Origin: Lachnospiraceae bacterium
GTDB lineage: Bacteria; Bacillota; Clostridia; Lachnospirales; Lachnospiraceae
Reading direction: 5' to 3'
Assembly (NCBI GenBank): GCA_910575005.1
Contig: CAJTCL010000001.1
Location: 62,001-126,000, forward strand
DNA: 64,000 nucleotides
Shown here: positions 1 to 64,000 of the stretch, one piece after another
How positions within the stretch are numbered: position 1 is the stretch's first letter
Layout of the letters: every line of letters begins with the position of its first letter
Translations under genes and position numbers: made by a program
The notes under the pieces: model-generated
Seen by the model: only the letters and a program-made list of their open reading frames with translations
Told to the model about the DNA's origin: nothing
Database searches by the model: none

Positions 1-290
1 TTATTCCGTATTATTCGTTCAATATTTGTTGCACTTTTGTTGCACTATGCGGATAACAAGCGGCTGAAACCCTTGAAAACACTGGATTTTACTTGTCCAA
101 CGACTTCATCGTCGGGAATAACAGTTCAGCTCAAGTATTATCACTTATTATTCCGTATTTAAGAGATTTTCGTTAATTCTTAAAAACGTATTATCAAGTA
201 TTATTCCCTATTGTAAAAAACAAATTTGTTGTAGATTTGTTGTATTTTCACATTTTTGTTGTATTTACAGTTCTCTAAGCCGCAAGGACT
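1..290. repeat. ICE terminal region with repeated 9-mers (putative integrase arm sites)
   Basis: The 9-mer TTTGTTGYA occurs at 25-33, 36-44, 225-233, 236-244 and 255-263. Pairs are 11 bp apart, about one helical turn, which is the arrangement expected of arm-type integrase sites. TTATTCCGTATT occurs at 1-12 and 148-159 with a variant at 201-212, and TCAAGTATTAT at 131-141 and 194-204. The region abuts the integrase stop codon, as att regions do in Tn916-type elements. The exact junction with the chromosome is not visible. The arm-site role is inferred. Confidence 0.5.
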
Positions 291-295
291 CTTTC

Positions 296-1537
296 CTAAA
301 ATACATCAAGTTTTTGTGATAAGTTTCTAATTGCTTCTTTTTTCTTCAAATCAGTGACTTCTGCATAAATATCCATTGTTGTTTCAATGTTCGCATGACC
401 CATCACTGCTTGGATTACTTTTATGTTTGTCTCATTCTCGCAGAACCTGGTACAAAAGGTATGTCTAAGATGATGACAGGAAAAATGCGGGATAATGACT
501 GGTTGTCGTTTTTCTTTCTTCGCTTTTACCATTTCCTCAGCATTATAATTCTCCAGTATTCTTTTAATTGTACGATTGACCGTCTGAGGATTATGAATGT
601 TTCCCAAACGATTGCAAAATACAAATCCTGTCATTCCATCAATCACAGTACTGTTAAAACCATTCTCTTTCTGTGCTTCATACTCCTTCTGAAAAGCCTC
701 ATACACTGCGTCCATCATTGGTACTATACGAGTTCCAGCCTCTGTCTTAGGCAAAGAAACTGCAAACTCAGATTTCCTTGTCTTGCTTCCTTCCCGTGGA
801 TAATACGTCACACTATGGTTGATGCTAATTGTCCGATTCTCATAATCCAAATCTTCCCACCGTAATCCCACAACTTCACCAATCCGGCAACCGGTTCCCA
901 ATAAAACGGTGAATAATGGTAACCAATGGCAATAAATAGGATGATTAGCGGTATACTCCATAAATGCCCTTTACTGCTCAATCGTTAATGCGTGGCGTAT
1001 TCCTTTATTCTTCCCTGCTTTTTTCTTAATCTCTGCCATAACGCCATCAGATGGATTGATACGAATAATTTCATCTCTCACTGCAAGTTGAAATGTAGGA
1101 TGTAATATTGTATGGATTGTATCTACTGTATTCACTTGTAAGCCACACTCATTCAAAAGATAGTAATAAAAATATTTTACATCTGAATATTTAATCTCTC
1201 CTATCTTCCTCGTTCCAAATCCTTCCCGTACAAAATGATCATACATATAGTTATAATTAGAACGTGTGGTTTTTCGCAGATCATATTTTGTAGACATATA
1301 CCTATCAAATACAAAATTCAATGTCGCATTACCAGTCATATACACATCTAAACCATCTAACTGGTCTTTTTTCAGCCTATCCTCTCTTTCTCGAAGCGTT
1401 CGCAAATCCTGCGCATAAATATACCTGCGTTTTCCAAACGGATCTGTGTAGGTATAAACATATGTTCCATCTAATGATCTCTGAATTTCCCCTTTCCGTA
1501 ATGCTCTGCCTTTGTTATCCTTTCTTGCATTTGCCAT
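296..1537 (-). pseudogene. int: Tyrosine integrase split by an in-frame TAA
   Basis: Site-specific recombinase of the Tn916 integrase family, which excises and integrates the ICE. The N-terminal part (188 codons from 1537, after a GGAAA Shine-Dalgarno) holds an AP2-like arm-binding domain (GTYVYTYTDPFGKRRY) and a core-binding domain. It ends at TAA at 971-973. The frame then continues without a shift from 970 to 296 and contains the full catalytic set: Arg in GCRIGE, HxxR in HHLRHT, and the Tyr in MDIYAEVT. A CAA or CAG to TAA change would explain it. An ATG at 959-961 with AAAGGG seven bases upstream could restart translation of the catalytic half. Either the gene is dead or it yields two polypeptides. 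Confidence 0.85.
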
Positions 1538-1579
1538 CTCGATTTCCTTTCTTTATATAAGGAAAGAGATTTTGTACTG

Positions 1580-1753
1580 CTACTTCCTAGGTTCATTAAA
1601 CAATAACTTCATGCCTTTCAGCAGCGTTTGTGTTATGGTCAGATTATGCGCAGAAGCATACTTTCTCAGCTTATCGTAATCTTCATCAGCAAGTCGTATC
1701 CCTACTGACTTCAATTTAGGGGAATCAGATTTTGGTCTTCCCATCTTAGCCAT
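1580..1753 (-). CDS. 57-aa ribbon-helix-helix regulator
   Basis: A short gene with an ideal ribosome site (GGAGGTGCTTAA before ATG). The product begins MAKMGRPKSDSPKLKSVGIR and continues with a short beta-type segment and two helices (DEDYDKLRKYA, TQTLLKGMKLL), a MetJ/Arc-type ribbon-helix-helix pattern. The opening GRPK motif is shared by MobC and CopG-like proteins. It lies between int and the Xis-like gene. Its promoter is flanked by an 11-bp inverted repeat, so it may repress itself and control the recombination genes. The fold assignment is by pattern; the target is inferred. Confidence 0.65.
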   Translation of the reverse strand: MAKMGRPKSDSPKLKSVGIRLADEDYDKLRKYASAHNLTITQTLLKGMKLLFNEPRK

Positions 1754-1781
1754 TTAAGCACCTCCTTCATAACCTGATACT

Positions 1782-1824
1782 ATTATACTTTCTGTTTAAC
1801 AAAAAATCAAGTATTTTGTTAAAC
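1782..1824 (-). promoter_or_regulatory. Promoter with overlapping palindrome for the ribbon-helix-helix gene
   Basis: Read on the minus strand, TTGATT (1805-1810) and TATAAT (1782-1787) are 17 bp apart, a good sigma-A promoter. A perfect 11-bp inverted repeat, GTTTAACAAAA (1794-1804) and TTTTGTTAAAC (1814-1824), covers the spacer and reaches above the -35 box. This is a likely operator. Candidate ligands are the ribbon-helix-helix protein just downstream or the nearby Xis-like protein. Confidence 0.6.
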
Positions 1825-1844
1825 AAAATCTATACAAAACCCCT

Positions 1845-2033
1845 TCATGTTCTCTGTCGGTATAGTTCTAGATATTCCTCAAAAATATCACAATTCACCA
1901 ATACAAGCTTATCCAACTTGTAAGTTGCCTGTGCTTCCTTCGCCATCTTTTCAAATTTACTTTGGCACATACTATACATCTCTGCACCTTCCTTATATCT
2001 TACAAACCTCTTTTTATTCACATTGCGCTGCAT
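1845..2033 (-). CDS. xis: Excisionase-like protein (DUF6462/Xis type)
   Basis: Small basic protein upstream of int, in the position and size of Tn916 Xis. It begins MQRNVNKKRFVRYKEGAEMY; RYKEGAEMYSM is the winged-helix, MerR-like recognition segment, and LVLVNCDIFEEYL is the typical end of this family. It would bend DNA at the ICE ends and favour excision. The start is set at the ATG at 2031-2033. A longer reading from GTG at 2043-2045 would put the start codon inside the AGGAGGTG ribosome site. With int broken, its function here may be moot. Confidence 0.8.
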   Translation of the reverse strand: MQRNVNKKRFVRYKEGAEMYSMCQSKFEKMAKEAQATYKLDKLVLVNCDIFEEYLELYRQRT

Positions 2034-2060
2034 CTTTTCCGACACCTCCTTACTCCCTAT

Positions 2061-2520
2061 GTTATATTCAATTTTTTAATAGTAAAATTTAACTTTAGAA
2101 TTATCTTATAAGCAACTATTATACAAGTTTCATAGCCATAGCATTCAAAGATCTTATTATAGAGAAATAAACAGTATAAAATAAGTTTTCTACAAACTCT
2201 TCCTCCAAAAATAAGATATTTCTTAATATTACCAAACTAGGACTACCATCACAAAATCTATATGTTTTATTTGTGATTGAACATTTATATATTATTTTTT
2301 TAATTCAATACTAAATCAACATTCCTTTATTTTTACTATCTACTACTTTGCTAAACAATATTGCAAAGTAGTAGATAGTAATAGTTATAACATATACTAT
2401 GCTTTACTAAGTTCATTATTTTACATATCTTGCTAAATTAATTTTCAATATAAAATTTTCAAGGTGCATCTAAGTCCATTTCAAACTGACAGAAAGGGAA
2501 ATGTCTGCCTATTTCTTCTT
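2061..2520. other. AT-rich intergenic region with a 19-bp perfect inverted repeat
   Basis: No open frame is supported. The notable feature is TTACTATCTACTACTTTGC at 2333-2351, repeated in perfect inverse orientation at 2363-2381 around an 11-nt loop. No run of T follows on either strand, so it is not a standard terminator. It lies 140 bp beyond the stop of the sigma/HTH operon and could be an mRNA-stabilising or protein-binding structure. Confidence 0.6.
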
Positions 2521-2772
2521 TTAATGGATTAATTCAAAATTTAATATGGTCGTGAGAAGTTTGGTCTGTAAACGTTGTTTCAAAGTTTCATCTACACAGT
2601 AATGGACATTTCCAAATTTATCTTTCATTTTTCGCATAGATAAACTTTTAATATATCCTTCATAGTGATTTAAAACCTTATGTATTGCCAGAATATCTCC
2701 TTTTGTAGCTGCCTGAATGACACAAAAAGGCAGCAATTTTGTATCTTCATCTTTTTTTCTTTTTGTTTTCAT
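2521..2772 (-). CDS. Helix-turn-helix protein of conjugative transposons (HTH_16 type)
   Basis: An 83-aa protein with a pattern common in Tn916-like elements (LLPFCVIQAATKGD, then VLNHYEGYIKSLS). It resembles a minimal sigma-70 region 2. Its start overlaps the end of the upstream sigma-like gene by 26 nt and has a GGAGGAACG ribosome site within that gene, so the two are translationally coupled. Together they probably act as a two-part regulator of element genes. The family is recognised; the target is not known. Confidence 0.7.
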   Translation of the reverse strand: MKTKRKKDEDTKLLPFCVIQAATKGDILAIHKVLNHYEGYIKSLSMRKMKDKFGNVHYCVDETLKQRLQTKLLTTILNFELIH

Positions 2773-3196
2773 TGCTACGTTCCTCCATCATTTGTTTTAA
2801 CAGTTTCAGAGAGCGTTTTTTATGCTCATTTACAGTGCTCCTGTCCAAATTCAATTTTCTTGCAATGTCCGCATCACTCATTCCCTGAAAGTATGACAAC
2901 ATAATTACATCGCGTTTTCTTTCCGTCAATGTTGTTAATGCTTCCGCAAGTAATACATTTTTTAGTTTGATGTCATAACCTAATGCCTGGAAATGAAAAG
3001 ATTCCACATCATAATCATCCATGATGAAAAGTCCTTCCATTTCTCTTTCTGTAAGTTCAGAAAGAATCACTTCATGTTTATTGAGATAATCCATGTGCCT
3101 GATATAGTCTACCAATTCACCTTTTAAAGCCATTTTACATTTACGGTCAAACTGGTGTCTGACAGTCAGCTCATCTAAGGAAGAAGGTTGCTTCAT
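2747..3196 (-). CDS. Sigma-70 region 4-like regulator (Tn916 Orf7 type)
   Basis: A 149-aa protein. Its C-terminal half carries a sigma-70 region 4 signature: LTTLTERKRDVIMLSYFQGM, then DADIARKLNLDRSTVNEHKKR as the helix-turn-helix. In Tn916 the homologous Orf7 takes part in turning on conjugation genes. The start is the ATG at 3194-3196 (MKQPSS), which has GGAGGTGAACTCT just before it; a further upstream ATG lies ahead of that ribosome site and is rejected. It is cotranscribed with the HTH gene at 2521-2772. Confidence 0.75.
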   Translation of the reverse strand: MKQPSSLDELTVRHQFDRKCKMALKGELVDYIRHMDYLNKHEVILSELTEREMEGLFIMDDYDVESFHFQALGYDIKLKNVLLAEALTTLTERKRDVIMLSYFQGMSDADIARKLNLDRSTVNEHKKRSLKLLKQMMEERSNENKKKKR

Positions 3197-4126
3197 AGAG
3201 TTCACCTCCTTCCCTGTCATCAGGATTAGAGTGAAGGCTCTTTTTCCCTTTCACTCCTATCCCGTATGGGCAATGCCCAATGTTGGGGTCTGGTAGAAAA
3301 AAATTTAAAAAATTTTCACCTGTTCAGTTGCAATCCAATGTTTGTTTGTACGCAATTTATTGCAATACAGGCAGGATATTGAATTAGCAACCTATTCTTA
3401 AATGAGCAAAATGCAGATGTGTTAACAGACACAAGAGCACATTAGTACGGATTTTGCGAATCTAAAAACAGATTGAGTACTCCAAGGAGCATCCAACTGC
3501 ATAGGTGGAAAAATTTTATTCATATTGCGCAAGTGCGCATATTATTTTCTTTTATAAGAAACACACTTTCGTGATTTCACGTGACAAGGTATTCCCTATA
3601 AAATAAAAAAACATCCATATGAACCGAAGCCCATTGGACGTTTTAACCATAAAACCAGTTTATTTTCCTAGCGATATTCTCTTTTATCACTTCCATGATA
3701 AAAAATGGAAAGAATACAGGCGAGTTGTTTCCTGTATTATAGAAGTATTACTCCAGCGGTTAAATATCAAATTTTACGGAATAATTTTTATTAGCGAGGC
3801 AGAAGAATGAATAATAACGAGTGCCACAACGATTAATGAGGATTTGCCCCCGTTTTCTCGGATGTAACATAACAAATGGAAATTTAGGCAAGTAAAAATA
3901 TTGATATTTATTTGATGGAGTAATAATATAACAGAAACAGACATGCATAATCTATTGTTCTTTATTAATACAGACAGTAAAACAGAAAGCCATAAACAAT
4001 GGCGAACTAAACAGTGCACACACCATCATTGTTTATAGCTATCTGTTTTACATTATAGTAATTAAGATGAATAGGCTAAAGAACACTAATTTACTTATTC
4101 ATAATTTTAATCAAGAAATTTACCGT
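3197..4126. other. Intergenic region with a short hairpin
   Basis: No convincing gene is seen in about 930 bases. A TGCGCA-AG-TGCGCA hairpin lies near 3527-3540 in an AT-rich setting. A 63-codon forward frame (3619-3810) has no clear ribosome site or recognisable similarity and is not called. The stretch probably holds the promoter for the leftward sigma/HTH operon near 3220-3350. Confidence 0.4.
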
Positions 4127-4339
4127 TTAGAAAAAATTGTTATCAGGTATATGCTCCATAATATCACAAATATCACAATTTAAAATATTACAAAGGCGGT
4201 CAAGCGTATTGGTACTTACGGGTTGATTATATCTTAAACGGTAAAGTTGAGCCTTGCTCACATTATATTTTTTAGTCAGCATGGATTTTGTTATTCCCTT
4301 TTTTTCTGCCGTTTCCCACAGTTTGTCATACTTAATCAT
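4127..4339 (-). CDS. XRE-family transcriptional regulator
   Basis: A 70-aa Cro/C1-type helix-turn-helix protein. Visible features are the first helices (KLWETAEKKGITKSMLTKKY), the recognition helix (NVSKAQLYRLRYNQPV) and a typical ending (LDRLCNILNCDICDIMEHI). It resembles the single-domain regulator found near this position in Tn916-type elements. A GGGGCC stretch precedes the ATG, a weak ribosome site. A decayed copy of its 3' end lies just upstream at 4405-4505. Confidence 0.75.
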   Translation of the reverse strand: MIKYDKLWETAEKKGITKSMLTKKYNVSKAQLYRLRYNQPVSTNTLDRLCNILNCDICDIMEHIPDNNFF

Positions 4340-4404
4340 ATTGGCCCCTCTTTACTTTTTTCTATTATCTCAAGAAAAAAAGTAAGTAATAAGGTTCCAT
4401 ATTC

Positions 4405-4505
4405 GGAACCTTAAAAACTAAGAAATTATTGTCAATATGTTCCATTATATCAGAAATATCACCTTGTAAAAGATTACAAAGGTGGTCTGGATAATTGTGT
4501 TCTAC
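4405..4505 (-). pseudogene. Decayed 3' fragment of a second XRE gene
   Basis: On the minus strand this stretch reads DHLCNLLQGDISDIMEHIDNNF, nearly the same as the end of the XRE gene at 4127 (LDRLCNILNCDICDIMEHIPDNNF). Only the last 25 or so codons survive, with no start. It records either a tandem duplication or replacement of one regulator by another. Confidence 0.65.
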
Positions 4506-4677
4506 TTATGTGATACTTTTTATGAAGAACAGATGTCTGGATACCCATAAAATGAAAGGAAGATCACTGAAAAAGTTTAAATTATTCAAGCAAAACTACA
4601 ATATATAGGAGTTTTAATTAAAAAAATCTGTATATCGTTCTTTTCTAAGAAAAAGAACTTTTTCAATGCTCCCATAG

Positions 4678-4899
4678 AAAAAGAAGAGGAAGGTTTCCGT
4701 TCTGACTGTTTACGAGCTTAACAAAAGTGAAATCCTGGCAGTCCATCTGGAAAAATACTTTGATAGTATCAAGCATATTCTTTTATTATCTCCTGACAGA
4801 GTTGCAGCAAGAGCGGGTAAACAAGCCATGATGTACCTGTTTGTAGAAATTGAGGAGGCATTCCCTAAAGGAAAGTGTATCGTTTCCATCAGTGACTAG
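4678..4899 (+). pseudogene. Unrecognised coding remnant
   Basis: An open stretch of 73 codons without an ATG at its head, following a TAG. It encodes VLTVYELNKSEILAVHLEKY and later ARAGKQAMMYLFVEIEEAF. The composition looks protein-like rather than random, but I do not recognise the family. It lies among other broken genes and is probably the end of a truncated gene. Confidence 0.4.
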
Positions 4900-5126
4900 A
4901 TGATGGTAATGACAAAAAACTAGAACAGGGTACTAAATTTTGAGAAGCATTTCCCTGTTGCGAAAACGATGGGGTATTCCTGAATATATCAGTAAATACC
5001 ATTTTTCATCAGATGAAGAACTAAATAATGTAATTATGGATTATGTATATGTTTACTACAAACATATCTGACCACATTCAACAGATGGATATATGACATT
5101 ATTTCAAAAGAAAATATAGTATAATT

Positions 5127-5321
5127 ATGAGTGAACTTTTTATTATAAGTGTTATAAAAAACTTGACTAGCGCAACACCTTTTGACTGTGATAAGCTGTT
5201 AGGACAAGTCATAAAGAGAGTTTCCTCCTCATCTGTTAGTGACAGAAATTCTATAATGAGAGCGATTGAGATAGCACAAAAAAGCAAGATTGCATTGTAT
5301 AATATGTTAATAGAAAACTGA
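5127..5321 (+). CDS. Small hypothetical protein (64 aa)
   Basis: Begins MSELFIISVIKNLTSATPFD and ends KIALYNMLIEN. No strong ribosome site precedes the ATG. The frame looks coding in composition but has no domain I recognise. It sits between two pieces of decayed genes and may be a remnant. Confidence 0.3.
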   Translation: MSELFIISVIKNLTSATPFDCDKLLGQVIKRVSSSSVSDRNSIMRAIEIAQKSKIALYNMLIEN

Positions 5322-5340
5322 AAAGAGAAGAAACAGTATA

Positions 5341-5575
5341 ATGTTAATTACGGAGAAATTGGAAGAAGAACTTTCCGCTTTCGACAGGCACAGGAAGATG
5401 ATGAAATCGAACAGGAAGGCTCCCAAAGGGAGGCAGACCAGGCTATGATATTTCTGGAAAAGGAAGAACTGACAGAGGACATGAAAGAAAAACTGATAGA
5501 AAAGGTCATTGTCTATCCAAGGGAATAAGACTGAGATAGTTTGGAAATTTCAAGGATATTTGAATGATTAAAGTA
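5341..5575 (+). pseudogene. C-terminal remnant of a large serine recombinase
   Basis: Reading across frames gives LEEELSAFDRHRKM, then EADQAMIFLEKEELTEDMKE, then KLIEKVIVYP and KTEIVWKFQG. The last two are the conserved tail of large serine recombinases of Tn4451/Tn5397-type elements (VYPGxxxEIVWKF). At least two frameshifts separate the pieces. It marks a vanished mobile element upstream of the HEPN gene. Confidence 0.6.
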
Positions 5576-5610
5576 TGAAACAAACATTTCTGATCTTTAT
5601 TGTAGACTAC

Positions 5611-5639
5611 TGTTATCTGATAAAAAAATATGCTATAAT
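5611..5639 (+). promoter_or_regulatory. Extended -10 promoter of the HEPN gene
   Basis: TGTTAT (5611-5616), a 17-bp spacer, and TGC-TATAAT (5631-5639) with the TGn extension. The HEPN start codon follows 37 bp later. Confidence 0.5.
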
Positions 5640-5675
5640 ATGTATTAATCAAAAGAAAAATAGAAGGAAAAAGAT

Positions 5676-6737
5676 ATGAATATATTTATGAACAGATTAG
5701 ATAATTTATGTATTAATAATATAAGCTATGAATTTATTCCTGAAAGTATTAAGAAGGAAATCAATATAAATGGAATGATAGTTGGAGCAAATGGGAGATT
5801 TCTTGTTGATAAAATAGATGCCATGAGTTTAATTAAAAAGTCAAATTTGAAAAACCAGATTGGTCAAAATATGTATGATGCATTAATGAGAAAGCCTATG
5901 ATGGTGTACTTAATACCAACTATGGAAGATGAGTTTGAAGGTACTAAACAATACTTTGATGAACGATATGGAATAAAAGCTTTGCATTTAAATAACTTTG
6001 CACAATCATTTTCTATAGGTTGTTGGTTTATTAAGGATTCATGTGTTACTTCCATTTATGCGTATTGGATCAACTTGTTTAATGGATATAATTCACAATT
6101 TAGGAGAGATGTGGAAATAACTCTAAGTGATGGAGCGATAGCTGCCGTAGATTTATCAGAGTTAGAGATGTTAGAAGCAATTGAAAAAATGTATGAGGTG
6201 CATCGTTATCTATTACCAGAAGAATCAAAAATGGGTCGTGTTGATAAAACGAGTAGTGTTGGAACAACAGTATTTGAAGTTGATAAAGCAATTAGTAAAG
6301 AAGGCAATAGTTTTGCAAGAGCACTTATTATATTACAAGAAGCACGTAGAACTGGAATATTAGTAAGTAAAATAGATAAATATTGTTCTATACTGGAATG
6401 CTTATATGCGATAAAGAAAGATCATAAAAGGAATATATCTAATATTACAGCAGCTTACATAGGAAAAGATGATACAGAAAGAGAAGAAATTATTAAATAT
6501 ATGAGAGAAGCATATGGAGTACGTTCGGATAGTTCACATGGTGATAATTTAAAATATTTAAAAGAAAATGATGAGAATAATTTAAAGGTATTGTCACGTA
6601 CAATTGATGATTATGTTAGAAGAGTTTTTAGAAAGATTATTAAAGAAAAAGAATTAAATTATGATAATACAGATCAGAAAAAAGCAAAAACAAGAGAATA
6701 TTTTAGAAGATTAACACAATCTATTTATCCAAGATAA
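5676..6737 (+). CDS. HEPN-domain protein (Apea-like), putative defence RNase
   Basis: A 353-aa soluble protein with no signal or membrane segment. Residues ~225-330 form the helical end of an Apea/HEPN domain: SILECLYAIKKDHKRNI, followed by R283-SDSS-H288, the R-x4-H signature of HEPN RNases. The N-terminal 220 residues are not recognised and may sense a trigger. The gene has its own extended -10 promoter and an AGAAGG ribosome site. It stands alone between decayed genes upstream of a type I restriction system, fitting a defence island. Many HEPN proteins cleave RNA and halt growth on phage infection; that role here is inferred. Confidence 0.6.
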   Translation: MNIFMNRLDNLCINNISYEFIPESIKKEININGMIVGANGRFLVDKIDAMSLIKKSNLKNQIGQNMYDALMRKPMMVYLIPTMEDEFEGTKQYFDERYGIKALHLNNFAQSFSIGCWFIKDSCVTSIYAYWINLFNGYNSQFRRDVEITLSDGAIAAVDLSELEMLEAIEKMYEVHRYLLPEESKMGRVDKTSSVGTTVFEVDKAISKEGNSFARALIILQEARRTGILVSKIDKYCSILECLYAIKKDHKRNISNITAAYIGKDDTEREEIIKYMREAYGVRSDSSHGDNLKYLKENDENNLKVLSRTIDDYVRRVFRKIIKEKELNYDNTDQKKAKTREYFRRLTQSIYPR

Positions 6738-7084
6738 TTTTTTTATTTTAATTGCAAGAATGAGATGAAAATTTTACCATACCTACAAAATCTGTAAATA
6801 CTCATTTTTGACACTACATAACTTTAATAATTACACTCTTTCCATATATTCTAAATGGATCTCTTGCATTAGTGGAAGTATAAGTGATAGATTTGTTATG
6901 GACAAATATAAGTTTAATTAACACCATGATACTAAAATATATGCAGGAGTTTAGGGCTTCAATCTACAATAATATATAAAAAGAGGAACTGCTATAAAAA
7001 AATTGAGAAGTATCTAACTAAATAGAGAATTGTTTATAAATAAGAAAAGGTGCACAGATTTTGTCTATATTTTTATGAAAGATG

Positions 7085-7330
7085 GAATGAAGGGGGTATA
7101 ATTGCAATATTATCGACCTGTATGATGGTTGGTAGCAACTTTGAATAGCAGCGATATAAATGTAAAATTGGCTATGCAGATTTAAAATAGATTTAGAAAA
7201 AAAGGCAGGAAACGAACATAGAAAAACGCTATCTATTATTCTTATATTGGAATTTTGAACATTCCCACAGATGAGAAAATGGAGTAAGAATATATGCACC
7301 ATACTTATAATCCTCAAACAGTCTGAATAC
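7085..7330 (+). pseudogene. Decayed IS3-family transposase fragment
   Basis: Three frames together give CNIIDLYDG, then VATLNSSDINVKLAMQI, then KIDLEKKAGNEHR, matching the catalytic-core stretch of IS3/IS150 transposases (IIDLYDGSVVAT, LAxxTLKxALEK). Frameshifts and stops are present and no inverted ends are visible. A long antisense open frame here is a by-product and is not a gene. The remaining intergenic sequence from 6738 to 7866 is AT-rich without genes, apart from the hairpin at 7531-7576. Confidence 0.4.
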
Positions 7331-7530
7331 AAGAAAAAGATGATAGCAATTTTAGTCTATTAATCTTATTATTTCCTTAGAGCCTATTCCGTATTAGATT
7401 ATCTTGCAAACTTTTCATTTATATCAAAGCCTATTTTTTTATCAACAAATTGATACGCCTTTTTAAGAAAAGCATCTGAACTGTTTTATTCTTTTTCTTT
7501 ATGCTTAAGGAAAAATAGATATTATTCAAT

Positions 7531-7576
7531 TATCAAATAGTGTTCTGTCCTTCTGATACAGGAACACTATTTGATA
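7531..7576. repeat. 15-bp perfect inverted repeat
   Basis: TATCAAATAGTGTTC (7531-7545) and GAACACTATTTGATA (7562-7576) flank a 16-nt loop. It lies about 290 bp beyond the hsdR stop codon. No poly-T tract follows, so it is not a classical terminator; it could be a remnant of an IS end. Confidence 0.6.
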
Positions 7577-7866
7577 GTCAGAATTGGTAGCACCGTATTT
7601 GCTTAGATTACTATCCTCATTAACAGAAATGATTCTTCTAACTAAAACAATGCTACCATTTTTTATGAATTTTCGTATTGCCAGATGTCTTTTCTTTTAT
7701 TACTTAAAATTCTTCTGAATAATTACATATTTGATATTGAATCCTAAAACTGCATCGTTAATAATAGGCTGAAAATATGCTCCTTTATCCTAGTTGATTT
7801 CAATAACCACCAACTTTTTCTCCTTCAAATCCTTTCCTACAACATAATATTGAAAGAAATCAGGCA

Positions 7867-10824
7867 CTACATCAGTGGGAAAATTTCTAGCATCAGCACA
7901 GTTTTAAACTCCTCAATCATCTGTCTCCTAAATTTGAATTTAGGTATGGGATTTTCCTGTTCTTCCTGATAGGCAGCATAATCTACACTGTCCTTTAATT
8001 TATTTTCATTTGCAAGTGCGCCATCTCTGAAATGAAAGGCTTCATACTTGACATCTTCAAAATTCAGATACCATTTCTCAGCAAATTTCCTAATTTCAGC
8101 ATCCATCACAGTGTAACGCATCTGGTTGAGCATCACAGAAATATCCTGTCCTAAAAATCTCTCTTTTTCTTTTTTAAGATCATCCACAACCTGTGTAAAC
8201 AATACACTTAGTTTGGGATTGTCACTTGCAAATTCTGCGATAATCTCCTTTAATTTTCTTATATTAGTTTCAAATTCTACTTCGTCAAAGTCATTCTCTG
8301 ACTGGTCTAAGGATTCCACAACTCCCTGTATTAATTCTAAAATATATTCAAAATCAATCCTTAGTTTACTATAAGCCACTAAATCATAGTCATCCCATAC
8401 AGGTTCTTCTTCCGGCTCTGAACCATCGTCTGGATTTTTCAACTCTTCCATCACGTTTTTATACATTGCCGCATACGTTTCATATTCGCTTTCCGAAAAT
8501 CCAAACTTGTCAAGTACCTGCGGTTCATATACAGAAAATGATTTCAGATGTGCAAAATCATGATCCAAGTCCCTGAAAAGATGCACAAACGCCTTCTTTT
8601 GTTTTCGCGACAGACCTGCGATTTCTTCGGGTGTCTGTGCTAAATTGCGGATTGCCTGAAGGGAGATCGAAAAAGATGTCTTCACATCCTCCCAATCTTC
8701 CGCAATCGGATTCCCATCGCCTCCGCGCGAATATAGTCTAAGAGCTTCATTGATTGCTTCTTTATATTCCTTTGGAGACTGAAATGTCACAATGTGTCCA
8801 TACTGTTTCTTGGGATCAAACAACCGATTAGTACGGGAAAATGCCTGGATAAGATTCTGTGGACTCATAGGCTGCCTGTCCATAAACAAAATAGAAAGGC
8901 ATGGCGCATCAAATCCCGTTAAAAGCCTGTCAACCACAATTACTAAATCAAGTTGCTGACTTCGTTCCATATATTTCTTCTCTTTTCTTGCCAACCGTTC
9001 ATTGAGATTGCTGTTATAAGTATTGATTGCCTCTATCTTATAGTTAGTGCCAAACATTTCATTGTAATCTTTTAACGACTGTTTCATTTTATCTTGGTTG
9101 ACTGTGGAGGCTTCTTCATTTTCTGACAAGGAATAGGTGATGGCAAATTTGGGAAAATCCGGCAGGGCTTTATGTATATCTTCACTGATTTTTAGCTCAT
9201 CGTTTTCTTCTTTCACTTTCTTCAATAAATCATAATATTTCTGTGCCATTGCAATAGAACTGGTTGTCAAGATTGCCTCATATGTTCTGCCTTTTCCGAA
9301 ATTCATACCAAATTTATCATATGACTGATTTAGGATAACATTTAGAACTTGCCGCATATGGGCTTCTGTTTCATATCCTTTTTTGGCATCCTCAGCGCTT
9401 AAATTTTTTACACCAAGATTTTCCACCATAAAGCCCAAAACTGCCTCATCATGGATTGCCTCTTTAATGGTATAGCTATGTAGGCACTCCCCATAGAGCT
9501 GTTTTGTGGTCTGGGGCAAGTCGCCTTTTTGTTCATAACTATTTTCATCAAAAATAGGCGTCCCCGTAAAACCATACCATAATGAATTGGCAAAGAATCG
9601 CTCAAGATCTCTTTTTGTTTGAGGCGTTACCGCCCTATGGCATTCATCCACAACAAAAGCAACCTTTAATGCTTTCATTTTATCGTATTGCCTAGTTCCT
9701 TCCTTTAGACGCCGATTCACCATAATCTGCATTTTCTGGCGAGTGGTTACAATCATCTGGCGATTGTCATCTAACATCTTGTTTATCAGGGAATCCACAT
9801 AGTCTGTATTATCCACATCAATCGTATCATTATCTGCATAGGATTGGAAAGCCATTTTCGTCTGTTCATCCAAATCCTTTCTGTCAATGAGAAATACCGT
9901 TTTCTCAATGGAAGGAATGTCCATCAGCAGATTTCTGGTTGCTTTATAGGAAGTCATTGTCTTTCCAGAACCTGTGGTATGCCAAATAAATCCAGATTTT
10001 CCATGCTTAGAAGCGTTTCGCATTACCTCGATTGCATGAATCTGATAGGGGCGCAGGATTAGAAGTTTCTTTTTCTCGTTGTCAAGTACCATATATCTAG
10101 TCACCATCTCATGCGCTTGTGGTATCTTCAGGACTGCTTTGGCAAATTCTATGTAATCACAGACAGGATAGTTTTTCTTATCCAGCCACCCTGTAATAAA
10201 CTTTTTATTTAATTCAGTATCTCTTGCGGCAGAAAAATACTTGGTATCCACAGCATTGCTGACCACAAACATCTGCACATTGGAAAAAATGCCGTGGAAC
10301 TTTCCTTCTGCAATATATTTTTTTATCTGACAATAGCCATCTATATAGGAATGTTCTTTATTTTTAAGTTCGATATGGATCAAAGGAATCCCATTGATTA
10401 GGAGCGTCACATCAAAACGCCTATTTCTGTCTCCTTCTATATCCTCTGACTTAAAAGCCTGGTATTGGTTGATCACTTCATATACACTGGAACCGCCTGC
10501 CACATGCTCATTGTTCATTACGACAAGATGTAAGGTTTCATTCCCGCGCTGGACATGGACATATACCTTGCCATTTTCTCCAACTAGCCATTTCCCAGCA
10601 TCATAGAAAGAAGCATGGGATAAATCATTCTTAATCTTTGCAAACTCGGAATCACTGAGGGGAACATCATTGAGTTTTGCCTTGTTGTTCTGTTCTAAAA
10701 TATATTTAAAATTATTCCATAATTGTTCTTCTGTCCTGATATCAGGTCTGTAAGTCCATTGGGATTCCTCACAACAGAGCTGGTCGATCAATCTCTTTTC
10801 TAATACGGATTCTAATTCTGCCAT
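7867..10824 (-). CDS. hsdR: Type I restriction enzyme, R (endonuclease/translocase) subunit
   Basis: A 985-aa HsdR of the EcoR124I-like (type IC) group. With HsdM and HsdS it translocates and cuts unmethylated foreign DNA. The N-terminal nuclease shows D138 and an E-x-K at residues 152-154 (HIELKNKEH). The SF2 motor shows Walker A at ~280-290 (HTTGSGKT), a DECH box near 393 (FVVDECHRAV) and TGTPIF. The end is a helical bundle that contacts the methylase. ATG follows an AAAGGA ribosome site and lies 3 nt beyond the hsdS stop, so the three genes form one operon (M-S-R). The length is normal for the family and no motif is missing. Confidence 0.95.
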   Translation of the reverse strand: MAELESVLEKRLIDQLCCEESQWTYRPDIRTEEQLWNNFKYILEQNNKAKLNDVPLSDSEFAKIKNDLSHASFYDAGKWLVGENGKVYVHVQRGNETLHLVVMNNEHVAGGSSVYEVINQYQAFKSEDIEGDRNRRFDVTLLINGIPLIHIELKNKEHSYIDGYCQIKKYIAEGKFHGIFSNVQMFVVSNAVDTKYFSAARDTELNKKFITGWLDKKNYPVCDYIEFAKAVLKIPQAHEMVTRYMVLDNEKKKLLILRPYQIHAIEVMRNASKHGKSGFIWHTTGSGKTMTSYKATRNLLMDIPSIEKTVFLIDRKDLDEQTKMAFQSYADNDTIDVDNTDYVDSLINKMLDDNRQMIVTTRQKMQIMVNRRLKEGTRQYDKMKALKVAFVVDECHRAVTPQTKRDLERFFANSLWYGFTGTPIFDENSYEQKGDLPQTTKQLYGECLHSYTIKEAIHDEAVLGFMVENLGVKNLSAEDAKKGYETEAHMRQVLNVILNQSYDKFGMNFGKGRTYEAILTTSSIAMAQKYYDLLKKVKEENDELKISEDIHKALPDFPKFAITYSLSENEEASTVNQDKMKQSLKDYNEMFGTNYKIEAINTYNSNLNERLARKEKKYMERSQQLDLVIVVDRLLTGFDAPCLSILFMDRQPMSPQNLIQAFSRTNRLFDPKKQYGHIVTFQSPKEYKEAINEALRLYSRGGDGNPIAEDWEDVKTSFSISLQAIRNLAQTPEEIAGLSRKQKKAFVHLFRDLDHDFAHLKSFSVYEPQVLDKFGFSESEYETYAAMYKNVMEELKNPDDGSEPEEEPVWDDYDLVAYSKLRIDFEYILELIQGVVESLDQSENDFDEVEFETNIRKLKEIIAEFASDNPKLSVLFTQVVDDLKKEKERFLGQDISVMLNQMRYTVMDAEIRKFAEKWYLNFEDVKYEAFHFRDGALANENKLKDSVDYAAYQEEQENPIPKFKFRRQMIEEFKTVLMLEIFPLM

Positions 10825-10827
10825 AAA

Positions 10828-12030
10828 TTATCCTTTCTGTGGAAACATGTTCTGTAACATAAATTTCTTTACTTCTTTTAACTCGTCGCACTTATGTTGG
10901 TGGAGCATGATAAGGTGGTCGAGGATTTCAAAATATTGACCAATTTTTATTTGTTCTTCTAAATCAGGATATGGAATAGGCATTTCCATAAATTTTGATG
11001 TTGCAATTGTAAATCTATCAAATCGTGCTCCTGAATCCCCGTTCAGTTTCATGAATCTGTGCCAATTTGTTGTCTTAAAATAAAATTCCAAATATAGATT
11101 ATCTATTCCATGTGTTCTGAAAACTGTATAAAGCGGCGACATTACGCCATTTTTGCCAAGTCTATTTCTATTGATCGGACCTACAGGAGCTGTAACAGAA
11201 ATTCTCGGATTATAAACAAAATCATCATTTCTAACTATGTAATATCCATCAAGATTTTCCTGATTCACAACTTCCCTATCAAAATACTCCTTTTGACTAA
11301 TGATTCCAAGCTCTGCAGAATTTGTAAATGGTTCAGAAAATTCGTTATTTTTATTTTTTTCAGTCACTTTATCCGCCATCTCTGAGAGCTTCCGCTTTTC
11401 CCAATCATCAGTAAATCCTGCAAATCGAATTTCTGGAGTTTTCTCTCCATTTTTAGGAAACATTTTTTGTAGCATATATTTCTTTAATTCTTTTGTCTCG
11501 TCACACTTACGCTGATGAAGAGTGATGAGATGATCGAGACTATCAAATACATCAGAAATTTGGTGTTGTTCTACTGTGGATAATGGTATCCAAAACTTTG
11601 TATTTGATACTAAATTCCAATCTGCTCTTGGCATTTTAGTTCCAGAAGATTGGTTTGCCGTCTTATCATAAAGAGGTGTTTGGAGTAATCTGTATAAAAA
11701 ATTTCGGTTTATATTTATTGGATTTAAAACCCACCAATCACCAACTGCAACTCCTTTAAAATCAGGCATTAACCAGTTATGCAAATATGGACGTAATTTA
11801 CCATACAGAACATTTTGACTATCAAAAGCTATTCCTGACTTTTTAACATCTTTCTTAGTAATATTTTTATTAAGGCACCCTTGCTCTGAAATAACATCTT
11901 CATATTCCACACAGGGGTTTTTTTCATCTGAAAACAACATATCAGATCGTCTACTGGCAAAGTCTCCAAATCTCCGCCTTTCCCAACCCTCAGTAAATCC
12001 CTTAAATCTTATTTTCGGTATCTCTGCCAC
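10828..12030 (-). CDS. hsdS: Type I restriction specificity subunit
   Basis: A 400-aa HsdS that recognises the bipartite DNA target for the methylase and nuclease. Two tandem half-proteins are clear. Each starts with a GFT-type segment (IRFKGFTEGWERRR; IRFAGFTDDWEKRK), continues with a variable target-recognition domain, and ends in a conserved helix (DHLITLHQRKCDETKELKKY; DHLIMLHQHKCDELKEVKKF). Start is GTG at 12028-12030 with AAGGAGGAGTAATT inside the end of hsdM. The near-identical helices are natural sites for recombination that swaps target domains, and a decayed third piece lies upstream at 13719-14064. Confidence 0.93.
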   Translation of the reverse strand: MAEIPKIRFKGFTEGWERRRFGDFASRRSDMLFSDEKNPCVEYEDVISEQGCLNKNITKKDVKKSGIAFDSQNVLYGKLRPYLHNWLMPDFKGVAVGDWWVLNPININRNFLYRLLQTPLYDKTANQSSGTKMPRADWNLVSNTKFWIPLSTVEQHQISDVFDSLDHLITLHQRKCDETKELKKYMLQKMFPKNGEKTPEIRFAGFTDDWEKRKLSEMADKVTEKNKNNEFSEPFTNSAELGIISQKEYFDREVVNQENLDGYYIVRNDDFVYNPRISVTAPVGPINRNRLGKNGVMSPLYTVFRTHGIDNLYLEFYFKTTNWHRFMKLNGDSGARFDRFTIATSKFMEMPIPYPDLEEQIKIGQYFEILDHLIMLHQHKCDELKEVKKFMLQNMFPQKG

Positions 12031-12032
12031 AA

Positions 12033-13628
12033 TTACTCCTCCTTAAGAACACTAATAAACTCTTCCACAGCATCTTTTGTTTCATCATCTGCAAATGTTA
12101 ATTCTCCAAGCATTTCAAGCAACACAGCATTCCCATCTTTGATGGCTTTGTCGGTCTCTTTTATGTTTTTAGAAAGCTGTCTGAGATCTACTTCTGGTTC
12201 TTCTTCGCTGGTATCTACATATCTGGGAATATTCAAATTATAATCGTTCGCTTTGATGTCCTCAAAAGATGCCAAATAAGATACTTTCTCAACGGTCTTT
12301 CTATCACTATATAATTCTAACACCCTGTCAATATGTTCCTCATGCATGACATTTTGTTTTTTCTCTTTTTCATATAACTTGGATGCGTCAATAAACAATA
12401 CATCACGCCCTTCTCTATGCTTTTTTAATACCACAATGCAGGTAGGTATTGAAGTATTATAAAACATATTGGAGGGAAGCCCAATAACTGCATAGATGGA
12501 ACCATTCTGAAGGAGTGTTTCTCGGATCACTCCTTCTGCAGCGCCTCGAAATAAAACACCATGAGGGAGCACAATTGCCATTGTCCCTGTCTGCTTTAAG
12601 TGATAAAATCCATGTAACAAAAATGCATAATCTGCTTTTGATTTCGGGGCGAGTTTCCCACCATAATCCATAAATCTTTCATCTTGTTTAAAGCCTTCCG
12701 CAGCAGACCATTTTGCTGAGTATGGTGGATTCATTGTTACAACATCAAATTCTGTCTCTTCATCGGTAGGCCAGTCTGCATCAAGGGTATCTGCATTACG
12801 CAGATGTTGATTTTCAGGCAACACACCATGCAAAAACATATTCATACGTGCCAGATTATAAGTGGATGGCATAAGCTCTTGACCATAATATTTAATGTAA
12901 TCGGGTTCTTTTGAATAATTCCTGCAGCTAAGCATCAAGGAACCAGACCCCATACATGGATCATATACCTGTAAGCCCTTTTTTTCTTCTTGCCCAGATA
13001 TGGCAATCCTGCAAAGAATCTGCGCGGGACCATGCGGCGTATAAAATTCTCCCGCCTTTTTCCCTGTTTCAGACGCAAATTGACCGATTAAATACTCATA
13101 TGCATTGCCCAGGACATCCCCCTTAGTATGGATAATGTCCACACCATCCAATACTTTTATAACTTCTGCAATCGTGGCACTTTGCTTCTGGTCTCCAGCG
13201 CCAAGCCGATTGGAGTATAAATCCACATCCGCAAATAAACCGTGGAACAACTCGTCAGATTCCTCAATACGGTTAAAAGCTGCCTGCAGTTTCTCTCTGT
13301 TAAAGGAATTATTTTTAGCCGCCTTTAACATGCTGATATAAGTCATGTCAGGATCAAGTGTATAATGCTTTGATTCCTTGATCTCATCCAACAAATCTTT
13401 TGCATCCTCTGAGTTCATCACCTCTTCATACACGCACTGTGCTTCTTCAAGGCTATCAGGATTTTCATCCTTAAGAAGATCGTACACTTTAGCTAAATAC
13501 GAATCAGATAAATACTTATAGAAAACCAATCCTAAAAGATACGTCTTGTACTCATTTGCATCCATTTTCCCTCTCAGTACATCCGCACCACTCCATAGTA
13601 CTTGTAATAAATCTTTTCCTTCCGCCAT
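12033..13628 (-). CDS. hsdM: Type I restriction N6-adenine methyltransferase
   Basis: HsdM modifies the host's own recognition sites and forms the core of the restriction complex. An N-terminal helical HsdM_N domain precedes the motif GEFYTPHGPAQIL, motif I near residue 226 (VYDPCMGSGSLML) and the catalytic NPPY near 301 (VTMNPPYSAKW), diagnostic of N6-adenine methylation. The start is the ATG at 13626-13628 (MAEGKDLL), which has GGAGGAAATT before it; an ATG four codons upstream overlaps that ribosome site. First gene of the operon. A protective methylase and an intact nuclease together suggest an active system. Confidence 0.95.
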   Translation of the reverse strand: MAEGKDLLQVLWSGADVLRGKMDANEYKTYLLGLVFYKYLSDSYLAKVYDLLKDENPDSLEEAQCVYEEVMNSEDAKDLLDEIKESKHYTLDPDMTYISMLKAAKNNSFNREKLQAAFNRIEESDELFHGLFADVDLYSNRLGAGDQKQSATIAEVIKVLDGVDIIHTKGDVLGNAYEYLIGQFASETGKKAGEFYTPHGPAQILCRIAISGQEEKKGLQVYDPCMGSGSLMLSCRNYSKEPDYIKYYGQELMPSTYNLARMNMFLHGVLPENQHLRNADTLDADWPTDEETEFDVVTMNPPYSAKWSAAEGFKQDERFMDYGGKLAPKSKADYAFLLHGFYHLKQTGTMAIVLPHGVLFRGAAEGVIRETLLQNGSIYAVIGLPSNMFYNTSIPTCIVVLKKHREGRDVLFIDASKLYEKEKKQNVMHEEHIDRVLELYSDRKTVEKVSYLASFEDIKANDYNLNIPRYVDTSEEEPEVDLRQLSKNIKETDKAIKDGNAVLLEMLGELTFADDETKDAVEEFISVLKEE

Positions 13629-13718
13629 AATTTCCTCCATTCTGTGCGTTTTTCAACATATCATACTCTGTGAGTACAAACAGGTAGTTAATGAAAGAAT
13701 TAACAAATTCTTTCACTC

Positions 13719-14064
13719 TTATTCTTCCTCCATGTTCCTTATCAATGCCAGTGTAAATTCTCTTATATTCTCTGCCTGCCTTATCATCAAATCATTTTGT
13801 ATGATGGATTTATAGATTGTCTATGAACCTTTGCTTTTCTATCTCTGGGAGAAAAATTTTTAGTTCTCCAATTGTTTTTATATTTAATTTTTTGACACTT
13901 AAGGTTGTCCCCTGATGATACATTTCTATCTGTTTCTCAAATTCCTTCCCCCCACTAAACTGATAGCAAAAATACCAGGGAAAAATTTTTCTGTTATCTC
14001 ACTCACATTCGAGAAAGTTTGATGTAATACATTTTGTTTCTGTATGTCCTGAAATTGGAACAAA
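13719..14064 (-). pseudogene. Decayed HsdS-type specificity fragment
   Basis: Minus-strand pieces in different frames read LFQFQDIQKQNVL, KQIEMYHQGTTLSVKKLNIK, IGELKIFLPEIEKQRFIDNL and SIIQNDLMIRQAENIREFTL. The third is the ending of a target-recognition domain (usually IPLPxLEEQxxI). At least two frameshifts separate them. The fragment sits upstream of hsdM and may be a silent or lost specificity cassette. Confidence 0.55.
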
Positions 14065-14184
14065 TTTTGATTTCTTTAAGTTTCAACGTAAAATTAATGA
14101 TAACTTATTTTTCGGGGGCATATCATTAAATTATATATCCAAAAATTATTACAATTTTAACACGTTATTCTGTTAAATAAGCAT

Positions 14185-14994
14185 TCATAGATCTAATCCA
14201 TACCAAGTTCCTTCTGTTTGTGGTAATTGTCTTTGTCTGACATGGTTTAAAAATTTGCTTCGATGCTTATAAAATTCCTCACTTAATTTAATATCTTCAT
14301 TTTCTATCCACTCATCAACCATATCTTCCCATCCTTGAAGTATTCTTACATGCAATGCCTGCTCCATCTCCAAATGTGAATTATAAAGTAAATTAACTCC
14401 TATAAAACAAGGTTTACATCCATATGCATACTCATACTTGCCATTAACTTTTTGTGCTAATCCTATTAATGAATTTGGAATGTTTTCATCTGTAAGAATG
14501 TCTTTTCCACATATCATACATTTTAATGGTTTATATTCTTCTTCACTAACATTCATATAATATTTATGTGGATATAGACCAAAACATTGGAGTATTTTTG
14601 TATCCATTAACTGCATTATTTGAATTATTTTTGGAGGATCAAATATACAATATGTATAATTTCCATTTTTACATATTGCATCTAAACGATTTTGCAATCC
14701 AGTTGTAATTCCTGTAGAATAAAACCCAACAAAACCAGTTGTATTAAATTGCAATAGTCGGTCAGCTATGTTTTTTTCATCATCTTGCCCCACATGATTT
14801 CCTGAACCAATATAATGCTTGCAACTCACAAGATAGTTTACATCATTATAGCTCACTATAAAATCTTTACCTCCGTCTGTCCCATATGCTGGTTCTGTTT
14901 GAATTTGAAAACCAGCACACCTCAGCACCTCTACCGCAAATTTTTCCCAATCCTCATCTGACATATTGCAAAAAAAATCATGATACCTATTCAT
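14185..14994 (-). CDS. Mrr-like restriction endonuclease with zinc-finger-like C-terminus
   Basis: A 269-aa protein. The N-terminal ~130 residues have the Mrr/PD-(D/E)XK pattern: FAVEVLRCAGF, then D41-GGKD45 (YGTDGGKDFIV), then S58-C-K60 (LVSCKHY), a variant of the usual ExK/QxK. A second part carries two cysteine pairs (CMICG near 161; CKPC near 195), probably binding zinc. Start is ATG at 14992-14994 with AAGGAG seven bases upstream; the preceding in-frame TTG is less likely. It is monocistronic, beside the type I system. A type IV-like nuclease acting on modified or foreign DNA is the likely role. Confidence 0.65.
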   Translation of the reverse strand: MNRYHDFFCNMSDEDWEKFAVEVLRCAGFQIQTEPAYGTDGGKDFIVSYNDVNYLVSCKHYIGSGNHVGQDDEKNIADRLLQFNTTGFVGFYSTGITTGLQNRLDAICKNGNYTYCIFDPPKIIQIMQLMDTKILQCFGLYPHKYYMNVSEEEYKPLKCMICGKDILTDENIPNSLIGLAQKVNGKYEYAYGCKPCFIGVNLLYNSHLEMEQALHVRILQGWEDMVDEWIENEDIKLSEEFYKHRSKFLNHVRQRQLPQTEGTWYGLDL

Positions 14995-14997
14995 CAA

Positions 14998-15428
14998 TAA
15001 TCTCCTTTTTTTATATATTGTATATATTTCCCTACCTAATAGAATCTTATAAATATCGGTCTGCTAGACATTCCAAGTATTTTAATTATACCTCAGTTTT
15101 TTATAGATTTCTATATAGAACAATATACTCTTTTCTAACAGCCTATTTCCATGAACAGAAAGAAACCAGGAATATTAAAAATTTGTCTATTACTTTCTAT
15201 AAATCTCTATCCCTGTTTCCATTCCTTGATGTGTTTTCTAATATTAACAGAGAATAAGTAACAAAAAAGGCAACAGCAAAAAAATACTGCGCCTCTAATT
15301 TTTTGTTCTATTTGTTTTTAATTGCCTAATGTTTTTTATTTTTCTGATATTTGGTTAATACAAGGTTAAGTTGCTTCTGAAACAATAACATATATGAAAT
15401 ATATCGACGATACAATTGGTATCATCTT
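14998..15428. other. Intergenic region, no gene seen
   Basis: AT-rich sequence between the Mrr-like gene and the XRE pair. It probably contains the Mrr promoter near 15010-15060. I see no hairpin, repeat or small gene that I can support. Confidence 0.4.
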
Positions 15429-15671
15429 TTATTCATCTTCAAAGATAGTTTCATTCATTTCAGGAAAATCCAATAATTCAGAAACTGTCATACCCAAGCC
15501 GATTGAAAGTTTGTGTAGAGTTTTCAATTTTGGATTTTTTGTTTTCCCAGACATAATATTTTCAACGGTGGACTGTGTAATGCCAGATAAGGTAGCCAGT
15601 TTATTGATTGTAATATTCTGTTCACTGCATAGTTTGGTGAGCCTTAATATAATAACATCTGAATAAGTCAT
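15429..15671 (-). CDS. XRE-family regulator, paralogue 1
   Basis: An 80-aa single-domain Cro/C1 protein. The helix-turn-helix runs through INKLATLSGITQSTVENIMS, followed by KTKNPKLKTLHKLSIGLGMT and an acidic end (LDFPEMNETIFEDE). It is about 80% identical to the neighbour at 15754, a clear tandem duplication. A GGGGG ribosome site precedes the ATG. An operator-like sequence lies upstream at 15729-15747, matching two sites in the divergent promoter region beyond its twin, so the two proteins probably read the same or closely related DNA words. Confidence 0.85.
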   Translation of the reverse strand: MTYSDVIILRLTKLCSEQNITINKLATLSGITQSTVENIMSGKTKNPKLKTLHKLSIGLGMTVSELLDFPEMNETIFEDE

Positions 15672-15728
15672 AAAAGAATCCCCCTGCTACAAGAATTAAA
15701 TAGAGTATAAAAGGGATTAAAAACTATG

Positions 15729-15747
15729 GTTAATGGTGTACCGTTAG
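15729..15747. promoter_or_regulatory. Operator-like site A upstream of XRE paralogue 1
   Basis: GTTAATGGTGTACCGTTAG, an imperfect palindrome with the same core (GTGTAC) and flanks as sites B and C beyond paralogue 2. Its place between the two genes suggests that one regulator controls the other. Confidence 0.5.
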
Positions 15748-15753
15748 TTATTG

Positions 15754-15996
15754 TTATTCATCTTCAAACGCCACCTCATTCATTTCAGGAAAATCCAATA
15801 ATTCAGAAACTGTCATATCAAGACCGACTGCCAATTTGTGTAGAGTCTTCAGTTTTGGATTTTTTGTTTTGCCTTTCATCAAGTTTTCAACGGTAGATTG
15901 CGTGATACCAGATAAGGTAGCCAATTTATTTGTGGTGATACCTCGTTTGATACATAATTCTGTTAATCTTTTTATGATAGCATCTGAATATGTCAT
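15754..15996 (-). CDS. XRE-family regulator, paralogue 2
   Basis: An 80-aa protein with the same architecture as paralogue 1: recognition region TNKLATLSGITQSTVENLMK and the same acidic end (EMNEVAFEDE). It is transcribed away from the membrane-protein gene at 16179, and the 180-bp gap between them contains two operator-like sites placed on the likely promoter of that gene. This is the arrangement of a repressor controlling a divergent cargo operon, with self-control. No ImmA-like protease partner is seen nearby. Confidence 0.85.
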   Translation of the reverse strand: MTYSDAIIKRLTELCIKRGITTNKLATLSGITQSTVENLMKGKTKNPKLKTLHKLAVGLDMTVSELLDFPEMNEVAFEDE

Positions 15997-16055
15997 AAAA
16001 ATCTCCTCTTACTTTATCTGATTAAAGAAAGTATAAGAAGTTTTAAAGAATAATA

Positions 16056-16116
16056 TTAACGGTGTACGGTTGACTGACAAGGAAAAATGTGTTAAATTAA
16101 CCGTGTACGGTTATAA
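16056..16116. promoter_or_regulatory. Operators B and C on a divergent promoter
   Basis: Site B, TTAACGGTGTACGGTTGA, is at 16056-16073. Site C, TTAACCGTGTACGGTTATAA, is at 16097-16116 and contains the perfect inverted repeat TAACCGT-GT-ACGGTTA. On the plus strand, TTGACT (16070-16075) and TAAATT (16093-16098) form a promoter with a 17-bp spacer. Site B covers the -35 and site C starts at the -10. Binding at either would block the gene at 16179. The XRE paralogues are the obvious binders (inferred). Confidence 0.6.
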
Positions 16117-16178
16117 AAAGGCGTAGACAATTATATTTTGTGACACGCCATGTGGAATGATGAGGTACCACACAAGGT

Positions 16179-17024
16179 ATGTATTTTAGAAATGAGGTGA
16201 AGGAGATAAGAGAATTATGGAAAGGAATAAGGGATAAATGGGATAGTTTTTGGATAGGAGATGAATATGATAATTCTAAGAAACATCTAAGTCAGTCTGA
16301 TAAGCGTTTTCTTTTATATGGTAATTTCATTAGTGGCATTTTTATAGTTGCTTTAGTGCTGTTGATTATTGGATTCAATAACCTGCGGGTAAGTCACCAG
16401 AATATGGATGATATGAAGTTAATTATGGAAATGACGAAATCTTACATGGGATCTGCCACGGAAGATGAATATGATAAAATTGTCCAGACAATACGAAATG
16501 ACTTGGTATTTAGTGATTATAGTAAAGGATTGCAAAAATATGCTAAGTATATCCCAAATGCATCAGAAAAATGTCATACCTGTAAAGGAAGTAGTGCAGC
16601 ACAGGCAATTCTAGTCAGCTTAAATACAGGAAACTCTTATGACTTGGATTTAATTGGGAAAGAAACAGAAGAGGAACTAGGTGGTGTAAAGGTGGCGTTT
16701 GGCTATGATGAAATTAGCCAGACAAGAATTCGTATGATAAAAAGCCCAAAAAGAAAAGAAGGATCTGTTGAAATAGAACGAGGAAGTGGTATTGTCAGTC
16801 TTCACAGAATGAAAAGTCTGTTTTGCGATAGATGTATTGAGGATATTTTAAAAGCCATTGAAGGACAGGAAATGGAAGAATTCGTAATTTTTGATACAGA
16901 GAAAATTATTTTCTATCCCATAAAACATGGGGATAAGATACGAATTGAAAATGATATGCTGGAGGTTGCATATAAAAATGGTGACTGTGAAATTGAAATT
17001 ACATTTGTTGACAGGGCAAAATAA
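16179..17024 (+). CDS. Single-pass membrane protein with two CxxC pairs (unknown)
   Basis: A 281-aa protein of no family I recognise. Residues 1-45 are charged. One membrane helix lies at ~51-67 (GIFIVALVLLIIGF). A large domain follows with two cysteine pairs, CHTC near residue 132 and CDRC near 217, which could bind zinc or form disulphides. Translation starts at the ATG at 16179 with a weak AAGG site. The promoter is overlapped by operators for the divergent XRE regulators. The gene at 17059 follows 34 bp later and is probably cotranscribed. The repressed, two-gene layout suggests a regulated toxin, sensor or defence effector. Confidence 0.55.
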   Translation: MYFRNEVKEIRELWKGIRDKWDSFWIGDEYDNSKKHLSQSDKRFLLYGNFISGIFIVALVLLIIGFNNLRVSHQNMDDMKLIMEMTKSYMGSATEDEYDKIVQTIRNDLVFSDYSKGLQKYAKYIPNASEKCHTCKGSSAAQAILVSLNTGNSYDLDLIGKETEEELGGVKVAFGYDEISQTRIRMIKSPKRKEGSVEIERGSGIVSLHRMKSLFCDRCIEDILKAIEGQEMEEFVIFDTEKIIFYPIKHGDKIRIENDMLEVAYKNGDCEIEITFVDRAK

Positions 17025-17058
17025 TCAATAAAACAAATACAGGAGGTACATAATCAGA

Positions 17059-17466
17059 ATGAAACAGAATTATATAAAATTACCGCCATTACCATCAGAT
17101 ATGCCATTAGAATCCATAGAAATGATTTGGCTTTATGCACAGATGCCAGATGAGAAAAGGGATATGTTGCTAGAGTTTATTTGGGAAAGTTTCAATAATA
17201 ACAATACATGCTTGGAGAAATTAGAAATATCGAAAGAAATATGGAGTTCTTGCACAGAGATAAATCCAGATGTTTTAGAGTTTGCAAATCTTATGAAGAA
17301 ACTGGTGGGAATACTGATTGTGCAAGCGTGTGAAATGGCTGCACTCATATACCAGGGCTATTGTATCACAAGAAAATCAATAGAAGAACTGTCTAAGGAA
17401 TATCATGTAGATGAAAAAACTATACAATTAATGGCACAGTATTATGACAACAGAATAAAGTCATAG
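17059..17466 (+). CDS. Hypothetical 135-aa protein, partner of the membrane protein
   Basis: Begins MKQNYIKLPPLPSDMPLESI, with an AGGAGGT ribosome site. It is mostly helical, without a signal or membrane segment. The last 35 residues (RKSIEELSKEYHVDEKTIQL) look like a small helix-turn-helix, as in sigma region 4 or phage regulators. A hairpin with a T-run closes the operon 20 bp downstream. No family recognised. It could be a DNA-binding regulator or an inhibitor of its neighbour. Confidence 0.5.
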   Translation: MKQNYIKLPPLPSDMPLESIEMIWLYAQMPDEKRDMLLEFIWESFNNNNTCLEKLEISKEIWSSCTEINPDVLEFANLMKKLVGILIVQACEMAALIYQGYCITRKSIEELSKEYHVDEKTIQLMAQYYDNRIKS

Positions 17467-17483
17467 TTCAAATGTCAATATTT

Positions 17484-17521
17484 AAAAGTGGAAAACTAGT
17501 TATTGAGGGTTTACCACTTTT
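17484..17521 (+). terminator. Rho-independent terminator
   Basis: AAAAGTGG (17484-17491) pairs with CCACTTTT (17514-17521), followed by a T-rich tail. It ends the 16179-17466 operon. Confidence 0.65.
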
Positions 17522-17615
17522 TCTTTTTACCATAACGAATTAGAAAAATGAAAATACAGTTTCTGAGAGCGGAAGAATATGGAAATATTGGAAATCTAGT
17601 CAATTTGAAGTATTA

Positions 17616-17707
17616 ATACCTAAGAAAACCTTATTTCAAATTATGTTGACAATTGATTCATATTTACAGAAGCTTTGAACATATTTGGATAAGGTTTTCT
17701 TAGGTAT
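17616..17707. repeat. Perfect 19-bp inverted repeat around 54 bp
   Basis: ATACCTAAGAAAACCTTAT (17616-17634) and its exact complement ATAAGGTTTTCTTAGGTAT (17689-17707) enclose 54 AT-rich bases. There is no obvious target duplication outside the arms. It lies between the cargo island and the oriT region, so it may be a miniature transposon (MITE), a boundary of the inserted island, or a long-stem structure. The 54-base interior encodes nothing. Confidence 0.65.
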
Positions 17708-17733
17708 CAGAGCAAGTTTCGCCTGAGTAACTC

Positions 17734-17834
17734 AAAATCCACTGTGTGGATTTTACTTACATGGCACCTTGATGGGGATTTCCGTCTGCGCTCCGCTCCG
17801 GTCCGTGCTAAACGGACGTCCACTGGACGTCCAG
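17734..17834. other. oriT-like region with clustered palindromes
   Basis: Upstream of mobC and the relaxase. AAAATCCAC-TGT-GTGGATTTT spans 17734-17754, GTCCGT/ACGGAC spans 17801-17817, and GGACGTCC occurs at 17814-17821 and again at 17825-17832, the second within the palindrome CTGGACGTCCAG. Such clustered hairpins next to mobC are typical of origins of transfer. The nick site itself cannot be named. The rest of 17835-18073 has no gene and contains the mobC leader. Confidence 0.45.
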
Positions 17835-18073
17835 CACCCCCATACCCTCGTTTTGGCATACTTTCTAAATATGCAGATTGGCTCCTATTGTAAATAGTCA
17901 CAGCGTAATTGTTTCCATCACGAAAAATTTAAAATATTTTGACAAAAAGTTTCTTTTTATTTCCCATTATTCATTCTCAATCGGCTTATATTATAGAGCC
18001 CTTTTGGGGAATCTTATAGTCCGAAAAGATATATTTTGAATAAATCTTTTCATATTTGGAAAGGAATTGAGAA

Positions 18074-18529
18074 ATGGCTAGACCAAAAAAAGATAAAGAA
18101 TTGCGACACAAACATCAGATTATGCTTCGTCTCACAGATACAGAATATGAAATTATATCAGAAAATGCTAAGTCTGCGAATCTTCCACTGGCAGAGTATG
18201 CCCGTAAGCAGATTATGAAACAAAAAGTAATTGCAAAATACGAGATTGTGGCAGACTTGCCGGAACTAAAAAAACTGATTGCAGAGTTTGGGAAGATTGG
18301 AAGTAATTTAAATCAGATTGCAAAACATTTTAACAGTGGTGGGATTCATTCACAGGAAATGCGTAAGGCAATCGACCAGAGTATAACAAGAATTTATGAA
18401 ATGAAATATCAAGTGTTAAAGATGGCAGGAGATTTTCACTCTGCTGCCGAATGGCACGAATGCCCGAAAGGGTATCAAGGTATACCTGGAGGGTACTTTC
18501 ATGGCAATACTAAAACACATAGCAAGTAA
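18074..18529 (+). CDS. mobC: MobC-family relaxosome accessory protein
   Basis: A 151-aa protein. Residues 1-50 form a ribbon-helix-helix DNA-binding part (RLTDTEYEIISENAKSANL), and residues ~65-120 carry the MobC signature (IGSNLNQIAKHFNSGG). MobC proteins bind oriT and help the relaxase melt and nick it. An AAAGGA ribosome site precedes the ATG. Its 3' end overlaps the relaxase start by 29 nt, so the two are cotranslated. The motif set is complete. Confidence 0.9.
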   Translation: MARPKKDKELRHKHQIMLRLTDTEYEIISENAKSANLPLAEYARKQIMKQKVIAKYEIVADLPELKKLIAEFGKIGSNLNQIAKHFNSGGIHSQEMRKAIDQSITRIYEMKYQVLKMAGDFHSAAEWHECPKGYQGIPGGYFHGNTKTHSK

Positions 18530-20162
18530 AAATGCAGATTATGGAGAAGCACAGAGGTATCTCATATTTGAGTATGATGAATATACAAACAAACCAATTC
18601 TTGATGAAAATGGTGAATTGATCCCACGTAAAAAATATTTTCTAGATGGCATAAACTGTGATCCGTTTACGTTTGATATGGAATGCAGAGAGCTGAATGC
18701 TCAGTATAATAAAAATGAATCCTATGATGAAATAAAATCTCACCATTATATTATCAGTTTTGACCCAAAAGATTCGGTAGAAAATGGACTGACAGGGGAA
18801 AAAGCACAACAGCTCGGATTAGAATATGCCCACAAAAATTTTCCTGGTCATCAAGCCTTAGTCTGTACACACATGGATGGACATAATGAAAGTGGCAATA
18901 TCCATGTACATATTGTAATCAACAGTTTGAGAAAGTATGACGTAGAACAACAGGACTTTATGGAGCGCTCCTGTGATTCTCGCGCTGGATATAAACACCA
19001 TGTATCAAAAAATTACATTAATCACTTGAAACAATCACTAATGGATTTATGCCATCGGGAACATCTGCATCAAGTAGATCTTCTTGCTCCAGCAGAAAAG
19101 AAAATCACAGACAGGGAATACCATGCAAAACGCAGAGGACAGAAGAAGTTAGACAAATTAAACAAAGAGATTTTGTCAGACGATCTTACTCCAAACAAAA
19201 CAGAATTTCAGACACAGAAAGAATTTCTTCGCTCTGCAATTGAAAATGTTGCCGCTCTTTCCTATAGTCAGGAAGATTTTCAGAAAATACTTGTGGAAAA
19301 ATACAACATCAAATTAAAGATCAGCAGAGGTAGGTTTAGCTATCTCCATCCAGAACGGAATAAGTATATGACAGGGAGGATGCTTGGAGCATATTATGAA
19401 GAAGAACATCTCCTAAAGTTATTTGAAGAAAATGCAAAGAAGAAAGAAAACAAAAAACAAACGATTATTGAGAAAAAATGTAATACAGATTCAAAATTCT
19501 CTACAAATGACAAATCCAATCCAGCAGTTAAAGAATGTCTGCCAATCCTATTTATCAAATCTAATCTACGATTGGTGACTAATCTGCAGGATTGTGTGAA
19601 GGCACAACAGAATGCCACCTATGCTAACAAAGTAAAACTATCCAATTTAAAGGAAATGGCAAGAACTGTCGCTTACGTACAAGAACATGGTTACGATACA
19701 AGGGAATCTTTGGAAGAATCTTTTTCAGAAATTAAGAAAAAGGTTTCTAGTTCCAGAAAAAACTTAAAATCTATGGAAAATAAACTACAGACAATAAATG
19801 AACAAATTCATTACACAGGTCAGTATCTTGCTAATAAAGCTGTCTACCAACAATTTTGTAAAGCAAAAGATAAAGAGAAGTTCCGACAGGAACATTCAAC
19901 AGAAATTGCCCTTTATGAAGCGGCACGAAAATTTCTGAAAGAACAGTCAGAAGATGGTAAACTCCCCTCTATGAAACTGCTAAAAGCAGAAAAAGAAAAA
20001 TTACTGTATCAGAAAAAAGAAGCAAAGAAAGTTTATCATTACTATCAAGATTACCAGAAAGAATTAAATATGGTCTGTTCTAATGTTGATAAGATTTTAG
20101 GAAAATCTAATATCAAACAAATCCAAAAGCAAAAACAACCTTCTGAAAATAGAGAACTTTAA
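18501..20162 (+). CDS. MOBP-type relaxase (MobA/VirD2 family)
   Basis: A 553-aa relaxase that nicks oriT and pilots the ICE strand into the recipient. Motif III is clear: HMDGHNESGNIHVHIVINS, with the metal-binding H135 and H137 and the upstream H124. The N-terminal region contains tyrosines (YGEAQRYLIFEY) that could include the nicking residue. The last 250 residues are a charged coiled coil, usual for Tn1549-type relaxases. Start is ATG after GGAGGGTACTTTC within mobC. It is the only complete forward gene pair of the conjugation module. No inactivating change is seen. Confidence 0.9.
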   Translation: MAILKHIASKNADYGEAQRYLIFEYDEYTNKPILDENGELIPRKKYFLDGINCDPFTFDMECRELNAQYNKNESYDEIKSHHYIISFDPKDSVENGLTGEKAQQLGLEYAHKNFPGHQALVCTHMDGHNESGNIHVHIVINSLRKYDVEQQDFMERSCDSRAGYKHHVSKNYINHLKQSLMDLCHREHLHQVDLLAPAEKKITDREYHAKRRGQKKLDKLNKEILSDDLTPNKTEFQTQKEFLRSAIENVAALSYSQEDFQKILVEKYNIKLKISRGRFSYLHPERNKYMTGRMLGAYYEEEHLLKLFEENAKKKENKKQTIIEKKCNTDSKFSTNDKSNPAVKECLPILFIKSNLRLVTNLQDCVKAQQNATYANKVKLSNLKEMARTVAYVQEHGYDTRESLEESFSEIKKKVSSSRKNLKSMENKLQTINEQIHYTGQYLANKAVYQQFCKAKDKEKFRQEHSTEIALYEAARKFLKEQSEDGKLPSMKLLKAEKEKLLYQKKEAKKVYHYYQDYQKELNMVCSNVDKILGKSNIKQIQKQKQPSENREL

Positions 20163-20224
20163 CAAGAGTTTCCATATCATTTCAGATAATTAATTTTCTG
20201 TTCGATTCAACAGTTAATTTATTA

Positions 20225-20277
20225 AAATGCCAGAATTTAAATAAGAGAAATCTTACCTTACCAAATTTCTGGCATTT
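20225..20277. terminator. Bidirectional terminator
   Basis: AAATGCCAGA (20225-20234) pairs with TCTGGCATTT (20268-20277), flanked by A- and T-rich sequence. It lies between the converging relaxase and STAND NTPase genes. Confidence 0.65.
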
Positions 20278-20303
20278 CAGAAAAATAACAGTATAATAAA
20301 TTA

Positions 20304-23300
20304 TCATTCAAATCGCTGCAAATTTTTTTGATATTCTATTTCATCTTTCCGAAGCTGCTCTATAATTTCAGAATATTCTTTTTTCTCTCTTTTAGCTAAA
20401 TCTACAATTTCTTTATCTTTATCTTTTTCAAATAAGTCAAATAAAATTTCTCTTGGTTCTCTTTCTTTACACCAGCTTGTATTTGTAGATACAGGACTTA
20501 TGCTCTCTATCAATTTTAATGCCAAAGCTTTCCTATTTTTCACCTGTTCCATAGCTGTTAAAGCTATTTTTTTCCATTGATATTTTTCTTCTATTAGTTC
20601 ATATCCATATGTATAGTCAAAGATTTTATAATACCTTTTATCTGGACTCACATTACACCATGAGATTAAAATATCTGAATGATTGTTTGAAAAAATGTCG
20701 TTTCCTTCTTGTTCATCATTTTTTATTATTCTCAATATATTTGACTTTTTTGTACTATTTTCAATAAATACATCTAAAAATAAATTTGGTTGTTGTTTAT
20801 ATAATTCATCTAATAAATGATTCAAATTTATATCCATATCATAATTTATGGTATATTTTTCTTCTATATCATCTTTAAGCCATTCATAAAATATTCTGAT
20901 ATGTTTCTCGTTTTTACCATTACATAACAATGTTACAACTGTTTTAACATTATGTAGTATTATTTCTGGTATGCTGTTCGAACTTGTATCATATATGGAA
21001 ATTCTTTCACTTGATAAAAATATCAAAATCTTCTTTTTAGTTGCTTCATCTATATTTCCTTTTGTTTTTTCTTCATGTCTTACTTTACTTGCAACTAGAT
21101 TCCATATAACACCATCACAATTATCATATTTAGCAAAGTCCTGCATATAATCTATATATTTTTCTATAGATAGCTCTAAAAAGCCTTGACATTCAGATAA
21201 CCTATAAAATATGGATATATCTACTTCTCTATTTTTCACAACGCTATGAAATCTTATCATTTCATCTGCAAAATAATCCCCATTAATGACTAATGTAATA
21301 TAAGTAGGAATTAATCTGGTATCTTGTAATAATGCTCCTAACTTTTCTTTTATATCATCTATATTTTTTTGTTCGCTCAGCATCCCAGTCAACCAATGAT
21401 GTTTTCCTGGAATATAATTATTTTCTTTTAAAACATCACACAGCAAATTCCACATCATATTACAATCGGAGGATTTTGCCAGTTCTCTTCCTAATTGAAT
21501 CGTATCCGTATCTGTATATGATAATACTAACTGCTTATGAACTTTTTGGAATAAACAAAAATTTTCTGCTAATATCTTTCCATAATGTGCTAATATCTTT
21601 CCATGCGTTTTTAAATATTCTTCAAAGGAAGAATACAGTTCATTAGTATAGGAAGTACACCAATAATTTACCTCTTCCTCTAAATTTTTCGGTTCTAATA
21701 ATTCTTTTATTGCGTGCATTCTTTTTATAATATAGTCTGGATAGTAAACTATTCCAGAAAGCTTGCGCCTAATTGCAATATATCCTTCTCTCCAAAATAT
21801 TCGTTGTCTAATATTTGTGACGATCCTTTCTACATTGGAAATATACCCTTGATTAATAAGTTGAAATATTTTATTCGTAAAAGCTTGTGTAATCAGAATT
21901 GGAAATATATTTTCATCCTTAACTAATTCCTCAATATAACCAGCAAATACATTAAACCAGTAATCTTTATTTTCTTTTGCATTTTCCTTTATTCCTTTAT
22001 TAAAATCTGGAAATTCTCTGTATGCCAATCCTGTACCATACCCTTTTTCTAGTGTGTTCTGCAAACATTTTAATCCCAATTCTTTTTTATCTCCATGAAT
22101 CCATTGCTTTATTAATTTCAGCCTTTCATCTGCACATTTTTTATTCATAAAATCTGTATATTGGAAATACTTTTCAATATCTGAATCTCTGATAGCATGA
22201 AACTTTTTTGTAGTTATCAATTCCATACATTCTATAAAATAATCTGGATAATATGCCAATGTTGATATTATTGTCTCAATTCTACCTGAATAGGAAAAAT
22301 ATCCTTGTAATTTTTCCCAATCTCTTTTTATACACACCATTACTTTTTTCGGGTTTATTTTTGCAAGATGGATAAAACATTCTAATTGGCATGTTTGCAA
22401 TAAAGATAAATCAGTAAATTCATGATCTATCCATTCTTCAGCAATTTTTTGAACAATTTCATTGTTATACAAAAAAGAAAGCCTATGTGCAAAAGACATT
22501 TTCATTCTATCTGTACCATTATCTATCATAGACTTCTTAAGCGCATCTTTCCTATAAGATTGAATCGCATCCGTTGCTAAATAATTACTCAAGGCATGTG
22601 GAAGGATGGCACACCATTTTCCCCTGGTCTGCAATATATCCCTATTTTTTAATTCCTCCAGATAATCTACGGACTGTCTTAAACTCATATCCGATAAAAA
22701 ACTGAGTTTTTCTAATTCGCTCCCTGTTCCCTCGTCCTCATAATCCACAGAATATAATAAAGAAAATGTTTTAGCCATTCTATATAATTCTTTATCCTCC
22801 CTTCCTTTTTGCCAGAACAAACGTTTAAATAATTCAGAATCTGTTATCACAGTTATATCTTTATTATAATCTGATAGATTTTTTGCAAATAGCAGTGCAA
22901 GGCTCGCATTTCCGCCAGATATTTCTACAATACGGTGTATAGTTGCATATGGGAGATTTGTATAGTTTTTTACTAATAGTTCTTGAATCGCACTGTCAGA
23001 GGCAGGTTTTAATAGAAACGATGCTGTTTCCACTGTATTTTTATCTTTCACATCATGCTCTACTGTGATAAAGCTTACCTGTGTTTCCTGAGTCTTGCAT
23101 ATTGCCCTTAACCTTGCGTGCAGCTCTGTACTGCAATTATCCATAATTAAAATGGTTTCATCCTTTTTGAATATGACTTCTCGCAACATCTGTTCTGCGG
23201 AAGGCACTAAATTCTCTGCTGCATCCCCATAAATGACCTTCGATGAGCTTAATGCATCCGTCCCTATCTGTTTATCAAAAAGTGCTTCTATCATCCTGGT

Positions 23301-24035
23301 TTTTCCCACTCCAGACAGACCTGTAATTCTTATAACCGCAGCTCCTTTTGTTATCAATCCTCGAAGCCTCTGTATTCCCTCTAAAACAGTTATTTCTTGA
23401 TCTTCAATATAATCATACAACCGCTTTTCCTGATCTAAAATATAATTTTCATATGGTTTTTTCTGTATATCTGACCATTTTCCATAAGCTTGCCATCCCT
23501 GTAAAGGTCTGTTTATTTTTTCTCTTACCGATACAATTAATGCTGGATAACTTCTCACCCATGTTGCAATCCTGTTGCCATCCACAAAATCCAGGCATAC
23601 ACTTTCTGCCCCCTGATAGCCACGGACTGCCTCTTTCATTGCATCAATACGGTTTTTATACATTGTAGGACTTGTTGAACTTTCGCCACAAACTAAAATA
23701 TATGCTCCTTTTTCTTTGCACAATTTTTGTATGGATTCTTTTAAGGTTCCCGTTTTATCCCGCATTTCTTTTAAAATCTTATTAGGAGCAAGATCATACA
23801 ATTTAACCTGGAACCCTACTTTATTCCTTGGTATAAAAGAATTTTTATCCACTTCCCCTTCATATTCGCAATGTACATCTATGCCACCATCAGCAGCATT
23901 CTGGTCGCCTCCCCAAAAAACTTTACCAACATTTATATGAGATTTTTTTAATTCTTCCTCACACAAAAGTCCGATTAAATTACGCAACATGGAATCATCC
24001 AGTTCTGCAATATGTGCATATTCTATTTCAAGCAT
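20304..24035 (-). CDS. Nuclease-STAND NTPase, putative Avs-like antiphage sensor
   Basis: A 1243-aa, three-part protein. Residues 1-150 are a PD-(D/E)XK nuclease-like domain with G50-GID (AADGGIDVHCEYEG) and F75-Q-V-K (VGFQVKL). Residues ~215-480 are a STAND/AAA NTPase with Walker A at ~243 (TGLSGVGKTRM) and a Walker B-like strand near 295 (TILIMDNC). Residues ~480-1243 are helical with repeat-like character and no recognised motif. This order matches Avs proteins, where the tail binds a phage protein and the NTPase drives nuclease activation. GAGGGAGAGAAT precedes the ATG. It is transcribed against the relaxase, as cargo in the core module. The family call is by architecture. Confidence 0.65.
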   Translation of the reverse strand: MLEIEYAHIAELDDSMLRNLIGLLCEEELKKSHINVGKVFWGGDQNAADGGIDVHCEYEGEVDKNSFIPRNKVGFQVKLYDLAPNKILKEMRDKTGTLKESIQKLCKEKGAYILVCGESSTSPTMYKNRIDAMKEAVRGYQGAESVCLDFVDGNRIATWVRSYPALIVSVREKINRPLQGWQAYGKWSDIQKKPYENYILDQEKRLYDYIEDQEITVLEGIQRLRGLITKGAAVIRITGLSGVGKTRMIEALFDKQIGTDALSSSKVIYGDAAENLVPSAEQMLREVIFKKDETILIMDNCSTELHARLRAICKTQETQVSFITVEHDVKDKNTVETASFLLKPASDSAIQELLVKNYTNLPYATIHRIVEISGGNASLALLFAKNLSDYNKDITVITDSELFKRLFWQKGREDKELYRMAKTFSLLYSVDYEDEGTGSELEKLSFLSDMSLRQSVDYLEELKNRDILQTRGKWCAILPHALSNYLATDAIQSYRKDALKKSMIDNGTDRMKMSFAHRLSFLYNNEIVQKIAEEWIDHEFTDLSLLQTCQLECFIHLAKINPKKVMVCIKRDWEKLQGYFSYSGRIETIISTLAYYPDYFIECMELITTKKFHAIRDSDIEKYFQYTDFMNKKCADERLKLIKQWIHGDKKELGLKCLQNTLEKGYGTGLAYREFPDFNKGIKENAKENKDYWFNVFAGYIEELVKDENIFPILITQAFTNKIFQLINQGYISNVERIVTNIRQRIFWREGYIAIRRKLSGIVYYPDYIIKRMHAIKELLEPKNLEEEVNYWCTSYTNELYSSFEEYLKTHGKILAHYGKILAENFCLFQKVHKQLVLSYTDTDTIQLGRELAKSSDCNMMWNLLCDVLKENNYIPGKHHWLTGMLSEQKNIDDIKEKLGALLQDTRLIPTYITLVINGDYFADEMIRFHSVVKNREVDISIFYRLSECQGFLELSIEKYIDYMQDFAKYDNCDGVIWNLVASKVRHEEKTKGNIDEATKKKILIFLSSERISIYDTSSNSIPEIILHNVKTVVTLLCNGKNEKHIRIFYEWLKDDIEEKYTINYDMDINLNHLLDELYKQQPNLFLDVFIENSTKKSNILRIIKNDEQEGNDIFSNNHSDILISWCNVSPDKRYYKIFDYTYGYELIEEKYQWKKIALTAMEQVKNRKALALKLIESISPVSTNTSWCKEREPREILFDLFEKDKDKEIVDLAKREKKEYSEIIEQLRKDEIEYQKNLQRFE

Positions 24036-24107
24036 ATTCTCTCCCTCACTTCATTATTGAAAAATAATCACAAATAATTTAAATACAAATTTTTTGTGTA
24101 TAATATC

Positions 24108-24137
24108 CCCCGATCATTTCAAAGCATGGTCGGGGGT
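24108..24137 (-). terminator. Hairpin downstream of the Rpn-like gene
   Basis: CCCCCGA (24108-24114) and TCGGGGG (24131-24137), a GC-rich stem in AT-rich surroundings. It lies 49 bp past the Rpn-like stop and 73 bp ahead of the STAND NTPase start, so it may separate their transcription. Confidence 0.55.
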
Positions 24138-24185
24138 GCAATTTGCGCAAACGTAAAAATCTTAAAAAGCGTGATTTTCATCGTT

Positions 24186-25139
24186 TTATTGCTTTTTTAA
24201 ATTATCTACATATATTGCCTGTTCTGTTTCTGGAATTTTAAGCGCTTTCATTGCCTGTTCTGCAGTCCAGTCCATGCTTTCCATTAAATTTTGAATAGAA
24301 ACTAAGATACCTTTTTTTATTCCATTTTCCTCTACACCTTTACTTAAGTTACACACAGCCTGCACCTCGCTCTCTAATATTTTTGTCATCTTAATATGAA
24401 AATCATTTTGTAGAATTTTTTTCTTCTCTTCTGGTTCTTTTTCGGAAGAAAGCAACACATCCAAAAGTTTTAATATTCCTGTATATCTATCATCTCCATC
24501 GTGTCCTAAACAAATCATGACTACTGTGAGGAGATCATAATTTTCCTTTCTTTCAGCTATGTCCCCCACCAAATTTTCTTCTTGGATTACATATCGGGTA
24601 ATTGTATTTTCCCGATATTTCGGTGGATTTGCACATATCCAGATCGAATATACTTTTTTAATATGTTCATAGTGGGCATCTGTAAATTCCACACCGTATT
24701 GTGAGGAAATCATCCGGCTGCAGTAATAAATCCCCCTTTTAACAATTGGATATCCAGGATAAAAATTATTTTGGGCTTCTACATTGATAATCAAACTTAC
24801 TAATTCCTCTGATTGTGGAACGAGTGCATAAAAACGGATGTCATAAGTAATCGTACCTTCTTTTATGGTACTGTCTTCTGTTTTAGCTCCCTTAATCTGC
24901 TCACTATACTGTTTTATCTCTTCGTCTGGATTCACGGTAACTTTGGTTATCTGTGGAAAACCTTCTATGTACTTTTTTGCAATTTCATCTACCTCAAAGT
25001 CCCTGTACTCTTCTAAGCAGCTTTTCATAATCCATGCAAGGATTACTTTATTTGCAAGCAGCCGTTTACATGCTGTATCATAAGCAGCTTTATTGTCAGC
25101 AATGGTAATATGTTTTGCAAGTGTATTTTCTACTTCCAT
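24186..25139 (-). CDS. Rpn-family PD-(D/E)XK nuclease/putative transposase
   Basis: A 317-aa member of the PD-(D/E)XK nuclease group often annotated as a transposase, common in Lachnospiraceae. The core is YDIRFYALVPQS, then VSLIINVEAQNNFYPGYP, where the acidic residue and E-x-Q stand in for the usual D and E-x-K, followed by KRGIYYCSRMISSQ. The end is a short helical tail (LMESMDWTAEQAMKALKIP). AAGGAACAACAA precedes the ATG. Rpn proteins promote recombination or nick DNA; some act in defence. It lies next to the STAND NTPase but has its own start and a hairpin between. Confidence 0.7.
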   Translation of the reverse strand: MEVENTLAKHITIADNKAAYDTACKRLLANKVILAWIMKSCLEEYRDFEVDEIAKKYIEGFPQITKVTVNPDEEIKQYSEQIKGAKTEDSTIKEGTITYDIRFYALVPQSEELVSLIINVEAQNNFYPGYPIVKRGIYYCSRMISSQYGVEFTDAHYEHIKKVYSIWICANPPKYRENTITRYVIQEENLVGDIAERKENYDLLTVVMICLGHDGDDRYTGILKLLDVLLSSEKEPEEKKKILQNDFHIKMTKILESEVQAVCNLSKGVEENGIKKGILVSIQNLMESMDWTAEQAMKALKIPETEQAIYVDNLKKQ

Positions 25140-25466
25140 TTGTTGTTCCTTATCCTCTTGTCTGCCTGTTTTTTTATTTTCATATTACCATAAAGTCTAT
25201 TAATAATCTATACGATATTTTTCTCTAACAATCTTATCTTTTCTCTAATTCAAGAACGTCTCGATGTACTTATAACATCACATAGTCAGTTTTTTACTGA
25301 TAATAACAACTCTGTATGTTTACCATCCGTTTAAGGTTTATATCAGATGGAAGATTGAAAATCTCATCACTGATACTAGTATAATATAAAGAAACTTAGT
25401 ATTTTTTGTACTAGCAAGTAACTTACCGCCTATAGAAGCGGGAATTATTCCCATTTACAAACACAA
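25140..25466. other. Intergenic region
   Basis: No gene is supported. The stretch is AT-rich, with the likely Rpn promoter near 25160-25250. TAGTATAAT around 25377 could be a forward promoter, but nothing obvious follows it. Confidence 0.35.
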
Positions 25467-25507
25467 AAAGAGAAGTATCTAACACCATTGGTTAAATACT
25501 CCTCTTT
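25467..25507 (-). terminator. Rho-independent terminator of the YodL gene
   Basis: On the minus strand a stem of about 15 bp (AAAGAGGAGTATTTAAC with GTTAGATACTTCTCTTT, small mismatches) is followed by TTTTT. It lies 39 bp past the YodL-domain stop codon. Confidence 0.7.
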
Positions 25508-25545
25508 CATTTCCGTCTACGCTCCATATCCTCTGTTACTTCCGC

Positions 25546-26358
25546 CTACTGTGTGGATTTTTCAGTCCGTTTTGCGATCTCTGCTTGTTTCTGACGCAAC
25601 TTTGCTAGGACGGATACCCTGCCAGTGTTACCTTTTGAACACATATTATTTTGCCTGCCCTCCATCTTGTTATCATTCTGTTCTTTCTCTATTTCAGAAC
25701 TGCAAAGATATTCTCCATTTTCCATGTATTTTTGCCAATTTTCAAGAGATGGCTTTTTTGGTATTGGCGGGTCTGTAATAGGCTGTGATAGACTGAGATA
25801 GTCTCTAATCTGCCGCTTGACCACTGAATCAAAACCTTGGAATGCATGATCTACAATCAGTTTCCCCGTCTCATCTACTACTACCCATGCCATCTCTTTC
25901 CCATATGTTTCATGCTCCATCAGGAAAAACTTTTTGCCATCTATGATAATGTTGTCAAAAGCAACCCAATTTCCATTCTTGCCTTCAATATGAAAATTCA
26001 TAGTATCATTAGACACAAGTGTGCCAGAAGAAGCATTTTGGATAAATCCAGCTATAACAGTAAACCCATTTTTCTCTACATAGTAGGAAGTAATGATACC
26101 ATCTTTATTCAGTACAAGTACATCACTGACACTAATCGAATGTCCATGAAATGTCCGTGGCAACTGTTTTTCAAATCGTTTATAGATATGCTCAGGCGTA
26201 TCCTCTGGTTGCATCCGTCCGATATAGACCTGTTCATAGTCCTTGTACTGTACTTTGTGTCCCTTCTCAAGTAGCGTATGGTATGGGCGAAATCGTATCT
26301 GTCTATTTTCTGGGATATTTTTTAGCTGGTAAACTGCAAATTGATTCACATTCGTCAT
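25546..26358 (-). CDS. YodL/DUF4316-domain protein of Tn1549-type ICEs
   Basis: A 270-aa protein. Residues ~1-95 are a YodL domain (YIGRMQPEDTPEHIYKRFE; HGHSISVSDVLVLN), and residues ~95-205 resemble DUF4316 (MAWVVVDETGKLIVDHAFQG). The end (VSVLAKLRQKQAEIAKRTEK) is a basic coiled tail. The same two domains recur inside the polyvalent protein encoded just upstream, so this may be a stand-alone copy of its middle part. GGAGGATGT precedes the ATG. Such proteins are thought to support establishment in the new host; the precise activity is unknown. Confidence 0.75.
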   Translation of the reverse strand: MTNVNQFAVYQLKNIPENRQIRFRPYHTLLEKGHKVQYKDYEQVYIGRMQPEDTPEHIYKRFEKQLPRTFHGHSISVSDVLVLNKDGIITSYYVEKNGFTVIAGFIQNASSGTLVSNDTMNFHIEGKNGNWVAFDNIIIDGKKFFLMEHETYGKEMAWVVVDETGKLIVDHAFQGFDSVVKRQIRDYLSLSQPITDPPIPKKPSLENWQKYMENGEYLCSSEIEKEQNDNKMEGRQNNMCSKGNTGRVSVLAKLRQKQAEIAKRTEKSTQ

Positions 26359-26489
26359 ACATCCTCCAATTATTGTTTTTTGTACTATTCCAAATTTAAA
26401 AATACTTTAGCTAAAAGGAACCACAGCTTTTCCAATGTAATGTTAATTAGAACAAGCATTTTTTTGCCTTGCCAATATAAGGAATCTTC

Positions 26490-26536
26490 AAGAACGCCAA
26501 CGGCGTTCTTGCTGCGAAGCGCGCATCATGCGCTTC
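26490..26536. repeat. Two adjacent hairpins between YodL and ArdC genes
   Basis: AAGAACGCC-AAC-GGCGTTCTT (26490-26510) and GAAGCGC-GCATCAT-GCGCTTC (26516-26536), the second followed by TTTT on the plus strand. They lie just past the polyvalent-protein stop. They may end its transcript or stabilise its 3' end. Confidence 0.55.
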
Positions 26537-26606
26537 TTTTATAGTCTCCTCCCTGTTTTTTCTGGAACCTCAAGATCAAGATACACTAATTTCTCAAATC
26601 TCACCA

Positions 26607-29600
26607 TTATAATTGCTGTTCTCCCTTCTTTCTTGTCTGTGATTGTTGCCCCTGTTTCTCCTGCTCTTGCGCTTTCTTCCTTGCCTGCCTTTCTCGAAGC
26701 GCATTCAGAATGGACTGTTTCCTACTGTTGCCAGATATATTCCTGTTTGTTTTTGGGACATTTTCAACGGATTTTTCTGGTTTTGCAGCTTTTGTTTCGA
26801 TTCGGGCAGTATTCTGCTTCGTTTCCTGTGTTGCCACTTCTGATTTCCTTGTTTTATCTGCCTGTATCATTTTTTCTTCATTCTTCAGTGATTTAAGCTG
26901 CCTTGGCATTTCCGGCAGCTTTTCTGGTTCTGACTTCTCTTTCTGTGCGGTCCGCTCCAAAAGAATTGCCTCCATCTCTGCAATCGCTTTCTGTACCAAA
27001 GGGCTATCCCTGTATGGAGGAATCTTATTGATAAATTCGGTTTGTATCTCCCCCATCACCATTAAATCAAAATTTCCATCATTGGTACTGCTATTCTCCA
27101 GGCAAAAGCCAATTCCCTTCCCGCCATTCATCCGTTCTACTGGAATCTTTTCATATAACTCCATAGCCTCTTGCAGTGTTTCCAGTCGTTCGTGGTATTC
27201 TCCCAACACAGGAAACTCCATACATTCCGCCACATAAAAGGTAATAGTTGATTTCTTCTCTGTCTGCTCACTTTTTTCAGGAATTTCCATATAGTTTTGT
27301 TTTTCATCCAGATATTTTTCTGCATTCTTTAAATATTCCTCCAAAGTCCCTGTTTTTTCCGTAGAGATTGGATTAATATCAACCAGAATCCCTTCTATCT
27401 TGAATTTCTCCTCATGGAGCATATTAAAAAAAACATCCTCTTTCAGATCTCCATGATACGATATTACAACATCTATATCTGAGCCTTCCTGGTACAACCC
27501 TTCTCTGGTACGGCTTCCATACACTCTTGCGCCAAGCAGCTCTACTTCCTTGGTTAGTCCCATTTTATCAATCTGTGCCTGGGCATAGCAAAGTGTAGTT
27601 TCCTCTATCTTTGCACGGCTTTGACCGTTGAAAGCAGGCTCTGGCTCTGTTATATTTGAAATAAACAGCATCTTCTTCTCTTTCTCTGCTTTCTGAAAAT
27701 CTTGATGGGCTACTATTTCTACATTTTCTCGCAATTCCTTATCATTCATCACTTTGCATGTTGTCATTGGAATGCCTTTATCAGAAAGGATTATTTCCAT
27801 TGCTTCACCGATTGCTATATTCAGATTACCATATATACCATCCTCAATTTCTCGGAAATCTTGACCATACACCGCATAGTAGTAGCCATTAGAAACAGTA
27901 TGGATCAAAAAATACCCTTTTTCTGTCTGGTATGCAATTTCCATATCATAGGATTCCAGATACTCCTTTGCTTTCTGTAATGCTTCTTTTGTCTCCTCAC
28001 GCACCCATTTTCTACTCAAAGTCTCAGGGAATGTTCGTAATTCGCTTTGTTCCTTGCCCATAACTACATTGGAAATTTCCTCAATGTGGTTAAAGTCTAT
28101 ATCAGAAAGTGTTTCTATCCCATTTTTACATGTTAGCAAAGGTATTCTGAAAGGTGGTTGTTGTGTGATGTCTATTCCAATCTGCTTGTTTCTATGGTTC
28201 GGTATTTGGTGATAGGCATGAAACGCTGCATTTATATCTTGAAAACACAGTGCTTCTTCTATGGATGTTTCATTACTTACAGCCTGTATCACATAGTATT
28301 GTGCAGGAAATGGCACTTCTGGCTCAATTGCAAATTCTCTTTCTGAAAGATATTCAGCAATTGCTTCTATTGCTCCCTGATCAAACCCATGCTCCAAATC
28401 TTCTGCTACTAATTCTCCTTCCTGATTGACAATAATAGAGGCAACAGAATCTCCATATTCCTCATGCTCCATCCGGTAAAACAGTTCATCGCTGATTTTT
28501 CTTACTTCTGCCGTATGCCATGTGCCGAAATGCCCATCCACAAAAAATCCTTTTGTTTCCTTGCTAATCTGCATGTTTGTTTCCTTGTCTAACGCCTGTT
28601 CCCGTATTCCTTCCCGTGCAAGCCCGATAAACCCGTCCAACACAGCCGGATGGCTATTTACAATATAATCAATATTCAGATCCTTTCCACTGTTGATGTT
28701 CTTTGGTATTTCATATTTATTTGCCCATGCCTTATTTTCTCTGGAAAATCGTCCATCCTGTTCTAAATGCTGCACAGTATTGGCAAGGATAAATATCACA
28801 CGTTCTGCACCATATTCTTCCAGAATTTCTTCTGCAGCATCATGAGCCAGATGCATTCCATCAAAATTATTTCTGATTGCATCTTCAATGGCATTTTTGC
28901 AATCTAGATTCCATTTTCTTGAAACTAGGTAATCATCTGCCATGCCATGCTCCATTGCATAGGAAAGTGTATGTATATAAAGCGGCGGGTACATCTCTTC
29001 TTCTGGAATTTGCCATTTTGCTTCTTCCTCCAGTACATGCTCCCTCTGTTTTATAAAGTTTGGCAGTTGTGGAAATCCAAAGCTATCTATAAAATGTGCT
29101 GTTGCTTTCCCGCCACGGTTTACAACTACCACATCACTGACAGAAAGAGAATGTCCAGTATATCCTTCTGGATGGTTGAGATTGAATCTTTCATAAATCT
29201 TGTCCAAATTATCTTCTGGTTTAAGTCTACCACCATAGACAAGAGCATAATCCTCTCCTCTAATCTCCATACGATGATTTTTTATATAATCTATATTTGC
29301 AAACAGGTATTCCCTGCCTTTTCCATCTTCGTTAATCTGGAAAATAGCATAGCGGTCAGCAGTATCTGTATATAACAGTTCTTCATTAGAACATATCACT
29401 GCATCCTGCAGCCGTTCCTCCATAACTGCTGAATTAAGTGTCATTGCAGACTGTAAAAATTGTTCTACTTTCGCCATTCGTCCAATAAAATTCAATTCTT
29501 CACCAAGCGATAAATATCCTTTTTCTGGAATGGGGAATGGATGGATAGACAGGATTGTACCAGCATGGTTGACTGCCACATGATTTTCCACTGTAATTGG

Positions 29601-31481
29601 CTTACCTGTGTCATAATCAGAACCACGTAAATCATAACGGTAAAGTCCTTCTGGGACTTCATTCTCTGCTATCCTTCCATTGGAAAACAATGCTGGAACT
29701 TGGAATATCTCCACTTCCTCATATTCTTCCATATTTCCATCTGTATCTAATCCCAGCAAAATATCCCTTTCTGGAACATCTTCCAGTTGATTTTCCTGTT
29801 CCTGATTTTCTTCATGTACAGATTGCATTATCTGGTAGTATTCCCAAGATTCTGTATCAACACCGAACATTCCTCCAGCTTCCAAAATCTCCAGTTCTGT
29901 ATTCATCAAAACAGAACTTTCATCTTTCTGTAAACTGTAGATATGCAGTCCTGCATGGTGAAGCTCCACTGCCCGTTCCATTGTAAGAGGCAGTACCGAA
30001 TGACTATGGTAGCCAAATTCGTGCATTTCTGACAACCCTACCATGTTGTCTGGAAGATTGTCGATTTCTTCCTGTGCATTGTCACGAATCTCCTGTGCTG
30101 TCCACATGCCATGAGACTCTATAGCCTCTGCCAGTTGTTGGATCAGCACTTTTGTATCTTCTATATTGTCAAAGGTATAAGTGTAATCTAAAATCAAATT
30201 CTTATCCTGCATACTGAAAATATCTTTCCTATACTCTGTACGATTAATCAAAAGCTCTGCCTGTTTCATTGCTGGCAGCTCCAATGCATCTACGATCCCA
30301 ACCTCATAGATATATTCAAAATCAAAGAAATCCACTGGATTTTCCACCATTAAACCTTCAGAATCGTACCAGGGGATTGGGATAATACCTTGTCCCTCTA
30401 AAAAGGTTTCCACTGCCATTTCATTGCTCCGTCCATATAATGCATGATAGTTTTTTAATTGTGCCAGTAATTCCTGCCTGTCTTTATTTGCCACTGCAAA
30501 ATAGGTAAACATATCATCTGTAAGTGAGAATACCACTTTTAGAATCAGGTCATTTTCTTCTAAGTATTCCTTGTCTAACGTTTCTCTCTGCAGTTTCTGG
30601 ATATTCTCCACCATTCCCTCAATTAAAGAGCCTGCTGTTTTCCGAATGAACTCCATAGAATTACGCAGTTCCTTCCTATCCATATCACTCGACCATCCGG
30701 CTATATAGGGAAAAGAATAATCAGACGTGTCCAAATGAAAATAACTGCATACTGTGTAAGCAACACTTTCCGCCTCTATTTCCTTTGTTGTCTGATTTTT
30801 CTCCTCTCCAAGTCTCTCCATTACATTCCTATCATGGCACATAGCATGGGTCACTTCATGAACAGCGGTTTTCATAGTCTGTTTTTCACTCATGCCCTCT
30901 TGGAGCACGATTTCCTTGTTGTTATTGCTGTAGTACCCTTTTGCATCTCCTTCTATCTGTGCATAATGCATAGAAGCCGGAGACATCATCTCGATTGCTT
31001 TCATAAAAATCTCAAAATTTTCCACACTCCCCATCAACTCAGGGGTGTCCAATTCTGGGAGTGGTTCACCATAAGTCTGAGAAATATCAAAAACCGTCAC
31101 CATACGGAAACGTGGGATTACATGTTCCACTTCCTCTGTTTCTGGTTGTCCGTCCGATCGCAAGACAGGTTCGTTTGTTTCTGGATCAAATTTCTCTGTT
31201 TCTTCTTTTATTCTAATTGGCACTGGGGCAATAATCTTAATCCCCTTCTCCCCATGCTTCACCTGTCGGTTAAATTTCTTATTCCATGCGCTAAATCCAG
31301 CTACCAGCGTTGCTTCCGGCTTTTGCATTGCAATCAGAAGCGTGTTGTTAAAACTGTAATTATGGAACTGCGACATGGTTTTTAAGTATTCCTTGTATTT
31401 TTCCGAAGTAAACAACTCCTTTACTCCTTGATCCAACCGCTCTGTAATCTCTTTCATTTTTTGTTCTAGTTTTTCAGCCAT
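26607..31481 (-). CDS. ArdC-type large polyvalent protein with peptidase and nucleotidyltransferase domains
   Basis: A 1624-aa multi-domain protein carried by conjugative elements and probably delivered to or made early in the recipient. In order: an ArdC-like ssDNA-binding domain (1-~130; FNNTLLIAMQKPEATLVAGF), a metallopeptidase with HEVTHAMCH near 205, helical DUF3849/LPD regions, a YodL domain near 730-800 (GRLKPEDNLDKIYERF), a DUF4316 part, a MNT-type nucleotidyltransferase near 1315-1345 (GSRTREGLYQEGSDIDV), and a basic coiled tail. Start is the ATG at 31479-31481, with GGAGGGAATTT; a longer frame upstream lacks a ribosome site. ArdC relatives protect incoming DNA from restriction. Confidence 0.8.
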   Translation of the reverse strand: MAEKLEQKMKEITERLDQGVKELFTSEKYKEYLKTMSQFHNYSFNNTLLIAMQKPEATLVAGFSAWNKKFNRQVKHGEKGIKIIAPVPIRIKEETEKFDPETNEPVLRSDGQPETEEVEHVIPRFRMVTVFDISQTYGEPLPELDTPELMGSVENFEIFMKAIEMMSPASMHYAQIEGDAKGYYSNNNKEIVLQEGMSEKQTMKTAVHEVTHAMCHDRNVMERLGEEKNQTTKEIEAESVAYTVCSYFHLDTSDYSFPYIAGWSSDMDRKELRNSMEFIRKTAGSLIEGMVENIQKLQRETLDKEYLEENDLILKVVFSLTDDMFTYFAVANKDRQELLAQLKNYHALYGRSNEMAVETFLEGQGIIPIPWYDSEGLMVENPVDFFDFEYIYEVGIVDALELPAMKQAELLINRTEYRKDIFSMQDKNLILDYTYTFDNIEDTKVLIQQLAEAIESHGMWTAQEIRDNAQEEIDNLPDNMVGLSEMHEFGYHSHSVLPLTMERAVELHHAGLHIYSLQKDESSVLMNTELEILEAGGMFGVDTESWEYYQIMQSVHEENQEQENQLEDVPERDILLGLDTDGNMEEYEEVEIFQVPALFSNGRIAENEVPEGLYRYDLRGSDYDTGKPITVENHVAVNHAGTILSIHPFPIPEKGYLSLGEELNFIGRMAKVEQFLQSAMTLNSAVMEERLQDAVICSNEELLYTDTADRYAIFQINEDGKGREYLFANIDYIKNHRMEIRGEDYALVYGGRLKPEDNLDKIYERFNLNHPEGYTGHSLSVSDVVVVNRGGKATAHFIDSFGFPQLPNFIKQREHVLEEEAKWQIPEEEMYPPLYIHTLSYAMEHGMADDYLVSRKWNLDCKNAIEDAIRNNFDGMHLAHDAAEEILEEYGAERVIFILANTVQHLEQDGRFSRENKAWANKYEIPKNINSGKDLNIDYIVNSHPAVLDGFIGLAREGIREQALDKETNMQISKETKGFFVDGHFGTWHTAEVRKISDELFYRMEHEEYGDSVASIIVNQEGELVAEDLEHGFDQGAIEAIAEYLSEREFAIEPEVPFPAQYYVIQAVSNETSIEEALCFQDINAAFHAYHQIPNHRNKQIGIDITQQPPFRIPLLTCKNGIETLSDIDFNHIEEISNVVMGKEQSELRTFPETLSRKWVREETKEALQKAKEYLESYDMEIAYQTEKGYFLIHTVSNGYYYAVYGQDFREIEDGIYGNLNIAIGEAMEIILSDKGIPMTTCKVMNDKELRENVEIVAHQDFQKAEKEKKMLFISNITEPEPAFNGQSRAKIEETTLCYAQAQIDKMGLTKEVELLGARVYGSRTREGLYQEGSDIDVVISYHGDLKEDVFFNMLHEEKFKIEGILVDINPISTEKTGTLEEYLKNAEKYLDEKQNYMEIPEKSEQTEKKSTITFYVAECMEFPVLGEYHERLETLQEAMELYEKIPVERMNGGKGIGFCLENSSTNDGNFDLMVMGEIQTEFINKIPPYRDSPLVQKAIAEMEAILLERTAQKEKSEPEKLPEMPRQLKSLKNEEKMIQADKTRKSEVATQETKQNTARIETKAAKPEKSVENVPKTNRNISGNSRKQSILNALRERQARKKAQEQEKQGQQSQTRKKGEQQL

Positions 31482-31634
31482 AAATTCCCTCCATTCTCTG
31501 TCAAGATATACCCAAGAATCCATTCCTAAAAAATAGGTTTATGGCATATCTGGTTTATTTCCGCGAGCAATGCACCCAAAGGGCACTTAGCCAAGCAGCC
31601 GTGCTGGCACGGATATTTGGCGAATGCCGCGAGG

Positions 31635-31711
31635 GTCAAATACCCCGCCCCTTGAGGCTTGCTAAACAAAAACTAAGTCATGCCTTGTCAGCTTACTGCG
31701 GGGTATTTGAC
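31635..31711. repeat. 14-bp perfect inverted repeat in a 560-bp intergenic region
   Basis: GTCAAATACCCCGC (31635-31648) and GCGGGGTATTTGAC (31698-31711), with a second, inner pairing between AAAACTAA near 31668 and TTAGTTTT near 31714 offering an alternative fold. No gene is seen between 31482 and 32039. Such a structure ahead of the ArdC-type gene could regulate its leader transcript or form a single-stranded promoter on entry. That use is inferred. Confidence 0.5.
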
Positions 31712-31866
31712 TTTTAGTTTTCATAGACAACTTTATCGTGCACTCTAAAATACCTCTGCTATTCATCAAAGGCTTTTATTTCAATCAAATACTTCTCTCC
31801 TAATGAAATAAATTTGTGGTATTCATTACTTACAGAAATGAGAATCTTCTCCAATGAGATAAAAAA

Positions 31867-31904
31867 GAACAGCCGAAAAACATATCACATTTTTCAGACT
31901 GTTC
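31867..31904 (-). terminator. Rho-independent terminator after the helicase gene
   Basis: On the minus strand GAACAGTCTGAAAAA pairs with TTTTTCGGCTGTTC (two mismatches), then TTTTTT follows. It lies about 135 bp beyond the helicase 3' end. Confidence 0.65.
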
Positions 31905-32039
31905 ACAATCAAGTAGGGAAGGTTTATCTTTCCTACTCGCCGCGCGCGGTGCGCATACTGCGTAAGCAGTAAATTTTCTTATGCGCCCCTGTGCATAAAG
32001 AATGCCATTCCATCATTCTTTGACAGTATGGCTTCTATT

Positions 32040-33128
32040 TCATAGTTCCTGTTCTTTTTTCTTTCCTAATTTCTGACTGTTCCTATATCTCCCAGCAATC
32101 TTGTCCTTTGCATCTTTTAGTTTCCCAAGCACAGAAGGTTTTCTCACTTCATTTACAGTTGGTGAAGCATCCAATATCTGGTTTGTATAGCTGATGGCTT
32201 TCTTCGGTCTGTCTGCTACATCCTGCACATTCTCATCCATACCTAATGCTTCTGATGGTTCTTTCTCATCCATATTTAGCAAAGTATTTAATTCAGACAG
32301 GCGTTTCATTTTCTCCGCCAATTCCTCTTCCTTTGCAAATGGCTTCTCCACTTCCTCTTTTGCTGTAGCAAGCTGTTGTTGTACAATTTCTAATTCCAGT
32401 TCTGATTCCGTGAGCTTCTTCTCAATCCCAGAAAGTGCATTGCTGATACGCTGCAAGTTTCCTAATGGATCTTTCCCTAATTCAATCTTGTAGCTGCACT
32501 GCCGCTTGATGGTCAGTTTGTAAACCTGGTTGAAACTGTCAAAATCAGAATATAGCTGGAACCCGCAGAACTCCCCAACCTGCCTGACTGCATCCACTGC
32601 CTGTAGCCCAGCACAGGCTGCAAGCAGTGCTGTTCCTGCTTCTTTTCGGTCTGTATAGGTTTTCTCGCCAATAATTATGGAGAAATCGTCTTTTTCCTTT
32701 TCTTTCTCTAACAATGGTTTCACCACTTCTGCATCTGCCCGCAAGCCTGCAATTCGTTCTTTCAATGCAGTAATTTTTATTGGGTAATTCCTAGCAATCT
32801 CTGTTTCTAGACGGTATTTCTGACTGGTATGGTTTGCCTTCAAAAGTTTTAGCTTGCTTACCTGAATGTCGAGATCCATCTTTTCTTTGATATTGGGATT
32901 ACCAGTAGCTAGAGCTTTGATTTCTGCATAACTTAGTGCTGTATCGTCCACATCCTCACAGGCTCGTACTGGCGATTTGCTTGTCATAATCTGACTGATG
33001 AATTTCTGCTTGTTCTCTAAAATCTGCCACATGTAGCTGTCGAATGTATTTTCGGTAACATAACGGTAGATCAGCACTTTGTCATTCTGATTCCCTTGCC
33101 GAAGAATCCGCCCTTCTTGTTGCTGAAG
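32040..33128 (-). pseudogene. Helicase/methyltransferase gene, 3' part (beyond the IME)
   Basis: Last segment of the giant helicase. It opens in frame with LQQQEGRILRQGN, the second half of SF2 helicase motif VI, then NDKVLIYRYVTENTFDSYMWQ, the standard SNF2-type ending, and a ~250-residue coiled coil. The IME inserted between the codon for Asp (GAT) and the Leu at 33128. Joined to 44979-45764 and 48298-54567 it completes a 2714-aa protein. As it stands it has only a poor GTG start (33077), so it is probably not made unless the IME excises. Confidence 0.85.
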
Positions 33129-34987
33129 ATCAGTCGGTCATTTTTTGCGGACAGTTCAATACATGCCATCCGTTTCTGCTCCCTGCTCCTGCGTTTGCTC
33201 TCGTTTGACTTCTCCCTCTGCATCTTCTTGGCGCAAACGGGACAATACTTTGATATGCCAGAGCCAGGGACGTATTCAACGCCGCACACTGTACAGCATT
33301 TAGCGGGCAACGCTGTCCACCGCTTTGTGGGTGTGATATGTAATTCACCGACAAAGCCGATGAATTTATAGTAAATCTTGATTTCCTGCCTAACCGTTCC
33401 GTCCGCTGACTTCTCACGCTCCGAAACAAGTATCTTTTCTATCAGCGCATTTATAACGGTTGCGTCCAGTTCCTTTAAGCCTTGGTAGTTACGGATAAGG
33501 GAGAGGAAGTCACGGATTCCCTGCGATTTCTCGTAGCTTTCATTAAGGGTTTCCGTTACCTCTTTTAATCTCGCTTCAATTTCAAGCTGTTCTTTCTGGT
33601 ATTTCCCCGACATCATCTCGAAATTCCGCTCGGTGATACGCTCCATGACCTTATCTTCGTAGAGAGCGTAAAACAGCCTGTCAAGCTCTGCAAGGCGTTT
33701 GTTCAGCTTCTTCCGTTCTTTCTCCATCGCCTTTGCCTTGCTCTGGTCTGTTTCCGTGAGCCGCTTTTCAATCGCCCTCACCGCCCGCTCGTCATTTACC
33801 GCCATATCCGCAAAATGGTTGATGTCGGCAAGCACGGCGTTGAATAAATCTCTTGCTTCTACGTTGTGTGAAGTACACACGTTCTTTCCGTTTTTGGCAT
33901 AATTATTACATGAATACTGTACGCAGTCGATAACGTCGGGGCGTTTTCTCCTGTTTGCACTCATTGTCCGCAGAGCAAAGCCGCAGTCTGCACACTTAAT
34001 AACGCCTGCAAATATATTCTCAAATCCCCCTGCGTTCCGCTCCCGTCTGCGGCTTGTCATAAGCTGTTGGACGGTATCAAATTCTTCTTGTGTGACTATG
34101 CCCTCATGGGTGTTGGGTATCACTTCCCAATCTTCGGGCAGCTTAGAGGGGCGTTTCTTACTTTTCATACTGACAGCAACACGCTTATAACCGACAAGGT
34201 TTCCCGCATAGATGGGGCTTCTTAAAATGTTCCTTACGCTGTTCTCACACCAGATATAACGACTATCCACATTATCACCAATGTGTCTTTCAAATGCTGT
34301 TTCTCCCCGCTCTGCCGCATAAGCAGCAGGGCATAAGATATGATGTTTGTTGATATATTTACAGATTTTAGCGATTCCGTTTCCTGCAAGTGCAAGGTCA
34401 AACATCTCCCTTACAATGTGTGCCACATTTTCATCTATCAATAGGTGATTGTGGTCGGCAGGGTCTTTGATATACCCGTAGGGCGCATACGTCCCCATGA
34501 ATTTCCCCTGCTGAAACCTCGCTCGGTACGCCGATTTTATCTTAACCGATATGTCGGCGGCATACATTTCGTTTAGGATGTTACGGAAAGGCGTGATGTC
34601 CATTGCCGATTTATTGAGCGTGTCTACGCCGTCATTGACCGCTATATACCTCACATCATGCTCTGGAAAAAAGACTTCCAGATATAATCCGCAGTCAAGG
34701 TAATTCCTACCCAATCTTGATAAATCCTTTGTAATCACGCAGTTTATCAGCCCGTTTTCAATATCTTTAATCATGTTCTGGAAGCTGGGTCTTTGAAAAT
34801 TCGTACCAGAATAACCGTCGTCCACATACGTTTTTGCTAAGTGCCAGCCCTGCTTTTTTACATAATCCGTAAGGATGGATTTCTGCGTGGCAATGCTCGC
34901 ACTCTCGTTTTCCGTGCCGTCGTCTTTAGACAAGCGGCAGTAAATGCCGACTTCATAAATCTGATTCCCCGTTTTTTTTCCTGCCAT
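33071..34987 (-). CDS. Large serine recombinase of the IME
   Basis: Integrates and excises the IME. The resolvase domain starts at once, with catalytic S20 in YCRLSKDDGTENESASIATQ, followed by DDGYSGTNFQRP and LSRLGRNYLDCG. Next come the recombinase domain (~170-280), a zinc-ribbon (FAGVIKCADCGFAL, later CNNYAKNGKNVC) and a long coiled coil. GGAGGAATCAAAGT precedes the ATG. A C-terminal cysteine cluster (CCTVCG, CPVCAKK) is extra. Residues from about 619 to the stop are encoded by the target gene beyond the junction; in the circular form the frame would end LM-stop at residue 620. Confidence 0.92.
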   Translation of the reverse strand: MAGKKTGNQIYEVGIYCRLSKDDGTENESASIATQKSILTDYVKKQGWHLAKTYVDDGYSGTNFQRPSFQNMIKDIENGLINCVITKDLSRLGRNYLDCGLYLEVFFPEHDVRYIAVNDGVDTLNKSAMDITPFRNILNEMYAADISVKIKSAYRARFQQGKFMGTYAPYGYIKDPADHNHLLIDENVAHIVREMFDLALAGNGIAKICKYINKHHILCPAAYAAERGETAFERHIGDNVDSRYIWCENSVRNILRSPIYAGNLVGYKRVAVSMKSKKRPSKLPEDWEVIPNTHEGIVTQEEFDTVQQLMTSRRRERNAGGFENIFAGVIKCADCGFALRTMSANRRKRPDVIDCVQYSCNNYAKNGKNVCTSHNVEARDLFNAVLADINHFADMAVNDERAVRAIEKRLTETDQSKAKAMEKERKKLNKRLAELDRLFYALYEDKVMERITERNFEMMSGKYQKEQLEIEARLKEVTETLNESYEKSQGIRDFLSLIRNYQGLKELDATVINALIEKILVSEREKSADGTVRQEIKIYYKFIGFVGELHITPTKRWTALPAKCCTVCGVEYVPGSGISKYCPVCAKKMQREKSNESKRRSREQKRMACIELSAKNDRLIFSNKKGGFFGKGIRMTKC

Positions 34988-35040
34988 ACTTTGATTCCTC
35001 CGTCTTTGTTTTACTGATTTCGTGTTCCATTGCGTACATT

Positions 35041-35232
35041 CTAAGCGGATATCCCCTCATTGTCGAAGGTGTCGCCCTCGGCAATCTTCCTGCGTATATC
35101 CTCGGAAATAATCGGGATAAACGCCTCCGCAATGGTCTGTGTGCCGACATATTCACGGCTGACAATCATCTGCACTGGCTGTCTTGCCACAATACGCTTT
35201 CTCTTTTTGTTCGCTTTCTTATCCTCGCCCAT
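35041..35232 (-). CDS. Small IME protein (63 aa), unknown
   Basis: Begins MGEDKKANKKRKRIVARQPV and ends RKIAEGDTFDNEGISA. The first 15 residues are very basic, the rest acidic. The family is common just upstream of recombinases in such elements, perhaps as an accessory or directionality factor. The start at 35230-35232 is preceded by AGGAAG. A longer frame from 35307 lacks a ribosome site. Function not known. Confidence 0.6.
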   Translation of the reverse strand: MGEDKKANKKRKRIVARQPVQMIVSREYVGTQTIAEAFIPIISEDIRRKIAEGDTFDNEGISA

Positions 35233-35303
35233 ACTCAAATCTTCCTTTCCAGACAGGGCAGGGGAGCGTCTGAAAACGTCCCAACCCTGCCAATCAGACA
35301 CAA

Positions 35304-35534
35304 TCAATCCCCGCTGTTTATCTTTTTCTGCAATGCTTTCAGGAGCGCAGCCGCTTCATCAGCGGTCAACGTGATTCCCTTTCCGCACTTCTCACGGTTG
35401 GGGGAAAAGCTGCGGATGTCGTATTTCGGCTCTTTCCCGTTCCATGAGATTAAGTTGATTTCCTTTGTATAGCCGCTTTCGCTCGTAGACAATACGGCGA
35501 TTTCCTTTACAATCTCATATTGAATAGCTTTCAT
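35304..35534 (-). CDS. YdbC/PC4-like ssDNA-binding protein
   Basis: A 76-aa protein. EIAVLSTSESGYTKEINLIS, then WNGKEPKYDIRSFSP and GKGITLTADEAAALLKAL match the YdbC family, which folds like the eukaryotic PC4 coactivator and binds single-stranded DNA. In an element with rolling-circle transfer and iteron replication it may coat exposed strands. The gene is in the leftward IME cluster with ParB and the recombinase. Confidence 0.8.
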   Translation of the reverse strand: MKAIQYEIVKEIAVLSTSESGYTKEINLISWNGKEPKYDIRSFSPNREKCGKGITLTADEAAALLKALQKKINSGD

Positions 35535-35600
35535 TTCCTGTCTTGCCTTTCTGCTTTTTTATCTGTCCAAAGTTTCTATTTACTGCCCGAAAAGAGAAGA

Positions 35601-36455
35601 TTAGCGGCTGTCCCTGTCCCGTTTCCTCTGTAATTCACGCTCCAACAGTTTGATGATAGTGTCCTCCATCTGCTTGGGCGTTGTCCCTTTCGGGAAGTAT
35701 TTCTTTAATCTCTCCATGCCGATTTTCACGGTTTCTTTCTGGTTTCCCTTTTCCTCCGTCATAATCGCAAAGATGGTGTCCATATCAAGCCGCCCGCTCT
35801 GGCTCAAGGTTTTCATCCGCTGTGCCTGTGAGAGTGAGGGCGTTGCTTCCTCGCTCTCCATTGTGGCGAATAGGTTTTCCTGCTCGTCTTTCTTCAAAAA
35901 AGACAGTTCCACCGCAGGCGTGAGGGCGATTTTCCCCTCGTCCACCATCTGCAAAATCGGCGGTATCAGTTCCGTCAAGCGGATAAACCTCTGCACGGTC
36001 ATCCTGCCAACGCCGAATCCCTGTGCCACTTTATCGTCCGTCCGCAACTTCGTCCCAACTTGTGACGAGGTTAAATCCGTGCGGAAGCCCTGCCGCTTCA
36101 TGGCTTCGGATTTCATCTTGTAGGCAAACGCCCGCTCCGATGGCAGGATATTTTCACGCTGTAAGTTGCTGTCCACAAGGGTGATGATGGCTCGGTCACG
36201 GTCTAAGGGCAGGACAAAAGCGGGGACTGTGTTTATCCCTGCAAGCTCGGAAGCACGGACACGCCGCTGTCCCGCAATGATTTCGTAGCCGTTCCCGTCC
36301 TCTTTCGGGCGTGTGATTATCGGCGTTACAATGCCAAACTCCTTAATGCTTTCCGCTAACTCTGACAGCGTTTCATCCTCCACCACATGGAAAGGGTTGT
36401 CGGGAAACGGGTATAAATCTGCTGTCTTTAATACCTTAAAATCCTGTTTCTTCAT
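35601..36455 (-). CDS. ParB/Spo0J-family protein
   Basis: A 284-aa protein. The ParB nuclease-like domain is at 1-100 (NPFHVVEDETLSELAESIKE; EIIAGQRRVRASELAG), followed by a helix-turn-helix region (GFGVGRMTVQRFIRLTELIP). The ParB CTP-binding motif GQRR is present. No ParA partner is encoded nearby, so it may control transcription or the origin rather than drive partition. It lies 8 bp from the MobV gene and is probably cotranscribed with it. Confidence 0.85.
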   Translation of the reverse strand: MKKQDFKVLKTADLYPFPDNPFHVVEDETLSELAESIKEFGIVTPIITRPKEDGNGYEIIAGQRRVRASELAGINTVPAFVLPLDRDRAIITLVDSNLQRENILPSERAFAYKMKSEAMKRQGFRTDLTSSQVGTKLRTDDKVAQGFGVGRMTVQRFIRLTELIPPILQMVDEGKIALTPAVELSFLKKDEQENLFATMESEEATPSLSQAQRMKTLSQSGRLDMDTIFAIMTEEKGNQKETVKIGMERLKKYFPKGTTPKQMEDTIIKLLERELQRKRDRDSR

Positions 36456-36463
36456 TCACGTTC

Positions 36464-37429
36464 CTACCTTTCTTTCGCTCTGTTCGGATTGCTTTTCTGT
36501 AATTCCTCTATCACTTCTGGCGGTATCTTTTTCAATAACTTTTCCATCTGCTGATTGGTTTTCTGCAATTCAAATATCCTCTGGTTTGTTTTCTGTACCT
36601 TTCGTTCCTGCTCGTACTTCTCATCACGCATACGCCCCGCATAGTCGGCTTCCTGCCCGATTCTCTCTTTCAAGCTGTCGATATACGCCTGCTGTTTGCC
36701 GATTTCCTTAGAGAATTTCTCCACGTCTGGAAGCCATGCGGAGAGCAGTTCTAACGCCTTATCTCTTTTTTTGCCTGCGTTAAAGGCGTTGATGTCGGAG
36801 AGGGCAGACACGATTTCCGCATACTGTTTATCCAGACTGCCTCCCAGCTTATAGAGCCATGTGGGGATGTGCTTCCGCTTCGTTTCCATTGAGGACTGCC
36901 CCCGTTCAAGCTGATTCCACCGTGCGGACATCCGCTCATGGTAGGCAGTCTGCCATTCGGATAGGGATTTCTGGTTGCCTAAAATAGACTTTGCTGACAG
37001 CTTGTTGTCTGGCGTAAGCGGCACAAAGCATAGGTGCATATGGGGCGTCCTCTCGTCCATATGGACGACTGCGGAGAGGATATTCTGCTTTCCCACACGC
37101 TCCGAAATAAAGTCAAGAGCCGTCTGGAAATACGCTTTTTGTTCTTCGGGCGGTAAGCTGTTCATAAATTCGGGCGAAGCTGTGATGAGCGTTTCCACCA
37201 TCATCACGCTGTCTTTTCTTACCTTACAGCCCGCTTCCTTTACCATTTGGTTTATCTCTTTTTTATAGGTGTACTTTGGCGGTGCTATGAGATGGTAATT
37301 GTTTTTAGAACGTTCCGTATCAATATCTGGATTGCTTTTATAGGCTTCTTTCTTCCGCTCGTTGTGGCGTTCACAAGCCGCAACGCCGCCTGCCTTGCGT
37401 TTCTGGAAACGCAGGATTGCATAGGGCAT
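36464..37429 (-). CDS. mobV: MobV-family relaxase (Pre/Mob)
   Basis: A 321-aa relaxase like pMV158 MobM. Motif I is HNERKKEAYKSNPDID, where the first His is the usual nucleophile or ligand in MobV enzymes. Motif III is HMDERTPHMHLCFVP, the metal-binding triad. The tail is a coiled coil (residues ~230-320). Start is ATG at 37427-37429 with GGAAGATTGACT; an extension upstream would use repeat DNA. A matching oriT with the pMV158-type nick word lies 214 bp upstream. It would let the IME transfer through another element's secretion system. Confidence 0.92.
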   Translation of the reverse strand: MPYAILRFQKRKAGGVAACERHNERKKEAYKSNPDIDTERSKNNYHLIAPPKYTYKKEINQMVKEAGCKVRKDSVMMVETLITASPEFMNSLPPEEQKAYFQTALDFISERVGKQNILSAVVHMDERTPHMHLCFVPLTPDNKLSAKSILGNQKSLSEWQTAYHERMSARWNQLERGQSSMETKRKHIPTWLYKLGGSLDKQYAEIVSALSDINAFNAGKKRDKALELLSAWLPDVEKFSKEIGKQQAYIDSLKERIGQEADYAGRMRDEKYEQERKVQKTNQRIFELQKTNQQMEKLLKKIPPEVIEELQKSNPNRAKER

Positions 37430-37468
37430 AGTCAATCTTCCTTTCTTCGGCGGGTAATCTTCCAAAGG

Positions 37469-37966
37469 GTGACGGTTGGTGACGGTGGTGACGGTGTTTT
37501 TGGGATACCCCCACGGAAGCCGCTAACTGTCACCGCACATTCTTCCATCCGAAGCCGCAAGGCAGAGGATGGGCAGGGCGTAAGCCCTGCTTTAAGGGAG
37601 TCCAGAGGGAACGTCTGGCACACGACTTTGCAGGGCAAAGTGTAGTGTGTTACACCCTGTAAACGCAGTCGGAAAAATAGGAAGATTTTTCTGACCGCAG
37701 GGGTGGCTTTACGAGCCGAAAAGGGCGAGCAAAGCCCACGCCTGCACTTTGCGTTTACGGGGTGTTCTCCCGTAGGGCAGAACCGCCGATTTTACATACA
37801 TTTGCTATGACGGTGACAGCAGCAGGGGGTATCCTAAAAACACCGTCACGACCGTCACCGACCGTCACGCATAAGCCAGATCCGCCGTTTTCACATACTT
37901 CTTAGGTGACAGTGACAGCGGCAGGGGGTATCCCAAAAACACCGTCACCATCGTCACTATCGTCAC
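37469..37966. repeat. Iteron array in three modules: probable replication origin
   Basis: Module A (37469-37512) has GTGACGG three times at 10- and 9-bp spacing, then TGTTTTTGGGATACCCCC. Modules B (37825-37868) and C (37924-37966) carry the inverse: GGGGGTATCCYAAAAACA followed by three CCGTCAC-type repeats. A faces B and C. Module C lies inside the 3' end of the RepA-like gene and encodes its last residues (DGVFGIPPAAVTVT). Spaced iterons beside a RepA-type helicase are typical of plasmid-like origins, so the excised IME may replicate. Confidence 0.75.
37625..37652 (+). other. oriT: oriT of pMV158 (MobV) type
   Basis: ACTTTGC-AGG-GCAAAGT (37625-37641) forms a hairpin, followed at once by TAGTGTG/TTA (37643-37652). 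This is the nick word of MobM from pMV158, where cleavage is between G and T, here 37649/37650. Both the sequence and its place upstream of a MobV relaxase agree. Confidence 0.8.
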
Positions 37967-38942
37967 CGTCCGTATCCTCCTGCCTTGCAAGGGAAATCAG
38001 CCTGTGGCTGTTCTTGCGGCTGAAATCATAACGGATATGGTTTTCAAGCAGGAAGTCAAGGCGGTACTCGTTCATCCATTTTGTCAAGACATTCGCCGCT
38101 GTTTCTGTTTCCCCCAGAGCCTCCAATAACTCTGTCGCTGTGCCAGTCCATTCCTCTTTGCCCTGCATGAAATCCACCAACCGAAAAAGGACGTCTGGTA
38201 TCGCTTCTTTGGCAATCTGTTCCTGCTCTTTCCTTTCCACCAGTTCCCAACTGCAATCACGGAAGCGGAGCGTGAACTCCTGATAGGGCGTGTCCCTGCC
38301 TGTCACATACAGCTTTGCGGCATTGGACGCACGGCTTTCCTGTTCCAGTACAAAGGTTGCGTCCGCACTCCCCGTCAATCCCGTCGTGCCAGACACTTTG
38401 TTGAACACGTCGCTGTCGTTCTGCTTTCGGATGTGGTGTACGACGATGACCGCAAGAGAATGCCTGTCGGCAAAGTCTTTGATAAGGGAGATGTCCCCGT
38501 AATCGCTTGCATAAGCGTTGTCTTTGGATGCGGTGCGGACTTTCTGCAAGGTGTCAATTACAATGAGCCTGCTGTCGGGGTATTCTTTCAAATAGTCCTC
38601 TAACTGCACGATAAGACCGTCTGACAGCTTATCGCTTGCCACCGCAAAATGAAGCCGCCCGCTTGCTTCGTCCGTCAATCGGAACAGCCTGTCTTGGATG
38701 CGGCAGAACGTATCTTCAAGGCAGAGGTAAAGCACATCGCCCTCCTGCGTGGGTATATCCCATAAGGGGATTCCCTGCGACACGCAGAGGCAGAGTTTTA
38801 ACATGAGCCAGCTCTTGCCGATTTTCTGTGAGCCGCAGAACAGGATTAAGCCCGTGGGTATCAGACCGTCCACCACAAAGGACGGCTTTTCAAGCGGCTC
38901 ATAAAGGAGCGTGTCAGCGTTGACTGTCTGAAGTTTCTGCAT
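37902..38942 (-). CDS. RepA-like hexameric ATPase (AAA_25)
   Basis: A 346-aa RecA-fold ATPase similar to plasmid RepA/RSF1010-type helicases. Walker A is GSQKIGKS near residue 37 (LILFCGSQKIGKSWLML). Walker B is RLIVIDTLQKVR near 120, with the sensor IVVHHIRKQ following. It probably unwinds the iteron origin that overlaps its own 3' end. The start is the ATG at 38940-38942, with AAGGAGGAATCCC; a frame reaching to 39179 runs into the upstream sigma-like gene and lacks a ribosome site. The last 15 residues derive from an iteron module. Confidence 0.8.
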   Translation of the reverse strand: MQKLQTVNADTLLYEPLEKPSFVVDGLIPTGLILFCGSQKIGKSWLMLKLCLCVSQGIPLWDIPTQEGDVLYLCLEDTFCRIQDRLFRLTDEASGRLHFAVASDKLSDGLIVQLEDYLKEYPDSRLIVIDTLQKVRTASKDNAYASDYGDISLIKDFADRHSLAVIVVHHIRKQNDSDVFNKVSGTTGLTGSADATFVLEQESRASNAAKLYVTGRDTPYQEFTLRFRDCSWELVERKEQEQIAKEAIPDVLFRLVDFMQGKEEWTGTATELLEALGETETAANVLTKWMNEYRLDFLLENHIRYDFSRKNSHRLISLARQEDTDGDDSDDGDGVFGIPPAAVTVT

Positions 38943-39094
38943 GGGATTCCTCCTTTCGGGCGGTGTCTTTGGTTTTGTTGTGCATAGGCGTTGACCTCCT
39001 AAAATAGATTTACTCCCACGAAGAGAAGTGAGAGTATGTAATGCCGCCAGTCCCACGCCGATAAAAAGCGGATTTCTTTTTCGGATGGTAGCGG

Positions 39095-39568
39095 TCACAG
39101 TTGGAGATACTTCCTCATTTCTGCCTTGACCTTTTCCCTTGCAACAGAAACTGACTTCTGGACAGCGGAAGCGGTGCAATGCTCCATCTCCCCGATTTGG
39201 TAAAAGTTGAAATCATACTCGTAATAGAGCAGGAAACGCCGCCTCTGTATCTCTGGCAGTCGGGCAACCGCTTTAAAAAACATTTCATTCCTTTCTTTCT
39301 CAATCATTCTTTCATCAAGCGTTTTAGGCACTCGCAAAGCACGTCTGTAAAGCGTTTCGTCCCACACCTCGTTAAACTCCCTGTGCCGCTGGTTCCATTG
39401 CTGAAGGTTTCTGTTCCTCCTTTCCATCTGCCGAAATTCAAAAAAGAGTTTCTCGGACACTTCTATCTCGTGGTGTTCTCCCTGCCCGTCCTTAAAGCTG
39501 ATAGAATACCTTGCGCCGCTTTCCGTGGATTCCTCCCGAAGCGTGTATGCCTTTGCCTTATATGCCAT
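39095..39568 (-). CDS. Sigma-70-like protein, IME copy 1
   Basis: A 157-aa protein. The first 60 residues are specific to this group (YSISFKDGQGEHHEIEVSEK). Residues ~105-157 carry region-4-like helices (ARLPEIQRRRFLLYYEYDFN; QIGEMEHCTASAVQKSV). GGAGGAAAGCAGG precedes the ATG. First of three related small regulators in a row, likely to control expression of the recombination or replication genes. It has no region 2, so it is not a full sigma factor. Confidence 0.7.
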   Translation of the reverse strand: MAYKAKAYTLREESTESGARYSISFKDGQGEHHEIEVSEKLFFEFRQMERRNRNLQQWNQRHREFNEVWDETLYRRALRVPKTLDERMIEKERNEMFFKAVARLPEIQRRRFLLYYEYDFNFYQIGEMEHCTASAVQKSVSVAREKVKAEMRKYLQL

Positions 39569-39650
39569 CCTGCTTTCCTCCTGCTAAAAAGTAGGAGAGA
39601 GTTTCTCTCCCCACCCGATAGCCCATAGGAAAGCAGGATATATGAGACGC

Positions 39651-40076
39651 TTATAAAATTTTCCGCAGCTTCTTCCGCAGATGGTTTAACCTTGCATAAA
39701 CAGCCCCTGCCGTTAAATGCACAAGCGGCGCAATCTCCTTAGTGGAATAGCCCTGCATTTTCAGCAGGACGATTTGTAACGTGCGTTTATCTACCGTGAT
39801 TAAGGCAAGGTACAGAGTTTCATTCTCAATCTCGTCCAGTAAATCAGCAACAGACCTTACCTCCGCCTGCTTCTCCCTGTCCGCCATGCCCTCAAGGTAT
39901 TCACCAAAGTCACTTGCCCATCGGTAAAACCGCCTGTTGGAATTAAAATCTGCCCTGTCGTCTGTGCGGATTTGCTCAATGACAGCTTCATCAACTCCGC
40001 ACTCACGCAGAACCTTTTCCTCGGCTTCTTTCCAGATGCGCCATTTCCTGTCCTCCCGTCCGTGGTTGTATGCCAT
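39651..40076 (-). CDS. Sigma-70-like protein, IME copy 2
   Basis: A 141-aa protein starting MAYNHGREDRKWRIWKEAEE. The C-terminal 60 residues have the region 4 pattern (IVLLKMQGYSTKEIAPLVHL; AGAVYARLNHLRKKL). Start at 40074-40076 with GGAGGAAATAAG; the extra codons upstream are untranslated. It forms a cluster with the sigma-like genes on both sides, each about 75-85 bp apart. Confidence 0.7.
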   Translation of the reverse strand: MAYNHGREDRKWRIWKEAEEKVLRECGVDEAVIEQIRTDDRADFNSNRRFYRWASDFGEYLEGMADREKQAEVRSVADLLDEIENETLYLALITVDKRTLQIVLLKMQGYSTKEIAPLVHLTAGAVYARLNHLRKKLRKIL

Positions 40077-40161
40077 CTTATTTCCTCCAATCGAAATTGA
40101 TTGAGAGGGCAGGAAAAGCCCCCTCATTTTCCCAAAGGAAAAAACAAGGGGGCTGAACGCC

Positions 40162-40677
40162 TTAAATTTTGTTTTCCATTATCTTTCTCAGTTTCGTAAG
40201 GATTTTGGCTTTGCGCTTGTTCACAACGTTCTGTGTCACGCCCAACCGCAACCCGACTTCCCTCTCGGAAAGTTCTTCAAAGAAGATTGCGTTTATCAAT
40301 GCCTGCTCACTACCCGACAATAAGGGCAGGGCGGCTTTCAGCCTGTCTACCATCACCGCACGGACAACAGTTTCCGCAACGTCCACCGCTTCATCCACAA
40401 CGAAATCAAGCACATTCCCCTCGCTGTCCGTAAATCCCTCCAATGACAGCAACTTGTGGTTCGTGTCCAGTTTTTTCAGATAACGCCACCGCTCTTTGTC
40501 CTTGTAAAAATCTGTGTACTGTTCCCGCACAACCTCAAGCAGACAGCCTTGCACTGGGATAAACAGCTTGTCCATGTAACTCTGGTCGGATTCCCTGCGG
40601 CGGCAGAAATCTTTATAAGACAGCTCCACATAGCCGCCATTCTCTTTGATATATATTTTTCTTGGTGCATATTTCAC
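40162..40677 (-). CDS. Sigma-70-like protein, IME copy 3
   Basis: A 171-aa protein from a GTG at 40675-40677 after GGGAGGTACTTAAG (KYAPRKIYIKENGGYVELSY). It has a long middle region and a terminal region-4-like part (LLSGSEQALINAIFFEELSE; REVGLRLGVTQNVVNKRKAK). A typical Tn4451/Tn916-style regulator. Starting at the next ATG would remove most of the conserved N-terminus. First gene transcribed in the sigma cluster. Confidence 0.7.
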   Translation of the reverse strand: MKYAPRKIYIKENGGYVELSYKDFCRRRESDQSYMDKLFIPVQGCLLEVVREQYTDFYKDKERWRYLKKLDTNHKLLSLEGFTDSEGNVLDFVVDEAVDVAETVVRAVMVDRLKAALPLLSGSEQALINAIFFEELSEREVGLRLGVTQNVVNKRKAKILTKLRKIMENKI

Positions 40678-40981
40678 CTTAAGTACCTCCCATCTGAATT
40701 TTTGAAATGCTAAAATCCAGATGAAGAGGGTGGGGAGCGGCAATGAACGCCAGAAACAGCCCTACGGCACAATCTGATAAAAAACGACAAAAGAAAAACC
40801 GCAAAGTCTCTGTGACCTTTACGGTTATAGGAATTTATAATTCTGTTGTATAGAGATTCTACTTCTACCTTTACGGTGAGAGGTAGCGTTGTATGGGCAG
40901 AGATTTTTTTAACAGGCTTCCTGCCCTTCCCCGATATGTTATGTATAGATTAACTCTGTGTTGCATGAACAGATAGATGAC

Positions 40982-41104
40982 TGCCCGAAAAAAGGACATA
41001 AAAAAATCCCTCCAAACTTTAAAACAGGTCTGGAGAGTGTCTGTTAAGTCTTTTCGGGCATAGCAATACCGCCCACCACACACCGTTTTTTTATATGGTG
41101 GGCG
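40982..41104. repeat. Two stem-loops between cargo and sigma cluster
   Basis: TGCCCGAAAA (40982-40991) pairs with TTTTCGGGCA (41051-41060) across 59 nt, and CGCCCACCA (41070-41078) pairs with TGGTGGGCG (41096-41104) around an A/T-rich loop. They separate the NUDIX-to-AraC cargo block from the sigma-like cluster and probably end the cargo transcript. The rest of 40678-41206 holds no gene. Confidence 0.55.
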
Positions 41105-41206
41105 TTCGCCTTAAAACCTTATGAAATGAAAGAGAGCCAATAAACTGTGATTTTATTTCACATGTTCATCGGCTCTGCGTCTTTGCGTCTGGCTCTTTCT
41201 AAAATA

Positions 41207-41827
41207 CTAATCAAAAAATGTTTTCCAGTTTTCAGACTGATATGCTTCAAAGCACATCTTTATCTGTTCCTCATTATTTTTTTCTGTTGCAAGGATAGGC
41301 AACTCGTTCATCCCAAAGTAGTTGCTCGATATGGTTTCTATATTGGATTTAAACTCACCGCCTATGACTGAACATAACACAAATATTTTGCACACCTTAT
41401 AGGCATAAACAGGTAAATTATGCTTTTCCCTGTCCTGTACGGCAATAACCATATCAGCCATTACATCTAAACCCGCTTCTTCTTTTACCTCTTTCATCAC
41501 ATTTTCTTTGACTGAAACATGAACGTCAACCCAACCTCCAGGCAATGACCATGTTCCATTTTTCTCTTGCACAAGCAAAATTTTATCATTTTGAAAAACA
41601 GCAGCACGACAGTCAATTTTAGGTGTTTGATACCCAATTTCGTTACAAAATAGATTTTTGACCTTATCCATTGAAATATCTGTTTTATAAGAAATCATTT
41701 CTGCTGCAATTTCTCTAATTCTTTCATAGCGTTCTTTATCAAAAACATCCTTTCCATAGAAAATTCCTGCCTGTGCCAAACTTTGTAATTCTACTGCCCA
41801 TTGCAGCCATTTTTCATTATTATGCAT
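41207..41827 (-). CDS. NUDIX hydrolase (with YjhB-type N-terminal domain)
   Basis: A 206-aa enzyme. Residues 1-60 are a helical N-terminal hydrolase domain (WLQWAVELQSLAQAGIFYG). Residues ~70-190 are the NUDIX fold, with the box LPGGWVDVHVSVKENVMKEV followed by KEEAGL. The second glutamate of the canonical box is Val here, but the EExG core is present. Such enzymes cleave nucleotide diphosphate derivatives, often ADP-ribose or a modified nucleotide. Start ATG after GGGAGGACGC. Last gene of the IME cargo block. Confidence 0.85.
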   Translation of the reverse strand: MHNNEKWLQWAVELQSLAQAGIFYGKDVFDKERYERIREIAAEMISYKTDISMDKVKNLFCNEIGYQTPKIDCRAAVFQNDKILLVQEKNGTWSLPGGWVDVHVSVKENVMKEVKEEAGLDVMADMVIAVQDREKHNLPVYAYKVCKIFVLCSVIGGEFKSNIETISSNYFGMNELPILATEKNNEEQIKMCFEAYQSENWKTFFD

Positions 41828-41858
41828 GCGTCCTCCCTATCTGCCAGTTAATATCATT

Positions 41859-42056
41859 TCAATAATTAACCGCTTTGTATGTATGAATATTAGGTTCTCT
41901 GACAATACTGATTTGCATATTTTTTGCTTCAATCAAACTTTCCTTTCTGCATTTGGGACAATAAAGAGGATAATTTATTAAGACAGTATCCTCTCTAATT
42001 TTATTACGTGTCTTGCCGCCACAAATGGGACATAAAATCCACTTTTCTATATTCAA
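41859..42056 (-). CDS. Cysteine-rich KTR-domain protein
   Basis: A 65-aa protein with two CxxC pairs (CPICGGKTRNKIRED; CPKCRKESLIEA), a zinc ribbon of the KTR family found beside Tn916-type cargo genes. Start is TTG with GAGGTGG eight bases before it. Function unknown; probably a nucleic-acid or metal-binding helper. Confidence 0.75.
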   Translation of the reverse strand: MNIEKWILCPICGGKTRNKIREDTVLINYPLYCPKCRKESLIEAKNMQISIVREPNIHTYKAVNY

Positions 42057-42097
42057 AAAACCACCTCTTTGCTCAATTATTTCCCAATCATTCCCGA

Positions 42098-42718
42098 CTA
42101 TTTTATAACACCGAGTAAATCGTTTGGAATTTTTATGAAGAAATTAGCTTCCAACTCTCTGGTGTGGCTTCCCCATATAGCCAATGCAAAATCAACTTCT
42201 GCATTTTTAGCACATAAGCTGTCATATTTGCTATCTCCGATATATAGTATTTGCTCGTTACATGCCCCAGAAATTTCTATATACTTTAACAAAGGTTCGG
42301 GGGATGGTTTATGCTCTGTTGTGTCATCGGCACAAATAATCGTCTTAAAATAATGGTTCAGCCCAAATCTATCAAAATCATCTTTAAACTCCGCTTTTGT
42401 TTTTGAAGTGACAATTCCGATTGAATAACCGCATTCCGATAGGCTGCTTAATAATTCTGGGATTCCGTCATAAAGAGTTATTGTATTGCTGTATTTTTTT
42501 ATGTTTTCTTCCCATAGCTTCAGAGCCAACTGGATATTATTGATTTTCAACCGCCTTAATGCATCTTCTCCCGTGATTCCCATTACAAACAACAATTGCT
42601 GAATAGGCACTTTTTCATGTATGCATTTTTCTAATGTGTCTTGTAAAGAGTGTAAGATTGCGTACTCTGTGTTGATAAGAGTTCCATCAATATCAAAAAC
42701 AATATGCTGATATTTCAT
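42098..42718 (-). CDS. HAD-superfamily hydrolase
   Basis: A 206-aa HAD-IA phosphatase like phosphoglycolate phosphatase. Motif I is FDIDGTLINT, motif II VTSKTK, motif III the Lys in EHKPSPEPLLKYI, motif IV IGDSKYDS. It dephosphorylates a small metabolite, identity not visible. Its ATG overlaps the stop of the acetyltransferase gene (TAATG), so the two are coupled. Part of the IME cargo block. Confidence 0.88.
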   Translation of the reverse strand: MKYQHIVFDIDGTLINTEYAILHSLQDTLEKCIHEKVPIQQLLFVMGITGEDALRRLKINNIQLALKLWEENIKKYSNTITLYDGIPELLSSLSECGYSIGIVTSKTKAEFKDDFDRFGLNHYFKTIICADDTTEHKPSPEPLLKYIEISGACNEQILYIGDSKYDSLCAKNAEVDFALAIWGSHTRELEANFFIKIPNDLLGVIK

Positions 42719-43308
42719 TATGCATTTCCTCTTTCCTCCACAAAACAGCGGATAACTTTACATGGATTCCCAACAGCAACACAATTTGCGGGGATGGAAT
42801 GGGTAACAACACTCCCTGCTCCAATCACACTATTTTCGCCTATTGTTACGCCTGCCAAAATAATACTTCCCCCTCCAATCCATACATTGTCCTGTATTTT
42901 AATGGAACGGGCATAAGTTCTGAAAAATGTCGTCCCAGTTTCTTCCCAATCTGAAACGAAACGCTCCTGTGGCAAAACAGGATGGGAAGATGTATAAAAC
43001 TGAACATTAGACGCTATCAATACCCGACTGCCAATCCGTATGGGCTTATTATCCACAAATGTACAATTCATATTTATAACGACATCATCACCAAGAAATA
43101 TATTTTTTCCATAGTCACAATGAAGCGGGACATCAATGGCAGCATTTCTCCCAACAGCTCCCAACAGTTCTTTCAAAATCTCATTTTTCCTTTTTGTATC
43201 ATCATAATCCGTAAAATAATATTCTCTTGTAAGTTTCCTTGCATTGGAAATGATATGCAAAGTCTCCTTATCTGCGGTTTCCAAAAAATCTTTGGCTTCG
43301 TAATACAT
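42718..43308 (-). CDS. Sugar O-acetyltransferase (maltose/galactoside type)
   Basis: A 196-aa hexapeptide-repeat acetyltransferase. It begins MYYEAKDFLETADKETLHII, which resembles the Maa N-terminal domain, followed by left-handed beta-helix turns (GKNIFLGDDVVINMNCTFVD; IKIQDNVWIGGGSIILAG; VTIGENSVIGAGSVVT). The catalytic His is in YTSSHPVLP. Acceptor sugar not predictable. The start at 43306-43308 has AAGGAGAAAGGT ahead; a longer frame exists upstream without one. It is coupled to the HAD hydrolase gene. Confidence 0.88.
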   Translation of the reverse strand: MYYEAKDFLETADKETLHIISNARKLTREYYFTDYDDTKRKNEILKELLGAVGRNAAIDVPLHCDYGKNIFLGDDVVINMNCTFVDNKPIRIGSRVLIASNVQFYTSSHPVLPQERFVSDWEETGTTFFRTYARSIKIQDNVWIGGGSIILAGVTIGENSVIGAGSVVTHSIPANCVAVGNPCKVIRCFVEERGNA

Positions 43309-43383
43309 ACCTTTCTCCTTAAAATGATATAACAAAATCCGTGCCATATATCATTATAACGCAGAATTTTTTATTTATCTATT

Positions 43384-44307
43384 TTATTTCGGACATAAGA
43401 TATGACTATCCTGCCATTTCTTCCGATATTCTATGGGAGTGCAGTTTTGGTATTCACGGAAAATCTTGCTAAAATAGCTGCTGTTTCCTAACCCGCAGGC
43501 ATGTCCAATGTCTGTAATTGTGTCCTGCCCATTTATGAGCATTTCACAAGCTTCCTGTAAACGGTAACTTTGGATATACTTTGTGGGCGTTGTATGCAAA
43601 TAGCTTTGAAACAGCCTGAAGCATTCCCTTTCGCTTAGACATGCAACTGCGGCAAGTTCTGAAACCGCAATTTTATCCGCAAAATGTTCGTGTATGTAAA
43701 TTAACATCTTCTTAAGTCTTTCGTCATTTTTGTCATATTTTCCTTTCCCATCAAATGAAGCAGAAAACAGTCCAAAAAGTTTTAGCCATATTTGGGACAG
43801 GGCTTCCCTTATTTTTATCTCATATCCAATGTCATTCTCACATAAGGTAAAAGTCTGTTTTATCAAATTCAGTATATCTGCATGTATAAAATTATCGGGG
43901 CGAAAAACATATATTTCAATCTGGGGATTTGTAGTAATTGGCATAACATACTTTTTCTCAATTTTACTCCCATAGTTTCCAGAAATGAGAGCCGTATCAA
44001 AAATATGCAGCCGCTGTATATTTTTTTCTGTCCGAGATACAGCCTTAGTCATGTGAAGGACATTTGAATTAATAAAGCCCCCAGAGCCTGCCGAAAAGGA
44101 CAATTTCTTTTTCGGGGTATAATATTCCAATGTTCCGCTCTCCATATAAAAAAGCTCTATTGCCTTATGCCAATGCCACGGTGCCGAACGCCCAACATAT
44201 TTGTCAAGTTCTGCATTAGACGCAATATACGGAAATTCAGATTCAAAATCGGGCAGTAATTCTTCTTTGCTTCCCGCATGAAATTCAAGTTTATATACAT
44301 TCTTCAT
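43384..44307 (-). CDS. AraC-family transcriptional regulator
   Basis: A 307-aa protein. An N-terminal cupin binds the signal (WHWHKAIELFYMESGTLEYY), and two C-terminal helix-turn-helices bind DNA (AVSELAAVACLSERECFRLF; TITDIGHACGLGNSSYFSKI), ending in the usual REYQNCTPIEYRK. It probably activates the acetyltransferase-HAD-NUDIX genes downstream in response to a sugar-like compound. The ATG at 44305-44307 has AGAGGAATCTTGT before it. It is AT-rich compared with the recombinase/RepA part, suggesting separate acquisition of this cargo. Confidence 0.88.
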   Translation of the reverse strand: MKNVYKLEFHAGSKEELLPDFESEFPYIASNAELDKYVGRSAPWHWHKAIELFYMESGTLEYYTPKKKLSFSAGSGGFINSNVLHMTKAVSRTEKNIQRLHIFDTALISGNYGSKIEKKYVMPITTNPQIEIYVFRPDNFIHADILNLIKQTFTLCENDIGYEIKIREALSQIWLKLFGLFSASFDGKGKYDKNDERLKKMLIYIHEHFADKIAVSELAAVACLSERECFRLFQSYLHTTPTKYIQSYRLQEACEMLINGQDTITDIGHACGLGNSSYFSKIFREYQNCTPIEYRKKWQDSHILCPK

Positions 44308-44548
44308 ACAAGATTCCTCTTTCACATTGTATCATTCAGTCTGTTTTGAGATTTATTTTTCTTATCAGCAGATTTCTCATTTTTGAGGGAAAAGCTATAC
44401 ACGATATAGTATAGTTGTTTCAATGAATTGTATCAATAGCATAGACAGCTCTCTGCCAATTTATTTGAAAATATCATATATGCACTGAAAACAGATTGTT
44501 GATTCTAAACAGTGATGGCAGAGCTTTTACACTCTGCCGCTTCGTTAT

Positions 44549-44923
44549 TTATGCGTAGATCATTTCTTTCTCTACAATCTCTCTCGCACACGCCCTTATG
44601 TTACCTAGCCGCCCTGTCCATTCTAAGGCGTTTTCTTCCTTTAGGCGTTCCGTTATGCCCTGTGCCTGTTTCATGCCCTCTATGAGCCTTTCAAAGCGTT
44701 CCTGTGCCTGTCTGTCAATGTCGGCAAGGTAAGTATTCAGCCTGCCGCTTGTGAGTAGATTGGTGTATGTAACCTTGCGGTACTGCTTCAGATAGTCCAG
44801 ATGCCGCTGTCCCCATGTGCCTATCGGCTGTTCTTCTTCGGCGGGTACAGTCAAGCACGGTAGTAAGTAATCGCCTTGCCGTTCATATTTGCCGCCCAGT
44901 TCCTCAAAAATCGTCTTTGCCAT
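44549..44923 (-). CDS. tnpV: TnpV-family transposon protein (IME copy)
   Basis: A 124-aa member of the TnpV family known from Tn4451. It carries GGKYERQGDYLLPCL, WGQRHLDYLKQYRKVTYTNL, LTSGRLNTYLADIDRQAQER and the ending ACAREIVEKEMIYA. Function is unknown. GGAGGTAACAGACA precedes the ATG, which overlaps by 20 nt the end of the interrupted helicase frame, so helicase ribosomes could feed its translation. A diverged second TnpV is encoded inside the helicase gene at 53376-53717. Confidence 0.85.
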   Translation of the reverse strand: MAKTIFEELGGKYERQGDYLLPCLTVPAEEEQPIGTWGQRHLDYLKQYRKVTYTNLLTSGRLNTYLADIDRQAQERFERLIEGMKQAQGITERLKEENALEWTGRLGNIRACAREIVEKEMIYA

Positions 44924-44978
44924 TGTCTGTTACCTCCACATTCTTTTTTATTTTGAATGTCCGCAAAATCCGTCCTAC

Positions 44979-45764
44979 ATCTGCAGGTTTCCAGGGCGAA
45001 TCCAGGTGGTGTAGGGCAATCAATCTATCCTGAATATTTGTCCCAGCACCTAGCTTTGGCGTGGAACCAAGAAGGATACGTACCTGTCCAGAACGTACCT
45101 TTGAAAATAATTCTGCTTTTTTTGTTTCGGTTCCAGATTCATGAATAAATGCCACTTCCTCTCTAGGAATTCCCTTCGCAATCAGCTTTTCCCGCACATC
45201 ATCATAGACGTTGAATGTGCCATCATTTTTTGGTGTGGACAAATCACAGAAAATTAATTGTGTGCCTTTGTCGGCAGAAGTCTTTTTCCAAATGTCAAAG
45301 CTATTATTTACACAACGATTGACCTTGCTTTCCTCTGCATCTGGCAACATGTCATTGATCAATCGTTGATCCAGGGCGCATTTCCTTCCATCGTTGGTTA
45401 TTTTCAACATGTTATCGCATGATGGGTCTACGTTTCCGGCACGGACAATCTCTGCCCGTTCTGCAAAAGAGCTGACTAATTCCTGCTGTTCTTCACTTGG
45501 TTTTAGTACTTCATTAATGTATTCCACTTCGGGAACTGGAAGATTTAGCATATCTGCTGTCTGGATGTCTGCACTTTCCTTAAATAATGAAATCAGTTCT
45601 GGAAGATTAAAAAACCGAGCAAATCTTGTCTTTGCTCGGTAGCCGCTGCCCTCTGGTGACAACTCGACGCTTGTGACAGTTTCCCCAAAGGCTGCCGCCC
45701 AGGAATCAAAATGCCCCAGACCCATCTTCTGTAAAGTGTCATATTGCAGGTAACGCATAATTGT
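44979..45764 (-). CDS. Helicase/methyltransferase gene, middle part (exon 2)
   Basis: Second segment of the giant helicase, between the group II intron and the IME. It opens TIMRYLQYDTLQKMGLGHFD and contains ETVTSVELSPEGSGY, the LIFCDLSTPK motif and LGSTPKLGAGTNIQDRLIAL (motif V), ending PWKPAD just before motif VI. The open frame runs past the junction into the IME for 25 more codons (VGRILRTFKIKKN onward, stop at 44904-44906). Unless the IME leaves, the protein ends here without motif VI and should lack ATPase-coupled activity. Made only after splicing of the intron. Confidence 0.88.
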
Positions 45765-48297
45765 ATGAGGTAAGCACCACATGGGTACTCCCTCCCGAAC
45801 CGTGCGGGCACCTCTCGATGCACACGGCTCTCCGTACTGTTATCATTTTACGACTTCATCGAATTGTGAATTTCTGCATGGCAGGACGGGCAAACGGCCA
45901 AGGTCTTGCGATGCCGTTTGCGCATAAGGATTTCCCACTCGTATTGCCCTGTAAGGTCTTTCAGCCGCTTTACTTGGTGCATGACTAAACCGCCGCACTC
46001 CGCACCGCACAGTTCGCACTGCTTAGAGCGCAAGCGGGTGGCCAGACTGTTGGGCTTGCTGTATTTTTTGTAGATGTCCAGAATATCCACCTGCCCCAAC
46101 AGCGGCTTATCCTGTTTACGGAAGCCGCTGTGGTAATAAATTGCTTCTTTGGGGCCTGCCTTAGTTGTATATGGCACCGTGAACTCGCCGTTTTTGACAT
46201 ATCTCTCCTTGATTTTCCTGACCTGACAGCGGTACTTGGAGCCAAAGGTTTTCAGCATGCTGTACTTCATCAGGCTTGAGAAGTGATTCAAGGTGGACAC
46301 ATTTCCAGCTAACGAGTAGTAGTTGTACAGTCCTCGGACTTCCGCATTATAGCGGCTGAGGATTTCAATGTCCGTCCTATTCATAAGTTTCCCACGCGGC
46401 ATGGCTTTCCACCGCTCTTTGCCCGAAACGTCCTTACTGATTCGGATTGCACCCAGTTCCAATAGCTTTGCAGCCCATTTCTCTTGGGGCATACGGAGCT
46501 TGACAACGCCATAGTACACCCGCTGCCGTTTTCCGTTTTTTAACCGCTTGATGTCCTGGCTTCTGGAAACATAGATGTCATAGTTCAGGAATCTTGCGCA
46601 CTGGGCTGTATTAGTGATTTTGGTCTTTTCTGCCGACAGCGTAAGTCCCAGCTTTTCCTTGAGGAATACTGCCAGGTCTTGTTTGAGCCGCTCCGCATCC
46701 TCACGGCTGCCAACAACTCCAACCAGGAAGTCATCGGCATAGCGGACATATTGCAGGGACTTATAGCTGGTTTCCCTAAGCGGATGCGTTGGGAGATTTC
46801 TCTGTTCTGCCCGCATTTGCCGGAGTATCCGCGCACGTTTTTTCTGTTCCTCTGCACCCAGCGTATTCCAGACCTTATCGTTTTTGGCCTTATATCGGAA
46901 GATTCTGCTTGCCATATTACGATGGGCTGGGTTCACAGTCCGTGCTGGTCTGCTGAATTCCTGCTTATATTCCTCCATATACTTATCCAACTCGTTCAGA
47001 TAGATATTGGCGAGGATGGGACTGATGCCAGACCCCTGTGGAGTGCCGGTGTAGGTTTTGTGGTATTTCCACTGTTCCATATATCCGGCTTTCAAAAATT
47101 TCCACATCAGGCCGATAAAGGCTTCGTCCTTGATTCGCCTGCGGAGAATTTCAATCAGTACATGGTGGTCAAAGCTGTCGAAACACGCTTGGATATCGCC
47201 CTCCACAAACCACTTTGCGCCAGTGAACGTGTTCTGAATTTTGACCAGCGCGGTGTGGCAGCTTTTTCCAGGGCGGAATCCATGAGATACATTGGAAAAG
47301 GTCGGTTCATAGATGCTTTCCAAAATCATTCGGACTACTTCCTGCACAAGCTTGTCATCCCCGGATGGAATGCCAAGCGGCCGCTTTTTCGCCGGGTTGT
47401 TCTTTTTGGCGATATAGGTGCGGCGGGCAGGGTTTGGGCGGTACGAGTGGTCTTTCAGGGACGCAATGATTTTGTCAATGCGTTCCAGGCTCATACCATC
47501 GGTGGTTACGCCGTCCACGCCCGGTGTCATGCTGCCGTCATTTGTGTAGATATTTTTATAGGCGAGCAGATAAAACTCCGGGTTGTACAAGTTGCGGTAT
47601 AGCCTTTCATACTTGTACATGGGATTTTTCGATTTATCGCTTAAACTATTCAATACATCAGTTGGCTTTCTCATAGTGTCTCACACACCATCCTTTCATT
47701 TTTGTATTGAAGAAACAGACTGCTTCCCTTCGCCATGTAAGCGGCTTTCCCGCTTCCGTTTTTACGGCTGTCCCTGTTGATTCAGGGTTCTCGGACTACT
47801 ATGGAAGCTGTGTTGCCCTGCCCGCTGGCTGCGGGTTTAGGCAATCCCCGGTAGCATATATCAAACATGAGCTTTCTGCGTTTTCGGTAAAGGGGTTTTC
47901 CCACGTGACGTTCGCCATTTCCCTCTATCTGGAGGCGCTGCATCCTGAATATCACACGCTTGTCCCTATACACATGACAAGCGCCAGAATGACATACGTT
48001 TCAGTTCCTTTCGTATGCAGACGCACGATAAGTCCCAGCTTTGGCTGTCAATCAAGCAGTTTAGCTTTCGTCCTCATACGCAGATTTTCATCCCCATATC
48101 GGCCAGGTTTCAGAAACTTATTGACTGACCTTTATCCGCCGCTTTCTGCGGCAACGACATGCTGCACTCCCCATCGGGTTTCCCCTTCCGGATAAGTCGT
48201 GGGATGACGGGGTATTTTTTTCACCTGCCTTTCTTCGATATTTTTCTTCCCGCCGCTTGCTCAAGGCGGCATTTGATATATGCCCTTACGGGCGCAC
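45765..48297 (-). mobile_element. Group II intron in the helicase gene
   Basis: Read on the minus strand the intron starts GTGCGCCCG at 48297 and ends ACCTCAT at 45765 (AY ending). Domain V is the hairpin at 45797-45830 (GAGCCGTGTGC...GCACGGTTC), and domain VI follows. The maturase ORF lies in domain IV. The exons join as NSMVELY + TIMRYL without changing the frame, at a conserved helicase site just past motif III (TGTPVSNSM). This exact frame restoration supports the borders to within a base or two. Confidence 0.88.
45848..47674 (-). CDS. ltrA: Group II intron reverse transcriptase/maturase with HNH domain
   Basis: A 608-aa intron-encoded protein. Reverse transcriptase blocks are visible: PGVDGVTTDGMS, LGIPSGDDKLVQEVVR, HGFRPGKSCHTAL, GDIQACFDSFDHH, TPQGSGISPILANIYL, and the catalytic YADD (LQYVRYADDFLVGV). 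The maturase (X) domain follows, and a C-terminal HNH with zinc cysteines (CELCGAECGG; CPSCHAEIH). It helps the intron splice and copies it into empty sites. Length and motifs are complete, so it looks active. It lies in domain IV of the intron and is more GC-rich than the host gene. Confidence 0.95.
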   Translation of the reverse strand: MRKPTDVLNSLSDKSKNPMYKYERLYRNLYNPEFYLLAYKNIYTNDGSMTPGVDGVTTDGMSLERIDKIIASLKDHSYRPNPARRTYIAKKNNPAKKRPLGIPSGDDKLVQEVVRMILESIYEPTFSNVSHGFRPGKSCHTALVKIQNTFTGAKWFVEGDIQACFDSFDHHVLIEILRRRIKDEAFIGLMWKFLKAGYMEQWKYHKTYTGTPQGSGISPILANIYLNELDKYMEEYKQEFSRPARTVNPAHRNMASRIFRYKAKNDKVWNTLGAEEQKKRARILRQMRAEQRNLPTHPLRETSYKSLQYVRYADDFLVGVVGSREDAERLKQDLAVFLKEKLGLTLSAEKTKITNTAQCARFLNYDIYVSRSQDIKRLKNGKRQRVYYGVVKLRMPQEKWAAKLLELGAIRISKDVSGKERWKAMPRGKLMNRTDIEILSRYNAEVRGLYNYYSLAGNVSTLNHFSSLMKYSMLKTFGSKYRCQVRKIKERYVKNGEFTVPYTTKAGPKEAIYYHSGFRKQDKPLLGQVDILDIYKKYSKPNSLATRLRSKQCELCGAECGGLVMHQVKRLKDLTGQYEWEILMRKRHRKTLAVCPSCHAEIHNSMKS

Positions 48298-51200
48298 ATA
48301 TAATTCCACCATACTATTCGACACGGGAGTTCCAGTTGCAAAGGTGACACCTTTACCTCCGGTAAGCTCATCCAAGTATCGACACTTCATAAACATATCA
48401 GAGCTTTTCTGTGCGTCTGTCTGTGCAATTCCAGCTACATTGCGCATCTTTGTGTATAAAAACATATTTTTGTAGTTATGGCTTTCATCCACAAATAGTC
48501 TGTCCACACCTAACTGCTCAAATGTCACCACATCGTCTTTGCGGGTTTGGTCATTGAGCCTTGCAAGCCTTGATTCCAGTGTTTTTTTCGTCCTTTCCAT
48601 CTGTTTCACTGTGTAACGTGTGCCATCTTCCGCTGAAAGCTCCTCAATAGCTGCTGTAATGTCATTTATCTGCTGTTCAATAGTTGCAATCTGTCGCTCC
48701 TTAGAAAGCGGAATCCGCTCAAACTGACTATGCCCGATAATGACAGCATCGTAATTCCCTGTTGCAATACGAGAACAAAACTTCTTGCGGTTGGCGGGTT
48801 CAAAATCCTTTTTCGTAGCCACTAGAACATTTGCTCCTGGATAGAGGCGCAAAAAATCACTGCCCCACTGTTCGGTCAGATGGTTAGGCACAACATAAAG
48901 ATTTTTTTGTGCCAGCCCCAACCTTCGGCTCTCCATTCCGGCTGCAATCATCTGGAAAGTCTTGCCAGCTCCCACACAATGTGCAAGCAGTGTGTTGTTT
49001 CCATATAGTATATGCGCCACTGCATTTTTTTGGTGGGGCATCAATGTAATTTCCGGCGTCATACCTACAAACTGGATATGGCTCCCGTCGTATTCACGGG
49101 GACGGATACTATTGAATAAATTATTGTATTTCCTACACAAATCCTCCCGTCGGTCAATGTCTCGAAAAATCCATTCCTTGAAGGCTTCCTTTATCATTTC
49201 TTGTTTCTGCTGTGCAATCATGGTTTCTTTTTTATTCAGGACACGCTTTTCCCTGCCATCCTCCGTGACTGTATCAAAAATCTTCGTGTCACGCAGATTC
49301 AACGCATCCTCTAGTAAACGATAACCATTTGCCCGCTGTGTCCCATAGGTGGATGTGACAAGGGAATTTCCATAAGAATTCAAGTTTTTCCCAGTTATAT
49401 TCCACTGACCGTTGATTTTTGCATATTTCACATCAATCTGGTTCCCTAAGAAATGTTTCGGTGTATGGAACAATTCCCCCATAAACTCTGTAATATAGGT
49501 TGCATCTACCCAGGTTGCCCCAAGCCGCACCTCAATTTCAGATGCCTCCAGGTCTTTCGGCTGCACCCGTTCCAGCGCTTGCACATTGATATTATATTCT
49601 GGGTGATTCTCTGTAAACTGTCTTGCAATTGTAAGCTTCTCACGGACGTTGCCAGATAAGTATTCATCGGAAGCCTCCCACTGGTCTGTCAGGGGATTTT
49701 TAAAGATTACCCCCTCCAATTCCTTTGTAATTTCCGCTTCTGTCTTGCCAGATAACTTTGCCATAAATGGCACATCTACCTTTGCACGCTCCCCGATAGA
49801 CACGGCGAGAGCTTCACTGGCGGTATCTACACTTGTCACTGGCACTGCCTTACGAATGGTACGTTTTGTAAAAATATCTGCCTTACGTTTTAAATTCCCT
49901 TCTTCGTCTACTAATTCTAAAGATGATAGTAAGCAATAACTACTATCCTGCGAAAATGCTTTCCGGTTGGCATTGCTACTGATTAAGCCATACTTTGCGG
50001 TAAAGTGATCATACTGCATATTTAATTTCTGCTGCAGCACAGCTACTTTTGCATCACTCCCATCTTCCATCTGGCACTGCAAAAGTTCCTGTGTTAGATT
50101 CCGCAATTCTATCATACCAAGCACACGCTCTGTCGTTAAAGTGGGTAGCTCCATTAAATTCATAATGGAATTTTCCCGATAATACACGTTTCCATCCACA
50201 TTGGCAAAGCTAAAATTCTTTATGGAAGGGTCTGCCGGAATGGATGTTATTGTGTCCTCTAACTCCGATTCTTCCAGATTTATCTCTATAATTGTCCCCT
50301 GAATATGTTTTACCGCTTCTTTCAATTGTTCTGAGAGGGTAGTCCCCTCGATTGGTTTTACTGTAATTTCCTGTTTGCCGTATTGTGTACTTTCCGTGCT
50401 AAATATCCCAAGCACCATCTCAGGATGTTCTACGAAATAGGAATTGATGGTATATCCTTCCGGCGTTGTGCCAAGATCCACCCAATCCGGCTGTTCTATG
50501 GATGCCCGATCGCGTTTCTGAAAGAATAAAATATCCGCCACTACACTTGTCCCAGCATTTCTCTGGAACGCATTATTAGGAAGGCGAATTGCCCCAAGTA
50601 AATCTGCACGGTTAGCAATGTACTGACGCACGTTGGAACTTTGCTTGTCCATCGTGCCACTGGATGTCACTACCGCTACCACACCGCCCGGACGCACCAA
50701 ATCCAAAGATTTCGCTATAAAATAATCATGTATCATAAAATTGTGGCGGTCATATCTGCGATCTGCTACTTTATAAGCACCAAAAGGGACATTTCCAATT
50801 ACACAGTCAAAAAAACTGTCTGGGTATGTGGTAGTTTCAAATCCCTGCACAGAAATAGTATTTTTCTGGTAAAGTTGCTTTGCAATCTTCCCAGAGATGC
50901 TGTCAAGTTCCACGCCATACATTCTTAACCCATCCATAGATTCTGGAACAAGTCCCATGAAATTCCCAATTCCACAGGACGGCTCCAACACGTTGCTCTG
51001 CTGTAATCCCAGATTGCCCAATGCTTCATACATTGCCTTGATAACGGTGGGAGAAGTATAAAACGCATTGAGGGTGGATGCCCTTGCTTGCTTGTATTCC
51101 TCTGGTGTCAGCGCTGATTTCAGTTCTGTATACTCCGCCGCCCATGCTTCATTCTTTTCATCAAATGCTGCTGAGATACCACCCCATCCAACGAACCGTG

Positions 51201-54200
51201 ATAAGATTTCCTGTTCTTTTGGTGTTGCAAGACGGTCTTCATACTCAAGTGTTTTTAAAAGAAGAATTGCATCCATATTGGCTCGAAACTTCTGCTTTAG
51301 TCCACCTGCACCTAAGTCATCATCGGTGATATGGAAGTTGTTTTTTTTCTGGCTTTCTTGTCCATGTGATGGTTGTTCTGTACTGTTTTCCCTTCCTCTC
51401 TGCCCGAAAGTCTGCTGTTTACCATTCAGTCCTATTCCATCTACTCCACCTACGGCAACAGGCTCCAACGGTAGCTTACGTTTTCTGCGGATCTGGTTGA
51501 TTTCTTCCACATCCATTACATGATTTATTAGCGGATTAATTTCATTTCCAAACACTGTTTGCTCATTCATCACCATCCGCTCCGAAATATCAGCAATCAA
51601 CTGCATCTGCTCTGGCGGGAACTCTGGGTTCAGCATGGGCACAAGATTTAAGTCTTTCTCTGCAGATTCATAGATGATGTCCACTTGTTCCGTTGAAAAA
51701 TCGTCCAGATATACGCCTGCTTCTTCCATTGCCAGGAATAATCTATTTTCAATCAAAGTATATTCCTCAGAATCCCACTCTTCTTGCAATATTTCTGGTT
51801 TTGGAACGGTTGCAGTATTCTGTAATTTTATTTCTATCTTTTCTTGTTTTAATGATTCCTGATTCGTTAGCGAAGCATCCATAAATTCAAATAAAGATAA
51901 TTGCCCGCCATTTTCTATCTGGGTTTCTTTATTCTTCTTTTCTGGGAAAATGGTATATGTTCCCTCTACATATTCATGTAATTTTACAAGGATTTTTGTC
52001 TTTTCTTCGTAATATTCAGCATTGGAAGGCAGTTTCTCAATTACTTCATCCATTTGCCGCAGCAAACTTTCTTGACCTTCAAAATTACTAAGTAGTTTCA
52101 CTACATCATCCCGCCAAGTAGATATATCAGGATTCTCCTCCCAAGGACGGATAATGTCCTCAGAAAGATAGTGGTAGAAAAAAACAACATCCCCTGCCAG
52201 CCGCTCCATTTCGTAAGAAGGCATCCTTGAATAATCAGATGGTTTCAGATAATTATTGTCTTGTATTAACTGTTCTACTCGTCCTGCCACTTCGGACCAT
52301 TTTAGAAATATTTCTGTCTCTGGCTTATGGTAGGTTCCTTTTTGTAGGCGTATTCCTTCTCGCTCATACCATACATCCAAGTTGCCAGTGGTAGAAATAG
52401 CATGACGGAATCTCCCTGTTCCATATATCTCTCGTATGAAATCTGTTTTTTGGTTATCCATTTTATCCTGAATAAAAAACGCATAAATGCTTAGTCTTTC
52501 ATCAGAATGTGCATTGCTGCCTTGTAGAAAAGCATCCATTTCATTTTCTGTAATGAATTTTAGATGTTCTTTCCATGCAAATTCATCTCTTGCCTGATAA
52601 GACACAGTTTCCTCTGCAAATTTCTGGAATTGTGATAATATTTTTGGTGGATTATATAGCTGGAAGCGCATAATTCCTGGATCTTCTTCATATGCTTCTG
52701 AAAGCCTCTCCAGACGTCCTACTAAATCAGACAAATATTCTGGCTGTGCAAGTAATTTTTGCAATCGCTCTACTGTATCAGGAAATCCGCCATGAAAAAT
52801 TTCCATATTTTCAAATACAAGTTCAGCAACGCCTTCTGCCATATCTTGTTTCATAAAAGCGAGCACAGTAGCATGTTCCTTTAAGGCATTACTCCTTGCA
52901 GCATCTAATATCATCTGCGGCGCATACTCCCCCTGTTTCAGTAACTGATGGATACGTCCACTCACATCTTCCCAAGATAAGAACATCTTATCCATAATCC
53001 CATCTGTTACTGTATGTCTTATGGCAATCTGCATTCCCAACTCGTCATACCAGACAGAATATTCTGTACCACCTATGTTAAGCCCTATACCTCCCTTACC
53101 ATATTCCCTACGAACAAATTCTGTATATTCCGCTGGTGTTTGCCTAATCATAAAATTATAGATGATACGAAGTTGGCTATTTTCTCTGTTGTTACCGTTT
53201 CGTAAGACTTCATCTATGACATCTACAGAAATTGTAACCTCTCCAGCATATAGAGCCTGCACCCGTTTTTCTATTTTCCATTTCTGTTGTTCCACTGTCG
53301 GCAGATCGGGCAAAGACAAAGCAGAGGCGGTTTCTTCCTCTGCTTCACTCAAATCCTGTTCTGTTGTTTCCTCATTTAGCTGTATACCAATTCCTTCAAG
53401 ATGCTCTCTTCCGCCATTGCTGTCAATCCGTTCATATGAGCCACCCACGCCATCTGATCTTTCTCCTTGTTTGGAGCTGGGTATTTCTTCAGTAATTCTT
53501 TCATTAGAGTTTCCAGCCTCTCTGTCGCTGTCTTTTCGATCTCCAGTAAGTGATTGTCCAGTTTCCCCGATAACATCATGCTCTGATACCATCCCTTCCG
53601 GTTCTCTTTCAGGTATGTCCGGCGCAGCATCCCATACTTCCCGATGCTTATCGTTGGTTTCTCTATCATCAGATTCGGAAACAGGTAATCCCCTTTGCGG
53701 TGATAAGTCAGTTCCATGCTTATTTCCTCCTTCTCCGCTTTCACTTTCTCGCTTTAAAGTGTTAAATTTATTATAACTGATACGATTTTCTTTTGCAACC
53801 ACTCTTTGAGATTTTTCTAAAAAAATGCGGCGTACTGTCCGTCCAATGTCTATCAACACAGATTCAGTAAGTTGACTTGTGGCGTTTCCTAAAAATGACA
53901 GCACAGGCAGTGCATTGTAATCGGTAATCTCAGCAAAATCCTCTTCCTCCAAATATTCCATTGGATCAAGACCACAACGAAGCGAGAGGGTATAAAATAT
54001 GCTACTTAATAATAGTCTACAGAACTCTGCCAAGATAGTTTTTTCGTCCAAACTTTCTAGGTATGTGCCTTCGGTTTCATACAAAAGTCCGTCCATTGCT
54101 TCTTTTAAATTTTCTCTGGTCAAGCGGGAGGAAATGGTCCAAAGTGCAGACTGTAAATCAGATGCTTCTTCTTCCAACAATCCATAAACATCTGTCAGAT

Positions 54201-54567
54201 GGTCCAATATTGCCTCCTTAGATGTTTCCTCGATCTTCCAAAGATTAGGTGTCCTACCGCCACGTCCCATATGGGTATTAGAAATATCAAACACATATCT
54301 TAATTTTCGTCTTGGTCTGGTATCGTCAATTAGTGCAATTCCCTTCGCACCACGATTGACCCATCGGTTCATTTTCTTATTCCATAACTCCAACGAAGCA
54401 CAAGCTGTCGCATCTGGGCGCTGTGCATGGATTAAAAGTGTATCAGAAAAGGAATATCGGTACAGCCTTGCTGCTGTGTTCAGATACTTCATCCAGTTGC
54501 GAGGGGAGCTGCTGACAATTTTTGCTTCATACTCCGCAAGCTTATAGATTTCATTTATCATTGCCAT
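48298..54567 (-). CDS. Helicase/methyltransferase gene, 5' part (exon 1)
   Basis: First 2090 codons of the giant Tn1549-type methylase/SNF2 helicase. In order: an ArdC-like N-terminus (1-~100; [16 protein letters not shown]), a Ser/Glu/Arg-rich disordered linker (~270-400) that also encodes TnpV in another frame, helical regions, an N6-adenine methyltransferase near 1190-1260 ([21 protein letters not shown]), and SF2 helicase motifs: Walker A near 1864 ([10 protein letters not shown]), DESH near 2024 ([11 protein letters not shown]), TGTPVSNSM near 2080. GGAGGGTTAAAT precedes the ATG. It probably processes or protects transferred DNA. Without splicing it ends after VELY with a three-codon tail. 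Confidence 0.9.
53376..53717 (-). CDS. tnpV: TnpV-family protein encoded in an overlapping frame inside the helicase gene
   Basis: A complete 113-aa TnpV relative, offset by one base from the helicase frame and on the same strand. It reads [60 protein letters not shown], ending [15 protein letters not shown] strong ribosome site (AAGGAGGAAATAAGC) sits ahead of the ATG at 53715-53717. In the helicase frame the same DNA encodes residues 284-397, a low-complexity linker. This pattern means the TnpV frame is the one under protein-level constraint. Confidence 0.8.
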
Positions 54568-54587
54568 ATTTAACCCTCCATATAGAA

Positions 54588-54640
54588 TACCATTCTTGTA
54601 TTCTATGTTTGTTTACAGTTTTTTGAATACAAGAATGGTA
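54588..54640 (-). promoter_or_regulatory. 16-bp leader hairpin before the helicase gene
   Basis: TACCATTCTTGTATTC (54588-54603) is the exact inverse of GAATACAAGAATGGTA (54625-54640), with a 21-nt loop. In the leftward transcript the stem ends only 8-10 nt before the GGAGGG of the helicase gene and starts just after the topB stop. No T-run follows. A role in limiting helicase translation or as an RNase processing site is likely. Confidence 0.6.
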
Positions 54641-54646
54641 AGTTTC

Positions 54647-56764
54647 TCATTCTGTTTCTTTCCCAGATTTTCTACTTCCTTTTTTCTTAGGAAATTCCAA
54701 GCTGAAACTGGCACGTCCGTCCTTTATCTCCATCAATAGATCCGCTGCAAAGGTTTTCCCTGTTTTTTGAGAATATAAATCTTTCACATAAGTACGCCCC
54801 TTCTCCAATAAATCCACCGCCATTTTTTTATCCACCAGTTTATTCATACTGGATAGATAGTGGGTTTCTTTCCATAAGGAAAAGGAACATTTCCGACTAT
54901 TACAGTAAAAATTCTTTTTCCCTTCATATACAGAATTTCCGCATATAGGACAAAAGCCAATACTTTGTTTCTGACAGAAACGGCTCTGTTCTTCCCCTGA
55001 TATGGCATTGCATTCTGTAATCATCACATCAATCAGGTCTGTAATTTCCTGCAAAAACCTATGGCTGTCCATCTGCCCTTTCTCCATTAAAAGCAGTTTA
55101 TTCTCCCATTCCGCAGTCATAGTGGCAGATTTCAGGTAATCTGGTAATATCGCAATTAATTCCTTCCCATCTGCAGTTGGTAGAATTTGCTTTCCGCTCC
55201 GTTTTGCATAGCCAGAGGAAATCAGTTTTTCTAAGATGAATGCTCTAGTTGCCGGAGTGCCAAGCCCTTTTTTCTCTGTGCCTTCCTCAAAATCTTGATT
55301 TCCTGCCCGCTCCATTGCTGCCAGTAACGTATCTTCACTATATGGTTTTACAGGGGAGGTATAATGTTTGCTTCTTTTGGTCTGAACTTTTGCAATCTCC
55401 ATTCCCTCATGCATTCCTTCCAGAATAGATGTCATATCATCTGCATTATTTTTATTCGCTGTCTTCCCTTTTTGTATAGTATTACGGAAGGTTTCTTCAA
55501 TCCCTTGAAAACCAGACTGGATAATGGCTTTTCCTTTTGCTGAAAATTCATTCCCCTCACAAAGCACTGTAATTTTCGTTTCCTCATAAATACATTCTTC
55601 TGAAACTGCCTGTGCTATACGCTGCCCGATTAGATAAAAGAGATTACGTTGACGCTCCGACAATTCCCCAAAATCCTGTTTCAATGCCTCCTTCGTTGGC
55701 AGCAACGCATGGTGGTCGGAAACTTTATCATTATTGATAATCCGTTCCACATTGCTCCCAATAGAATCTTTCTGTAAAAATGGCAGTAATTTCGGCAACA
55801 GCAACAGTAATTCTAAAGTCATCTGTTCCATGTCATCTGTAATGTACTGGCTATCCGTTCGGGGATAAGTGACTAACCTTGCCTCATACAATTCTTGCAA
55901 TTCCCGCAGCGTTTCCTGCGCCGTATACCCAAAGAAACGGTTTGCTTCTCTCTGCAATGTAGTAAGGTCATAGAGTTTTGGTGGTTGGTTCTTTTTTTTG
56001 ATTTTTTCTACTTTAGTAATGACTGCTGTTTTTCCATTGTACTCTTTAGCTAGAGCAATACTTTCTGCTTCATCTCTAATATTTTCCGATATGGCACGAA
56101 TCCCATCCCCTTCAATTGCCACTTTGTAATAGGCTTCCTTTACAAACCCGTCAATGGCATTCTGCCGTTCCACCAGCATCGCCAGTGTTGGCGTCTGGAC
56201 ACGCCCAATGGTCAACCGTTTATAATATTTTGTGGTAAATGCCCTGGTTGCGTTCATCCCAATTAACCAATCTGCTTTTGCCCTACATATGGAGGCTTCA
56301 CAGAGGTTATTGTATTCCTCTCCATCTTTCAGATTAGCAAACCCTTCCCGGATTGCGCCATCCTCCATAGAGCTGATCCACAGCCGCTTGATCGGGATTT
56401 TACTGCCTGACAGGTCATAAACACGCTTGAAGATCAGTTCCCCTTCCCGACCTGCGTCACATGCATTAATCACATAATCTATGTCACTTCTGTTCAGCAG
56501 CTTTTTCAGGACATCAAACTGCTTTTTCTTATCTTTCACAACAGATAATTTCCATTTTTCTGGCACAATAGGAAGGTCTGCAAACTCCCATTTTTCATAT
56601 CTGGAATCATAAAATTCTGGAAAAACATACTCCGCAAGATGCCCTAGGCACCAGCTTACAATACAGTCTTTTCCCAATAAATAACCGTCTTCCCGTTCCT
56701 TAGCAGAAAGAATCCTAGCTAAATTCTGTGATACGCTCGGTTTTTCCGCGATTACCAAAAACAT
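54647..56764 (-). CDS. topB: DNA topoisomerase III of the ICE
   Basis: A 705-aa type IA topoisomerase. The Toprim domain is at the N-terminus (MFLVIAEKPSVSQNLARIL; DAGREGELIF), the active tyrosine near 295 (LVTYPRTDSQYIT), with the gate domain (GRVQTPTLAMLVERQ) between. A C-terminal zinc-finger motif (CPICGNSVYEGKKNFYCNSR) ends it. It relaxes or decatenates single-stranded regions during conjugative replication. Its start codon overlaps the end of the DUF4366 gene (shared base 56764). Motifs complete, normal length. Confidence 0.95.
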   Translation of the reverse strand: MFLVIAEKPSVSQNLARILSAKEREDGYLLGKDCIVSWCLGHLAEYVFPEFYDSRYEKWEFADLPIVPEKWKLSVVKDKKKQFDVLKKLLNRSDIDYVINACDAGREGELIFKRVYDLSGSKIPIKRLWISSMEDGAIREGFANLKDGEEYNNLCEASICRAKADWLIGMNATRAFTTKYYKRLTIGRVQTPTLAMLVERQNAIDGFVKEAYYKVAIEGDGIRAISENIRDEAESIALAKEYNGKTAVITKVEKIKKKNQPPKLYDLTTLQREANRFFGYTAQETLRELQELYEARLVTYPRTDSQYITDDMEQMTLELLLLLPKLLPFLQKDSIGSNVERIINNDKVSDHHALLPTKEALKQDFGELSERQRNLFYLIGQRIAQAVSEECIYEETKITVLCEGNEFSAKGKAIIQSGFQGIEETFRNTIQKGKTANKNNADDMTSILEGMHEGMEIAKVQTKRSKHYTSPVKPYSEDTLLAAMERAGNQDFEEGTEKKGLGTPATRAFILEKLISSGYAKRSGKQILPTADGKELIAILPDYLKSATMTAEWENKLLLMEKGQMDSHRFLQEITDLIDVMITECNAISGEEQSRFCQKQSIGFCPICGNSVYEGKKNFYCNSRKCSFSLWKETHYLSSMNKLVDKKMAVDLLEKGRTYVKDLYSQKTGKTFAADLLMEIKDGRASFSLEFPKKKGSRKSGKETE

Positions 56765-57507
56765 TATTCTTCCTCCTCTTCTTCATTAGAATCATCTTGA
56801 TCTTCATTGACATATGTTCCTTCATCATAAAATTCCAGATCCTCACCGTCTGTTTCGTCTTCGTCCCGTTTTGGTTTCAAAACTTTAAAGTAGAAATAAC
56901 TGCCAATACCGCCAGCTAAAATTGCTATTACTAAAAGCAAAACACTAGCACTCGTTCCATCTTTCTGTTCTGTTGTTTCTTCTATTTTTGTTTCATCTTG
57001 CACAGTTGGTTTTTCTATCTCTGGGATAACTACAGAAGGCTGCTCCTGTTCTGGTTTCTTTTCTGTTTTCTCAATAAATTCTGCTAGGTCACTTTCATCA
57101 ATCATGGACAGCATATAGACATTTTCCGTATTGTTAGAGCGATCTAATACCATAAAAAAAGTATTACCATTCTTTGTCTGGATGGTTAAGAACTGCTTAC
57201 TTTCATCATCTGTTAGGTCATCCACCAACTGTCCATTTCCTGGAACAGAAAAAGTTGTACCCTGTACTTTTTCAGGCTTTTTTTCTTGTTCCGTTCCTTC
57301 CTCATTTGAGGGTTCTTCTGTAACAGGCACATTTTCCGTATTTTCTGTTTCTACACTAATATTTCCGGTGATTCTCCCTGTGTTTGAGTTATCTGTCTCT
57401 GTCTGTTTCGTCTCCCCTGTATTGGCAAATGTGGGAATGACTGCAGAAAACAACATTCCTACAACCATCGTAAACACCATCAGATACTTTTTAATTTTCG
57501 CTTTCAT
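56764..57507 (-). CDS. DUF4366 membrane-anchored protein
   Basis: A 247-aa protein. A signal peptide at 1-29 (KKYLMVFTMVVGMLFSAVIP ending ANT), a Thr/Glu/Pro-rich extracellular part, a small folded region with QFLTIQTKNGNTFFMVLDRS, a membrane helix at ~188-208 (VLLLVIAILAGGIGSYFYF), and an acidic cytoplasmic tail. Standard in Tn1549-type conjugation modules, between topB and DUF4315; it may shape the cell-surface channel. Overlaps both neighbours by a base, so it is translationally coupled. Confidence 0.85.
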   Translation of the reverse strand: MKAKIKKYLMVFTMVVGMLFSAVIPTFANTGETKQTETDNSNTGRITGNISVETENTENVPVTEEPSNEEGTEQEKKPEKVQGTTFSVPGNGQLVDDLTDDESKQFLTIQTKNGNTFFMVLDRSNNTENVYMLSMIDESDLAEFIEKTEKKPEQEQPSVVIPEIEKPTVQDETKIEETTEQKDGTSASVLLLVIAILAGGIGSYFYFKVLKPKRDEDETDGEDLEFYDEGTYVNEDQDDSNEEEEEE

Positions 57508-57887
57508 TATTCAAATCCTCGCTTTCCGCTGTTATAACTCTTCATCAAATCATGTTCCGCAGATAATCCTTCTGCCATATCCGCTGACATTCTTGTCTGA
57601 TTCTCTGTTATTTCTGCTGGGTTCTTTGTTTCCATATTTTCCTTGTTGTCTGATTCACTCATAGTTTGCTGCCTTTCCGAAAGTATGAATGTACCATTTT
57701 GTACGCCCTCCAGAACAGATAATAATTCCCTGCTTCCAAGCCGCATAGAACGGATGCTTTTTATAATCTCCGCATCCTCTAACATCTCTTTCTGAATATT
57801 TAATTCCTCCAAATGTTCCTTCCATGTAGCAATCTTTTCTTCCGTTTTCTGGATTTCGTCTAAGACACGATGTAGTTTTTTATTCAT
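57507..57887 (-). CDS. DUF4315 family coiled-coil protein
   Basis: A 126-aa protein. MNKKLHRVLDEIQKTEEKIA and WKEHLEELNIQKEMLEDAEI form a coiled coil, then SIRSMRLGSRELLSVLEGVQ, the recognised DUF4315 core. The last 50 residues are variable. Conserved beside DUF4366 in these ICEs. Function unknown. Confidence 0.85.
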   Translation of the reverse strand: MNKKLHRVLDEIQKTEEKIATWKEHLEELNIQKEMLEDAEIIKSIRSMRLGSRELLSVLEGVQNGTFILSERQQTMSESDNKENMETKNPAEITENQTRMSADMAEGLSAEHDLMKSYNSGKRGFE

Positions 57888-57917
57888 TTAATCACCTCAT
57901 CTCTTTTTATATTTGAT

Positions 57918-58433
57918 TCACTTTTTTATCAGGTATTCAAACTCCAGTTGTTTTTCACAAATTCCACTGCAAATATAACCGCTCTGAAACGGCACGCCCT
58001 GGAGACACGTCTTACGTTCTGTTATATAATTTACTCTTGGGCTGAGCCAGAGCATTTCCACTTTATGCTCTTTAAACATCTGGAAGCGTTCTTTACTGTC
58101 AAATATCCCTTGAAAATTTATTAGCATCGCAAAAGGCTTACCGATTTCATACAACCGTTTTAAAATCTCATTTTTTAAACTGTATGGAGGATTGCTGACA
58201 ATATAATCACATTCTGGAACATTAACATGAAAGAAATCCTGTCCTGTTTGGATATGTCCATAAACCACACGGAACTCATGTTGGACAAGCACTTTCACAA
58301 ACGCACTGTCCTTGGTATCAAACGGACACCACACCTTAGAACCCGCTTTTAGACGTTTCACGATTGGGTAAACTGCATATGCAGGCGTGTAATATTCATC
58401 ATTTTTGTTAAATTGGTATTGTATTTGTGCCAT
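57918..58433 (-). CDS. Adenine-specific DNA methyltransferase-like protein
   Basis: A 171-aa protein. NDEYYTPAYAVYPIVKRL starts a methylase fold, and CDYIVSNPPYSLKNEILK has the NPPY catalytic motif of N6-adenine methylases. Motif I is replaced by WCPFDTKDSAFV. It is typical of ICEs at this locus and may mark the element's own DNA during transfer. AGGAGGATGAT precedes the ATG. Whether it modifies DNA on its own is not certain given its small size. Confidence 0.75.
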   Translation of the reverse strand: MAQIQYQFNKNDEYYTPAYAVYPIVKRLKAGSKVWCPFDTKDSAFVKVLVQHEFRVVYGHIQTGQDFFHVNVPECDYIVSNPPYSLKNEILKRLYEIGKPFAMLINFQGIFDSKERFQMFKEHKVEMLWLSPRVNYITERKTCLQGVPFQSGYICSGICEKQLEFEYLIKK

Positions 58434-58450
58434 ATCATCCTCCTATCCAT

Positions 58451-61042
58451 CTAAGGCAATCTTCCAAATGCAAGGAAGTGTTGCTGCCAGTATGGGGAGC
58501 TGATAGTTGTATATTGGATGGGGTTGCCACAGTGGATCATTATATTCTCACCCACATAAATCCCCACATGGCTTGCACCAGATGTTGGATAGGTATTCTG
58601 GAAAAATATCAGATCTCCAGGCTTTGCTTCTGTCGGCGATACATATGCGCAACACCCATGAAGCCCTTCCGCTGTCTGCCTTCCTATGTTCCATCCATTC
58701 CCGCAGTTGTTGAGCACCCAGCTAACAAAACCAGAGCAGTCAAATCCTGTACTTGGTGAAGTACCTCCCCATACATAAGGATGTCCTAAATATTTTTCTG
58801 CCTCATGGATTATCCTTGCGAACTTTTCATCCGACAATGCCTCAGATGGAATCTCATATCCAAACCCATTCGCATCATCAAGCAGACTCCCTATATCAAA
58901 TAAATAATTTCGATTGCCGTAAGTCGCATTGTAAAGCTCATACTGTTTTTCCTCATTTTCATTCATCCGGCTTCGCAGCACTATATCTAAGTTATGGTTT
59001 GTCAGCTTTACTTCCATGCGATTGACTACCTCCGTCGTAGTCACTTCCACTTCCTGATTCCCATTATCATCTGCAATAAACGCTTCCCATGTCTGATGTC
59101 CGTGGGCAGATGCAGCGGAATGGCTGTCATAGTAAACATCAAACTGTACCCCATACCGAGCAAATCCGCCTGTGTCCTCCACCACATATTCCACGCCGTT
59201 CATCACAACCTTCGTCCCCATCGGCACAAAGGGATTAGCGGCGTCCACCGCTATTGTATGGTTTGCCGTAGGATATGCGCCGCTGGCTGTTGCCCCACCT
59301 GCCCATGAACCACAGCAGATGGAACAATTACAATACCCACTCGTTACCACCTTCCCCAGAGATTCTCCCACACGCACCGTCTTTGTTTCGGTCACTGTAT
59401 TGTTGGCTTCATCCACATACAAGCTGTACTGTTCCCGAAAAATTTCTTCCACTTCGTTCGCTACTTGACTGTAAGTAAATTCCCCATATTTCGCAGTAAA
59501 ATAGGAAATCAGATGGTAAGGATTGTGGGTAATCTCGTCTATCTGGTATCGGTATTCGTCATACCCCGGGTGGGTGGATTCCATATTGTTAATCTGATGG
59601 TTTAAATCTTCCTCCAGTGCTGCATACGCATGTTCCGTTTCATAAATATCTTCATCCGTACTGGGGTAAGTGGAGCCGATAACACTGGAAGATGCGCCCT
59701 CGATCACGGCACTGCAGCTTGACAAGCCTGCCAATAGCATTAAAAAAAGCAGCCCTATGACTGCCGCTACCATAAATATCCCTTTATTATTTTTTACCAC
59801 GGATGCTGCCGTGTTTTTTACTTTGTCAAATACAGATTGCGTGGCTTTCGCTGCCTTCCCTGTTGTTTTCTCACCTCTCTTTGCCGCCTGATAAGATCTT
59901 TTGATTTGCTGTTTCTGCCAGAACCTTTTTCTAATAGTTTTCTCTGCATGTTCCGCTTCTGCTAATTGCTTTCCCACAAATTTTGCTGTTTCCTGTGAGG
60001 ATTCAAACTGCAGACGGCTTTTTAAGCCTTCCTCTGCCGGGGATGTCCGCCATCGGGAGAGCTTTCTCTGCACCATCCGGCGGGAGGAACGCATGGCATA
60101 TCGCAAAGAATGTTCAGCCATTACTTCGGCCCGGTGTGCGCCCTCTGTTGCTGAATTATCCTGCTCCGCTTCATGCACCTTCCCATGTGCATAGGCTGAC
60201 ACAGAATGGGATGCCGCAGACACAGCTTTTTTACCGATTTCCGTGCCTACCCCATGTACCATACTGCTTTCATCATCACCAAAGGAAAGTCGGGATTTCT
60301 GATTTTTCTGTTCCTTATGTAGTTGCTTTTGTTTCTGTTTTTTCTTAATATTTTCACGGGCAGAATCTAAAGTTTCCCCAACATTCCCCGGAGCCTCCCT
60401 GTAACGGGCATCCTTTTCCACGAAATCTTTGCTGCCATCTTCACTTTTTGTCTGCGCCTGCTGTTCCTCTCCTTTTTTGAAATGTGATTGCACCAGCTTT
60501 TTCTTTCGGCTATGATTTGTTTCTACCACAGCCTCCACATAGCTCCTTCCACTGGACGAATGCCCCCGAATACTTCCTATGCGTGAGGAATGTTCTGACA
60601 ATTGCCGGACTGTTTTTGTTTCTGGAACTTCCAGTTCCGTATACCCACTATTGCTTGTCTCCTGTACAGAATGTATGCTATTTTCTAATAAAGGTTGTAT
60701 GGGCAATTCAGATACTGACTCTCCTATTATTTCAGGCATAGTATTCTTTATCTGTGCTTCATAAAGTGGCTGCCTTTTTGCGGATTGCCTTTTTCGTTGG
60801 CTCTTCTTTGTGGGTATTTCCGTATCGTGATAAATACTGCCCTTCTGCTCTCGGCTTTTGGTGTATACGTTTTTCCTTTGGAAATTGACAGAATCTGTCG
60901 TCTGTCTGGGCAGTGTCAGGCTATCTATCTCCCTCTGGCTTACCCGAACGGAATCTTTCTTTTGTAGATTCTCTTTCACCAGACCATTGCGGCTCATTTT
61001 GTTGACTGTCTTATCTCTTGCTTTATATTCATGCTTCTGCAT
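58451..61042 (-). CDS. Conjugative peptidoglycan hydrolase (3D and NlpC/P60 domains)
   Basis: An 863-aa cell-wall enzyme. A long basic cytoplasmic part with coiled coil (1-~410), one membrane helix near 425-445 (VAAVIGLLFLMLLAGLSSCS), an extracellular 3D domain near 570-650 (ATASGAYPTANHTIAVDAAN; MGTKVVMNGVEYVVEDTGG), and a C-terminal NlpC/P60 peptidase with Cys in FDCSGFVSWVL and His in SHVGIYVG. It opens the wall for the mating channel, as VirB1-like proteins do. AAAGGAATAGCAAT precedes the ATG. Complete. Confidence 0.9.
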   Translation of the reverse strand: MQKHEYKARDKTVNKMSRNGLVKENLQKKDSVRVSQREIDSLTLPRQTTDSVNFQRKNVYTKSREQKGSIYHDTEIPTKKSQRKRQSAKRQPLYEAQIKNTMPEIIGESVSELPIQPLLENSIHSVQETSNSGYTELEVPETKTVRQLSEHSSRIGSIRGHSSSGRSYVEAVVETNHSRKKKLVQSHFKKGEEQQAQTKSEDGSKDFVEKDARYREAPGNVGETLDSARENIKKKQKQKQLHKEQKNQKSRLSFGDDESSMVHGVGTEIGKKAVSAASHSVSAYAHGKVHEAEQDNSATEGAHRAEVMAEHSLRYAMRSSRRMVQRKLSRWRTSPAEEGLKSRLQFESSQETAKFVGKQLAEAEHAEKTIRKRFWQKQQIKRSYQAAKRGEKTTGKAAKATQSVFDKVKNTAASVVKNNKGIFMVAAVIGLLFLMLLAGLSSCSAVIEGASSSVIGSTYPSTDEDIYETEHAYAALEEDLNHQINNMESTHPGYDEYRYQIDEITHNPYHLISYFTAKYGEFTYSQVANEVEEIFREQYSLYVDEANNTVTETKTVRVGESLGKVVTSGYCNCSICCGSWAGGATASGAYPTANHTIAVDAANPFVPMGTKVVMNGVEYVVEDTGGFARYGVQFDVYYDSHSAASAHGHQTWEAFIADDNGNQEVEVTTTEVVNRMEVKLTNHNLDIVLRSRMNENEEKQYELYNATYGNRNYLFDIGSLLDDANGFGYEIPSEALSDEKFARIIHEAEKYLGHPYVWGGTSPSTGFDCSGFVSWVLNNCGNGWNIGRQTAEGLHGCCAYVSPTEAKPGDLIFFQNTYPTSGASHVGIYVGENIMIHCGNPIQYTTISSPYWQQHFLAFGRLP

Positions 61043-61105
61043 ATTGCTATTCCTTTCATTTCCTATCTTTGCGACACAGTGTCGTAAAGTATATAAATCT
61101 GTTTC

Positions 61106-61906
61106 TTACTGGTTGATCTTCTTTGCCATTATCACAATCCTTCCATTCTTTTGGGAATATTCACAAGTAGATAGTGTCAGTAGCTTATCCCCGAAAACTG
61201 CTGACCTTCCTGTATGGTAAAGTGCACGCTCCTCGACTGCTCTGATGTATTCCCAGAAATCCCTCGCATCCTCTGCCTTTGTAAATGTATAATAGGGAAA
61301 ATCGTTTCCTGTATATACTGGCGTACAAAGCACTGCAAAAATCTCATAGATTTCCTCACCCTGTAACGTGTTGTAAGAAATCAGCGGATGTTCTAGATAA
61401 AATGCGCTGTCCTTATATTGTTCTAGCGTCGCAAACATTTTCCCGCTGTTCATATGGTGTCCGTAGATAATTAGATTATCGCTTGTATCTGGATTACACA
61501 GCTCAGAAAGGAACAAACTGCCATTTGCGGAATACTCCCTATAAAAATCCCGATGAAGATAGTAGTTTTCTTCTGATGGATGGTACATAACCGGATAATC
61601 AACCGCTGTCCCTTCTATCTGAATCCATCCGATACAGTCTGGATTTTCTCTGTGCAGTGCAAGCAGTCCCAGATGAACGGATGGGGAAGCCAACCCTCCG
61701 TCCATATTCCTATCACCATCACCGACCTTTTCCTCTGATATTTCTGTTGCTTCCCCATTTTCAAAATCCTCATAGATTTTCTTCAGCTGATTCAGCAACA
61801 CATCATCCTTTCGTTCCTGAAGAAACATATCTGCTAAGAAATATCCGCTGACACTCAATAAGATTATAGAACAGATTAGTATCATCCCTGCAATCCATTG
61901 TTTCAT
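61106..61906 (-). CDS. srtB: Class B sortase
   Basis: A 266-aa sortase. An N-terminal membrane anchor (ILICSIILLSVSGYFLADMF) precedes the beta-barrel. The catalytic triad is visible: His in IIYGHHMNSG, Cys in LTLSTCEYSQ and Arg in NGRIVIMA. Class B sortases attach proteins to the wall; here it probably anchors an ICE surface protein. Its ATG overlaps the stop of the virB4 frame (ATGA). Normal length. Confidence 0.92.
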   Translation of the reverse strand: MKQWIAGMILICSIILLSVSGYFLADMFLQERKDDVLLNQLKKIYEDFENGEATEISEEKVGDGDRNMDGGLASPSVHLGLLALHRENPDCIGWIQIEGTAVDYPVMYHPSEENYYLHRDFYREYSANGSLFLSELCNPDTSDNLIIYGHHMNSGKMFATLEQYKDSAFYLEHPLISYNTLQGEEIYEIFAVLCTPVYTGNDFPYYTFTKAEDARDFWEYIRAVEERALYHTGRSAVFGDKLLTLSTCEYSQKNGRIVIMAKKINQ

Positions 61907-62339
61907 GTTTCGCCTTTCTGCTCTCTGACAGACGGTTTTTCTTGGATTTTCTCAATCTCAGAAGGTTTCGTTGTCATCAAAGTATAAAGGCGCAATGAAC
62001 GGTCAAATTTGTCTTTAAAAGGGATAATGGTACTCCCTAGAAGATTAATCCCTCACCCTCCCCACTATTCGTCACATAAGACAACTGATGCGGGGAGATA
62101 TTGAGCTGTTTTGCTAAAATCTGCCTGTCCCCTGCCGCCTGGTTCAACATGTAGATAAAGTCCGAGTTTTCAAAGATATTCTCAATTTCCCGACTTGACA
62201 GCAAATCTTTAATGTTCTGTGTAATGCCTGTCGGAATACCGCCCCATTTTCGGAAACGCTTCCAGATTTCCACTGAATATGCCGCCGTCTGTTCTTCTTT
62301 TAAAAGCAATAGCGATAGGTAATCCTTTGATGTTATCTC
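61903..62339 (-). pseudogene. virB4: VirB4/TraE ATPase, 3' part, broken after the intron
   Basis: End of the conjugation ATPase that powers the secretion channel. The segment reads LLLLKEEQTAAYSVEIWKRF, then RKWGGIPTGITQNIKDLLSS, then AGDRQILAKQLNISPHQLSY. After NSGEGEGLIF a TAG (62037-62039) stops the frame, and the remainder (IIPFKDKFDRSLRLYTLMTT and on to 61903) continues in another frame, one base short. It should read FYGNVIIPF. Upstream it is interrupted by the second group II intron; the rest lies beyond the window. The truncated tail is ~40 residues, so partial function cannot be excluded. Confidence 0.8.
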
Positions 62340-64000
62340 CGGATTTTCCCCCGCTCTAAACCGGACGTGAACCCTTTCGATTCATCCGGCTTGCCATCAA
62401 GGTCTTAGATTGCGTTACATTTCAGACAACTCTCAACTTTTGCAAGGCTTCTAAATTTCTCCAGCTTCTTCAACTGTTTGGCATCAAGGTTCAGTTTTTC
62501 AAGGTATTTCCTGATTGTTTCCGGGTTTGTTGCGTGTATCAGGCGGTGGACATCTTCACTGACGATAGCCAGATTCTTATATTCGTCCGTTCCTCCAAGA
62601 TATTTCGGTAACTTGTGGTGGCAGTGGATTTCATTTCTTTCAAGTTTCCTGCCAGTTACCGCACATTTTCCGTATTGGGCGCAATAAAGCGATATGCGGT
62701 TATCATTGTAAGCCGCTGTCCGGTATGGGATTGGGTTACGCATGAGATAGTGCATGATACCTGTATCTATGCTTTTCCCCAGCATTTTGTGGACTGCCTC
62801 ACGTCCTTCGGGCGTGTAGCTGTTCGTTATGCACCGCTTCATCATGGGATTCCTGTGTTTCACATACCCAATCGGTGCAAGCGCATATCCCCGGACAAAC
62901 TTTAGCTGTTCGCTATCGCCGTAACGCTCCTTGATATAATCAGGAATTACATATCCAAGTTTTCGCTTTCTTACCTGTTTTACAGTTTTCAGACGCTTTT
63001 TCAACCTTGCGTTCAGGCTCTTATGGACTGAAAAGGCCAGTGTATGGAAGTCATGGCAGATAAAAGTTGCCATGCTGTAATAATTGTGGACACCTATAAC
63101 GTAGGAATTAAAACGGGCTACCGCCGCATGTTCCGCACGTTTTCCGTGTCCGGGAAATTCAATGTCGTGTATCAGCCTTTTCATATCTGATTTGATTTTA
63201 CCAAGTGATTTCTCCCTGATATGGCTCTCCACTACATATTTGGGGCTGTGTTCACTGCCGTGGTTTGTCGCCTTAATACGCAAACCGAGAAACTCCGAAT
63301 ACGTCTCTTTCAGGTTTACGATTTTGGATTTTTCAGGGCTTATAGAAAGCCCCAGCCGGCCCTTTAGCCAGCCCTCCACCGCATAAAACAGTTTCTGTGC
63401 CTGCTGGTAACTTTTCACAAACAGCTTAAAATCATCAGCATACCGTACACAGGTAACTTCTTTCAGCCGTGTGTAGTCCCGGAGCATTTTATATTTATTT
63501 CCTTTATTTTCCGTCCCGTTATAATTCGTCCCGGTGGCATACTTCTTCCGGGTGGGGAAGTCCTCCCACTGGCTGGCTATCCACCAGTCCAGCTCATTCA
63601 GCACGATATTTGACAGGAGCGGCGAAATGATGCCGCCCTGCGGCGTGCCTTTCTCCGGGAAGCCTATCCCCGCAACCTCCGCTTTCAGCATTGCCGATAT
63701 GATACTCAGCAGCTTTTTGTCACGGATTCCCATTGCCCACATCTGCCTTAACAGCTTGCCGTGGTTTACATTATCGAAAAATCCTTTGATGTCAATATCC
63801 ACAACATAATAATAATGCGATAGCTGTATGTTCTTATAAACCAGCGCCACAGCGTGTTCCTGGCTTCTGTTTGGGCGGAACCCATAACTGTGGTCATGGA
63901 ACTTTGCTTCGCAGATTGGTTCAAGAACCTGTAACACGCATTGCTGTATCAGGCGGTCGAGTATAGTGGGTATCCCAAGCGGACGCTTTTTCGTTGGGTC
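62340..64000 (-). mobile_element. Second group II intron, in virB4 (partial)
   Basis: Domain V is the hairpin at 62358-62392 (AAGCCGGATGA...CGTCCGGTT) with domain VI after it. The 3' border near 62340 is not fixed to the base. The maturase ORF runs off the window. The downstream exon resumes within KDYLSLLLLKEE of VirB4. It differs clearly from the intron at 45765, so two separate intron lineages have invaded this module. Confidence 0.75.
62405..64000 (-). CDS. ltrA: Group II intron reverse transcriptase/maturase (partial)
   Basis: The frame is open to the window end. Visible blocks: KKRPLGIPTILDRLIQQCV, HGFRPNRSQ-like SYGFRPNRSQEHAVALVYKN, DIDIKGFFDNVNHGKL, GTPQGGIISPLLSNIVL, and the catalytic YADD (VTCVRYADDFKLFV). 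The end is an HNH domain with Cys/His ligands (KCAVTGRKLERNEIHCHHKL). At 531 visible codons most of the protein is present, and no stop or shift is seen. It supports splicing and mobility of the intron in virB4. Confidence 0.93.
   Translation of the reverse strand, partial: DPTKKRPLGIPTILDRLIQQCVLQVLEPICEAKFHDHSYGFRPNRSQEHAVALVYKNIQLSHYYYVVDIDIKGFFDNVNHGKLLRQMWAMGIRDKKLLSIISAMLKAEVAGIGFPEKGTPQGGIISPLLSNIVLNELDWWIASQWEDFPTRKKYATGTNYNGTENKGNKYKMLRDYTRLKEVTCVRYADDFKLFVKSYQQAQKLFYAVEGWLKGRLGLSISPEKSKIVNLKETYSEFLGLRIKATNHGSEHSPKYVVESHIREKSLGKIKSDMKRLIHDIEFPGHGKRAEHAAVARFNSYVIGVHNYYSMATFICHDFHTLAFSVHKSLNARLKKRLKTVKQVRKRKLGYVIPDYIKERYGDSEQLKFVRGYALAPIGYVKHRNPMMKRCITNSYTPEGREAVHKMLGKSIDTGIMHYLMRNPIPYRTAAYNDNRISLYCAQYGKCAVTGRKLERNEIHCHHKLPKYLGGTDEYKNLAIVSEDVHRLIHATNPETIRKYLEKLNLDAKQLKKLEKFRSLAKVESCLKCNAI

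Follow-up and report, generated by a model that had tools for sequence, protein, structure and literature searches.

Mobile elements described in conjugative helicase genes

The closest described relatives of the element in the window (the whole stretch of DNA analysed, 64,000 nucleotides) are the IMEs of IME_Class_6 in the snf2 gene of Tn5252-family ICEs, among them IME_Spy2096_SNF2, the 'tet(O) fragment' of ICESp2905 and the SNF2/PPI IMEs of S. suis, as described in the accessible portions of PMC5357655, PMC5704250, PMC7168690, PMC9815147 and PMC8525962. Integrases of the class belong to the Ser_3 cluster (40% identity), to which that of the window element may also belong. The window element has the same large serine integrase, MobV relaxase, ParB, TnpV, AAA ATPase and SNF2 helicase target. 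The 11-bp repeat TTTTGCGGACA, in print for SNF2-type IMEs (PMC9815147, PMC8525962), forms the arms at both of its ends, and an S. suis copy of the class, in a record annotated as phage, is inserted at the same codon. The window element differs in its cargo, which contains no recognised resistance gene, in its host, judged from relatives to be probably one of the gut Clostridia, and in the distant ICE helicase that it occupies. The kind of element (streptococcal snf2 IMEs), the 11-bp arm and the idea of excision and restoration are already known; a candidate targeting signal is added here.

The Tn1549_COG4646 IMEs of S. suis likewise occupy the COG4646/helicase gene, here in ICEs of the Tn1549 type, and one of them has a MobV relaxase, a likeness at the gene level and by description (PMC7168690, PMC12479173). 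Tn4451/TnpX, likened by its description, shares the serine recombinase, the MobV relaxase and GA at the target, but is listed with numerous GA sites (PMC5704250). Insertion by serine integrases into snf2 of an ICE has been shown by mating for Tn1806-like ICEs, which differ in being whole ICEs with triple integrases and the repeats TGGG/GGGA (PMC12942858). The WRPxDxx motif of the ICE helicase is also entered by group II introns, in the very stretch of the gene used by the IMEs, but these introns are retrotransposing ribozymes spliced from RNA (PMC12479173). The portion of PMC6907783 at hand contains nothing on this helicase gene.

The interrupted helicase gene and the element

Within a conjugative element, an SNF2-type helicase gene was confirmed to be split by an 11,850-bp IME that encodes both a large serine integrase and a MobV relaxase. 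All features given here are on the minus strand. With one copy of the GA/TC core counted, and judged by contiguity of the empty site, the IME occupies 33130..44979. Its integrase-side end (33130..33153) consists of the core TC (33130-33131), 11 nt and the arm TTTTGCGGACA (33143-33153), and its opposite end (44958..44981) of the arm TGTCCGCAAAA (44958-44968), 11 nt and the core TC (44980-44981); in the orientation of the gene the core is GA. The limits in the first-pass annotation of this DNA (33129..44978) were one base off. It placed the inverted arms 10-11 nt inside the junctions, and their distance from the core is exactly 11 nt at both ends. It also had GAT shared by the junctions, of which GA is retained. 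GAT as the core was ruled out, and the third base is a coincidence at the window site, because other insertions (C8 and others) have only GA in common.

Read along the gene, the flanks encode P-W-K-P-A upstream of the insertion and D-L-Q-Q-Q-E-G-R-I-L-R-Q-G-N downstream of it, in a single frame. Deletion of the element on paper had been said to restore the helicase frame, and two homologues without an insertion, on contigs C4 and C19 of this genome, agree with this; the one on C4 aligns with 32781-33113 and 45198-45254 and the one on C19 with 32805-33116 and 45288-45653, at 71-91% DNA identity. Both are similar to the gene on both sides of the insertion, where an uninterrupted homologue matching one flank only would have spoken against the claim, and when the alignments are extrapolated, 33128 and 44979 become neighbouring bases, without gain or loss of a base. 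For the window ICE's own helicase, no near-identical copy free of an insertion was found at E 1e-60 in 348 genomes, in which the best relatives reached 73% at the DNA level. The crossover is in an Asp codon that precedes the classical QxxGRxxRxGN by three codons, which puts the insertion, reported as lying exactly in motif VI, at the start of an extended form of the motif. The Pfam Helicase_C match on the intact C4 protein (E 4.2e-5) ends on this extended stretch. Readthrough from the upstream half into the element (...PAD-VGRILRTF...) also resembles motif VI; it was treated as a probable coincidence, since there is little signal at the corresponding positions of the non-helicase sites.

The helicase gene, for which the label COG4646 is taken from the literature, is interrupted twice. 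Its upstream part (48298..54567) has Eco57I-like and ResIII matches in Pfam, with SNF2-related below the cut-off; the middle part (44982..45764), delimited by alignment to the intact C4 homologue, ends ...PWKPA before the core; and the downstream part (32040..33129) continues after the core of the Asp codon with ...LQQQEGRILRQGN. The second interruption is a group II intron (45765..48297), which begins GTGCG after ...MVELY, matches Rfam RF00029 at 45765-45832 and encodes a reverse transcriptase (45848-47674; TIGR04416 just under the cut-off). The 5' limit of the intron was read from the sequence beside the C4 homologue.

The large serine integrase (33071..34987; Resolvase, Recombinase, zinc ribbon and DUF4368 in Pfam) has no stop inside the element, its reading frame continuing into the target gene. 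It is followed by a ParB-like protein (35601..36455; profile matches) and by a MobV relaxase (36464..37465; Mob_Pre in Pfam, NF041497 above the cut-off), the relaxase type (PF01076) of IME_Class_6. The AAA_25 ATPase (37902..39179; Pfam) is RepA-like by analogy, a label from a table in PMC5704250. Three small regulators of the sigma-70 region 4 type (39095-39568, 39651-40127 and 40162-40743; Pfam) come next, the middle one just under the Pfam cut-off. The cargo, assigned by profile matches, consists of a NUDIX hydrolase (41207-41827), a HAD phosphatase (42098-42718), a hexapeptide acetyltransferase (42718-43347) and an AraC regulator (43384-44325); in 41207..44325, none of the 25 best-scoring families per protein was a resistance model above its cut-off. 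TnpV (44549..44923; Pfam PF14198) is nearest the opposite end.

Insertion sites and a candidate attB signal

The 24-nt integrase-side end was present in 90 of the 91 loci with close integrase relatives (81 mismatch-free, nine with one to four mismatches), which is not chance, and the opposite end was found upstream in 50 loci, in 45 of them without mismatch. L047, in which no end was found, was left out of the counts, as were L050, L064, L088, L104, L118 and L099, because the end was poor, a flank was missing or the cores did not match. The motif VI Asp codon was the insertion site in 47 of the 84 classified loci and other sites were used in 37; L098 was counted as non-helicase by its downstream flank, which is shared with L085, whose upstream flank is helicase. 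The same codon was used in 5/18 further loci of the family, which had been collected solely through the element end; a search of other ICE helicases for insertions at this codon, as proposed in the first-pass annotation, gave a positive answer. The insertion site also recurs in one S. suis record and one E. faecalis plasmid, and 85% DNA identity was reached by an S. suis record in which the recombinase lies beside an SNF2-family gene. In the window genome itself, another ICE helicase, with 57% identity over its best segment, carries a second copy at this codon, and the window integrase is 90% and 86% identical to those of the two other copies. Targeting of a sequence conserved for enzyme function stands as far as the frequency of the codon and the shared bases on conserved codons are concerned, but not as an exclusive preference.

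The 37 non-helicase insertions suggest a putative attB signal, GnnC-N4-GA-N4-GnnC, in which GA would be the exchanged core. At least three of the four dyad bases were present in 22 of the 23 unique non-helicase sites with both flanks, compared with 3.1% of 32,963 control GA positions; three parB insertions (C8, L079, L095) were separate unique flanks in the site count, one being kept for the matrix. Among downstream non-helicase flanks not used before, G+5 was found in 7/9 and C+8 in 8/9. One of the two without G+5 lacked C+8 too, and one new flank (L150) is the flank of the omitted L118. Taken as attP, the ends of the element carry these four bases as well, and uninterrupted helicase sites have at least three of them in 36/36 cases, some seen twice. 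In motif VI insertions C-5 and C+8 are invariant, G+5 is rarely varied and a Lys codon in place of Arg removes G-8. Only two of the four bases are present at the window's own site (A at -8, C at +5). Further out, C-14 occurs in 12/23 and G+14 in 21/36 non-helicase flanks, as against C-19/G+19 in attP, one position per side; in large serine integrases the zinc-ribbon signal of attB lies closer to the core than that of attP, by about 5 bp (PMC3783163).

The reading preferred here, at a probability of roughly 0.88, is that an element of the IME_Class_6 kind reached its place in a Gram-positive ICE, within the SNF2-type helicase gene, through GA recombination between attP and an attB dyad, with the ICE as its vehicle. 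The element has the 2-bp core and symmetric attP of large serine integrase systems. The integrase, probably in contact with the dyad bases, would recombine a symmetric 46-bp attP (arm, 11 nt, GA, 11 nt, arm) with the attB dyad, strands being exchanged at GA. In the helicase the dyad would fall on the codons R(CGn) P(CCn) x D(GAy) x E(GAr) Q(CAr) at motif VI; the site would therefore outlast most synonymous drift. The reason for snf2 as the preferred site of resistance-spreading cargoes was called unclear in 2022 (PMC9815147, in the text available), and the dyad with its match to the R-P-x-D-x-E-Q codons offers a testable partial answer. It also suggests which conjugative elements can be entered, and separates the question of targeting from the need for the helicase in transfer.

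The motif VI excess could instead arise mostly from survival and sampling, if many GA dyads are used, ICEs spread the helicase copies and the cost to the cell is low; this is a possible account, though less likely than not. It gains from an identical integrase shared by 35 classified loci, of which 12 are motif VI insertions and 23 are not, and from a matrix built on non-helicase sites, in which motif VI ranked 26th of 2,488 and 14th of 2,182 GA positions in two ICE stretches. With ranks as moderate as these, the short dyad alone is insufficient to explain the motif VI preference. Against a sampling effect, the same base pair is used in many divergent helicases, with 37 unique downstream flanks, and motif VI recurs in the sample found by the element end.

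Excision, transfer and core variants

The first-pass annotation had the element inactivate a conjugation gene until it excises, and restoration of the gene by IME excision was proposed in 2017 (PMC5357655, in the part available). An element specific for the helicase motif, acting as a switch that controls ICE transfer, is improbable. The gene is indeed disrupted, both flanks fit an exact empty site and the idea has been published as a hypothesis, but 37/84 insertions are elsewhere and ICEs with an IME in snf2 have been transferred. According to the available text of PMC7168690, an S. suis ICE with such an IME (position at the gene level) moved to S. thermophilus at 2x10^-3 and was then retransferred, excision of the IME being undetected; it was not transferred to an S. 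suis recipient. Transconjugants were likewise obtained, at low frequency, with ICESsuYS3 and ICESsuYS34, both listed with IMEs inside snf2, and also with ICESsuYS388, which has an intact snf2 (PMC9815147, in part). The claim of inactivation until excision is not sustained by these transfers. A circle or tandem junction had no exact match in viral contigs and, even when up to 2 mismatches were allowed, was absent from all 398 genomes. With the ICE as vehicle, the element may ride as passive cargo, or it may excise, as the window copy presumably could, and be mobilised by its own relaxase. A classical transposon bounded by inverted repeats, as the inverted 11-bp arms near both ends might suggest, can practically be dismissed, since its anatomy is contradicted by arms 11 nt inside a 2-nt core that they flank symmetrically, by the lack of any longer target duplication and by the large serine integrase as recombinase.

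Elements with a TG core, a group named after the data had been seen, account for 4 of the 47 motif VI loci and lie in helicases with Cys at the Asp codon; an uninterrupted TGC helicase is also present in the window genome. Such Cys (TGy) helicases are the targets of relatives with a TG core. The TG-core elements as one clade were rejected (AU test, p = 0.0066). Well supported branches of the tree force one change only, and the TG label required 4 changes compared with 3.7 in shuffles, i.e. it was no less scattered; repeated switching of the core to TG is only suggested by these trees. A co-evolution of passenger and vehicle at one codon, in which the integrase would read helicase-constrained bases, Cys/Ser helicases would escape GA cores and some elements would have switched to TG, perhaps more than once, is rather unlikely. 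The natural GA/TG core variants among close integrase relatives are of possible interest for studies of serine integrases.

Elsewhere in the family, no intron was seen at L193, and at L102 the 3' end of a group II intron lies directly upstream.

The interrupted helicase gene and its empty site

The source genome comprises 4.29 Mb in 88 contigs, the window being C1:62001-126000. The ICE-type helicase gene runs from 54567 down to 32040 on the minus strand and encodes Eco57I-like and ResIII domains, with an SNF2-related match below the cut-off. It is broken at two places, first by a group II intron (48297-45765, minus strand, reverse transcriptase 45848-47674) and second by the 11,850-bp IME (33130..44979, minus strand), and therefore holds one splicing and one non-splicing insertion. 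The residues just before the intron read ...MVELY. A second TnpV ORF (53376-53744) lies on the same strand, in another frame, within the long helicase ORF.

The first-pass annotation had proposed that removal of the element on paper restores the gene, and this was confirmed by two uninterrupted homologues in the same genome. The homologue on contig C4 aligns to both flanks of the IME (32781-33113 and 45198-45254), as does that on contig C19 (32805-33116 and 45288-45653), and each alignment puts 33128 and 44979 on neighbouring bases. Both homologues read PWRPSD-IEQQEGRILRQGN at the site. In the intact C4 protein, the Pfam domain Helicase_C spans residues 3029-3133 and ends on this stretch. The ATPase part of the helicase is matched by RapA structures, the motif VI segment being aligned without significance. 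The crossover is therefore within the Asp codon with which motif VI begins. The IME is real and precisely placed.

Besides its large serine integrase and MobV relaxase, the IME encodes ParB, TnpV, an AAA ATPase, three sigma-like regulators of small size and four cargo proteins; among the best-matching families listed, no resistance model reached its cut-off for the cargo proteins. No stop codon closes the integrase frame within the IME, and the final residues (33071-33131) are encoded by the target gene, so the end of the protein varies with the site. The upstream half of the helicase continues into the IME (44904-44981) as D-VGRILRTFK, an echo of motif VI, and then stops. The Tn916-type integrase of the window (296-1537) is seemingly in two ORFs (971-1537 and 296-961), and the host ICE may therefore have decayed. 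Apart from the intron in the helicase gene, two further reverse transcriptase matches (RVT_1) were seen, at 62405-64000 and in another locus (L129, 1735-3438), the latter with a maturase domain. The 27 matches to the integrase across several contigs of its own genome, many 30-43 % identical and several on C1, suggest a region rich in nested elements.

Insertion sites of related elements

The same genome has two further copies of the IME, whose integrases share 90 % and 86 % identity with that of the window. The copy on contig C15 lies at the same codon of a different ICE helicase, with 57 % identity over the best segment, and the copy on contig C8 inside a parB-like gene, identified by translation. 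The C8 copy carries a ribosomal protection protein of the TetM/TetW/TetO/TetS family (L037, 8798-10726), and the same parB flank was found in loci L079, L095 and L099.

The best 80 of 147 integrase relatives from genome contigs and 8 more from viral contigs were kept, and 91 loci were examined, including the three copies of the window's genome. A recognisable element end was found in 90 of the 91 (81 without mismatch), and 84 loci were classified after six unclear ones were left out. The motif VI codon was hit in 47/84 (46 assigned from the downstream flank, and L085 from its upstream flank alone) and other sites in 37/84, which is no population frequency, since the contig relatives were limited to the best 80. 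Where both flanks could be read (25 motif VI loci), helicase lay on both sides in 23; the others had an intron end directly upstream (L102) or other DNA downstream (L085). In a second sample, the exact element end was present in 18 of 250 genomes of the family, the window's genome included, and 5 of 18 loci outside that genome were at motif VI. The earlier claim that the element targets this conserved sequence holds in that the same codon recurs, but not as a description of all insertions. The integrase stretch was identical in 38 of 90 rows; 35 of these were classified, 12 at motif VI and 23 not. A single integrase therefore inserts both at motif VI and elsewhere. Among the best 80 of 147, hosts included Streptococcus, Enterococcus, Veillonella and Blautia.

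The core, i.e. the exchanged bases, was TG in four motif VI loci (L051, L052, L054 and L056), with ends otherwise differing by at most one mismatch, and the helicases concerned encode Cys (TGC or TGT) in place of Asp. The core was GA in the remaining 43 motif VI loci and in all 37 non-motif VI loci; L064, left out of the classified set, had a TG core at another site. Agreement of core and codon is partly built in, because they are the same letters. Independently of this, TG ends exist, and so do uninterrupted helicases with TGC (on C27 of the window's genome and in L167). A single clade of the five TG rows was rejected by the AU test (p = 0.0066); the tree used has few well-supported branches.

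The DNA signal around the core

Judged from the flanking sequences, a dyad around GA, GnnC-N4-GA-N4-GnnC, seems to be what the integrase reads. Unique non-helicase flanks had G-8 in 20/23, C-5 in 18/23, G+5 in 27/36 and C+8 in 27/36 (counted from the core). At least three of the four bases were present at 22/23 non-helicase sites, compared with 3.1 % of 32,963 control GA positions, taken from one strand between 100 and 6,000 bases into the downstream flanks of these loci. Nine new non-helicase flanks had G+5 in seven and C+8 in eight. Read as attP, the two ends of the IME carry these four bases at matching distances, with outer arms at 12-22. A weaker signal of one position per side was found at non-helicase sites (C-14 12/23, G+14 21/36), and attP has C-19/G+19; following PMC3783163, a zinc ribbon binding attB 5 bp nearer the core would pair the two.

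In the helicases the dyad bases are borne by the codons CGn, CCn, GAy, GAr and CAr of R-P-x-D-x-E-Q. Unique motif VI flanks had C-5 in 22/22, C+8 in 37/37, G+5 in 33/37 and G-8 in 15/22. At least three of the four bases were present in all 36 uninterrupted sites in helicases, some of which were seen twice, the codon at the insertion point being GAT (21), GAC (10), AGT (3), TGC (1) or GAG (1). At the window's own site only two of these bases are present, there being a Lys codon at -8 and a Gln codon at +5. Within two ICE stretches, a matrix from non-helicase sites alone ranked motif VI 26th of 2,488 and 14th of 2,182 GA positions. Either the integrase reads bases beyond those seen in this set, or the motif VI count is raised by survival on ICEs.

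Published elements, transfer and introns at the same site

The kind of IME is already known. Elements with serine integrase, MobV, RepA and ParB in an SNF2 gene have been described (PMC5704250), as has IME_Class_6 with TTTTGCGGACA (PMC9815147, PMC8525962), and across 400 S. suis genomes IMEs were found in SNF2 more often than in any other target (PMC12479173). As far as these sources show, the window's IME shares with them the serine integrase, MobV, ParB, the SNF2 target and TTTTGCGGACA. In two further records, an E. faecalis plasmid and an S. suis sequence annotated as phage, this codon directly follows an exact copy of the element end; in the S. suis sequence an 'SNF2 family protein' adjoins the recombinase. 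What the present analysis adds is the exact codon, the dyad, a count of the sites elsewhere and the variants of the core; no dyad or codon explanation was found among the printed matches listed, most subscription journals lying beyond the search.

It was proposed in 2017 that such IMEs excise before conjugation (PMC5357655), and the first-pass annotation likewise held that a conjugation gene is inactivated until excision. According to PMC7168690, an S. suis ICE with an IME in SNF2 transferred to S. thermophilus at 2x10^-3 and then retransferred, IME excision was not detected, and there was no transfer to an S. suis recipient; this transfer weakens the proposal. Low-frequency transfer was seen for ICESsuYS3 and ICESsuYS34, both listed as carrying IMEs within snf2, and ICESsuYS388, with intact snf2, gave transconjugants too (PMC9815147). 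These IME-bearing ICEs, whose insertions lie in snf2 though perhaps at another codon, do not support a block until excision. On the simplest reading of our analysis, the site would be a widespread, conserved but dispensable docking place on a vehicle.

Group II introns, described at WRPxDxx of the helicase in PMC12479173, also break helicase genes of other genomes, at or near motif VI or about 35 residues later (Rfam; L182-L185 and L188-L192, genomes G028, G046 and G119). The helicase of a further genome, G067, breaks about 35 residues on, with no intron (Rfam) in the stretch examined. In G028, K/R-P-x-D is immediately preceded by the 3' end of an intron in three helicase fragments, while a fourth fragment runs into an intron start after PW; these introns lie no more than about 10 nt from the site used by the IME. 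The introns of G119 lie about 35 residues beyond the motif VI stretch, and one of G046 lies near motif VI.
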